Assembly: GCA_016788905.1 (NCBI GenBank)
Contig: JAEURZ010000003.1
Span: 1-39,261 of the forward strand
DNA from: Elusimicrobiota bacterium
Lineage (GTDB): Bacteria > Elusimicrobiota > Elusimicrobia > FEN-1173
DNA: 39,261 nt
Direction: 5' to 3'
The stretch's first letter is position 1, and every line of letters starts with the position of its first letter. Shown here piece after piece: positions 1 to 39,261 of this stretch. The notes under the pieces were generated by a model. It did no database searches. It was not told the DNA's origin and saw nothing but the letters and a program-made list of their open reading frames with translations. The position numbers and the translations under genes are program-made.

Positions 1-660
1 TCAAAACAAATTGACTTTTTTAATATGGCACTGAATGTGAGAAACGCTCTCGGTTCCCCTATGCAAGCCGTCAAAGCATCAAGATTTGGTTCCAGTTCAT
101 CTTCCCCGTGTCTTGTCCTTGGAACTAAATACAACGGGACCACAGTGGCTATAAATTACGATCCAATCAAAAACACAAGTGGGAGTTTCACAGGTGATGG
201 TAGGGAATTATTACTTAGAAATGGGTTTGTAATCTTGACGCCGAATTCGGCGGAAACCGGATTCCATAAAATCATGACAGTGACGGATGGTAATGTGAGC
301 ATGGAAAGCGCATATAACCAAACAACCGCAAGCGCGGCAAATGTAAACGTCGATGCGACGGGTAACCTTAAAAGGTCCACATCATCCGCCCGATATAAAA
401 CAGACATTAAGCCATATGAAAAAGGCATGGAACACCTTGAGAAACTAAACCCTGTATCGTTTAAATCATTGAAAGAAGAAGACGGGCGGGAATTCGCTGG
501 GCTCATAGCCGAAGAAGTGGACGCCTTAGGGATGAAAGAGTTTGTCGAGTATGACAAAGATGGAAGGCCGGATGCCTTGTATTACCAGAACATGATCGCC
601 CTACTGATTAATTCAGTCAAGGAATTGAAAGCGCGGCTTGATAAAGCCGGGATAAAGTAA
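1..660 (+). CDS. Phage tail spike/fibre, C-terminal part with S74 chaperone domain
   Basis: The frame is open from the first base, so this is the 3' part (219 codons) of a longer gene; the ATG at 25 is probably internal. The last ~95 residues read as a Peptidase_S74 intramolecular chaperone, which helps phage spikes trimerise and then cleaves itself off. Its hallmark is visible: a Ser and a Lys five residues apart in S-S-A-R-Y-K (codons 382-399), followed by the typical D-I-K-P-Y and F-A-G-L-I-A-E-E-V motifs and an ending with Y-x-N-M-I-A-L-L-I and a coiled coil. The upstream part is Ser/Thr/Gly-rich, as in beta-helical fibres. It is the first gene of the prophage's right end. Family assignment is firm; the receptor is unknown. 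Confidence 0.88.
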   Translation, partial: SKQIDFFNMALNVRNALGSPMQAVKASRFGSSSSSPCLVLGTKYNGTTVAINYDPIKNTSGSFTGDGRELLLRNGFVILTPNSAETGFHKIMTVTDGNVSMESAYNQTTASAANVNVDATGNLKRSTSSARYKTDIKPYEKGMEHLEKLNPVSFKSLKEEDGREFAGLIAEEVDALGMKEFVEYDKDGRPDALYYQNMIALLINSVKELKARLDKAGIK

Positions 661-688
661 TCGGATCTTAAAAACACAGGAGAATACC

Positions 689-994
689 ATGTCAACATAC
701 AACATACGTCAATATGATGCGTTCGGGATTAAATTAAGAGATAACAGCCAGGCCCAGCTGTCCGTTAGTGGGACGGCCGCGCAAACCGGAGTTTTTGCTT
801 CCGATGGAATGTATGACATGTGGGCGGACATCGACGTTTTCGTTAAAGTCGCTCCCACGGCGAACGACGTTACGACATCGACGGGATACCTCATCCGTGC
901 GAACAATACCGTGCCCGTGTTGGTTGGAGACGGCGACAGAATCGGAGCCATTGCGGCCGGATCGGGAACGCTTCGATTCCACAAAGTTAGCTAA
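689..994 (+). CDS. Small phage structural protein, unknown
   Basis: A 101-residue protein with an AGGAGA ribosome-binding site 5 bases before its ATG. It has no signal peptide or membrane segment. The sequence is rich in Thr, Val, Asp and Gly and looks like an all-beta domain, with alternating hydrophobic strands such as G-Y-L-I-R-A and V-P-V-L-V-G-D-G-D-R-I-G-A-I near the end. Its position between two tail-fibre genes suggests a small head/tail decoration or fibre-associated protein. That role is inferred only from position; I do not recognise the family. Confidence 0.7.
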   Translation: MSTYNIRQYDAFGIKLRDNSQAQLSVSGTAAQTGVFASDGMYDMWADIDVFVKVAPTANDVTTSTGYLIRANNTVPVLVGDGDRIGAIAAGSGTLRFHKVS

Positions 995-1004
995 GGAGAT
1001 TTCA

Positions 1005-3326
1005 ATGCGATTACGACAACGGTCTGGAATTACTGGCCCTAATGGGGCGTCACTAGAATATCCTCTTAGCACGGCGCGTTTCATCGCTCCGCTTAAGAAC
1101 ACTCTAATTCCGTCGGCTGGCTACGGCCCAGCTACGTTCACGCGGACGACCACGGCGACATACTTCGACAACGAAGGCATGTTAAAAGAAGTCCGTGCTG
1201 GTGCGGCTAGGTTTACAGGGGCAAGGCGAGTTAGTAATTCTTTTTCTTCTTCTGAGAATTTTACTACCTCTGAATTTTCAACATTGCGTTGCTCTGTCGC
1301 TATAGATAGCACGGTAGAAGGACCGTTGCCAACTATTAACAAGATAGTTGAAGATAACACAACTAATTCACACTTGATTATCTCTTCTGGTAAATGGTTA
1401 GTTAATAGAGCGATGACAGCGTCTTGCTATGTAAAGAAAGGGACAGCTCTCAAAGTATATATTGGAAGCACAACATCAGCGATAGGATGTTTCTTTAACC
1501 TTGACACTGGTTCTGTCGAGGGGACGATTGGATCTGCGTCCTGTTCAATATTATCTATAGGAGATGGATGGTATAGAATATATGTAACGATTACACCCCC
1601 AGTAACAGGAACTTTTGCTTTTGGCATATACAAGACATTTAACGCAGTATGGAATACTGCCACCAATTACACGGGAAGTAGTGAATTCGTTTATGCTACT
1701 GGGCTTCAAATTGAAGACGTTACCGGACAAGCAGACCAGAGCGCCAGCGAGTATGTTCATTCGGGCAGGGATAATACTAATTACTTAACTTATACTGATG
1801 ACTTTGCCTCAAGCGCATGGATTAATACAAACATAACAATTACAAAAAATGCGATTGCAAACCCGATAGACGGACGAGTAAATGCAACTAAGGTTGAGGC
1901 TTCCGCCACTGCTTCCGGTACAGCATGCCGAGCAACTACAGCAGGGATAGCAGTATCTACGGGTATGACAGCGTGTATTTATGCGAAAAAAGGATCTGGT
2001 GCAAATCACGCTAACATATTTAACCTATACAACCTAACATCTGGTAGCACAATTATTTATGCCTCATTAAATTACGACACAGGGTTCGTGACAGGAGTAG
2101 GTGCAACAGCAACCGACTTAGGTAACGGATGGTGGTTTGTTGTTCTCAGCTCTGCGACAGGTTTTTCTACTGGGGACGTGGTTCGTCTTTTTGTCGGGTA
2201 TCCATCAATATCTGCTAATGCTGGGGAACATGCCTATTTCTATGGTCCTACTATTATGCGTGGTGTAGTAGCTACCCCATCATACACGCCAGTCGGTGCG
2301 GCCTATGATCCACATGGTTCAGGGGTTGATGGCGTGAAATACTTCAACACCAACAAAGACGGAACGCCTATCGCCTCTGGATATCTAAAAGGATATCTAA
2401 ACGAGGGTGCTAGAACGAATAATCTATTGTGGTGTCGTGACCTGACAAATGCGGCGTGGGTTAAGACTACCATGACAACCGCTCTTACTTCTACAGGGAT
2501 TGATGGTCAAGCGAGTGCGTCAACACTGTTAACGGCGACTGCTGGAAATGCAACATGTTTACAAACATTCACGATGGCATCGGCGGCGAGGACATTTTCG
2601 GCGTACGTTAAGCGGATTACAGGAACGGGAACGGTTAATATTACGCGAGATAACGGAACAAGTTGGACGGATATTACAGCTTTGTTATCAACGTCGGCTT
2701 ATACACGTGTGAATATTCTTGGAACGTCTGTTACAAATCCTACGTGTGGGTTTCGGATAGTTACTAATGGCGACGCTATCGACGTTGATTATTGTCAGGA
2801 TGAATCAGATTCTTTTGCAACTAATCCTATCTCAACCACTACCGTAGCGGTTACAAGAAATTCTGATTTGCTTTATTATTATTCTGCAAACAATATATCA
2901 TTCACTGCAGGGTCTGCTTTATGTAACTTTTCCACAGAGGATGCCGGATCATTAACTAGTAGACAGATGACTACTCTTGCTACTGAAACTAACGGCAAGA
3001 TAATTTACAGTAATCCGGGAGATTCTCATGGACTGATCCGTACATATGATGGTACTAATGTTTTGAGTAGTTTAGGTACATTTCGGAACGATAGAATACT
3101 TAAAAAAGCCACAGTCAGTTGGAGTGGAACAACATTAACAAATATTAGCGAAGGATCTCTGTCAGTTTCTTCTGGTGCTTTTAATGGAACTATGGGGAGT
3201 GGATCATATTTATATATTGGAACGTTTTCAACTGCAACCGGTTCTGTCCTTTTTGGAAATATAAAAGATGTTTATATTTGGTCGAATGCTTTAACTAATA
3301 ATCAAATGCGTCAAATAGTAGCGTAA
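1005..3326 (+). CDS. Large phage tail protein with repeated carbohydrate-binding-like modules
   Basis: The open frame runs further upstream, but the ATG at 1005 has a strong AAGGAGA site 6 bases before it and begins just after the stop of the previous gene, so it is taken as the start (773 residues). Near residue 45 is the phage-fibre signature T-F-T-R-T-T-T-A-T-Y-F-D-N-E-G. The pattern 'N-x-x-x-x-(D/E)-x-x-x-S/N-x-x-W' recurs with following beta-rich segments at about residues 75-230, 250-420 and 465-620, the last opening with E-G-A-R-T-N-N-L-L. These resemble jelly-roll CBM-like modules. The C-terminus ends like a LamG/concanavalin-type fold (F-G-N-I-K-D-V-Y-I-W-S-N-A-L). It probably binds surface glycans of the host. 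AT-rich codon use sets it apart from the host genes. Confidence 0.8.
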   Translation: MRLRQRSGITGPNGASLEYPLSTARFIAPLKNTLIPSAGYGPATFTRTTTATYFDNEGMLKEVRAGAARFTGARRVSNSFSSSENFTTSEFSTLRCSVAIDSTVEGPLPTINKIVEDNTTNSHLIISSGKWLVNRAMTASCYVKKGTALKVYIGSTTSAIGCFFNLDTGSVEGTIGSASCSILSIGDGWYRIYVTITPPVTGTFAFGIYKTFNAVWNTATNYTGSSEFVYATGLQIEDVTGQADQSASEYVHSGRDNTNYLTYTDDFASSAWINTNITITKNAIANPIDGRVNATKVEASATASGTACRATTAGIAVSTGMTACIYAKKGSGANHANIFNLYNLTSGSTIIYASLNYDTGFVTGVGATATDLGNGWWFVVLSSATGFSTGDVVRLFVGYPSISANAGEHAYFYGPTIMRGVVATPSYTPVGAAYDPHGSGVDGVKYFNTNKDGTPIASGYLKGYLNEGARTNNLLWCRDLTNAAWVKTTMTTALTSTGIDGQASASTLLTATAGNATCLQTFTMASAARTFSAYVKRITGTGTVNITRDNGTSWTDITALLSTSAYTRVNILGTSVTNPTCGFRIVTNGDAIDVDYCQDESDSFATNPISTTTVAVTRNSDLLYYYSANNISFTAGSALCNFSTEDAGSLTSRQMTTLATETNGKIIYSNPGDSHGLIRTYDGTNVLSSLGTFRNDRILKKATVSWSGTTLTNISEGSLSVSSGAFNGTMGSGSYLYIGTFSTATGSVLFGNIKDVYIWSNALTNNQMRQIVA

Positions 3327-3335
3327 GGGGGAACA

Positions 3336-3587
3336 ATGAGAAACTACATAGCAACACTTAATAACATGGTGTTTGTCCCTCCTGGGAGCATTTACAGGGG
3401 GAGCAAGAAATTTGACTTCATTGTGGACGATGACAAGTTGCCGGAAGTCTGCAAAGAAAAGCTGTTAGAGGTTGACGAAACTGCGGCGGTAAAGTTTAAA
3501 AAAGGTGGGGAGAGTACAAAGACAAGAACCGAATTAAAGAAAGCCGGACAGCCAGAAGGTAAGGGCAAACCGCCAAAGGTGAGATAA
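3336..3587 (+). CDS. Small prophage protein, unknown
   Basis: An 83-residue protein whose ATG follows a GGGGGAA site 9 bases after the previous stop. The N-terminal half (to about residue 45) looks folded (M-V-F-V-P-P-G-S-I-Y-R-G); the last 30 residues are Lys, Gly and Pro rich and probably disordered. The stop codon overlaps the next start in TAATG, so the two are translationally coupled. No family recognised; location within the tail-to-lysis stretch is the only clue. Confidence 0.65.
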   Translation: MRNYIATLNNMVFVPPGSIYRGSKKFDFIVDDDKLPEVCKEKLLEVDETAAVKFKKGGESTKTRTELKKAGQPEGKGKPPKVR

Positions 3588-3805
3588 TGAAAAGAATAAT
3601 TTATGAGCCAGGCGTTGATGAGTATATCCCCGAAGGTGGTGTTTATTACAATCTTCCTGTTATGAACAAAGACGTGATAGACATTATTGTTGAAGATGAC
3701 TTTGAGACGACGGGAACGGTTTACTACGATAGCGTGTTACAGCCAACATTGACGGAGCCGTTCAAACATCATTTCGCGGGGTGGGAACCCGTTGTAGTCG
3801 TCTAA
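3587..3805 (+). CDS. Small acidic prophage protein, unknown
   Basis: A 72-residue acidic protein that starts on the overlapping TAATG at the end of the preceding small gene. It contains no membrane segment and no motif I recognise. Strands such as V-I-D-I-I-V-E-D-D and a C-terminal W-E-P-V-V-V-V suggest a small beta fold. Coupling to the 83-residue gene suggests that the pair acts together; nothing more can be said. Confidence 0.62.
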   Translation: MKRIIYEPGVDEYIPEGGVYYNLPVMNKDVIDIIVEDDFETTGTVYYDSVLQPTLTEPFKHHFAGWEPVVVV

Positions 3806-3813
3806 TAGTCTAA

Positions 3814-4200
3814 ATGGCGAACCAGGACACCGGGGAACCGGACGATGAACAGTGGCCGTCTAAGCTATGGAAGGCCATTAATATAAACATGAACAAAAAC
3901 GAATTGATTGAAGCACGTATGAACACGGTGGAGAACGCCATGGAGGATACCGGGCGGCGGAACGCGGATATCCACCGGAAACTGGAAACGATCACAGACA
4001 AACTAGAGCTTGTTTTGATAAACCAAGAAAAGGCATCTATAAGGATAGAGAATAACAAGCGCGAGATTGAGAGATTGTGGGCATTCCCGTTGAAAATAAC
4101 GGCTGTGATTGTTGCGGTCGGCGGGGCGTCGGCGGTGGTGTTTCAATTCGTTACTTGGCTTATGTCAAATTCCAGCGTAGGTAAAATGCCTAACCATTAA
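3814..4200 (+). CDS. Holin-like coiled-coil membrane protein
   Basis: A 128-residue protein with a charged N-terminus, a long heptad-like coiled coil (about residues 28-88, with N-K-R-E-I-E-R-L-W at its end) and one hydrophobic segment near residues 92-117 (P-L-K-I-T-A-V-I-V-A-V-G-G). A coiled coil followed by a C-terminal membrane anchor is the layout of XhlA-like phage proteins that work with holins. It lies at the start of the lysis stretch and one base before the next gene. The fold is read from the sequence; the lysis role is inferred from location. Confidence 0.65.
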   Translation: MANQDTGEPDDEQWPSKLWKAININMNKNELIEARMNTVENAMEDTGRRNADIHRKLETITDKLELVLINQEKASIRIENNKREIERLWAFPLKITAVIVAVGGASAVVFQFVTWLMSNSSVGKMPNH

Positions 4201-4201
4201 T

Positions 4202-4609
4202 ATGAAAAAGTTCATCCTTAAATCTATTCATGTGATTTTGGCTCTACTCGGATTTGTTATCTGGGGAGTGGCAAACGCATTTTATTCAGTATGTATAGGA
4301 TTGTCATTGATTGCGGACCGTGTAATTCCAGGAGCGAGCAAGGGGAATTGTTGGTCATATACGTTTGCGCGATGGTGGAAATATGGGGGATATCTTGCAA
4401 TCCGGAAGGCGGACGGTAATGGATTTATGAAATTCCTCCCTCTCCCCCATGTCCTATGGCTGAAACGGATTGATTGGAAATTCGCAGATGTCGAACAGCT
4501 TATTCCTAAAGTCAGGAAACATTCAAAATGGTTCCCGTGGTATTCGATCTATTTTGACGGGAAAGTAATAAATAAAGAGTTCAGGCACGACGCGACAATA
4601 CCACAATGA
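4202..4609 (+). CDS. Membrane-anchored prophage protein, unknown
   Basis: A 135-residue protein with an N-terminal hydrophobic segment (about residues 5-38, broken around A-N-A-F-Y-S) and a basic, Trp/Tyr-rich remainder (W-S-Y-T-F-A-R-W-W-K-Y-G-G-Y). It begins one base after the coiled-coil protein's stop and its own stop overlaps the next start (ATGA). Such small membrane proteins next to endolysins often belong to lysis or superinfection exclusion, but no family is recognised here. Confidence 0.6.
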   Translation: MKKFILKSIHVILALLGFVIWGVANAFYSVCIGLSLIADRVIPGASKGNCWSYTFARWWKYGGYLAIRKADGNGFMKFLPLPHVLWLKRIDWKFADVEQLIPKVRKHSKWFPWYSIYFDGKVINKEFRHDATIPQ

Positions 4610-4797
4610 TAGAGGGGTCTCCCATTCAAATTTGTGGGCAATGTGGTAGCCCTGAATTTTCGATGATAACTAAGACTTGCCCTCAGTGCGAACGTGACGC
4701 ATGGGCCATTTATTCGACGATCCGGAGGCCGACAGATGGAACCCTTAAAGAGCCGATCCAACCAGAAGAAATATATAATCCTCCATCACAGTGTTAG
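4606..4797 (+). CDS. Small zinc-ribbon protein
   Basis: A 63-residue frame starting on an ATGA overlap with the preceding gene. Two CxxC pairs, I-C-G-Q-C-G (near residue 10) and C-P-Q-C-E-R (near residue 30), form a plausible four-cysteine zinc ribbon. Its 3' part overlaps the first 62 bases of the amidase gene in another frame. The coupling and the cysteine pattern support a real gene; the function is unknown. It could also be a translational leader for the amidase. Confidence 0.55.
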   Translation: MIEGSPIQICGQCGSPEFSMITKTCPQCERDAWAIYSTIRRPTDGTLKEPIQPEEIYNPPSQC

Positions 4798-5209
4798 CGC
4801 GGACCACCCAACACTTTCTAACGTCGGGGCCATTCGGAACTACCACGTAAACGTTAATGGGTGGGTGGACGTCGGATACCATTTCCTTTTGGACCGAATC
4901 AACGGGCACCTCGAAATCGTTTGTGGCCGGATGCTGGACGAGCGCGGGGCGCACTGTAAAGAGCTTGACTTTAACGCATCAGGGATTGGGATATGCGTAA
5001 TTGGGAACTTCGACCAAGAGCCGCCACCGCTGGACACACTTGCCACATTAAGACACCTTTGCAGATCACTTATGAACCAGAACATCATCACGGCAGACAG
5101 GGTCCTTGGGCACCGGGAAGCGCAGGCCATGGGTGGCGTCCCCGTTGAGCAAAGGAAATCGTGCCCTGGCAAGGCGTGGGACATGGGCGCATTCCGAGAT
5201 TCGCTATGA
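4736..5209 (+). CDS. Prophage endolysin, N-acetylmuramoyl-L-alanine amidase
   Basis: A zinc amidase of the Amidase_2/T7-lysozyme family that cuts the bond between N-acetylmuramic acid and the peptide stem of peptidoglycan, for host lysis. The frame extends upstream, but the ATG at 4736 follows a GGAGG by 8 bases and gives the usual length (157 residues). Family hallmarks: I-I-L-H-H-S (first zinc His, ~residue 17), G-Y-H-F-L-L-D (catalytic Tyr region), G-I-G-I-C-V-I-G-N-F, L-G-H-R-E (second His) and K-S-C-P-G-K (third ligand Cys with the Lys). There is no signal peptide, so export needs a holin. The stop overlaps the next start as ATGA. Confidence 0.92.
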   Translation: MEPLKSRSNQKKYIILHHSVSADHPTLSNVGAIRNYHVNVNGWVDVGYHFLLDRINGHLEIVCGRMLDERGAHCKELDFNASGIGICVIGNFDQEPPPLDTLATLRHLCRSLMNQNIITADRVLGHREAQAMGGVPVEQRKSCPGKAWDMGAFRDSL

Positions 5210-5427
5210 GTAAACTTGGTGAGATCATCCTCTTTGAAGAATCTCGAAAGGTAGGATTCGGATTTCACATTTACGTCGTTTCTACCGCCCTTTTAATCGC
5301 AAAGCTAATATCTCCAAACGAATGGCTAACATGCATTTTCCTCGCGTCTACATTGATCGGCGGGGGGACGGTTATCGACACCTATCTCAAGGGGAAAAAT
5401 GGTTCTACTCCTCCTGAAAAGCATTAA
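5206..5427 (+). CDS. Small two-helix membrane protein, candidate holin
   Basis: A 73-residue protein starting at an ATGA overlap with the endolysin stop; the longer in-frame extension upstream lies inside the endolysin and is rejected. Two hydrophobic segments are visible at about residues 17-36 and 40-58, with a charged hydrophilic tail (K-G-K-N-G-S). Size, two membrane helices and direct coupling to the endolysin suggest a holin, or an antiholin partner of the coiled-coil protein at 3814-4200. No specific family recognised. Confidence 0.65.
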   Translation: MSKLGEIILFEESRKVGFGFHIYVVSTALLIAKLISPNEWLTCIFLASTLIGGGTVIDTYLKGKNGSTPPEKH

Positions 5428-5881
5428 CAAGATAGGATGGAAGCGCGTTGGGGCCATAGGGGCCGCCGGGGCTTTCGTCCTTCTCCTGATTTACTGCTAC
5501 CTCCAACACATCGCCCTTAAACAAAACCAGCTAATTTACCAGAATCCAGCGGTGGTTGAGAAGGTGAAGACCGTTCGAGTTGAGGGACCAGTTCGCATCG
5601 TTACCCGTACCATCGAAACCCCTGGGAGGGTTGAGAGGGTGGTGACGGAGGAGCGGGGACCTGTTTCAGTTATTAAGGAATCCTTAAGAGATGAGACCCC
5701 GGTATTTCCGCCAGTCCCGCGCTCTGATAGGTGGATTGCCGGGATTGCGGGGAACCCGTTTAGCTACCGGGATTCCAGGTATTGGGCGGGGTATGCGGGG
5801 TATTCGTTTCGGAATAGGTTTGACCTTATGGGCGGGGTGAATTCAGGGCGTCCTTCGGTTCTTTTTACCATTAGATTTTAG
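5399..5881 (+). CDS. Spanin-like membrane protein at the end of the lysis module
   Basis: A 160-residue protein whose ATG lies 29 bases inside the previous gene. It has one N-terminal membrane helix (about residues 15-34, A-G-A-F-V-L-L-L-I-Y-C-Y), then a charged stretch with V-E-K-V-K-T-V-R-V-E-G-P-V-R, then an aromatic/Gly-rich C-terminus ending in the alternating pattern L-F-T-I-R-F. Its place as last gene after endolysin and holin fits an Rz-like spanin spanning the periplasm. The C-terminus resembles one or two strands of an outer-membrane barrel, which is not the typical Rz coiled coil. The role is therefore an inference. Confidence 0.6.
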   Translation: MVLLLLKSINKIGWKRVGAIGAAGAFVLLLIYCYLQHIALKQNQLIYQNPAVVEKVKTVRVEGPVRIVTRTIETPGRVERVVTEERGPVSVIKESLRDETPVFPPVPRSDRWIAGIAGNPFSYRDSRYWAGYAGYSFRNRFDLMGGVNSGRPSVLFTIRF

Positions 5882-5981
5882 TGGGGAGAATGGTGGGGAC
5901 TTTGTGGGAAAGGTGGTGGCTGGTGGTGGTGTATGTTGGAAATTTGGGAATTGCGGATTTTGGGTTTTAGCGAAGAATCCC

Positions 5982-6008
5982 GGCCCGTCTTCCGTCGAAG
6001 ATCGGGCC
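5982..6008 (-). terminator. Hairpin after tRNA-Leu, possible weak terminator
   Basis: GGCCCG-TCTTC pairs with GAAGA-T-CGGGCC across a CGTC loop, with a one-base bulge. It lies 24 bases beyond the 3' end of tRNA-Leu and before the prophage genes. On the - strand it is followed only by a short, mixed T stretch, so it would be a weak intrinsic terminator for the pgk-secG-tRNA transcript. Confidence 0.35.
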
Positions 6009-6031
6009 TGCCGTCGATCTCATGTCCAGCG

Positions 6032-6113
6032 TGCGCGGGGGGGGACTTGAACCCCCACGCCTCTCGGCTTACGCACCTCAAGCGTACGCGTCTGCCAATT
6101 TCGCCACCCGCGC
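6032..6113 (-). tRNA. tRNA-Leu (anticodon GAG)
   Basis: Reading the - strand, the 7-bp acceptor stem GCGCGGG/CCCGCGC, a D-arm with AATTGGCAG, the anticodon loop CTTGAGGT (anticodon GAG), a short class II variable arm and the T-arm GGGGGTTCAAGTCCCCC are all present. Length is 82 bases with discriminator A; CCA is not encoded. The acceptor stem continues outward as perfect pairing (6023-6039 with 6107-6123). The order secG then tRNA-Leu(GAG) is the same as secG-leuU in E. coli. The prophage lies directly beyond its 3' end. Confidence 0.93.
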
Positions 6114-6138
6114 ACGCTGGACACGAAAAATCAGGATG

Positions 6139-6525
6139 TCATTTTTTCGTTGGGGGTTCCGCCGTTTTGGGTGCGGTTGGGAGTGTTGTCTTCTCCGCGG
6201 GCACGGCCGTTCCTTTAGGTGTCGTCTCCGCTTCCGTCACATTTTCCTGAGACGTCGGAATGGCAAACTCCCGTGTCACTGTTCGAACGCCTCTCCGTGA
6301 CCCCAAATAAGTTAAAAAGAGGGACGAAATGAAAAAAGCCACGGCAAACCCCGTTGTGACCTTTCGAATAAATTGAGACCCGGAGGGGGCCGAAAAAACA
6401 GCGTCGCTTCCCCCTCCCCCGAAAATACCGGAAAATCCTGCTCCTTTCCCTGACTGCAAGAGAACCACCAAAATGACCAAAACGCACGCCACCACATGGA
6501 TTGAAAGAATAACACTAAAGAGCAT
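6139..6525 (-). CDS. secG: Preprotein translocase subunit SecG
   Basis: SecG is the small accessory subunit of the SecYEG channel in the inner membrane and improves SecA-driven translocation. The frame is open far upstream through pgk, but the protein starts at the ATG at 6525, 10 bases after the pgk stop, giving M-L-F-S-V-I-L-S. Two membrane helices (about residues 3-23 and 56-74) flank the family signature L-L-Q-S-G-K-G-A-G-F-S-G. At 128 residues it is slightly longer than E. coli SecG, with a Thr/Pro/Glu/Lys-rich C-terminal tail. It sits between pgk and tRNA-Leu, a common neighbourhood. Confidence 0.93.
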   Translation of the reverse strand: MLFSVILSIHVVACVLVILVVLLQSGKGAGFSGIFGGGGSDAVFSAPSGSQFIRKVTTGFAVAFFISSLFLTYLGSRRGVRTVTREFAIPTSQENVTEAETTPKGTAVPAEKTTLPTAPKTAEPPTKK

Positions 6526-6535
6526 GGGAAGTCCC

Positions 6536-7723
6536 CTAGTTGAGGGCGGACACGCCCGGGAGTTCCTTTCCTTCCAGGAACTCCAACGAGGCGCCGCCAC
6601 CCGTCGATATGTGTGAAATCTTTTCCGCCAGACCCGTGGATTGAACCGCCGCGACACTGTCCCCTCCGCCCACGACAACGGTGGTCCCTTTGGAGGCGGC
6701 GTCGGCAGCCAGTTTGGCGACTTCCCGTGTGCCACGCGCGTAACGGTCCACTTCGAAAATTCCCATGGGGCCGTTCCAGAAAATGGTTTTGGCTGAGGCA
6801 ATCGAAGCGGTAAGGTTTTGGATTGATTTGGTCGCGATATCCACCCCGATGAGATCATTAGGGATATTGGCGTCATCGGTTTCAATGGCGGAATCTGGGG
6901 CGTCAATGGAAGAAACGACCAAATGGTCTTTCGGCAGAAGGACCTTAACCCCTTTGGTTTCCGCGGAGAGGAGGAGCTTCTTTGCGGTTTCCGCTTTTTC
7001 GGCTTCCACGAGGGATTTCCCAATTTTTATCCCTTGGGATTTAAGGAAGGTGTAGGCCATGGCGCCGCCGATGACCAGGGTGTCCACCTTATCAAGGAGT
7101 TTTTCCAATACTTCGATTTTGTCCGAGACTTTTGCCCCGCCCACGATCGCCAGAAAGGGTTTCGCGGGGTTGTTTTTAATGCGGCCAAGAAATTCCAATT
7201 CTTTGAGGAGTAAGAAACCCGCCGCGCTGGGAAGAAGTTTTGGGATCCCCGCGGTGCTGGCGTGGGCCCGGTGGACCGCACCAAAGGCGTCTTGAACAAA
7301 GAGGTCCGCAAGGCCGGAAAGGGCTTTGGCAAAAGCGGGGTCGTTTTTCTCTTCTTCTCCGTGAAAACGCAGGTTTTCCAGGAGTAGGACATCACCGTCT
7401 TGAAGATTTTTCGAAGCCGATTCCGCGGCGGGCCCCACGCAATCGGCAGCAAACGCCACGGGTTTCTTAAGGATTTGAGAAAGGTGTTGTGCCACAGGAG
7501 CAAGGGTGTATTTGGGGTTGGCTGTGCCCTTGGGGCGCCCTAAATGGGAAACGAGGATAACCCGAGCACCGTTTTGTATCAAGTGGGTAATGGTCGGGAG
7601 CGCACCGCGGACCCGGGTGTCGTCTTTCACGACCCCTTTTTCCATAGGGACGTTGAAATCCACGCGAACCATGACGCGCTTGCCCTTCACATCCAAATCT
7701 TTCACTGATTTGAGCTGTCCCAT
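6536..7723 (-). CDS. pgk: Phosphoglycerate kinase
   Basis: It transfers phosphate from 1,3-bisphosphoglycerate to ADP in glycolysis; cytoplasmic. The 395-residue length is standard for bacterial enzymes. Diagnostic stretches include [11 protein letters not shown] near the N-terminus, [18 protein letters not shown] (nucleotide domain), [10 protein letters not shown] and the C-terminal G-G-G-D-S-V-A-A-V. The ATG at 7723 has a GGGAGG site 7 bases upstream and a good promoter (7759-7787) before it. It leads a pgk-secG-tRNA-Leu unit. Confidence 0.97.
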
Positions 7724-7758
7724 ATTAAAACCTCCCCAGGATCGTTCAAGAAGTGGCT

Positions 7759-7787
7759 ATGCTACAATTCTCGATGGAAAATGTAAA
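7759..7787 (-). promoter_or_regulatory. Promoter of pgk-secG
   Basis: On the - strand, TTTACA (7787-7782) and TAGCAT (7764-7759) are separated by exactly 17 bases. They lie 36 bases upstream of the pgk start, as expected for a sigma-70 type promoter. This promoter is back to back with that of the Rrf2 regulator. Confidence 0.6.
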
Positions 7788-7791
7788 GGCC

Positions 7792-7830
7792 ACTAATCTT
7801 GACGAATTAGTCATATATCATGTAATATAC
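7792..7830 (+). promoter_or_regulatory. Promoter and candidate Rrf2/IscR operator of the suf operon
   Basis: TTGACG (7799-7804) and TAATAT (7823-7828), 18 bases apart, form a promoter 44 bases before the regulator gene. Overlapping the -35 is the inverted repeat TGAC-gaatta-GTCA (7800-7813), within a wider ACTAAT...ATTAGT repeat (7792-7811). TTGAC...AGTCA resembles the half-sites of IscR type 1 operators. Binding here would give autorepression of the regulator and the suf genes; it could also touch the divergent pgk promoter. The match is by eye. Confidence 0.55.
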
Positions 7831-7871
7831 CTCTGTAAGAGTAAGATTTCGATTTTTGAGGAGCCGGATTT

Positions 7872-8360
7872 ATGCGCGTCACCGCCATGCAGGAATATGG
7901 CCTTCGTTGTATGTTGCAGATTGCGGCGCACAAGTTACCCTCGCCTCTCCCTGTGCGCGAGATCGCTCGACGCGAGCATTTAACCCCTGTTTACGTTGAG
8001 AAAATATTGGTCAATTTGCGACGGGCCGGGCTGGTGAAGAGTTTGCGGGGAGTGAACGGGGGGTACATTATGGCTGGGAAGCCTGCGGATATTTCGGTTG
8101 GGGCTGTCCTTTCGGCTTTGGGGCAAGTGGATTTGGGAAAAGATCTTTGCCGTCGTTTTACAGGAAACACATCAACCTGTGTTCACACGGGGGGGTGCAG
8201 TATTCGCCCTATTTGGGGACTTTTAACCCGTTATATTTACGGTTTTCTGGAGAAGATCAACCTTGAGCAATTGCTCAAAGAGGAGGCCCGTGTGGTGGAA
8301 GATATCAATGAAATCGGAACCCAGGCAACTCATTCAATGGGTGAGAAGGTCGTTTCATGA
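7872..8360 (+). CDS. Rrf2/IscR-family Fe-S responsive regulator of the suf operon
   Basis: A 162-residue winged-helix regulator. The N-terminal half carries the Rrf2 pattern Y-G-L-R-C-M-L-Q-I-A, a recognition helix T-P-V-Y-V-E-K-I-L and the wing L-R-G-V-N-G-G-Y. Three cysteines, C93, C103 and C109, match the [2Fe-2S] ligands of IscR-like proteins, with a wider first gap (nine residues rather than five). It heads the suf operon and its stop overlaps the sufC start (ATGA). A GAGGAG site precedes the ATG at 7872. It probably senses cluster status and represses the operon through the inverted repeat at 7800-7813. It could equally be called SufR-like; function by context. Confidence 0.88.
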   Translation: MRVTAMQEYGLRCMLQIAAHKLPSPLPVREIARREHLTPVYVEKILVNLRRAGLVKSLRGVNGGYIMAGKPADISVGAVLSALGQVDLGKDLCRRFTGNTSTCVHTGGCSIRPIWGLLTRYIYGFLEKINLEQLLKEEARVVEDINEIGTQATHSMGEKVVS

Positions 8361-9133
8361 ACACGCCCTTCTTTGAAATTAAAGATTTACATGTTTCGGT
8401 GGAGGGTAAGAAAATTCTTCACGGGCTCAATTTACGGGTGGGTGCGGGGGAAATTCACGCCATGATGGGACCGAACGGTTCGGGAAAAAGCACCCTTTCC
8501 TATGCGGTCTTGGGGCACCCGCGGTATAAGATCGAGTCCGGGGATATTCTTCTTAACGGTGAAAGCCTGTTGGCACTTAAAACGAATGAGCGGGCCATCA
8601 AAGGACTTTTCCTCGGGTTCCAGTATCCTGTCTCGGTTCCGGGCGTGAGCGTGGTCAACTTCCTTCGAACGGCCATGAAGAATCGCCGGGGACAAGACAT
8701 TGCGCTTAAGGATTTTCGAAAAGAACTGAAAGAAAACATGAAAATTCTTAAAATGGACACGGCTTTTGCCAACCGCTATCTCAATGAGGGCTTTTCCGGA
8801 GGGGAGAAAAAGCGCTTGGAAATCCTCCAGATGGCGCTCCTGCAACCGGTGATGGCCATTCTGGATGAGACCGATTCGGGGTTAGATATCGATGCCTTGA
8901 AGATTGTGGCGGAGGGCATCAACCGTTTGGCCAACCCCAGCCGAGGAATTTTGTTGATCACCCACTACCAACGATTGCTCGGATACGTCAAACCGCAATT
9001 TGTCCATGTCCTTTCCGCAGGAACCATCGTTCGGTCCGGCGGGGCGGACCTGGCTCTGGAATTGGAAAGCAAAGGATACGAATGGATTACCGGCGCTGTA
9101 CCAGTTGCCGGGGGATCCCTGGTGGCCTCATGA
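8357..9133 (+). CDS. sufC: Fe-S assembly ATPase SufC
   Basis: SufC is the ABC-type ATPase that forms the SufBCD scaffold complex in the cytoplasm and drives the conformational change needed for cluster assembly. At 258 residues it is of normal length. Walker A is G-P-N-G-S-G-K-S-T (~residue 36), the signature is [10 protein letters not shown] (~residue 147) and Walker B is [12 protein letters not shown], all typical of SufC rather than a transporter ATPase. It starts in an ATGA overlap with the regulator and ends in an ATGA overlap with sufB. Confidence 0.97.
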
Positions 9134-10545
9134 CAGAAAAACCCGATCTCAAAACTCTAGGGCAGGACTACCAGTATGGGTTCCATGATTCCATGGAGAA
9201 TTACACGTTTCAATCGGGCCGGGGGCTGACGCGAGAAATTGTTGAAAGCATTTCCTCCATGAAGAAGGAACCGGCCTGGATGCGCGAGTTTCGGTTGAAC
9301 GCTCTCGATACTTTCTTGAAAAAACCCATGCCGACGTGGGCGGATTCTCCGAGTTTGGCCAAGATCGATTTTGACAATATCCACTACTACATGAAACCCA
9401 CGGACAAACAGGGAAAAACCTGGGAAGAAGTTCCGGAGGGCATTAAAAACACCTTTGATCGTTTGGGTATTCCCGAAGCCGAGCGAAAATTTCTCGCGGG
9501 GGTTACAGCTCAATACGAATCGGAGGTTGTTTATCATTCGTTGCGTGAAGATTTGCAGAAGTTGGGGGTGGCTTTCCTCAGCATGGACGATGGACTGAAA
9601 CAGTATCCGGACATCGTCAAAAAATATTTTGCCACAGTGATCCCCACGGCGGACAATAAGTTTTCTGCGCTCAATTCCGCTGTCTGGTCTGGCGGCTCCT
9701 TTATTTATGTCCCCAAGGGAGTCAGCGTTCCCATTCCGCTTCAAGCCTATTTCCGAATTAATTCGGAGAACATGGGCCAATTCGAGCGGACGTTGATCAT
9801 TGCGGATGAAGGATCTTTCGTGCATTACATCGAGGGGTGTACGGCGCCGACCTATTCGTCGGATTCGCTCCATTCCGCCGTGGTGGAGTTGATCGCTCTT
9901 CCCGGGGCCAAAATTCGGTACACCACGATCCAGAACTGGTCCAAAAACGTTTTCAATTTAGTGACCAAACGCGCGGTGGCCCACAAAAACGCCACCGTCG
10001 AATGGATCGACGGGAATTTAGGGTCCCAGCTCACCATGAAGTATCCCGCCATCTATTTGATGGGGGAGGGGGCCCGCGGGGAAGTTCTCTCCGTGGCGTT
10101 CTCCGGCAAAGATCAACACCAGGATGCCGGGTCAAAAATTGTTCATGGGGCTCCCAACACCACAAGCGTGGTGACCTCCAAATCCATATCCAAAGAAGGG
10201 GGGCGATCCAGCTACCGCGGTCTTGTGAAAGTGGTGCGGGGCGCCACCGGGTGCAAGTCCAACGTTCGGTGTGACGCGCTTCTTTTAGATGAAAAGTCCC
10301 GTTCCGATACGTATCCGACCATCGAAATTGATGAAGAGGATGTGTCCATGGGTCACGAGGCCACGGTATCGAAGATTGGGGAAGAGCAGCTCTTCTATCT
10401 TCAAAGTCGGGGTTTGAGCGAACACGAAGCGACACTGATGATCGTGAACGGATTTTTTGAGCCGTTCACCAAAGAACTTCCCATGGAATACGCGGTGGAA
10501 TTAAACCGTCTCTTGGAAATGGAAATGGAGGGGTCCGTTGGCTGA
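9130..10545 (+). CDS. sufB: Fe-S cluster scaffold protein SufB
   Basis: SufB is the scaffold subunit on which new clusters are built. The frame is open further upstream inside sufC, but the ATG at 9130 overlaps the sufC stop (ATGA) and gives 471 residues, the family length. The right-handed beta-helix core is evident, with F-I-Y-V-P-K-G-V and Y-I-E-G-C-T-A-P. C381 (in N-V-R-C-D-A-L-L-L) and E410 (in [10 protein letters not shown]) are spaced 29 residues apart, as are the cluster-assembly Cys and Glu of E. coli SufB. It is the third gene of the operon. Confidence 0.97.
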
Positions 10546-11884
10546 ACCATCCGACGTCATGGAACCGGTTTCAACATCGGCGGGGTTCTCCCGGGAGTTG
10601 TTGGCGGCGCTCGTGGCCGGAGGAAACGAAACCTCCGACCTTTCTGTATTCCGCTGTGATGCTTTTGAACGGTTTGAAAAGACACCCTGGCCCACGAAGG
10701 AAGACGAAGCCTGGCGGCGTACGGATCTTTCAGGTTTAAATTTGAATGGATTCGCCTTGGCGCCGGCGTCGGGGGAAACGCTGGCGGAGATTCCCGTGGC
10801 GTTTACGGAATTTGTGAGCCCAACGGATTCCTTGGTTCTGTGGGGCCCCAACGGTGTCCATCGACGTTCTCCAGCGGAATCGCTGGGCTCCGGGGTTGTT
10901 TTCCTCAGTTTGGCCGAGGCCCTTCGTCAATGTCCCGAGCTCGTTTGGCCTCATTTGGGCAAAGTGGTTTCCCCTTCGAACGGGAAGTTCGCGGGGTTGT
11001 CCACGGCGTTTTGGAATCGCGGTCTTTTCGTTTATGTCCCCAAGGGTGTTGACGCGGGTGTTGTTCTTCGGGGGGGCTACGCTCCTCATTTGGCGGCGGG
11101 AGAGTCCGCGGTCACGCGCACGCTGATCGTGGCCGAGCCGGGATCTCGCTTGACCTATATGGAAGATTACGCGGCGTCGGGACCTGAAGGAGATGGGGAT
11201 GCCCTTTCGGTGGCGGGTGTCGAAATTGTGGTGGGGGAAAACGCCGAGGTGAGCTACGTGAATCTCCAACACCATGAGCGGTCCGTCAATCATTTCCTTT
11301 TTCAGAACGCGCGGTTGGCCCGGGACGCTCGGTTAACCACCGTCGCTGTGGCGTTGGGCGGGAAACTCTCCCGGGCCGATTTCGGGTCCCAACTCCAGGG
11401 GCCAGGGGCTGACGCTAAACTGTACGGATTGGTTTTTGGTGAGGGAGACCAACGTTTTACTCATCACACACGCCAGGAACATCAGGCTTCCCGAACAACG
11501 AGTGATCTTCTTTTTAAAGCCGCCTTGATGGATCAATCGAGGTCCATTTTTACGGGAATGATTCGTATTGAAAAAGAGGCGACGAAATCCGAGGCCTACA
11601 TGGCGTCGAAGAATATTTTGTTGTCAGGTCAAGCGCGGGCCAACGCCATTCCCATGCTGGAAATATTGACAGACGATGTGAAGTGCGGTCATGGGGCGGC
11701 GGTGGGGGGGCTGGAAGAAGATCAACGCTTCTACCTGATGAGTCGGGGTCTGGATCGGCTCGAGGCCGAACGGGCCATGGTGGAAGGTTTTTTTGAGGAC
11801 GTGCTTCAGCGGGCCCCGGTGCCGGCCTTGCACGAGCGGCTCCGTTCGGCCATCGATGAAAAGTTGAGCCGAGATCATGGGTGA
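10538..11884 (+). CDS. sufD: Fe-S cluster assembly protein SufD
   Basis: SufD pairs with SufB in the SufBC2D complex. The frame starts with TTG at 10538, with GGAGG 7 bases upstream and an 8-base overlap with sufB; the next ATG (10559) has no ribosome site, so TTG is preferred. The protein has 448 residues. F-V-Y-V-P-K-G-V and the repeated beta-helix strands match the family. H385 in K-C-G-H-G-A-A-V corresponds to the essential His of SufD. It ends inside the start of the Rieske gene (8-base overlap). Confidence 0.95.
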
Positions 11885-12191
11885 TTATTTCACGGTGGCC
11901 CGTTTGGATCAGGTCCCTCCGGGGGTCCTTAAAGTTTTTCGCGTGAGGGGACGGCGCATTGCCATGAGTCAAGTGGATGGCGCCTTTTACGCCATCGATG
12001 ATCTCTGCTCCCACGACGAGGGGCCTTTGGGTGAAGGTGTTCTCCATGGGGACGAAGTGGAATGTCCCCGCCACGGGGCGCGCTTCAGTGTTAAAAGCGG
12101 GGCGGCCCTCCGCATGCCTGCGGTGGTCCCGGTGAAATGCCATAAAGTCCGAGTGGACGGACAAAACATTCAAGTTAAATTGGAAGATTAA
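11877..12191 (+). CDS. Rieske-type [2Fe-2S] ferredoxin in the suf operon
   Basis: A 104-residue soluble Rieske protein. Cluster ligands are C44-x-H46 and C63-x-x-H66 (C-S-H and C-P-R-H). There is no membrane anchor or oxygenase domain, so it is a NirD/BphF-like electron-transfer ferredoxin. It overlaps sufD by 8 bases and precedes sufS by a single base, so it is made together with the assembly machine. It may supply electrons for cluster assembly or be the regulated client; this is inferred from position. Similar Rieske genes occur in suf operons of other bacteria. Confidence 0.93.
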   Translation: MGDYFTVARLDQVPPGVLKVFRVRGRRIAMSQVDGAFYAIDDLCSHDEGPLGEGVLHGDEVECPRHGARFSVKSGAALRMPAVVPVKCHKVRVDGQNIQVKLED

Positions 12192-12192
12192 T

Positions 12193-13461
12193 ATGAAATC
12201 AAACGGTCAACGCCCTGTCGCTTTTGATCCCGCCGTGGCTCGGCTGGATTTCCCGATCCTGTCCCGGCGCATTCACGGAAAACCTCTGGTTTATCTGGAC
12301 AACGCGGCCACCACACAAAAACCCATGTCGGTCATAATGTCCATGACCGCCTACTACGAGCGAACCAACGCCAACGTTCACCGGGGGGTGCACACCCTTT
12401 CCCAGGAAGCCACGTCTCTCATGGAAGAGTCCCGGGCCCGGGTGGCCCGTTTCATTGGGGCTGACGATCCGGCCACGGTGATCTTTACTCGAAACGCGAC
12501 GGAATCCATTAATCTGGTGGCTTACGCCTGGGGCCGCCGCAACCTAAAGGCCGGGGATGAAATTTTGTTGACCGAATTGGAACACCACTCGAACCTGATC
12601 CCCTGGCAGTTGGTGGCGCGGGACACGGGGGCGGTGTTGAAGTTTATCCCCATCACCGGTCGGGACGGCGTGTTGGATTTGGATCGCTTGCCTCAACTCC
12701 TCACCACACGAACGAAAATCTTGGCTGTGACCCACGCCTCAAACGCTCTGGGCACCATTAACCCCGTTGAAGAATTGGCGCGGCGTGCCCGGGCGGTGGG
12801 GGCCCTCGTGTTAATTGATGGAGCCCAATCCGTTCCCCACTTGCCTGTAGACGTGAAAACCCTGGGCTGTGATTTCCTGGCTTTCTCTTCCCACAAGATG
12901 CTGGGTCCGAACGGGTTGGGAGTCCTCTGGGGGCGGCGGAGTCTATTGGAATCCATGGAACCTTTTTTAGGTGGCGGGGACATGATCAAGGAAGTCTGGA
13001 CCGATCACGCCACCTGGAACGATCTCCCCTATAAATTCGAAGCGGGAACGCCGAATATTACCGGGGCCATCGCGTTGGGTGAGGCCGTGGACTACCTGAA
13101 CCGGATGGGGATGGACCGTATCCGAGCTCACGAGATTGAGCTGACGGGCTACGCCCTCCAACGTTTGAAAGAACGCTTTCCTGAAATTATTCTTTACGGC
13201 CCGTCGGATCCCACGCAACGTGGTGGTGTCATCAGCTTTGATCTTCCCGGTGTCCATTCCCATGATGTGGGGACCATTTTGGATCGCGAAGGAGTGGCCA
13301 TTCGGGCGGGCCACCATTGTTGCCAAGTCCTCATGCGGAAACTGGAGATTTCTGGAACCGCTCGCGCCAGTTTTTATTTGTACAACACCCGGGAAGAAGT
13401 GGACGCCTTGGTTCGTTCGTTGGAAGAGGTGGAACGTCTTTTTGGTGTGGGGGTCCGATGA
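12193..13461 (+). CDS. sufS: Cysteine desulfurase SufS
   Basis: A PLP-dependent, class II cysteine desulfurase that takes sulfur from cysteine as a persulfide and passes it to SufU. At 422 residues it is typical. The PLP lysine is K235 in S-S-H-K-M-L-G-P-N-G. The catalytic cysteine is C376 in A-G-H-H-C-C-Q; the extra neighbouring C377 is a small oddity where E. coli has Ala. D-N-A-A-T-T-Q-K-P and the N-R-T-like cofactor loops fit. The stop overlaps the sufU start (ATGA). Confidence 0.96.
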   Translation: MKSNGQRPVAFDPAVARLDFPILSRRIHGKPLVYLDNAATTQKPMSVIMSMTAYYERTNANVHRGVHTLSQEATSLMEESRARVARFIGADDPATVIFTRNATESINLVAYAWGRRNLKAGDEILLTELEHHSNLIPWQLVARDTGAVLKFIPITGRDGVLDLDRLPQLLTTRTKILAVTHASNALGTINPVEELARRARAVGALVLIDGAQSVPHLPVDVKTLGCDFLAFSSHKMLGPNGLGVLWGRRSLLESMEPFLGGGDMIKEVWTDHATWNDLPYKFEAGTPNITGAIALGEAVDYLNRMGMDRIRAHEIELTGYALQRLKERFPEIILYGPSDPTQRGGVISFDLPGVHSHDVGTILDREGVAIRAGHHCCQVLMRKLEISGTARASFYLYNTREEVDALVRSLEEVERLFGVGVR

Positions 13462-13916
13462 CCGATGATCTTTATCGGGAAGTGATCTTAGATCACTACC
13501 GACATCCGCGGAACATGGGAAAAATCCCGACTCCGGATATTTGTGTGAATGGGGTGAATCCTCTTTGCGGGGACGCCATTGAACTGACCTTTCTGGTGCG
13601 GGACGGGCGTATTGACGATATCAAAATGGCGGGCAACGGATGTTCCATTTCCCAGTCGTCGGCGTCGATGATGACGGAGGCGCTGAAAGGGAAAAGTTTA
13701 ACGGATTCGGCCGGTTTGGCGGACGCGTTCAAGAAGATGATGTTGGAGAATGCTCCCGCTGACCAGCTTCCAGAAGATCTGGAAGAGTTGGCCTCGCTCG
13801 AAGGGGTTCGTAAATACCCAGTCCGGATCAAATGCGCTCTGTTGGCGTGGAACACCTTTCTCCAGGGACTCAAGGAATTCGAAGATAAAAAAACGCAGTC
13901 ACCGATTCAAGGATAG
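13458..13916 (+). CDS. sufU: Zinc-dependent sulfurtransferase SufU
   Basis: SufU accepts persulfide sulfur from SufS in suf systems that lack SufE. The open frame reaches upstream into sufS, but the ATG at 13458 overlaps the sufS stop (ATGA) and gives 152 residues. C37 (N-P-L-C-G-D), C62 (G-N-G-C-S-I-S-Q-S-S) and C126 (I-K-C-A-L-L-A-W) are the three conserved cysteines, with D39 as fourth zinc ligand. The 20-residue insertion before C126 distinguishes SufU from IscU. Its presence explains the absence of sufE. Confidence 0.95.
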   Translation: MTDDLYREVILDHYRHPRNMGKIPTPDICVNGVNPLCGDAIELTFLVRDGRIDDIKMAGNGCSISQSSASMMTEALKGKSLTDSAGLADAFKKMMLENAPADQLPEDLEELASLEGVRKYPVRIKCALLAWNTFLQGLKEFEDKKTQSPIQG

Positions 13917-13925
13917 GGGGAAATT

Positions 13926-14318
13926 ATGTCTGTCACGGTTGAACAGGTCAATGGAGTCTTGAAAACGATTTTTGATCCGGAAATCCATTTGAGCATTTGG
14001 GATTTGGGTCTGATTTATGGTGTGGAGGTGACCCCGGATGGAAATGGAAAAGACAAGGTGGCCGTTCGTATGACACTGACGACGCCGGCGTGTCCCTACG
14101 GTCCAGCTTTACTCAGCAAAGTCCACGCCGACCTCGGCGCCATGGCCGGGGTTTCGGATGTGAAAGTGGACCTGGCGTGGATTCCTCCCTGGGACCCGCG
14201 TACCATGGCGTCGGATGAAGCCAAGCTTCAGATGGGTCTTTTTGAGCTGAACGATGACGACGAAGACGAGCCCACGTCAGAGAGTGCGGCCGCTTCCCTT
14301 TCCAAACCTCAAAAGTAA
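13926..14318 (+). CDS. sufT: Fe-S assembly auxiliary protein SufT (MIP18/DUF59 family)
   Basis: A 130-residue MIP18-family protein that assists maturation of Fe-S proteins. D-P-E-I-H-L-S-I-W-D-L-G-L-I-Y near residue 17 and T-L-T-T-P-A-C-P-Y-G with the conserved Cys are diagnostic, followed by V-D-L-A-W-I-P-P-W. The last ~25 residues are acidic (N-D-D-D-E-D-E-P) and beyond the usual domain. An AGGGGG site lies just before the ATG, 9 bases after sufU. It is the last gene of the suf operon. Confidence 0.93.
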   Translation: MSVTVEQVNGVLKTIFDPEIHLSIWDLGLIYGVEVTPDGNGKDKVAVRMTLTTPACPYGPALLSKVHADLGAMAGVSDVKVDLAWIPPWDPRTMASDEAKLQMGLFELNDDDEDEPTSESAAASLSKPQK

Positions 14319-14320
14319 GG

Positions 14321-14326
14321 TATAAT
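14321..14326 (+). promoter_or_regulatory. -10 box of tRNA-Gly promoter
   Basis: A perfect TATAAT lies three bases after the sufT stop and 25 bases before the mature tRNA 5' end. No convincing -35 hexamer is visible 17 bases upstream (only CTTTCC-like sequence inside sufT). The tRNA may thus be transcribed both from here and by read-through from suf. Confidence 0.45.
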
Positions 14327-14351
14327 AGCACCGCAAGAACGAGGAAACTTT

Positions 14352-14427
14352 GCGGGCGTAGTTCAGTTGGTAGAACGTCTCGTTGCCAACGAGAAGGTCG
14401 TCGGTTCGAACCCGATCGCCCGCTCCA
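14352..14427 (+). tRNA. tRNA-Gly (anticodon GCC)
   Basis: The cloverleaf is complete: acceptor GCGGGCG/CGCCCGC, D-arm GTTCAGTTGGTAGAAC, anticodon stem-loop CTCGTTGCCAACGAG (anticodon GCC), T-arm GTCGGTTCGAACCCGAT, discriminator T and an encoded CCA. It is followed by a strong terminator. Unlike this gene, the other two tRNAs of the window lack an encoded CCA. Confidence 0.96.
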
Positions 14428-14437
14428 TCTTCAGGAA

Positions 14438-14470
14438 AAAGACCCCGATTCGACTCGGGGTCTTTTTTTT
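14438..14470 (+). terminator. Intrinsic terminator after tRNA-Gly
   Basis: GACCCCGA (14441-14448) pairs with TCGGGGTC (14455-14462) across a 6-base loop, extended by AAA/TTT, and is followed by a run of eight T. It ends the suf/tRNA-Gly transcript. Confidence 0.92.
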
Positions 14471-14548
14471 GACGCTTTTGTCCCCCATGTTCATTTCTTA
14501 TGGTACAATTCTGACGGTAGGTTGTATTATTTTTGAAAGGAGTTTCAA

Positions 14549-15268
14549 ATGAAGAAAAACATTTTTGTTTCTTTTCTGAGTGTTTTGGTCTTGTCGCTGT
14601 CGGCGTGCGTTTCCTCATCGCGGTTTAAGAAAATGGAAACGGCGAAATTGGAAATTGAAACCCAGGCGGAAGAATTAAGAGCCCAGATTGATGCGTTGTC
14701 TTCCCAAAAAGAAATGCTGAGCCAAGACGTCGAACAATTAACAGCGGAGCAACAGGCCCTTCAACAGGAAGCCGAGAATCGGGAGAAGGGATACAACGAA
14801 CTGGTGAGCCGGCTGTCCTCGGAGGTCAACGAGGGGAAGTTGCAGGTTCGGAAATTCAAAGACATGCTTTCGGTTGATGTGGCGGAAAAGATCTTTTTTG
14901 CTTCGGGAAGCGCCAGCTTAAAGAAAGAGGGTGAAGCTGTTCTTCTTAAAGTGGGGGAAGCTCTGGCGAATTTTTCCGACAAAAACATCCGCGTTGTGGG
15001 GCACACGGACAACGTCCCCGTTTCAAAGCGATCCCCTTTCTCGAGCAATTGGGAGCTTTCCGTTATGAGAGCAACCACGGTGGTGCGGTTTCTTCAAGAG
15101 AAAGCCCACTTGTCCCCGGAAAGCCTCATCGCTTCTGGTCAGGGCGAATATCAACCCATCGCTTCAAACGAGACCGCTGAAGGGCGACAGAAGAATCGGC
15201 GGATCGAAATCATGCTGTTGGACAAATCCCTCGTTGAAGCGATTGAAAAATCCAGCGAGACTCAATAG
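14549..15268 (+). CDS. OmpA-family peptidoglycan-binding lipoprotein
   Basis: A 239-residue outer-membrane lipoprotein. The signal peptide ends in a lipobox L-S-A-C (Cys ~20). A long coiled coil spans about residues 30-95 (E-T-Q-A-E-E-L-R-A-Q-I-D-A-L). The C-terminal OmpA/MotB domain (about 108-232) begins I-F-F-A-S-G-S-A and contains V-V-G-H-T-D-N-V-P-V and the N-R-R-I-E-I end, where the Asp and Arg bind meso-diaminopimelate. It probably ties the outer membrane to the cell wall. GAAAGGAG sits before the ATG. It lies alone between two tRNA genes. Confidence 0.93.
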   Translation: MKKNIFVSFLSVLVLSLSACVSSSRFKKMETAKLEIETQAEELRAQIDALSSQKEMLSQDVEQLTAEQQALQQEAENREKGYNELVSRLSSEVNEGKLQVRKFKDMLSVDVAEKIFFASGSASLKKEGEAVLLKVGEALANFSDKNIRVVGHTDNVPVSKRSPFSSNWELSVMRATTVVRFLQEKAHLSPESLIASGQGEYQPIASNETAEGRQKNRRIEIMLLDKSLVEAIEKSSETQ

Positions 15269-15387
15269 GTTTTCGGGGTTCTCTCGGTGAGGGAACCCGG
15301 TCAGATTTGACCGGGTAAAAAATGGTAAAATCCCTCTGCGATCGAGGGTGAAATTTAGATAGGCGACTCTGTTGTTCTTTTTTGATG

Positions 15388-15596
15388 GTCTGAACCGCCT
15401 GATAATTAGAAGGAATGCGGTTTAGACCCGGGGCGCTCACGAACTCGTGACTGAGGCGTGGGAGCCGAAGAAATGGTTGGAGGGCGTAAGCCCGGAAACC
15501 ACGCCCGTCACCATTCAGGCGAAAGTTCCCAAAGTGCCATTGGGCACTTTGACTTTGCTGATCCCGTGACGCACAAAAGATTTTGAGCGTCACGGG
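15388..15596 (+). repeat. Hairpin-rich repeat block, first (degenerate) palindromic unit
   Basis: The gap between the OmpA gene and tRNA-Arg (15269-15678) holds no gene but is packed with secondary structure. An 11-bp stem with one G-T wobble pairs 15388-15398 with 15417-15427. A 20-base motif CCGGGGCGCTCACGAACTCG lies at 15428-15447 and recurs exactly at 15597-15616. A 55-base segment at 15502-15556 recurs exactly at 15617-15671; it contains the stem AAAGTGCC/GGCACTTT. A perfect 10-bp stem CCCGTGACGC/GCGTCACGGG closes at 15563-15596. Compared with the second unit, this copy has lost the right arm of its large palindrome. Looks like REP/BIME-type intergenic repeats. Confidence 0.75.
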
Positions 15597-15681
15597 CCGG
15601 GGCGCTCACGAACTCGCGCCCGTCACCATTCAGGCGAAAGTTCCCAAAGTGCCATTGGGCACTTTGACTTTCGCCGGTGAC
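15597..15681 (+). repeat. Second palindromic repeat unit, abutting tRNA-Arg
   Basis: After the shared 20-base motif (15597-15616) comes the complete palindrome 15622-15681. Nested arms pair as GTCACC/GGTGAC, GGCGAAAGT/ACTTTCGCC and AAAGTGCC/GGCACTTT around an ATTG loop, with small internal bulges. The outermost arm overlaps the first three bases of tRNA-Arg (GAC at 15679). No promoter hexamers are obvious inside it, so tRNA-Arg is probably transcribed from further upstream and the palindrome could influence processing of its 5' end. Confidence 0.75.
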
Positions 15682-15752
15682 CCCATAGCTCAATTGGATA
15701 GAGCGTCTGCCTACGGAGCAGAAGGTTGTAGGTTCAAGTCCTACTGGGGTCG
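15679..15752 (+). tRNA. tRNA-Arg (anticodon ACG)
   Basis: Acceptor GACCCCA/TGGGGTC, D-arm AGCTCAATTGGATAGAGC, anticodon stem-loop TCTGCCTACGGAGCAGA with anticodon ACG, T-arm TGTAGGTTCAAGTCCTACT and discriminator G. Length 74; CCA is not encoded. The ACG anticodon would be edited to ICG by TadA. A strong terminator follows 14 bases later. Confidence 0.96.
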
Positions 15753-15765
15753 ATTTTTATAATCA

Positions 15766-15814
15766 AAACCCCACCTTTCCCCCACGGCGTTGGGGGCGAA
15801 GGTGGGGTTTTTTT
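15766..15814 (+). terminator. Intrinsic terminator after tRNA-Arg
   Basis: AAACCCCACCTT (15766-15777) pairs with AAGGTGGGGTTT (15799-15810), with an inner CCCCC/GGGGG stem, and runs into seven T. It isolates tRNA-Arg from the fur operon. Confidence 0.92.
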
Positions 15815-15829
15815 GCTTTTAGAGGTGTC

Positions 15830-15878
15830 TTGACAAAGGGGGAGTTCTAGGTTAGAATTGAAATTGAGAATCAATATC
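15830..15878 (+). promoter_or_regulatory. fur promoter with Fur box in the leader
   Basis: TTGACA (15830-15835), a 17-base spacer and TAGAAT (15853-15858) form a near-consensus promoter. The 19 bases at 15860-15878 match the classical Fur box (GATAATGATAATCATTATC) at 15 positions by eye and lie between the -10 and the start codon, covering the expected transcription start. This predicts iron-dependent autorepression of fur and co-repression of feoB. No Shine-Dalgarno is seen in the short leader. Confidence 0.8.
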
Positions 15879-15881
15879 AAT

Positions 15882-16346
15882 ATGGATCCCTTTCTCCTCC
15901 TTCGTCAATCGATTCAGGCCCGCGGGTTGCGGGAGACCTCCCAGCGCGAGGGGGTATTGCGTTTTTTAGCTCAAGCCAAGGGACATTTAACCTTGGAAGA
16001 TATTTATGAAGCTCTTCGTTCCCGTCTTTCAGGGATTGGGCGGGCCACTGTGTTTCGCACCGTGAAGTTGTTGGAAGAGATTGGACTTGTTTCCCGGGTC
16101 ACCTTTGCGGACGGTCAGGCGCGGTACGAATACGCTTATGGGCGAGAACACCATGACCACATGATTTGTGTGGATTGCGGCAAAGCGTTGGAGTTTTCCA
16201 GCCCTGCCATCGAACGGCTTCAAACAGAGGCCGCTCGTGCGCGAGGGTTTGAGCTGCGGTGGCATCGTCACGAAATGTTTGGGCGGTGTTCCGTGTGTTC
16301 CTCCAAACCGGTGCGCCGGTCGGTGGGCGTGGGGGGGAAGGGATGA
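15882..16346 (+). CDS. fur: Ferric uptake regulator Fur
   Basis: A Fur-family metalloregulator, 154 residues. The N-terminal winged helix (T-S-Q-R-E-G-V-L-R-F-L, then G-R-A-T-V-F-R-T-V-K-L-L) is followed by the dimerisation domain with the metal motif H90-H91-D-H93 and two CxxC pairs (C96/C99 and C136/C139) forming the structural zinc site. The ATG at 15882 is preferred; in-frame TTG codons upstream overlap the promoter. It overlaps feoB by ATGA, and a Fur box lies immediately upstream. Fur rather than Zur or PerR is favoured by the feoB linkage; the paralogues cannot be fully separated by motifs alone. Confidence 0.92.
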   Translation: MDPFLLLRQSIQARGLRETSQREGVLRFLAQAKGHLTLEDIYEALRSRLSGIGRATVFRTVKLLEEIGLVSRVTFADGQARYEYAYGREHHDHMICVDCGKALEFSSPAIERLQTEAARARGFELRWHRHEMFGRCSVCSSKPVRRSVGVGGKG

Positions 16347-18310
16347 GCGAGGCGCGTTCCCCCTCCGATCGGAAGACCCTTATCCTGCTGGGAAACCCCA
16401 ATGTGGGGAAATCCGTCCTTTTTGGACGGATCACGGGTAAATACGCAACGGTTTCCAACTATCCGGGGACCACAGTGGAAGTCTCCTCCGGAGTCAGTTG
16501 GCTCGCCGGGGAAGCGTGGCGGGTGGTGGACACCCCTGGGGTGAACTCCCTTTATCCTTCTTCAGAAGACGAAAGGGTCACGCGGGACTTCCTCTTGAAA
16601 GATCGTCCGGAAGTTGTGTTGAACGTTTTGGATTCAAAAAACCTAGCACGCGGATTGATGACCACCTTGGAGTTGGTGGAATTTGGCATTCCATTCGTGG
16701 TGGCTCTGAACCTGGCCGATGAAGCCTTGGACCGGGGGATCGTGGTGGATGCCGCGGCTCTCTCTCGGTGTCTTGGGGTTCCTGTTGTTCAAACGGTGGC
16801 CACCACGGGGGAAGGGATGGCCGATTTAAAACGGGCCGTGGAACGGGCGACGGTGGCCACGGTGTCCGGTTCCGCCACTCCTGAGATACGCCGGTCATTG
16901 GAGATCCTGGACCCCCTCTTCGCCAAGGGCTTTCCGGGAACTCGCGCGGTTCAGTTAGCGCTTTTGGCCGGGGATGACACGGTCCTCACGTGGGTGGGGG
17001 CGGGGAGCGCGCCGGGGATCGGGGAGGACGTTCTCTACAAGGCTGGACAAACGGAACGGTCCCGGTTCGCCCGTCCTCCGCGACAAATCCTATTTGAGGG
17101 TAGGGAGGGGCGGGTCCGAGAAATCTGTGCGGAGGTGGTGACTGTTCGGGGAAAGTTGGCCCCGCGAATTTCTCAACGGTTGGGGGTTTGGGCACTTCGT
17201 CCCTGGCCGGGTTTTTTGATCGCGGGGATCGTTCTTTTTGCCGTCTATCAGTTTGTGGGAGTGTTCGGCGCCGGCACGGCGGTCAACTTCTTAGAAGGAA
17301 CTGTTTTTGGCAAATGGATCACGCCGGGCGCCACGTGGGTGGTGGAAAAAGTTTTGCCGTGGGAATTTTTCCGAGACATCCTGGTGGGGCCGTATGGGGT
17401 GATCCGCATGGCGTTCTCCTACGCTTTTGCCTTGATCCTTCCCATTGTGGCCACCTTTTTCATCGCGTTTGGCCTCTTGGAAGATTCTGGATACTTGCCT
17501 CGTTTGTCGGTCTTGTTGGACCGGGTTTTCCGTCTTATGGGTCTCAATGGCCGAGCGGTGTTGCCCATGATTTTAGGCTTGGGTTGCGACACCATGGCGA
17601 CCATGACAACTCGGATACTGGACACGAAAAAAGAACGGATTATCGTGACGCTTTTGTTGGCCTTAACCGTGCCTTGTTCGGCTCAGTTGGCTGTGATCTT
17701 GGGGATGGCGGCGGGGCTCTCGCCTAAAGTCCTTGGGGTGTGGTTGTTCGTCCTCGTGGGGACGACGTTAGCGACAGGTTGGGCAGCATCGAAAATTCTT
17801 CCTGGGGCGCGTTCCACCTTCCTGATGGAAATTCCACCCATTCGGCGGCCCTTGTTCCGAAACATATGGATGAAAATGCAGGTGCGATTGGCCTGGTATT
17901 TAAAAGAAGTCGTGCCTCTCTTCGTTTATGGGACCTTAGCGTTGTTTTTTATGGACCGGTGGGGTTTGTTGAAAATGGCGGAACGGGGTTTTGCCCCGGT
18001 GGTCCAATCGTGGCTGGGTCTCCCGGCACAAGCGACGGAAGCTTTTTTGATCGGGTTCTTAAGACGGGATTACGGGGCGGCGGGGCTTTACTCTATTCAA
18101 AAGGCGGGGTTCCTTGATTTCCGTCAGGTGACGGTGAGCCTTGTGCTCATTACGTTGTTCATGCCTTGTGTGGCCCAGTGGTTGATGATGTTTAAAGAAC
18201 GGGGATGGAAAGGAGCGCTCACGATTACGGTGGCGGTGTTGGTGGTCGCTTTAGGGATCGCTGGGGTGTTGAACCGATTGCTTCTTTTATTTCCTTTTTT
18301 GGTGAGTTAA
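16343..18310 (+). CDS. feoB: Ferrous iron transporter FeoB
   Basis: An inner-membrane Fe2+ importer of 655 residues. The N-terminal G-domain has G1 G-N-P-N-V-G-K-S (residues 17-24), G2 N-Y-P-G-T-T-V-E, G3 V-D-T-P-G and G4 N-L-A-D. A helical spacer leads to the membrane part, which begins near residue 290 and contains the two Gate motifs, with G-L-G-C-D-T-M-A-T-M-T-T-R and F-L-R-R-D-Y-G-A-A-G. The frame is open upstream inside fur, but the ATG at 16343 overlaps the fur stop. It is shorter than E. coli FeoB, as in many bacteria. Expected to be Fur-repressed as part of the fur operon. Confidence 0.97.
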   Translation: MSEARSPSDRKTLILLGNPNVGKSVLFGRITGKYATVSNYPGTTVEVSSGVSWLAGEAWRVVDTPGVNSLYPSSEDERVTRDFLLKDRPEVVLNVLDSKNLARGLMTTLELVEFGIPFVVALNLADEALDRGIVVDAAALSRCLGVPVVQTVATTGEGMADLKRAVERATVATVSGSATPEIRRSLEILDPLFAKGFPGTRAVQLALLAGDDTVLTWVGAGSAPGIGEDVLYKAGQTERSRFARPPRQILFEGREGRVREICAEVVTVRGKLAPRISQRLGVWALRPWPGFLIAGIVLFAVYQFVGVFGAGTAVNFLEGTVFGKWITPGATWVVEKVLPWEFFRDILVGPYGVIRMAFSYAFALILPIVATFFIAFGLLEDSGYLPRLSVLLDRVFRLMGLNGRAVLPMILGLGCDTMATMTTRILDTKKERIIVTLLLALTVPCSAQLAVILGMAAGLSPKVLGVWLFVLVGTTLATGWAASKILPGARSTFLMEIPPIRRPLFRNIWMKMQVRLAWYLKEVVPLFVYGTLALFFMDRWGLLKMAERGFAPVVQSWLGLPAQATEAFLIGFLRRDYGAAGLYSIQKAGFLDFRQVTVSLVLITLFMPCVAQWLMMFKERGWKGALTITVAVLVVALGIAGVLNRLLLLFPFLVS

Positions 18311-18334
18311 AAAAGTGCGAAGGAAGGATTTCTG

Positions 18335-19033
18335 ATGACCGAAAGACAAAAGTTTCCTATCCCCTCCGCTGAACGGGAGGACGTGGAGGAGGCGTTGGGC
18401 CTCTTATGGTATCAGCGGGAGTTGGGGGTGACGGATGGGGCGACTTTGCGTGGGGCTCTTCACGCGGCGGGGAGTCCCGAAGGGTTTGATCGTCTGGTTC
18501 GGCACGGGTTTGTTCGGGAAGAATCCGATCACGTGCTCTTGACTTCTTCTGGAGATGAATTGGCGCGGGACGTGACACGCCGATTGCGGTTGGCCGAGAG
18601 GCTTTTAACGGATGTTCTCAGTCTTGACCGGAGCGCCGTGGACCCCAATGCGTGTGTGTTGGAACACACCATTTCTCCCGAGGTCACCGAATCCATTTGC
18701 ACCCTCTTGGGGCATCCCGTGGAATGTCCTCACGGTCACACGATCCCTCCAGGGGAGTGTTGTGGGCGCAAGGACGGGCGCCTCTCGCCCATTGTGGTCC
18801 CTCTTTCCCGATTGGCGGTAGGAGAATCGGGCCGGGTGGCTTATTTGCAATTGAAAGATCATCCGGAACTTCACCGTCTCCTCGCCTTGGGGGTCATTCC
18901 GGGCGCTCCGGTTCACCTGCACCAAACCTTTCCCGCCTTTGTGGTGGAAGTGGGGGAGAGTCAATTGGCGTTGGAGTCCTCTATCGCCGCCCGGATTTTT
19001 GTTCGGCGTGCGGAAGAATCGAAAATTTCATAG
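18335..19033 (+). CDS. DtxR/IdeR-type regulator with C-terminal FeoA-like domain
   Basis: A 232-residue protein 24 bases after feoB, with a GAAGGAAGGA site before its ATG. The N-terminal ~80 residues can form a winged helix. The middle carries the DtxR metal and dimer motif C107-V-L-E110-H111 followed by S-P-E-V-T-E, then P-H-G-H-T-I-P-P-G, the counterpart of the DtxR P-F-G-N-P-I-P-G turn. A Cys pair (E-C-C-G) follows. The last ~75 residues are an SH3-like FeoA domain (L-A-V-G-E-S-G-R-V-A and L-L-A-L-G-V-I-P-G-A). It may be an iron-dependent repressor, supply FeoA function for FeoB, or both. No separate feoA is present. The divergent N-terminus makes DNA binding less certain. Confidence 0.82.
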   Translation: MTERQKFPIPSAEREDVEEALGLLWYQRELGVTDGATLRGALHAAGSPEGFDRLVRHGFVREESDHVLLTSSGDELARDVTRRLRLAERLLTDVLSLDRSAVDPNACVLEHTISPEVTESICTLLGHPVECPHGHTIPPGECCGRKDGRLSPIVVPLSRLAVGESGRVAYLQLKDHPELHRLLALGVIPGAPVHLHQTFPAFVVEVGESQLALESSIAARIFVRRAEESKIS

Positions 19034-19050
19034 AATCCATCCCACACGCC

Positions 19051-19857
19051 ATGCCCCTTTCACCGCTCACACGCCCGCTTGTCGTTTTTGATCTGGAAAC
19101 CACCGGTCTCTTGGTTGAACTGGACCGAATCATTGAGATCGGGCTCGTTAAAATCTTTCCCGATGGACGAACGGAACGGCTGGTCCAGCGGTTCAATCCG
19201 TTCATGAAGATCCCTGTGGAATCCATTGCCATTCATAAGATCACCAATGAGATGCTGAAAGACCAACCGCCCTTTCGTGAATGGGCTCCACGTCTCTATG
19301 CGATCTTTGACGGCGCCGACATCGGGGGGTTTGCCCTGAGCCGATTGGACATCCCGATGCTGACAAAAGAATTTGATCGGGCGGGGTATGTTTTCTCAAT
19401 GGAAGGGCGTCGTATGGTCGACGCCAGCACCATCTTTCGTGAAAAAGAGCGACGGAACCTGAGCTCCGCCTATCAGTTTTATTGTGGAAAAGATTTGGTG
19501 GACGCTCATTCCGCGGAGGCCGACGCGGAGGCCACTTATGAGGTCCTTCTGGCCCAGTTGGATCGTTATGAGGACTTACCCAAAGACATGGACGGTCTTC
19601 ACAAATTTTGTACCGCGCCCGGGCCTTCTCAGGTGGACAAAGATGGTCGTCTTTTATGGCGGGATGGTGAGGCTTATTTTAATTTTGGAAAACATCGATA
19701 TCACAAGCTGGCCGATGTGGTGAAAGAAGACCCCGATTACATTCGATGGGTTGTCGAGAAAGCGGATTTTTCCCCTGATTTTATTGAAATATGTCGCCAG
19801 GCCCGTCTCGGAATTTACCCGCGGCGGGAATCGGTAACCCCACTGCCTCACCCGTGA
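19051..19857 (+). CDS. DEDDh 3'-5' exonuclease (DnaQ/ExoX-like)
   Basis: A 268-residue nuclease of the DNA polymerase III epsilon superfamily. Exo I is V-F-D14-L-E16-T-T-G, Exo II lies around G-G-F-A-L-S-R-L-D, and Exo III is D-A-H-S-A-E-A-D-A, giving the DEDDh set. After the nuclease domain (~residues 10-175) there is a C-terminal domain with F-N-F-G-K-H-R-Y-H-K and D-P-D-Y-I-R-W-V, as in ExoX-like repair exonucleases. The frame is open far upstream within the regulator; the ATG at 19051 gives the natural N-terminus but lacks a clear ribosome site, so it may depend on read-through translation from the gene 17 bases upstream. Role probably DNA repair or proofreading of short products. Confidence 0.9.
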   Translation: MPLSPLTRPLVVFDLETTGLLVELDRIIEIGLVKIFPDGRTERLVQRFNPFMKIPVESIAIHKITNEMLKDQPPFREWAPRLYAIFDGADIGGFALSRLDIPMLTKEFDRAGYVFSMEGRRMVDASTIFREKERRNLSSAYQFYCGKDLVDAHSAEADAEATYEVLLAQLDRYEDLPKDMDGLHKFCTAPGPSQVDKDGRLLWRDGEAYFNFGKHRYHKLADVVKEDPDYIRWVVEKADFSPDFIEICRQARLGIYPRRESVTPLPHP

Positions 19858-20783
19858 CGCCCACGGCGACCCTCTGGGTTATTTTTTTTGTGGCCCTGGT
19901 CGCGATGTTGTATGTGGACTTGTTTCAATCCCGTTCGGAAAAAGCCATCACGCTTCGGGAAGCGGCGTTGCGTTCCATGGAATGGATTTTAGCCGCCCTC
20001 CTCTACTGTGGGGCCATCTATTGGTTGTTGTCTCCCGCCAAAGCCGCCGAATTTCTGACCGGGTACCTGATCGAAAAATCTTTAAGCGTTGATAATCTGT
20101 TCATTTTTATCATGATCTTTTCCTATTTCAATGTGGATCCTTCCCATCAACCCCGTGTTCTGAAATGGGGGATTTTAGGCGCTGTGGTGATGCGGTTTGT
20201 TTTAATTTTCCTAGGGACGATCCTGGTCAGTCGATTTCAGTGGGTTTTCCTGTTGTTCGGCGCCATCTTATTGTATTCCGCCTACAAAATGGCGTTCAGC
20301 GTGGAAAAAGAATTTAACCCCAATGACAATTTTTTGTTTCGGGGATTGCGAAAAATTCTTCCCATGACGGGAATGCACGGGAACCGTTTTCTGGCGACCA
20401 TTGATGGGCGGTGGCACGCGACCCCCTTGTTCCTGACCGTGGCGGTGGTTGAGTTCAGTGATCTGGTGTTTGCACTTGACTCTATTCCCGCCATCTTTTC
20501 AATTACGACCGATCCCCTCATTGTTTTTACGTCAAATATCTTTGCCATCCTGGGGCTACGGGCCCTGTATTTCTTGGTTAGTGGTCTGGTTCAAATCTTT
20601 ACGTATCTAAAATTCGGGGTCGCGCTCATATTGGCGTTTGTGGGCGTTAAAATGTTAATCATGCACTGGGTCCATATTTCCACATCTGTTTCACTGGGAG
20701 TGGTGATCGGAGTCCTGGCGGTTTCCATCGTTTTTTCGATCTTTCTCCGGCCAAAGGAAAAGGCAACGGAGGAGTCACACTAA
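19854..20783 (+). CDS. TerC-family integral membrane protein
   Basis: A 309-residue multi-pass inner-membrane protein. The GTG at 19854 overlaps the exonuclease stop (GTGA) and yields the expected N-terminus, T-L-W-V-I-F-F-V-A-L. An ATG at 19791 in the same frame would add 21 residues and a 67-base overlap. About eight to nine hydrophobic helices are visible. The TerC hallmarks are E-K-S-L-S-V-D-N-L-F-I-F in the third helix and F-S-D-L-V-F-A-L-D-S-I-P-A-I in the sixth, whose acidic residues are thought to bind metal. Members relate to tellurite resistance and Mn2+ efflux for exported metalloproteins. Substrate not predictable here. Confidence 0.93.
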   Translation: MTPTATLWVIFFVALVAMLYVDLFQSRSEKAITLREAALRSMEWILAALLYCGAIYWLLSPAKAAEFLTGYLIEKSLSVDNLFIFIMIFSYFNVDPSHQPRVLKWGILGAVVMRFVLIFLGTILVSRFQWVFLLFGAILLYSAYKMAFSVEKEFNPNDNFLFRGLRKILPMTGMHGNRFLATIDGRWHATPLFLTVAVVEFSDLVFALDSIPAIFSITTDPLIVFTSNIFAILGLRALYFLVSGLVQIFTYLKFGVALILAFVGVKMLIMHWVHISTSVSLGVVIGVLAVSIVFSIFLRPKEKATEESH

Positions 20784-20871
20784 GTTTCTCCGCCGCGTTA
20801 TCTTGTCCCCCGATTGAGACGTGTATTAGGCTGTTTGCTTGCGAAAGCTGATCAACGAAGACAGGGTTCGG
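20775..20871. repeat. 97-bp direct repeat, copy 1 (other copy 21594-21690)
   Basis: This segment aligns without gaps to 21594-21690, with about 83 of 97 bases identical by eye. It overlaps the last codons and stop of the TerC gene. In copy 2 the right half is the 3' end of the ThiF-nitroreductase gene. The similarity continues past the stop into the 3' flank, so a whole gene end was duplicated, not just a coding motif. Confidence 0.85.
20826..20871 (-). pseudogene. Relic 3' end of a second ThiF-nitroreductase gene
   Basis: On the - strand this piece encodes R-T-L-S-S-L-I-S-F-R-K-Q-T-A and a stop. The corresponding end of the intact gene is R-A-L-S-S-L-L-S-F-R-K-K-T-A and a stop. Reading frame and stop are conserved, but nothing similar is seen further upstream, where the prepilin gene now lies. 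It looks like the remnant of a paralogue. Confidence 0.7.
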
Positions 20872-20983
20872 GGGGCTATCGGTTTCGTAAAGAAACAGGC
20901 ACTGATACATTGATAGGTGGTTATTCTTCTATCCCTCCCAAGTGACTCGGCCCTTTGGTCCCTATTGTTGGTCTTGTCCGATT

Positions 20984-21451
20984 CTACCAGGTACTCCAGA
21001 CCCGGCCTGAAGCGTCGGGGTGGGTGCAGTTGACAACTAAATAAGCGAAAGTGTGGGGTATTAACGCCCCTCCGTCGCAGATGTAAGAAAAACCATAGTT
21101 GTTAAAGACAGCATTGGGGTCTGAGACAGTATAGTACAAACAATCACTGTTGTTGATGTTTGGATGCCAATAGGGGATATTTCCCGTTGGAATTTTCTCG
21201 ATATATTTGGGGACGAGGGGGGAAGACCCCCCCATCATTGGCCATTGGCATAATTGCAGATTATCAGCATAATAGATTGACAGCGCTGATCGGAGACTCC
21301 CGAGAATCGCCTTTAAGGCAGCCTCTTTGGCTTTGCGGATCATATTTCCGAACTTAGGGATGGCGATGGAGGCCAGAAGCCCGATAATGGCCGCCACGAG
21401 GATCAGTTCTATGAGGGTAAAACCTCCGCCCTTACGTAAGTCTATTTTCAT
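20984..21451 (-). CDS. Type IV prepilin-like protein
   Basis: A 155-residue prepilin. The short basic leader ends at G10, followed by F11-T-L-I-E15-L, the PilD cleavage site with its Glu at +5, and the hydrophobic helix to about residue 32. The globular part has Cys residues suggesting a disulfide loop (N-S-D-C ... Y-I-C-D). It fits a pilE/GspG-type pseudopilin with N-terminal methylation. GGAG precedes the ATG by 10 bases. The gene stands alone between the relic and the ThiF gene, with no assembly genes nearby, so it would use a machine encoded elsewhere. Confidence 0.92.
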   Translation of the reverse strand: MKIDLRKGGGFTLIELILVAAIIGLLASIAIPKFGNMIRKAKEAALKAILGSLRSALSIYYADNLQLCQWPMMGGSSPLVPKYIEKIPTGNIPYWHPNINNSDCLYYTVSDPNAVFNNYGFSYICDGGALIPHTFAYLVVNCTHPDASGRVWSTW

Positions 21452-21478
21452 GGAAGCGTTCTCCTATCTCAATGATAG

Positions 21479-21505
21479 GTTATATCCCGTATTTCATCGT
21501 GTCAA
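21479..21505 (-). promoter_or_regulatory. Possible prepilin promoter
   Basis: On the - strand TTGACA (21505-21500) and TATAAC (21484-21479) are separated by 15 bases, shorter than ideal, 28 bases upstream of the prepilin ATG. The hexamers are good, the spacing poor. Confidence 0.4.
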
Positions 21506-21593
21506 TGGGCAGAATCATCTCATCATCAATGCTCGTCTGCGTTTCCCCAATGCGCGTTATCAAAAAGCGAACGGTCGTCAAAAAATGTTTGAT

Positions 21594-21690
21594 TCACACT
21601 AAGTTTCTCGGCCAGGTTATTTTTTCCCCCGCTTGAGACGTGTGTTAGGCGGTTTTCTTTCTAAAGCTGAGCAACGAAGATAGGGCTCGG
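21594..21690. repeat. 97-bp direct repeat, copy 2
   Basis: Counterpart of 20775-20871. Its right part (21645-21690) is the coding 3' end of the ThiF-nitroreductase gene on the - strand, and its left part is that gene's 3' flank. The two copies bracket the prepilin gene. Confidence 0.85.
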
Positions 21691-23723
21691 CGTGGGGCTC
21701 GGCTGGAGACAGGGGAGCGGGGACGGCCCATTCGGAACAGGCAAGCGATGGTTTGGGACTGGAGAGCACCCATGATCTCGTGTATCTCTTTATCTTCCCG
21801 TTCGAATCGTTCTCGTTCCTGGATGGTCAATCCCTCTCCCTCGTATTCTTTGCATCGGTGAGCCATCAGCGAATGGCCCATGACGGGTTGAAGGGTCCAT
21901 CCTTCCGCCGTGAGATTGAGCCACACTCTTTGCCAAAGGCCTCCCACGCGGACATAGGTCATGGGTTCGGTGTTGGGAATGGTGAACGCGCCAAAGGCGG
22001 CGGATTGCCTGTAGATGTGTCGGGCCCGTATAGCGGCCAGTCGAGTTACCCCCATGGTTTTCATTGACCGAGCGATACTCCACTGGGCGAGAAGACGAAG
22101 ACTTAAGCCGTCCACAGGGGTAAGCCCCAGGGTGGATATGGGCATTCCATCTGAGAATGTTTGGGCTTCTTTTTTTGACCATCTCATCCAGTGGAATAAA
22201 TAGCTGTGCAGGGCTTTGTGTCCAAGTAAGAAGGATTCGAACCGGCTGTTGATCCGAGCCAGGGTTTTGATCTGTTCCGTATCGTCCATAAGGTGAAACT
22301 GGATTCCCCAAGGATTGTTTGACTGATTCTTGATTTTTTCAATGAACCGATCGGACATCCGGTCCTTGCCAAACGGCCGACGGTCAACACACCGTGAACG
22401 AATAGCCGCGGCCAATGAAGAATGTCGAACCAGACCTGGTTCAAAAGTCATCTGGGCGACTGAAGGTTTTCGCGCTTCTGTGGTCCAACGTGGAACCCAT
22501 CCCCACTGTTCGGCAGCGATCTCGATATTCGTGAGACACATGCCCAGGGCCATTTGGCTTGCGACGTTTCCCACATTAATAAAGGCTTGGCTCCGGTTTA
22601 CTTCCTCGTTAACAAACAAGGTTTTTCCATCCCATTCAAATGAAAAGGGTTGAACGTTGTCCCCGGAGGGCGCCCAACGGGCACTGTCCACCATAGCGGT
22701 GACCTGGGCAACGTTGGGTTGGCCTGGTTGGTGGGGAGGGGGCGCTGAGGTTCCCTCATCGATTTTCACCTGTTCTATCGGTGAGGAAGGGGGCTCTGAA
22801 ACTGTTTTTTTACTTAGCATCCAGCGGAAAATAGTGGCTTTGAGTCTTTGCCCCCAACCGCGGTTGCCCCAACGCAATTTTCCCTCAACCAATTTCCCTT
22901 TATAAGCGTCGAATTGGTGGTAATGGGGCGCGGAAGAAATAGGACCCCGTTTGAGGATCAGTTTTAGCACCTCCGCCGCGGCAACGCCGGCACACAATTG
23001 GACCGCCAGGGCCATGGAGGGACCACGATGTTCTTCTAGGTTCACATAGGTCCTGTCCAAGTAAGACATTTGTGTGGCTTGGGGGGTTAAGCCCAAAGCG
23101 AAGAGAAGGAATTTGTCGGTTTTTCCCCGGGCCAAGTCAAAGGCGAAATAGTCTCGCCAGGACATGCTGCCCGGCCGAAAGACGAGCCACGCGACGCTCA
23201 TTCCAATGGGACCCGCGGTAACAAGGGGAATCCCCCGCCGTTCGGCTTCGTCAAAAAGGAGTTCCCGAGCTTCAACGGCAAAAAAATCCAAGCCGTCCAC
23301 GATGACATCGACCCCGTCAAGGAAAGCCGCCACATTTCCCCGTTGAACACCCTTCTCAAACCGTTGGAGTTTGACTGTGGGGTTGATGTCCAGGAGTTGT
23401 TCCGCCATGACATCCACTTTGGATCGCCCCAGGCTTGAAACAGTGGCCCCGGCCTGGCGGTTGAAGTTTTGGACTTCGAACGAATCGAAATCAGCGATAT
23501 GGAACCCGCCAACGCCTAGGCGAGCGAGGGTCGTCAGATGGACCCCTCCGACCCCCCCCAACCCCGCGATGGCGACGACGCTCCGTTTTAATTGAAGTTG
23601 TTCGTCTGGCTGGACCAAACCCAAATTCCGGGAAAATGCCTTGGGATAGTCAAAGGGTTCCTTGGATTCATCGGTTTTTCCTTGTTCCTGGTAAGAAGTG
23701 GAAACGCGGTCAATGGTTTGCAT
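21645..23723 (-). CDS. ThiF/E1-like adenylyltransferase fused to a nitroreductase domain
   Basis: A 692-residue two-domain protein. The ATG at 23723 has AAGGAG 7 bases upstream; an in-frame GTG at 23747 lies too close to the exporter stop. Residues ~24-300 are an E1/ThiF/MoeB fold: nucleotide loop A-G54-L-G-G-V-G-G, D-F-D-S-F-E, N-F-N-R-Q (arginine finger) and G-L-D-F-F. The zinc CxxC pairs and a catalytic thioester Cys are missing. Residues ~335-640 look like an FMN nitroreductase (S-A-R-W-A-P-S-G-D-N-V-Q-P-F). The same layout is known from mycobacterial Rv1355c (MoeY). The chemistry is unknown: adenylation of a carboxylate plus a flavin redox step recalls azole-forming RiPP enzymes. It follows the RND exporter in the same transcript. 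Confidence 0.85.
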   Translation of the reverse strand: MQTIDRVSTSYQEQGKTDESKEPFDYPKAFSRNLGLVQPDEQLQLKRSVVAIAGLGGVGGVHLTTLARLGVGGFHIADFDSFEVQNFNRQAGATVSSLGRSKVDVMAEQLLDINPTVKLQRFEKGVQRGNVAAFLDGVDVIVDGLDFFAVEARELLFDEAERRGIPLVTAGPIGMSVAWLVFRPGSMSWRDYFAFDLARGKTDKFLLFALGLTPQATQMSYLDRTYVNLEEHRGPSMALAVQLCAGVAAAEVLKLILKRGPISSAPHYHQFDAYKGKLVEGKLRWGNRGWGQRLKATIFRWMLSKKTVSEPPSSPIEQVKIDEGTSAPPPHQPGQPNVAQVTAMVDSARWAPSGDNVQPFSFEWDGKTLFVNEEVNRSQAFINVGNVASQMALGMCLTNIEIAAEQWGWVPRWTTEARKPSVAQMTFEPGLVRHSSLAAAIRSRCVDRRPFGKDRMSDRFIEKIKNQSNNPWGIQFHLMDDTEQIKTLARINSRFESFLLGHKALHSYLFHWMRWSKKEAQTFSDGMPISTLGLTPVDGLSLRLLAQWSIARSMKTMGVTRLAAIRARHIYRQSAAFGAFTIPNTEPMTYVRVGGLWQRVWLNLTAEGWTLQPVMGHSLMAHRCKEYEGEGLTIQERERFEREDKEIHEIMGALQSQTIACLFRMGRPRSPVSSRAPRRALSSLLSFRKKTA

Positions 23724-23751
23724 GGGTGATCTCCTTTTAATATCCACGACG

Positions 23752-26280
23752 TCAGTTTACCGGGTCCAGGTGTTTGGGCTGTGTTTCTTGTGTGATTTCT
23801 CGGTGATTTTTTAGCGAAATGTCTTTAGGAATATCCTCTGAGTATGATTTTGATACAGTTTCGCGGAAGACCGTTGGTTCTTTGCCTCGGGTTTGGCGGG
23901 AAGAGTTATCCCCTGTTTGATCGCCATTCTTTCTAAAGCCAAGGGCAAAGATTGATTTCAAGAGAAAATGATCCCCCACAAGTCCGACCAATAAAATAAC
24001 GACGTTCAGTAAACCGAAGAAAAAAATGGGACTGAAATGGGAAAACATCAATACGCCGAAGGCAATAGAGATGATCGAAAAGGAAGAGAGAGAAGCCTCT
24101 CCCTTTTGGTTGGTCACCTCTTCCAGAGCCCTGGCAGAGGGCAGGCCTTCCTCCTGCGCTCCCCGGTAGGCACAAAAAAAGTGAATGGTGTCGTCCACCA
24201 GGATCCCAAAGGCTGATGCCGCGATGAGAGCTGTTCCAGAGTCAAGGGGAATCCCTGCCCAACCCATAATGCCGAAGTTAATGATGATGGGGAAAAGATT
24301 GGGAACCAGAAACAGAAGGGCCAGCCGCCAGGATTGCAATACCAAAGCCATGAGAAGAAATATGCCCATCACGGTTTGTGTGATGTTGACGACTTGGTCG
24401 CTCACCAGGACGGCATTCGTGGCGGTGTCGAGTTTGGTCCTCCCCGTTATTTGAGATGTAATTCCAGGGAGGCTGTTGTTTTTTAATATAGTTTCAATAT
24501 CTTTGATCAACAAAGCGGCTTGGGAAGATCCAGGGACGTTTGCTCGAACGATTAGTCGCGTATGGTCAAACCCCGGAGTGACGTAATCCCCAAGATCGTT
24601 GCGGCCGTAAAGGAGGAGGTATTGTTCCAATAAAAATCGTGAGGAAGGGAGAACGTAGGTAGAAGGATCTTCCTCATGGAACGCTTTGTTCATTTCTTTA
24701 AAGAGATCCGTCACTCCCGTACAGACGTCCACCGCTGGGAGGGCTTTGATTTGTTTTTGAATGCGCTCAATCTGAATCAAAATGTCCGGGTTTTTGAACG
24801 TTCCTGTTTGGTCCGCTTGAAAAGATACGTCCAAGGCATCCGTGCCTGAAAGATGGTTTCGGATGTACAAGATGTCTTGGTGAACCACGGAAGATTTTTT
24901 AAACCATTCGATGAGATTGGTTTCGACTTTCAAATGGCGAGAATTCATGGCCCCCCAGCCGACAGCCAAGAGGCATAGCGATATCACCCACAGGGGTCGA
25001 CGTGTGGCCACATGATGAAACCAATGAATCAAACGGGGGATTTCTCTTTTGGTTTGGGTGACGGGGTCCCGATAAATCGTGTCGGGTCGGAAGTAGGTCA
25101 ATAAGGGGGCCACGATACCAAAGGCCACGAGAAATTCGAATATCATCCCGGCGGAAGCCAACCAACCGAAACTTCGAATCGCGGGAACACGATTGAACGT
25201 AAAAGAAAAGAACCCGATCGCTGTGGTGAGGCTGGTTAAAAAGCAGGGGAACAATAGTTTATTGAGGATTTGCATCATGGCGTTGCGGGGGGAAGAGTTG
25301 TGGGACAAAAGACGGCGGTCGAGACTTGAATATATGTGGATGATGTCGGAAAGGGCAAGGCAAACCACCAAGGGGATGACGGCTACGGACGCATTATTAA
25401 GAGGGATGTTGGTTAAACCAGCCAGGCCCAGGGTCGCCCCTAAGGTTGTCAGTATTCCCATTCCCGCTAAGACCAATAAACGAATGTTTCGAAATAAAAA
25501 ATAAATCGCACCGATTGCGAGAATAACGCTCACAGGGAAAAAAATCTTCACATCGAAATTCATGTAATGGGCAAGGTAGTAGTCTGTGGTCGGTCGACCG
25601 GCGTAATAAAACTGATAACCGAGCTCTTGGTAGGGTTTTAAGATTTGTTGGACATTTTGAATCAGGGGCTTCTGGGACGTTTGTTCTGAAATTGAATTTG
25701 TTTTATGAACGTAAACAATTATGGCTGTCGTTCGTCCGTCATCCGATAGGAGGTTCTTCTGGTAAAGTGGATTTGTCAGGGCGCGGTTTCGGAGCTGGCT
25801 AAGACGAGTCTGGTCGACGGGGACTTCAATTAAGAAGGCATCAGATTCAAAACTGTCTTCAGTGCCTTTCATGTCTGTTACGTTGGCCAAGCTGACAACA
25901 TCCTCCACTCCGTCCAGTGTGCGGATTTCTTCGGTAAGGGTTTTAAGTTCATTTAACCGGTTTGATGTGAAAAGGTCGTCTCGTGTATAGGCGATGACAA
26001 AAAAATCGTTTTTCGGGAAGCTTTCTTTAAACCGTTCGTGGAATTCAACCGCAACATCTTTGTCTAAAACAAATTGGTCGGCGCTTGTGCTGAATGTCAA
26101 TTGGGGAAGAAAAGAGGTGAAAAACGCAACGAGAAGGATCGCCGCGACCAAAATCCATCCTGTTTTTCTCATGAGGAGGTGGGCCATGAAAAGGGATGCA
26201 CGCCGTTGGAAGGAAAAATGTCGATCCGCCGCGAATCCTGTACTTTTCTCTGGAGTTTCCTGATTGTTGACCGTCACCAT
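23752..26280 (-). CDS. RND/MMPL-family exporter
   Basis: An 842-residue inner-membrane transporter. The ATG at 26280 is preceded by GAGGAGG. A first helix (~41-60) leads to a large periplasmic loop, then five to six helices including N-N-A-S-V-A-V-I-P-L-V-V and S-D-I-I-H-I-Y. A second half repeats the plan: helix, loop, then a membrane block with F-G-I-L-V-D-D-T-I-H-F-F. The Asp residues in the paired D-x-I-H motifs are typical proton-relay positions. The pattern fits MMPL/HAE3 exporters of lipids, hopanoids or polyketides rather than drug pumps, since no membrane-fusion or TolC gene is present. The ~80-residue C-terminal tail is polar. With the ThiF-nitroreductase gene 28 bases behind, it may export that enzyme's product. 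Confidence 0.9.
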   Translation of the reverse strand: MVTVNNQETPEKSTGFAADRHFSFQRRASLFMAHLLMRKTGWILVAAILLVAFFTSFLPQLTFSTSADQFVLDKDVAVEFHERFKESFPKNDFFVIAYTRDDLFTSNRLNELKTLTEEIRTLDGVEDVVSLANVTDMKGTEDSFESDAFLIEVPVDQTRLSQLRNRALTNPLYQKNLLSDDGRTTAIIVYVHKTNSISEQTSQKPLIQNVQQILKPYQELGYQFYYAGRPTTDYYLAHYMNFDVKIFFPVSVILAIGAIYFLFRNIRLLVLAGMGILTTLGATLGLAGLTNIPLNNASVAVIPLVVCLALSDIIHIYSSLDRRLLSHNSSPRNAMMQILNKLLFPCFLTSLTTAIGFFSFTFNRVPAIRSFGWLASAGMIFEFLVAFGIVAPLLTYFRPDTIYRDPVTQTKREIPRLIHWFHHVATRRPLWVISLCLLAVGWGAMNSRHLKVETNLIEWFKKSSVVHQDILYIRNHLSGTDALDVSFQADQTGTFKNPDILIQIERIQKQIKALPAVDVCTGVTDLFKEMNKAFHEEDPSTYVLPSSRFLLEQYLLLYGRNDLGDYVTPGFDHTRLIVRANVPGSSQAALLIKDIETILKNNSLPGITSQITGRTKLDTATNAVLVSDQVVNITQTVMGIFLLMALVLQSWRLALLFLVPNLFPIIINFGIMGWAGIPLDSGTALIAASAFGILVDDTIHFFCAYRGAQEEGLPSARALEEVTNQKGEASLSSFSIISIAFGVLMFSHFSPIFFFGLLNVVILLVGLVGDHFLLKSIFALGFRKNGDQTGDNSSRQTRGKEPTVFRETVSKSYSEDIPKDISLKNHREITQETQPKHLDPVN

Positions 26281-26389
26281 AGAAACCTCCTCTTCGATAT
26301 TTTCTTTTCTGGTTTTAGTATAGAGAACTCAGTTTTCCCCAGTGTTACCGTTGTGTTTCCTGTGGGTTACATTTGAAAAATGGGGGGTC

Positions 26390-26417
26390 TTGTGGGAATT
26401 GATATTTGAGGTATACT
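26390..26417 (+). promoter_or_regulatory. Possible promoter of first FG-GAP gene
   Basis: TTGTGG (26390-26395) and TATACT (26412-26417), 16 bases apart, lie about 160 bases before the FG-GAP gene in the divergent gap 26281-26575. The -10 is good, the -35 weak. I see nothing else recognisable in this gap. Confidence 0.35.
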
Positions 26418-26575
26418 CAGAGGGCGGATATCTTTTCAATCAGAACGGATGTTTCATCTGTAAATTGATGCCCTCGGCGGGAATTTATTTCCAAGTGTCT
26501 CGTCGTGGGTAGAAAGGGGAGGACCCTTACGAAACGTTTATGGAACTCGAGCGCGAACGAAGGCGGTGGGGTTTA

Positions 26576-28447
26576 ATGAGGCCGGGTTCTTTACTTCTTG
26601 TTGTTCTGGCTACGATATTTAGTCCTTGCCTAGCTCTTACAGAATCCTTTGGGTTTCAAGACGCGGATGTCGTTATCGCCGCGCCGGAGCGGGTGGTTAC
26701 CTCGATGGATATGGTGGCGGACGGAGATTTTGATGGGGATGGGTTTAGCGACGTGGCTGTGTTTCAGCAATTTCTATTTACTCTGAGCGTTGATCTTATC
26801 TTTGGCGGGGATCTTCCCACCACCAATTCTTTGAGTGCCTTGCGCCGGATGGTCCTCATTCCTCCGGATGCCCTGCCAGGACACAGTGTCCTGGGGACAG
26901 TGTTTTTTGCTGACCTCAATGGGGATCACAGGGACGATCTGGTTCTTCCCTTGTACTACAGCCGCAGCAAAACCCCAAAAATCTTTGTTGTTTTTGGGAC
27001 CACGAATCCGGCTTCCCTAATTAATCTGAATTTAACTTCAGCCGATCTCGAGATTAATATGACTTCGTTTTCAGCTCCGCTCTCCCTTGGGCGAGGGGAT
27101 TTTAACGGAGACCATATTCAAGATCTTCTTGTGGGAGATGGCCCTCACAATGTGGTTTATCTCCTCTATGGGAAGGAAATATTTCCCGACCAAACTTTCA
27201 CTCTGGACGATGGCGTATCCGCTCTCCGATTTCAAAAGGCAAGTGGAAATTTTGGTCAACACGTGGTGGGGGGGGATGTCGATGGGGATAGCGTGTCCGA
27301 TCTCATTATCTCAGCTCCTGAGGAATCAGGGGGAGCGACCAACGCTGGAGCGGTCTATGTTCTTTATGGGAAAAGCGACCTCCCCCTATTGACAGATATG
27401 GATGTTCGCCCGGCCAACGTTAAAATCACGGGACCGTCACTCGGTAAACTTATGTGTCGATCTTCAGGCGATACCAATGGCGATGGCTTTGATGAACTGG
27501 TCGTTCAGGAAGTGACTTTAGAAGGCAAAAAGATATCGATCCTTGATGGGTATTCTTTGGCCAATGGGCCTCCGACCCTTGCGATGAACGGGGGATTCCC
27601 TGGGACTCCTCCCGTTGTGTTTTCTCTTCCCGCCCCCTGGTGGGTGGATGGAATCGTATCCCCCATCGGGGACTTTGATGGAGACGGGAAAGGCGATGTC
27701 TTTCCCATGGATTCATCCCACGTGAGAGGTTTACTCTCTACAGGGTTTGTTGGGCCCAGCACTTCTTGGACGGAATCTTTTCGTTTCTTCCTTCCGAATC
27801 GGGTGTCGGTAGGGGATTTTAATGGGGACAATAAAAAAGACCTGGTGGTAGGGGCCCTTAATGGAAACACCTGGGCATTAGCTGTTTTGAAGGGGTACCG
27901 TCCATTGGAAAATCCGTCTATTTTGGTCAGCCCCCGCACGCCCGATCAAGTGGTTGTTCAGTTGACTCTTACTGTGGATGGGGAGCCAGCGGAAATGAAG
28001 TTAACGGGGGATTTATTAGTTCCCATCCCTGGCATTTGGATTCCCTACCAGTCAAAAATGGATGTGACGTTAACGCCATCTGTTGGGAACAAATCCATTA
28101 CGGCTGTGTTTCGAACACGGGAAGGACGGGAGAGCGAATCCCTATCGATTTCAATTCCATTAATCCTAGGTGAAAAGCGGGTTTCTTTTACCACTAATTT
28201 ATTAAAAGCAGGAGGGCGGGCTCAGTGGGAGGTTCATTTGGATTCGGCCGGGCATTTAAAAGCGTCGGTCTATTCCCGCGAAGGGAGGTTGCTCTGCGTC
28301 ATTATAGATGAGGCTAAACCACAAGGGGTTTATGCCTTTGAATGGGACGGAACCAATAGCGAGGGCCAACGGGTGGCTCCGGGAATCTACACAATTGTCT
28401 TTGACGTGGGTGGGCGCATCGACCGTGCCCGTGTTTTGGTGAAGTAA
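26576..28447 (+). CDS. Secreted FG-GAP repeat protein, FlgD-Ig-like C-terminus (unit 1)
   Basis: A secreted protein of 623 residues from the ATG at 26576, which gives a clean signal peptide (R-P-G-S-L-L-L-V-V-L-A) and has a GGTGGGG stretch upstream; an in-frame ATG at 26540 would add a charged 12-residue extension. At least seven Ca2+-binding loops of the FG-GAP/VCBS type follow, for example G-D-F-D-G-D-G-F-S-D-V, G-D-F-N-G-D-H-I-Q-D-L and G-D-F-D-G-D-G-K-G-D-V, forming an integrin-like beta-propeller. The last ~80 residues are a FlgD/Ig-like module (D-G-T-N-S-E-G-Q-R-V-A-P-G-I-Y) ending in A-R-V-L-V-K. It is probably a surface adhesin. The paralogue at 29442-31341 has almost the same 3' end. 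TAATG couples it to the decayed PorV-like gene. Confidence 0.88.
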   Translation: MRPGSLLLVVLATIFSPCLALTESFGFQDADVVIAAPERVVTSMDMVADGDFDGDGFSDVAVFQQFLFTLSVDLIFGGDLPTTNSLSALRRMVLIPPDALPGHSVLGTVFFADLNGDHRDDLVLPLYYSRSKTPKIFVVFGTTNPASLINLNLTSADLEINMTSFSAPLSLGRGDFNGDHIQDLLVGDGPHNVVYLLYGKEIFPDQTFTLDDGVSALRFQKASGNFGQHVVGGDVDGDSVSDLIISAPEESGGATNAGAVYVLYGKSDLPLLTDMDVRPANVKITGPSLGKLMCRSSGDTNGDGFDELVVQEVTLEGKKISILDGYSLANGPPTLAMNGGFPGTPPVVFSLPAPWWVDGIVSPIGDFDGDGKGDVFPMDSSHVRGLLSTGFVGPSTSWTESFRFFLPNRVSVGDFNGDNKKDLVVGALNGNTWALAVLKGYRPLENPSILVSPRTPDQVVVQLTLTVDGEPAEMKLTGDLLVPIPGIWIPYQSKMDVTLTPSVGNKSITAVFRTREGRESESLSISIPLILGEKRVSFTTNLLKAGGRAQWEVHLDSAGHLKASVYSREGRLLCVIIDEAKPQGVYAFEWDGTNSEGQRVAPGIYTIVFDVGGRIDRARVLVK

Positions 28448-28692
28448 TGCGGGTACGACCAGGTGCTGTTTTATTGGGAATCCTGACGGGCCTTTCTCTG
28501 TCACTTCGGGCAGAATGGTTTTCTGATCGACCCCATGGTTGACGGGGACTCGCGGTGTTGTCGGTGGATCCGTCCGTCCGGTCCCAGGGCTTGGGGGGGG
28601 CGTTGTTTTGGAATCCGGCGGGTTGCAACGAGTGAGTCGACAAGAACTGAGTTTTTCTCACGCGGCTCTCTCCTCGGGCTGACCTACCCCAC
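28447..28692 (+). pseudogene. Decayed 5' fragment of a PorV-like gene
   Basis: The DNA aligns with the start of the intact gene at 31341: both begin on a TAATG overlap, with signal peptide L-L-L-G-I-(L/F)-T-G-L, then A-E-W-F-S-D. Here G-G-G-C-G-A has become GGTTGA, making a stop at codon 32. A 30-base segment is missing between two G-rich direct repeats at about 28600. Similarity continues to the SFSHAAL-encoding stretch and then ends; a MITE-like element follows. No functional product is expected. Confidence 0.85.
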
Positions 28693-28859
28693 TAGCCCAA
28701 AATCCCCAGTTGAATCGCGGGATTCGACAAAAAAATCGGTCCTTTTTCCTTCACAAAAAAGTTTGTCCGTAGTCCCCGCTACGACCTGCACTTTTTTGTT
28801 CGTAAAAAAGGCCGCTTTTTTCGTCTCGGTCCTCGCGCTCAACTGGGGATTCTGGGCTA
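28693..28859. mobile_element. 163-bp MITE-like foldback element with TA duplication
   Basis: The 19-base ends GCCCAAAATCCCCAGTTGA (28695-28713) and TCAACTGGGGATTCTGGGC (28839-28857) are inverted repeats with one mismatch. Weaker pairing continues inward (poly-A/T stretches) to a centre near TAGTCCCCGCTA, so the whole element can fold back. TA lies at both borders (28693-28694 and 28858-28859), as for IS630/mariner-type insertions. It has no coding capacity. The related sequence at 38905-39062 lacks the insertion and shows CA at the junction, so the ends are defined by an empty site. Confidence 0.82.
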
Positions 28860-28995
28860 GTTTAATGGCCCCGGGTTGAAGGAGAGTGGTCCCCATGTGC
28901 TGCGCGTGGGATCTTTTTAGTGAGAGAAACCGATTGCATTTTCAGCTTTTTTGACATATATAGGATGAGTGTTGATCTGAAGTTGCTGGTTTATC
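28860..28995. repeat. Dispersed repeat, copy A (right of the MITE)
   Basis: This segment, with 28672-28692 on the other side of the MITE, resembles 38905-39062. Conserved blocks include GTTTAATGG, CCCATGTG, GATCTTTTTAG, GAGAAA and TATATA, with small gaps elsewhere. Neither copy lies in a recognisable gene. Copy B sits between a glycosyltransferase and a sensor kinase gene. Confidence 0.7.
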
Positions 28996-29441
28996 TGGAG
29001 GACATCGGGTGAGCGATTGGGCATGAACGCTTGGGCCACTCCGCGAGCGAGAAACCCGGCGCTCGGCCCCAACAAGAACAGGGCTCAGTCTTTCATTGTC
29101 AATATCTCTGGGTGTTTGCTGACGTGTCGTGACTACGCAGGTCTCCGATCGGTTCCCCATCGGGAACCCCCACCCTCTCCCGCCCCTCTCCCGCGAGCGG
29201 GAGAGGGAGAAACGTCTGGACCTGAGCCATTCCGACGTATTTTCGAATCACCCCGTCGCTAGGGTCCAAAGATGCGATCTGATTGGAAAAGCGCTCGCAT
29301 CACACATCAAGACCCTTCGCTCGTTTCTAGGAGCCTAGGGGGCAGTAGGGAGGGACATGGTCTAGTGATGAATTTTTCGAAATGGGGCCGATGGTTTGAG
29401 GGACTTTTTTTTCACCAAAAATCCTGCGCAAAGAGAAAATC
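28996..29441. other. Non-coding gap with two hairpins
   Basis: No gene is supported in this stretch. Two perfect stems are present: GGTTCCC/GGGAACC (29151-29168) and CCCTCTCCCGC/GCGGGAGAGGG (29184-29207). Neither is followed by a T run on the + strand. The promoter of the second FG-GAP gene must lie here, but I see no convincing hexamers. Confidence 0.5.
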
Positions 29442-31341
29442 ATGATGACCAGAATGCACCTTTTTCTTTGGGTTGGTCTCTCTCTAACGTGGATGGGGAA
29501 TTCCCCTGTTTGGGGTAAATCCTTTGGGATCGCCGATCTGGATGTTCTCGTTACAGCCCCCATGGGATATTCCAACCGTTCTAAACTATCCGCCGAAGGG
29601 GATTTTAATGGCGACGGGTATGATGACGTGGCCGTTCTCATGGATTCTAACGAGGTGGGTGGTCCACAGGGACCACAAAATATTCAATTGATTTTGGGGA
29701 GGGCAGACTTTCCAGAAAAATCCAATATTGAAAGTTTGGTCAATATGAAAATATACTTACCGAGTACAGTGGTTTCGAATGGACACCTGTTTTTCGCGGA
29801 TATTAATGGAGATGGAAAGGATGATCTTTTCTACTATGGTTTTAGAAATTTTGGCTCTAAAATATATGGGGTATTTGGAACGACCATACCCCCGGTTTCC
29901 TTGTCTTGGGGTCCGGATCAGGCGGATCTTGAACTGACAGTCAATTACAACGTTCAGGACAGGTCGATCATGGTGAAACCAGGAGATTTTAATGGGGACG
30001 GGAGAGACGATTTATTGGTGGGAATGACCAATGACTCGGGGGGGGGATGTCTATCTTGTTCTTGGTCAATCGGTATTCACGAGTTCCTCATTCGCGGTGA
30101 ACAGCGCAAATTCGGCACTTTGGGTTCATAGTAACGGCGATGGATATTTTGGCAAAACCATAGCCATTGGGGATGTTGATGGAGACGGGAAATCGGACAT
30201 GGTTCTTTCGTCCCCTCTCCGAACACGTCTGGGAGGGGTTCAGAGTGGGGAGATTTATATTATCCGTGGGTCCACACATTATATCACCCCGTGGAATCTC
30301 GATTCCACTCCAGCGGATATAACCATCATGGGAGGGAATGAGGGGGGGTATTTTCATTGCCCCGCGGTGGGGGATTTTAATGGAGACGGAAAAAGTGATT
30401 TGGTCGTTATTGATTATGAGGAACAAAAGGGATTCCTTTTGGATGGTTCTGTTTTGTCCAATGGCTTGAGTAGCATCGATATGCAAACAGGGATACCCGG
30501 TTATTCGCCGCCCATGTTCGGGGGGCTTCCTCCCTTGTCGCTCTCGGGTATGTCGATTGTTACAGGCGATTTTGATGGGAATGGAAAGGCGGATCTATTC
30601 CCAACGATTAATGAGGAGGTAAGGGGGGTCCTTTTATCCAATGTTTTTGGATCCCCGATCGTCCCTCCCGCGTCTTTTGGATTTTCGGTTCCTTTTGATG
30701 CGAGTCTTGGGGATGTGAATGGTGATGGTAAACAAGATTTAGTGGTATTACCGCTAGGGGGTCCCAACGGAAGTGTCGGCATCATTTTCGGGTATCATCC
30801 CTTGGATAACCCGACGATACAAGTGAGGGGGAACCCGTTCTTACCAAAAGCCGTCCTTGACCTCCGTGTGGAAGGGGATCCTACCGAAATGAAGTTAAGC
30901 GGGGATATTTTGGTACCCCCTCCTGACATTTGGATTCCCTATCGGTTAAAAATTGATGCCACGTTAACGCCATCGGTTGGAGACAAAACAATTACGGTTG
31001 TGTTTCGAACAAAGGAGGGACGAGAGAGTGATACCCTTTCATTATCAATTCCATTGGCATTAGGGGAGGTGGGGGTATCCTCGATCACCAATCTATTAAA
31101 AGAAGGGGGGCGGGCCCAATGGGGGGCTCATCTGGGTTTGGTGGGGCATTTAAAAGCGTCGGTCTACTCCCGTGAGGGGCGATTGCTCCGCGTTCTTATC
31201 GATGAGGAGAAAGAGCCAGGGGTATATGTCCTTGAATGGGACGGAACCAATAGCGAGGGCCAACGGGTGGCTCCGGGAATCTACACGATTGTTTTTGACG
31301 TAGGTGGGCGCATCGACCGTGCCCGTGTTTTGGTGAAGTAA
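29442..31341 (+). pseudogene. FG-GAP repeat surface protein (unit 2), broken by a G9 tract
   Basis: A paralogue of the first FG-GAP protein, with signal peptide M-H-L-F-L-W-V-G-L-S-L, FG-GAP loops (G-D-F-N-G-D-G-Y-D-D-V, A-D-I-N-G-D-G-K-D-D-L, G-D-V-D-G-D-G-K-S-D-M and others) and the same FlgD/Ig-like end. The first part is in frame to ~30037; the rest continues in the next frame from ~30031. The switch falls in nine consecutive G (30038-30046); eight would restore one frame of about 630 codons. This may be a real mutation, a phase-variable tract or a sequencing error. It ends with TAATG onto the intact PorV-like gene. Confidence 0.82.
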
Positions 31342-33134
31342 TGGGTGCCCGCCCGTTTGTCCTTTTATTGGGAATCTTCACGGGCCTTGCCATTTCCATT
31401 CAGGCGGAATGGTTTTCTGATCAACATCATGGGCGACGGGGACCCCTGGTGTTGACGATGGACCCTTCGGTCCGATCCCAGGGATTGGGGGGGGCGTTTG
31501 TGGCTCCCGCCGATGATGGGGGGGCGTTGTTTTGGAACCCGGCGGGATTGCAGAAAGTGAGCCGACAAGAGCTGAGTTTTTCTCACGCGGCTCTCTTTGG
31601 CGAGCAAACTCAGGATTCCGCGGTCTACGTTCGCCCCGCGTGGCGGTGGGGCAAACGGGAGACGTGGGCGGTGGGCCTGACCTATTTGGCGGACGCTCCT
31701 CTCAACTTGGTGGAAGAGGGAGAAAATCTGGGAACGGCGCGCCCCAGCGAAAGCGTGATGAGTTTGGGATACTCCCGGCCGCTTGGGTTGGGGTCCTTTG
31801 GAGTGAGTGGAAAATACATTAGGCAAGTTGGGTTCGAGGAGCAGGGGTCCGCCTATGCGATGGACGCGGGGATACAAGGGGCCTTAGGTCGACGGGGAGA
31901 CTGGGGCCTGTCTCTGGCCAATGTGGGGACAGAGATGTCCTTGGGGTCTTCAAGGTCAAAACTTCCCTTGGTGGTGCGATCCGGAGTTTCTGGAAGGTTT
32001 CCATTTTTCAAAGGGGGCCTTTTGCTTGGGACGGGGCAGATCGATATCCCCGCTGACGACAATCTCCAAGTGAGGGCCGGCCTGGAATATGGTCGGAAGT
32101 TGCTTGACGACGGGGCGGTGTTTTTACGAACGGGGTATGCTTCCTCCATTTCCTCTCGTTATACGGTTGGGGCGGGGGTTGAGTTAAAAGGGTTGGCGGT
32201 GAATTACGCTTTTTCACCAGACGACAATTTGGGAGCGTCCAACCGGATCGATTTCCGTTGGAAGTTTGGGGCTCCCCTGGCCCACGAAACCCGCCGGACC
32301 AGCCTTTACGTCCAAGCTCGAGCGGCGTTGGATAAAGGACAACTGGTTCAAGCGGAAGAGGCTTTGGAAGCGGCGCGCTCCTTATCGCCTCGCGATCGAG
32401 AAGGGAAACGACTGCAACAGGAAACATCGCTCCGAATGGCGGAAACACTGGACCCGGCCACTCTTCTGGACCAAGCGCGCCGTTCCTTTGCCAAAGGAGA
32501 CCTGGGCGGTGCGGAACTGGCCTATCGGAAAGTCTTGCTGGTTCGCCCGGGGAACAGCGAGGCCCAGAAGGGGGTAGACCGTCTCTCGGCCCTTTTGGTC
32601 GCCCGGCGTAACGAGGAAGCTCGGGTGGCCTTGGCGCGTGCGAAGGAGCGCAAAAAACAAGAGATGGGGAGCCGTGCCCGTGACGCCATGAAGCGGGGCG
32701 GCTGGCGACTGGCTTTGGGGCAATGGCAAGAGATCCTGGTTCAGGACCCCAAAAACACCATCGCTTCACAGGAGATCCTTCGTTGTCGGGAAGCTCTTTA
32801 CCAGGAGGCGGTGCGCGCGGAACATGAGGGGGAATGGGAAAAAGCCCTCTCTTTGTTCCGCGCCTCCCAAGACGGGGTGGACAGCTATCGGGACAGTGCC
32901 GACCTTGTGAAGAAGCTATTGGAAAAAGAAGCCCGCTCTCGGGCGTTGGAAGCCCAATCGCGCCGGGAAGAAGGGTTGACGAAATATGAGGAGGGGCGGG
33001 CGGTTTATCGCTCAGGGAACTTAACGCAAGCGAAGATCCTTTTTGAAGAGGCGGTTCGATTGGACCCGGATAACCAAACGTATCGGCGGGCTTTGGAGCG
33101 AGTTCGCCAGGAAACCGGTCCCCGGGCGCCATGA
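31341..33134 (+). CDS. PorV/UPF0164-like outer-membrane barrel with C-terminal TPR-like helices
   Basis: A 597-residue exported protein. After the signal peptide (F-V-L-L-L-G-I-F-T-G-L) come the PorV/UPF0164 hallmarks: D-P-S-V-R-S-Q-G-L-G-G-A-F-V-A, D-D-G-G-A-L-F-W-N-P-A-G-L and L-S-F-S-H-A-A-L-F-G. These are followed by alternating amphipathic strands to about residue 310, as in a FadL-like barrel. From ~320 to the end the protein is alpha-helical with TPR-like repeats (A-R-A-A-L-D-K-G-Q-L-V-Q-A-E-E-A-L). In type IX secretion PorV shuttles cargo, but no other T9SS gene is here. It starts on TAATG from the FG-GAP gene and overlaps the kinase start (ATGA), so barrel, FG-GAP protein and two-component system form one operon. 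Confidence 0.83.
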   Translation: MGARPFVLLLGIFTGLAISIQAEWFSDQHHGRRGPLVLTMDPSVRSQGLGGAFVAPADDGGALFWNPAGLQKVSRQELSFSHAALFGEQTQDSAVYVRPAWRWGKRETWAVGLTYLADAPLNLVEEGENLGTARPSESVMSLGYSRPLGLGSFGVSGKYIRQVGFEEQGSAYAMDAGIQGALGRRGDWGLSLANVGTEMSLGSSRSKLPLVVRSGVSGRFPFFKGGLLLGTGQIDIPADDNLQVRAGLEYGRKLLDDGAVFLRTGYASSISSRYTVGAGVELKGLAVNYAFSPDDNLGASNRIDFRWKFGAPLAHETRRTSLYVQARAALDKGQLVQAEEALEAARSLSPRDREGKRLQQETSLRMAETLDPATLLDQARRSFAKGDLGGAELAYRKVLLVRPGNSEAQKGVDRLSALLVARRNEEARVALARAKERKKQEMGSRARDAMKRGGWRLALGQWQEILVQDPKNTIASQEILRCREALYQEAVRAEHEGEWEKALSLFRASQDGVDSYRDSADLVKKLLEKEARSRALEAQSRREEGLTKYEEGRAVYRSGNLTQAKILFEEAVRLDPDNQTYRRALERVRQETGPRAP

Positions 33135-34501
33135 AGATTCGGGCCAAAATCGGGGTTTTGGCGGTGGGGCTTTCCGTGGCCGTGGCGGGAGTCGCCGCGG
33201 CGGGCTTTTATCTGACGGAGCGGCGGACGTTGCTTCGCAAAATGGCTGAGGCTCATACGGCCATGGCCGACCATTTGGCCCAAACGTGTCGGGACGCCCT
33301 GGTGGTGAAAGACGAGTTGGCGGCATTAAATGCCGCTGCGGCCGTGCGGGGAAATGTGGGTGTTGTTGACGCCTATTGCCTTGATGGCAAAGGACGCCTG
33401 GTGGCCCATGCCGATACCGCCCTTTTGGGGAAAATACCACGCTCATTGGTCGGGCGGGATCTGGTTCCGATTTCGGTTCCCGTCACGAAAGGGCCGGCTC
33501 GGAAGGCAGTGGTCATTTTTTCTAAAACCGCGATGGATCGAGAAGTGGATCAGGCCCTCCGGGATGTATTAATCCGTTTATTGCCTCCTCTCGGGGCGGC
33601 CTTAGGTTTAGGGTTGCTGGGGGCCTGGCTCCTGGCCTTGCATTTAACCCGGCCTATTCAAAGAATCGCCCGGGGTACCCACCGATTAGCGGCTGGAGAA
33701 TTGGACCACAGGCTCACTGAAACCCGCGCGGACGAACTGGGGGATCTGGCACAGGATTTTAATCACATGGCCATCAAGTTAGGGGAATTGGACCAAATGA
33801 AGCGGGAGTTTGTCGCTAGGGTGACCCATGAACTTCGGTCTCCCTTGTCCGCCATTGAATCTTACGCCAATTTTATGATGGAAGAAATCCCGCCGAATCA
33901 GGCGTCGAAGGCGATTAACAATCTCGCGATCATCCGAAACAACGCCACGCGGCTGGGACGGTTTGTGAATGATATTTTGGACCTTTCAAAAATCGAGTCG
34001 CGGGCCATGGACATTCGCCAGGAACGGTTTAATGTGATGGGGCTGTTTAACGAATTAACGGACTTGTTTGGTCCCGTGGCGCGAGAACGCCATGTTCAAC
34101 TCCAGATCAATGTGCCTCCTGGCTTGACGGTCATCGCCGACCGGGATAAGATTCATCAGGCCATGACCAATCTCATTGGAAACGCGCTTAAATTTACGCC
34201 TTCAGGAGGGGAAGTCATTTTGTCGGCGGGAGCCTCCAATCCTTTTCAAATAAACGGGGAGGCGTCTCATATTCGGATGACGGTATCGGACACGGGTCCG
34301 GGAATTCCGCCAAAAGACCAAAAAAGGATTTTCGATAAATTCGAACAGGCGCGTGGCATTCCGTCCGCTCACGGTGGGGTGAAGGGAACGGGGTTGGGGC
34401 TGAGCATCGTCAAGGGACTCGTGGAAGTTCAAGGCGGAGTGGTCACCCTGGAGAGTGACGTTGGGCGGGGCAGTCGGTTTTCCTTGCATCTTCCAGAATG
34501 A
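33131..34501 (+). CDS. Sensor histidine kinase
   Basis: A 456-residue membrane kinase. Helix 1 (~8-28), a periplasmic sensor region of ~125 residues, helix 2 (~155-175), a HAMP domain with L-T-R-P-I-Q-R-I-A, a HisKA dimerisation domain with H233 in F-V-A-R-V-T-H-E-L-R-S-P-L, and a HATPase_c domain with the N box (N-L-I-G-N-A-L-K-F), G1 (D-T-G-P-G-I-P) and G2 (K-G-T-G-L-G-L-S-I-V). All catalytic parts are present. It overlaps the PorV-like gene upstream and the regulator downstream, both by ATGA. The signal is unknown; the operon suggests sensing linked to surface proteins. A related kinase begins at 39101. Confidence 0.93.
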   Translation: MKIRAKIGVLAVGLSVAVAGVAAAGFYLTERRTLLRKMAEAHTAMADHLAQTCRDALVVKDELAALNAAAAVRGNVGVVDAYCLDGKGRLVAHADTALLGKIPRSLVGRDLVPISVPVTKGPARKAVVIFSKTAMDREVDQALRDVLIRLLPPLGAALGLGLLGAWLLALHLTRPIQRIARGTHRLAAGELDHRLTETRADELGDLAQDFNHMAIKLGELDQMKREFVARVTHELRSPLSAIESYANFMMEEIPPNQASKAINNLAIIRNNATRLGRFVNDILDLSKIESRAMDIRQERFNVMGLFNELTDLFGPVARERHVQLQINVPPGLTVIADRDKIHQAMTNLIGNALKFTPSGGEVILSAGASNPFQINGEASHIRMTVSDTGPGIPPKDQKRIFDKFEQARGIPSAHGGVKGTGLGLSIVKGLVEVQGGVVTLESDVGRGSRFSLHLPE

Positions 34502-35196
34502 GCCAACCCAGAGTATTAATCATCGATGATGAGGCTGATTTTCGTCGCCTGATTGAACAAATATTGGAAAAGGACGGTTTTTTAGTGTTGAGTGCTGGGG
34601 ACGCTCAGAGCGGTATGAAATCGGCTGTGCAATCCCACCCGGATTTGATCTTATTGGATTGGAACCTGCCGGACAAAGATGGTGTTCAGTTGTGTCGCGC
34701 CTTAAAGGCCGATGCCGCGACCCAGGACATTCCCATCATTATGCTCACCGTCCGAGGACGCGAAACCGATGTGGTGGTGGGTTTGGAAGTGGGGGCGGCC
34801 GATTTTATATCCAAGCGAGCCCTCCGTCCCCGAGAGTTGGTGGCCCGTGTGAGGGCGGTTTTACGCCGGGACACGGAACCCCAATCCGCCGGCGAAACCC
34901 TTCGGTCAGGAACCCTTTCGTTGGACACCGCCCAGCACAGGGTCTTTGTGGGGAAAGAGCCCGTAGAACTTCGAGCGAAGGAGTTCGCCCTCCTGCACGT
35001 TTTCTTGAAAAATAAAGATCGTCTCCTTTCGCGCAATTTCTTGGAAGAATCGGTGTGGGGAAACGAATATTTTGCCACCAGCCGGGCCATCGATACGACC
35101 GTGGCCCGTCTCCGGGCCAAAATCAAGGCCGAAGGGATTAAACTCCAAGGGATCAAAGGGCTCGGCTATCGGTTTGAGGATCAAAAGTCAATTTAA
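34498..35196 (+). CDS. OmpR/PhoB-family response regulator
   Basis: A 232-residue regulator and cognate partner of the overlapping kinase (ATGA). The receiver domain (1-120) has I-D-D-E-A-D, the phosphorylated D54 in L-I-L-L-D-W-N-L-P, the T in M-L-T-V-R-G, and K in F-I-S-K. The C-terminal winged helix (~135-230) has E-L-R-A-K-E-F-A-L-L, S-R-N-F-L-E-E-S-V-W and the D-T-T-V-A-R-L-R-A-K recognition helix with G-L-G-Y-R-F. Gene targets are unknown; the operon itself is a candidate. Confidence 0.95.
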   Translation: MSQPRVLIIDDEADFRRLIEQILEKDGFLVLSAGDAQSGMKSAVQSHPDLILLDWNLPDKDGVQLCRALKADAATQDIPIIMLTVRGRETDVVVGLEVGAADFISKRALRPRELVARVRAVLRRDTEPQSAGETLRSGTLSLDTAQHRVFVGKEPVELRAKEFALLHVFLKNKDRLLSRNFLEESVWGNEYFATSRAIDTTVARLRAKIKAEGIKLQGIKGLGYRFEDQKSI

Positions 35197-35268
35197 TAAT
35201 TAAGATTCATGTGCTAGCATGTAATCCGCTGTTCCCAATAAGGTCTGAACAAAGAGGTAAAAAAAAGC

Positions 35269-35490
35269 ATGAATCATCGGCATCTGGATGGGGAAGACTT
35301 TAGCCTCCCGGCCATTGACGACATCATTGGTCGCGGGGAGCGCGACGATTGGGTGGCCCTTCGAAAAGCGGTCCTCGAAAATCGGGCCCTTTTAGAGGAC
35401 GTTGTTCGGATTTGTGGCGCGCACATTTCCGATCCTTTCGCCCAGCGCTATCACTTTTGGAATTACTATGCCCGCCAAAAACTGGCCTGA
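35269..35490 (+). CDS. Small protein paired with the nucleotidyltransferase, antitoxin-like position
   Basis: A 73-residue acidic, helical protein (R-D-D-W-V-A-L-R-K-A-V-L-E, then A-Q-R-Y-H-F-W-N-Y-Y). An AGAGG site stands upstream of the ATG. Its last 23 bases overlap the following nucleotidyltransferase gene, so the pair is coupled. It has no recognisable DNA-binding motif. Position suggests an antitoxin or subunit, which the sequence alone cannot prove. Confidence 0.62.
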   Translation: MNHRHLDGEDFSLPAIDDIIGRGERDDWVALRKAVLENRALLEDVVRICGAHISDPFAQRYHFWNYYARQKLA

Positions 35491-36166
35491 GTGGGAAGAG
35501 GTTCTCTCGGCGGCCGCGCGCCTTCAAGAATATTTTCCGGACGCGGTGCTTGTGGGTGGAACGGCCGCGGCCTATTTCGCGGAACATCGAATGTCCATCG
35601 ATGCCGATCACGTTCTTCCTGATTTGAAAAATCAATTTGACCAGGTTTTGGCCGAGCTCGAATCTGTGGCGGGCTGGAAAACGGCCCGCGTTCTACGCCC
35701 CGTCCAAATCTTGGGAAGTTTGGATGGAATTGAGACAGGAATTCGTCAACTGATTCGCGATCAACCGCTTGAAACGACAACGGTGAATTTTAAAGGGAAA
35801 AAAATAGTTCTTCCCACAGAAGAGGAGATCTTACGGATCAAGGGAGTTCTCATTCTTAAACGAAACGCCTCGCGCGACTATATTGATTTTATCGCGCTTG
35901 CGGACCGGATGGGCCCTGAGAAAATCGTCGAGGCCCTTAAAAAGTTTTCCCAATTCTATCCGCAAGAGGGAGGGAAATCCGCTCTCCTTCAACTCCAAAT
36001 TCAGCTTGCGAATCCCCTGCCTTACGACCTCAAGAATATGGACCTTTCCACCTATAAAGGCTTGGAATCCCGCTGGCATGATTGGACCGCCGTTAAAGCC
36101 GTCGCCTTGCAGATCTCAATCCTTGTTTTTGACCGGATCCTTGGGACGGAGGAAAACGCGGGTTAA
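35468..36166 (+). CDS. AbiEii-like nucleotidyltransferase
   Basis: A 232-residue protein; the frame is open upstream, but the ATG at 35468 gives a natural start and a 23-base overlap with the small gene. The minimal nucleotidyltransferase core is seen in V-L-V-G-G-T-A-A-A-Y followed by R-M-S-I-D-A-D-H, the G-G-T/A and S-x-D-x-D pattern of the AbiEii/MenT superfamily. R-D-Y-I-D-F-I-A-L further on matches the region after the active site in this family. AbiEii-type toxins transfer nucleotides to tRNA; other members have unknown jobs. Its partner is not an AbiEi-like winged helix, so the toxin role is only a possibility. Confidence 0.7.
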   Translation: MPAKNWPEWEEVLSAAARLQEYFPDAVLVGGTAAAYFAEHRMSIDADHVLPDLKNQFDQVLAELESVAGWKTARVLRPVQILGSLDGIETGIRQLIRDQPLETTTVNFKGKKIVLPTEEEILRIKGVLILKRNASRDYIDFIALADRMGPEKIVEALKKFSQFYPQEGGKSALLQLQIQLANPLPYDLKNMDLSTYKGLESRWHDWTAVKAVALQISILVFDRILGTEENAG

Positions 36167-36381
36167 GAAATAGGAGAGATTTCCTTTAACCAAAGCCAAA
36201 GAAGACGCCGTTTCGAAATCAACTTTTCTCTCAGAGAATGATCAGGTCAGCGGGATAGATAAAACAACCAGGCCTGTCATTTACCACGAGGAGAATCCCG
36301 AAAAATGAATAAAGAAATTCCGTCCCGCTCCCTGGGGAATACTCGAAAACAAATCGATATTTTTTCGGGCTGGAAGAACCC

Positions 36382-37563
36382 TCATGCCGTATAAGAAAAA
36401 CGGATTTTTCTCTTTGTCTTTCTTGGCGGCGCGGCCTTGCCAAACAAATTGTGATGAGTGAGCTCGCTCACTGTTTGTTCGTAGGCGCCTTCCTTAGCTC
36501 TTTTTTCACCGTTGGCCCAGGTGGCAAATTCCTGAAGCCCCTTTTTTAACGTCATTCGGGGGTGGTACCCCAGAACGTGGCGGGAGCGTTCCATATGTGC
36601 GGTGCAAGCAAAGATGTCTCCCACCCGGAACTCGCCTTTGCTTTCTAATACAGGATAACGACCGATGGCGTTCCCCAGGGTTTGGGCCAGTTGGCGGACC
36701 GTGATGGCTTGACCGCTTCCGACATTAAATAGAGAACCGGATCGAATTTTTGGGTTTAATGCCGCCAGATTCGCTTGGACGACATCGGAGACATGAACGA
36801 AATCCCGTCTGGGCAGTCCTCCCTCATAGAGAGATATCGGTTTTCCCTCTCTTAAGCGGTTGAAGAAGACCGTGGCGACCCCTGTGTAAGGGTTCTGAAG
36901 CGCTTGGCCGGAGCCGTAAACATTAAAATAACGAAGAATTACCACTGAAAGGCCGTAGGCGGAGGCCGCTTGAAGGCACAGGTCTTCCTGGTGTTTCTTG
37001 GTGAGGGCGTAAATCGAGCCGGGGTCGGTTCGCGATTCCTCCGGAGTGGGAATGGGTTTCACCGTTCGTCCACAGTGGGGGCATTTGACTTGAAAAATTC
37101 CCCGTTCCAACAATTCCCTCGATCTCTTCTCTGGAAAAATATTTCCGTGCCGGGGGCACAGGGCGGCCCCTTCCCCATAGACCGCTCGGGACGAAGCCAG
37201 AATGAGTCTCTTGACCTGAGACTTGTTTTGCAAGATGGCTTGCAGGAGTGTCGCCGTTCCCCCCACATTCGTGTCCACATACCCCGACACATCATACATG
37301 CTTTGCCCCACCCCGGTTTTGGCGGCGAAGTGGTAGACGGTGTCGATCCCCTTTAGGGCTTTTTGGAGATCCGCGGGGCGCCGCACATCTCCACGGATAC
37401 GATCCACCCCTGGGTTGAGTGAGTTCGGAAATTTCGGTTTCTCCCCGTGGATCTGAGGGTCTAATAAATCCAAAATTCGCACACGATGACCCTTTCCCAA
37501 AAGAGCTTTTGCGGTGCGGGACCCAATAAACCCTGCGCCACCGGTTATGAGAATATGTTCCAT
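36382..37563 (-). CDS. NAD-dependent sugar epimerase with zinc-ribbon insertion
   Basis: An extended short-chain dehydrogenase of 393 residues. N-terminal NAD motif T-G-G-A-G-F-I-G-S; D-V-R-R-P and F-A-A-K-T-G-V contact cofactor; catalytic residues are S-S-R-A-V-Y and Y-A-L-T-K-K. Between them is an insertion with C-P-R-H and C-P-H-C-G that could bind zinc. This arrangement is known from a subgroup annotated as dTDP-L-rhamnose 4-epimerase (WbiB-like), so a nucleotide-sugar epimerase is likely; the exact substrate is not. The last ~40 residues are basic. It follows the glycosyltransferase by 11 bases, so the two are cotranscribed. Confidence 0.87.
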   Translation of the reverse strand: MEHILITGGAGFIGSRTAKALLGKGHRVRILDLLDPQIHGEKPKFPNSLNPGVDRIRGDVRRPADLQKALKGIDTVYHFAAKTGVGQSMYDVSGYVDTNVGGTATLLQAILQNKSQVKRLILASSRAVYGEGAALCPRHGNIFPEKRSRELLERGIFQVKCPHCGRTVKPIPTPEESRTDPGSIYALTKKHQEDLCLQAASAYGLSVVILRYFNVYGSGQALQNPYTGVATVFFNRLREGKPISLYEGGLPRRDFVHVSDVVQANLAALNPKIRSGSLFNVGSGQAITVRQLAQTLGNAIGRYPVLESKGEFRVGDIFACTAHMERSRHVLGYHPRMTLKKGLQEFATWANGEKRAKEGAYEQTVSELTHHNLFGKAAPPRKTKRKIRFSYTA

Positions 37564-37574
37564 GGTTGCTCACC

Positions 37575-38894
37575 TTAAGCCTGGACCGATCCGAGCGATT
37601 TCAATTCTTCCATGAGGATGTCGGACGGGGTGTAGGAATGGGCGATAGCGCTGATGGCCTTGGCCTTTCGTCCCCAGGAGGGGTCATCCAAAAGTTCCCC
37701 CGCTTGTCTGGCAATGGCGCCGGGATTAACTCGATCCGCCCGGATGGTTTTCCCGACCCCGGCGCGTTCCGAAAAATACATGGAGGAAAACTGATCCAGG
37801 TTGGAGGCCACCCCCAGGAAAGGGACCCCGGCCAGCAGGCATTGGTTGATCCCCGCACTTCCGCCATTATTGATGACAAGGTCCGCCGCTTGGCAAGCCG
37901 CCTGGCCCGAAAAGTAGGGGGAGGTATGCAATTCCAATCGTGTTGGGTCGGGATTTCGGACGGAAAGCTGGAGTCCCGCCGCCACCAAAACGCGGAGAGG
38001 CCGTCCTGCCAGGCCCTCCAGGATAGCGGGAAGGGCGCGCGTGTTGCCGGAAGTTCCCATGGCGACGTAGACCGTCTTTTTTCCAGGAGCGGGGCGGTTT
38101 AAAATATCCGAAACGGGGACATCGGGAGACCAGGCGACGGGCCCCATAAATCGGTGGGATGGGGGAAGCCCTGTTGTTGGGATCAGGTCGGGCAGGTCGG
38201 GATAAAGCGTTCGGTCTCCCGCGCAATAGATATTTCGTATGTCCGCGCCGAGACTGGGCCGTCCCCATTTTTTCAACAAAGAATCAAATCCCTTTGCGTA
38301 AGAGCGAAATAATAGGGGCCGGAGAAGATCAAAACCCCATTGACCCAAAAGAGGACCGACCGTATCAACGAAGGAGCATTGAGGGACGACCCATTTGGTT
38401 TGAGCGAAGGGACTCCAATGGGCGTTGACCACGTTAATATAGGGGATTCCCGCGAGCGCCGCACTGACGGCCAAAGAGAGGCGCGTGTCCCCCACGATGG
38501 CGGTGGGGGATGTGGTATGGATAAGTTCCAGGTCCTCTCTCACGTAGCGATCCAACGTTTCAAAATTGTAGGTGGGCTGACCTTTGTACAGCCGCTCGAG
38601 AAAAAGGGAGGTGGGAATGCTGGAGAGGGGAAAATACGGTCCGGGAAGATCCCCAACGATTCCATTAAAACGGTCATCCCAAGCAAGAATTGGAGTGAAG
38701 CGGGGCTGGTCAATCCCGTTAGCCAGGGTGATCATTCGACCGACATGCGCTAAGGTGACGGCTTCGGCAATAAAAAGGATTTTATTCCCTTGGGTGTCGC
38801 GCCGACCCGGCGTGAGGTTAAGACCGTGGGGGGAGCCGTCTATAACATTTTGATTGGACATTTTTTGTTTTCTCGTGCGGTTCGTGGTTTCCAT
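37575..38894 (-). CDS. GT1-family (UGT/MGT-like) glycosyltransferase
   Basis: A 439-residue GT-B enzyme. The ATG at 38894 has AGGGAGGA upstream; an internal ATG at 38861 is possible. The N-terminal domain (from ~35) shows I-L-F-I-A-E-A-V-T-L-A-H-V-G-R-M, where the His fits the catalytic base of this family. The C-terminal domain shows V-Y-V-A-M-G-T-S-G-N and the donor-binding region A-D-L-V-I-N-N-G-G-S-A-G, then G-V-P-F-L-G-V-A-S-N-L-D-Q. N-N-G-G-S replaces the usual H-G-G. It probably glycosylates a small molecule or lipid, with the downstream epimerase supplying the sugar. Confidence 0.88.
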   Translation of the reverse strand: METTNRTRKQKMSNQNVIDGSPHGLNLTPGRRDTQGNKILFIAEAVTLAHVGRMITLANGIDQPRFTPILAWDDRFNGIVGDLPGPYFPLSSIPTSLFLERLYKGQPTYNFETLDRYVREDLELIHTTSPTAIVGDTRLSLAVSAALAGIPYINVVNAHWSPFAQTKWVVPQCSFVDTVGPLLGQWGFDLLRPLLFRSYAKGFDSLLKKWGRPSLGADIRNIYCAGDRTLYPDLPDLIPTTGLPPSHRFMGPVAWSPDVPVSDILNRPAPGKKTVYVAMGTSGNTRALPAILEGLAGRPLRVLVAAGLQLSVRNPDPTRLELHTSPYFSGQAACQAADLVINNGGSAGINQCLLAGVPFLGVASNLDQFSSMYFSERAGVGKTIRADRVNPGAIARQAGELLDDPSWGRKAKAISAIAHSYTPSDILMEELKSLGSVQA

Positions 38895-38904
38895 GGTTCA
38901 TCCT

Positions 38905-39062
38905 CCCTGTGGCTGACCTTCTCCACCAGTTTAATGGCACCAGGTGGAATGGGTATGGTTCCCATGTGGCGTGCGTGTGATCTTTTTAGGGGGAGAAATC
39001 CATTGATTTAAAGGATTTTTCAAGCTATATATGAGAAGTGCTGATCCTGAGTGGTGGGTTCC
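38905..39062. repeat. Dispersed repeat, copy B (empty MITE site)
   Basis: Resembles 28672-28692 joined to 28858-28995 and lacks the MITE: GGCTGACCTTCTCCAC-CA-GTTTAATGG here against GGCTGACCTACCCCAC-TA-[element]-TA-GTTTAATGG there. It fills the gap between the divergent glycosyltransferase and kinase genes, so it may carry their promoters. Confidence 0.7.
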
Positions 39063-39100
39063 TCAAAAGATGGGGTTTCCGTTAATATGTGGAATTGTTC

Positions 39101-39261
39101 ATGAGACTGGGTTTGCGGTTCACATTACTGATCACCAGTGCCATTGCCTTTACGGGAGCTGTTTTAATTGCGGGGTTTTTGAGAGTCGAACGCCGTTTTC
39201 TCATTGAGGAAGGACAGAAATCTCAACAAACGAACACGGAACACCTGGCCCATCTCTGTGC
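39101..39261 (+). CDS. Sensor histidine kinase, N-terminal part (cut by window end)
   Basis: 53 codons are visible and the frame is still open at the last base. The start is M-R-L-G-L-R-F-T-L-L with a membrane helix to about residue 26, then F-L-R-V-E-R-R-F-L-I-E-E-G and T-E-H-L-A-H-L-C. The complete kinase at 33131 has the same plan: helix, then Y-L-T-E-R-R-T-L-L, then M-A-D-H-L-A-Q-T-C. It is therefore taken as a paralogue. The kinase domain itself lies outside the window. A GTGGA stretch upstream is a weak ribosome site. Confidence 0.62.
   Translation, partial: MRLGLRFTLLITSAIAFTGAVLIAGFLRVERRFLIEEGQKSQQTNTEHLAHLC

Follow-up and report, generated by a model that had tools for sequence, protein, structure and literature searches.

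In our study we analysed a stretch of 39,261 nucleotides from an Elusimicrobiota bacterium (the window) and found an MMPL/RND transporter gene, P0002, which is closely followed by a gene for a ThiF-nitroreductase fusion protein, P0001. The two genes with their spacing and domains are confirmed as observed, far beyond chance. P0001 is predicted to be an oxazolone synthetase like OxzB and TrzS, with both domains fused in one chain, and with a probability of about 0.62 we propose that it acts together with an unlinked FeeM-type acyltransferase, that the co-transcribed P0002 exports the product and that LolA-like and DUF1302 proteins participate in a hand-over. The kind of enzyme is already known and only the association with an exporter is apparently undescribed. 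An earlier note on this DNA, which had called the whole system possibly undescribed, is therefore upheld on this point for the exporter part alone. This association is relevant to the fate of oxazolone lipids. Moreover, it names concrete transporter genes, which makes export of acyl-oxazolones directly testable, and it hints at the kind of substrate handled by one clade of HAE3 transporters, a family that is largely uncharacterised.

Operon structure and domains of the fusion protein

The transporter gene is located first on the minus strand (23752..26280, 842 aa; assigned by its open reading frame, Pfam/NCBIfam profiles and the MMPL tree) and is preceded by the ribosome site GGAGG (26290-26286, minus strand). 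Downstream of it, the fusion gene (21645..23723, minus strand, 692 aa) starts with an ATG at 23723, exactly 28 nt from the transporter stop, and ends with its stop at 21645. The intergenic gap contains the strong ribosome site AAGGAG (23731..23736, minus strand). Coordinates, strand, lengths, gap and ribosome site all agree with the earlier note, whose proposal of an operon for biosynthesis plus export is supported by our results. A scan of the minus strand 3' of the fusion gene revealed no terminator, folding was no better than that of shuffled sequences, and promoter-like sites were not more common than in shuffled sequence.

Several other features were observed in the window. A 100-nt direct repeat (20772-20871 and 21591-21690, 85% identical), is present in just two copies genome-wide, which cover the 3' ends of the TerC and P0001 genes and flank a single type IV pilin-like gene (20984-21451, minus strand). 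At 16259-19033, a FeoB gene precedes the gene of a DtxR-type repressor that has a FeoA domain of its own. Two overlapping FG-GAP-repeat reading frames in different frames (29442-31341) resemble the intact 635-aa FG-GAP protein encoded at 26540-28447 and may represent a single gene broken by a frameshift.

P0001 was assigned by its domains, its fold and its homology to PRK14851/Rv1355c (TrzS). The E1/ThiF adenylating (cyclase) domain comprises residues about 22-309 (22797..23660, minus strand) and matches the ThiF profile (1e-44) as well as PRK08223 (3e-118, 394 bits at a cut-off of 266, residues 22-309). The FMN nitroreductase (flavin-dependent oxidase) domain comprises residues about 338-685 (21669..22712, minus strand) and matches the Acg-family nitroreductase/FMN oxidoreductase profile (1.5e-30). 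PRK14851 covers both domains (3e-144, residues 20-680), the PRK14852 family was matched too, and NCBIfam PRK07877, the 'Rv1355c family', was hit with 2.5e-65 and 221 bits, which is under its family cut-off of 476 bits. In an alignment with E. coli MoeB all eight adenylation residues of MoeB/ThiF that were checked are kept: R14, G38, G41, G43, D62, R73, K86 and D130 of MoeB correspond to R32, G54, G57, G59, D78, R89, K102 and D146 of P0001. None of the zinc cysteines is kept (172/175/244/247 in MoeB; G185, S188, Q292 and K295 in P0001), and the catalytic C187, the thioester cysteine, is replaced by G200. The adenylating part is hence devoid of zinc and thioester cysteines, as the earlier note had described. 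Sulfur transfer in molybdopterin or thiamin synthesis, i.e. sulfur-carrier activation as by MoeB and ThiF, was rejected for P0001 since the zinc and catalytic cysteines are missing.

An AlphaFold2 model built from 30 aligned proteins reached a mean pLDDT of 88.5, and its linker at 307-320 is weak. It was used for a fold search in the PDB. The first half matched the ThiF/MoeB fold (TMt about 0.83), and the second half matched the Mycobacterium smegmatis Acg homologue 2YMV (TMt 0.79), so that the FMN nitroreductase fold on which the earlier reading had been made to depend is present. AclA was found as a structural neighbour of the E1 domain; in the open-licence PMC literature nothing relevant on AclA was found. 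Within the flavin domain APSGDN, R444, R448, R599, Q612-P613 and R664 rank with the best-conserved positions across 82 homologues. D146, the conserved arginines and Q612 are candidate counterparts of TrzS D217/R540/Q651, judged by position and conservation.

The earlier note had regarded such fusions as proteins of no settled function, which is outdated given the biochemistry of TrzS, OxzB and TyzB/TyzC. OxzB was reportedly first described by de Rond and colleagues in 2021. Rv1355c is TrzS, the tryptazolone synthase of mycobacteria, whose ThiF domain catalyses the ATP-dependent cyclisation of N-acyl-tryptophan and whose flavin domain carries out an O2-dependent desaturation to the N-acyl tryptazolone, an oxazolone (PMC12856293). 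Tyrazolones are made by TyzB/TyzC of M. tuberculosis (PMC10404671) and, as described in the same paper, also by OxzB of Pseudoalteromonas rubra. The substrate of these synthetases is an N-acyl amino acid provided by a FeeM/AHL-synthase-like acyltransferase (PMC12856293, PMC10404671). All three activities are tied together in one chain in a natural FeeM-ThiF-nitroreductase triple fusion of 989 aa in Nitratidesulfovibrio vulgaris DP4 (DVUL_RS15680), which is encoded on plasmid NC_008741.1 (L227, 11062-14031) among PEP-CTERM/XrtA exosortase genes.

Association of the exporter clade with synthetase loci

P0002 matched the MMPL profile with 3e-24 (Pfam/NCBIfam). Its best transporter model was TIGR00921 HAE3 (1.6e-46), with 158.7 bits under the curated cut-off of 351.9. 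We searched for MMPL genes within about 10 kb in 80 named E1 loci and in same-class relatives; they occur in a minority of the E1 loci sampled and are absent from most. Adjoining or overlapping MMPL genes were found, among others, in Candidatus Desulfofervidaceae (L093), Omnitrophota (L112), Desulfovibrionales (L122), a proteobacterial MAG (L111) and Ectothiorhodospira (L108). We built a maximum-likelihood tree of 31 MMPLs, in which P0002 and two paralogs from its own genome group with the MMPLs of L102 and L122 (support 100/100), and this group then joins those of L093, L112 and the same-class G090 (support 93/96). All five clade members outside the window genome, which belong to several phyla, are located at E1 loci, and the clade contains none of the 16 unlinked MMPLs taken from these and related genomes. 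Several gammaproteobacterial MMPLs from E1 loci are placed outside of it, which points to other origins of the linkage there. Neither of the two paralogs in the window genome lies beside E1 genes. The gene of the nearest one (53%; L145, 8305-17035, contig C23) directly follows, on the same strand, one whose 2116-aa product shows no convincing domain.

The linked set for the locus survey and the tree was derived from E1 neighbourhoods, therefore the reverse test is more independent. With P0002 as query, we searched 199 genomes from the class to which the Desulfovibrionales relative belongs and inspected the surroundings of 20 matches up to 18 kb. Among relatives with 38-41% identity, 9 of 13 are located beside a ThiF-nitroreductase fusion on the same strand, eight of them within 90 nt and one at 1.2 kb, compared with 0 of 7 MMPLs with 24-29% identity (Fisher p 0.004, which overstates the evidence as the genomes are mutually related). 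Gaps of -26 to 90 nt between MMPL and fusion recur. One of the four unlinked close relatives is cut off by the end of its contig, two are additional copies in genomes that also have a linked one, and the fourth is accompanied by LolA, barrel and FeeM genes with no fusion. Accordingly, fusion homologues next to exporters, which the earlier note had named as decisive, were found in the neighbourhood surveys as well as in the reverse test, and the recurring linkage is a direct observation.

The usual order of the cluster is LolA-like, DUF1302 barrel, FeeM, FeeM, MMPL and ThiF-nitroreductase, and DUF1302 and LolA genes are part of the same cassette in the Desulfovibrionales, Omnitrophota and G090 relatives. 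In the Desulfovibrionales relative's class (L205-L217), a largely anaerobic group, ThiF-nitroreductase clusters are frequent, although O2 is required in the flavin step as characterised. In Sterolibacterium MAGs (L060 and L062, 8943-10846), which are among the window's nearest relatives by E1, the E1 gene and a LolA-like gene overlap by 4 nt; no nitroreductase or MMPL gene was found there within 10 kb of E1.

Unlinked components in the window genome

Neither a FeeM/OxzA-type acyltransferase nor a DUF1302 barrel or LolA/DUF1329 gene was found at the window locus. An adjacent acyltransferase gene is usual in such clusters, but the synthetase does not need this adjacency for its activity. The genome encodes one FeeM-type acyltransferase, on contig C25. 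It scores above the cut-off of TIGR03694, an exosortase-associated acyltransferase rather than a characterised N-acyl-amino-acid synthase, and in a tree of 84 sequences its nearest relatives adjoin the fusions of L122 and L102. An exosortase/PEP-CTERM partnership was considered because of this match and rejected, since a search of the genome revealed no exosortase. The only LolA-like gene of the genome is adjacent to a DUF1302 barrel gene on contig C6 and groups with LolAs from E1 loci, apart from five LolAs near distant MMPLs (support 87-89). All parts of the Desulfovibrionales cluster are therefore encoded in the window genome, with adjacency limited to MMPL and fusion.

A paralogous synthetase locus with split genes is present on contig C7 (L040, G000:C7:88000-103050; 8983-14941). 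It comprises a stand-alone E1, which is about 70% identical to the E1 domain of P0001, a stand-alone nitroreductase, a degenerate-nitroreductase/nitroreductase protein (649 aa) and a degenerate-nitroreductase/methyltransferase protein (611 aa), and may make a second product whose synthesis includes methylation. In both the E1 and the nitroreductase tree P0001 groups with these split genes, apart from other fusions. Judged by these trees, the fusion in the window genome probably is a separate event, or C7 is a split descendant. The C7 locus adjoins sucCD and multihaem cytochrome genes; cytochrome oxidase subunit III is also encoded in the genome.

Proposed pathway and alternative explanations

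We propose that the acyltransferase on C25 would N-acylate an amino acid, probably an aromatic one, and that the E1 domain of P0001 would adenylate the carboxylate of this N-acyl amino acid with ATP. The amide oxygen would then close the oxazolone ring with loss of AMP, and the FMN nitroreductase domain would desaturate the cyclised product. The HAE3-like pump P0002, presumably co-transcribed, would extract this lipid-like compound from the inner membrane, from where the LolA-like carrier and the DUF1302 outer-membrane barrel, here encoded on C6, may take it across the envelope. Domains, catalytic residues, folds, the spacing of the two genes and the recurring linkage are observed directly. 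We infer the acyl amino acid substrate, the three reactions and the product; the product appears to be an N-acyl-amino-acid oxazolone or its open form. Outward transport by P0002 and cooperation of the unlinked parts, with a hand-over to the LolA-like and DUF1302 proteins, are likewise predicted. Several points weigh against the pathway, namely an acyltransferase that is absent from the locus and of the TIGR03694 type, the lack of an MMPL gene within 10 kb of most of the 80 named E1 loci together with two unlinked paralogs in the own genome, and the mycobacterial oxazolones, which remain largely cell-associated (PMC12856293, PMC10404671). A further tension arises from the O2 requirement of the studied flavin step, as many of the cluster-bearing bacteria are anaerobes, the Desulfovibrionales mostly so.

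The main rival to this pathway is an open-chain end product, i.e. a dehydro-N-acyl amino acid, perhaps methylated, of the same type as stieleriacine, kyonggic acid or thalassotalic acid, so that the oxazolone would be a transient that hydrolyses and the pump would export the acid. The producers of these acids carry ThiF and nitroreductase genes with no oxazolone observed (PMC12479983), and mycobacterial supernatants contain acyl-tryptophan intermediates and not oxazolones (PMC12856293). However, the ring is readily lost during extraction (PMC12856293), therefore a missing oxazolone elsewhere says little, and OxzB, TyzBC and TrzS do form oxazolones. Methylation would fit the O-methyltransferase genes that lie between nitroreductase and E1 in L061, L063 and L064, the closest relatives by E1, and the methyltransferase domain in the own C7 locus, whereas the window operon contains no methyltransferase. 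Taken together, we regard an open-chain acid as unlikely, while giving it more weight than any other alternative.

It is less probable still that P0002 has a general, hopanoid-like role in lipid or membrane transport and is paired with the fusion incidentally here. Its weak matches to HpnN (hopanoid) models, the three MMPL paralogs of which two lie away from E1 genes and the many sampled E1 loci devoid of MMPL would be explained, but such a transporter would not be expected to track oxazolone loci across several phyla, as the P0002 clade does in agreement with the reverse test, nor to recur at such short gaps. The earlier note had framed P0001 by azole-forming RiPP pathways, in which the enzyme pair would modify a ribosomal peptide. 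Related folds are indeed so used, as in McbB/McbC, and the fold search returned PaaA and MccB as structural neighbours of P0001. Nevertheless, the closest families are PRK08223, PRK14851 and Rv1355c, in which the members characterised so far use N-acyl amino acids as substrates, and no precursor peptide or YcaO/cyclodehydratase was present among the Pfam/NCBIfam-annotated neighbours. Since FeeM-type acyltransferases and not precursor peptides recur as partner, up to the triple fusion, a RiPP was rejected as main explanation and is very improbable. From the earlier reading the operon, the domains and the exporter link are thus retained, the peptide framing and the lack of a settled function are not.

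An oxazolone synthetase with an export partner remains our preferred reading. More tentatively, the HAE3-like MMPL, the LolA-like carrier and the DUF1302 barrel could form a conserved and specific trans-envelope partner of N-acyl oxazolone synthetases in several phyla, which is possible yet falls short of even odds. If true, oxazolone lipids would be secreted, signal- or defence-like compounds rather than internal ones. Their role and fate have been stated as open (PMC12856293, PMC10404671).

Comparison with known systems

TrzS has the same architecture as P0001, with an N-terminal ThiF and a C-terminal FMN nitroreductase (FDO) domain. In mycobacteria the acyltransferase gene trzA is adjacent, whereas it is unlinked in the window genome, and no MMPL partner is described for trzAS (PMC12856293), whereas P0001 has one. 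OxzB of P. rubra is also a ThiF-nitroreductase fusion that makes N-acyl oxazolones, but its acyltransferase gene oxzA is adjacent, as described in PMC10404671. P0001 groups with the split genes of its own genome, therefore it probably arose separately from OxzB. A parallel to the exporter pairing is found in M. tuberculosis, where mmpL9 adjoins the ThiF and FDO genes tyzB and tyzC, which are separate genes unlike P0001; this was called intriguing and a possible transport was suggested (PMC10404671). In the open-licence PMC papers searched, this remark was the only mention found of an exporter alongside these enzymes. The stieleriacine, kyonggic acid and thalassotalic acid clusters combine an N-acyl amino acid synthase with ThiF and nitroreductase, and with a methyltransferase in Stieleria (PMC12479983). 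In contrast, ThiF and nitroreductase are fused in the window and have an MMPL gene as partner; neither 'transporter' nor 'RND' appears as a word in that paper (PMC12479983). For the proposed machine, the monoterpene efflux system AmeABCD of Castellaniella defragrans is similar, as it comprises an HAE3 pump, a DUF1302 protein of the outer membrane, a LolA-superfamily periplasmic protein and AmeC (COG4447) (PMC6394551). It acts on monoterpenes, and in our case the barrel and LolA genes are located on another contig. By analogy, AmeABCD may nevertheless be taken as a precedent for such a set of parts acting on hydrophobic compounds.
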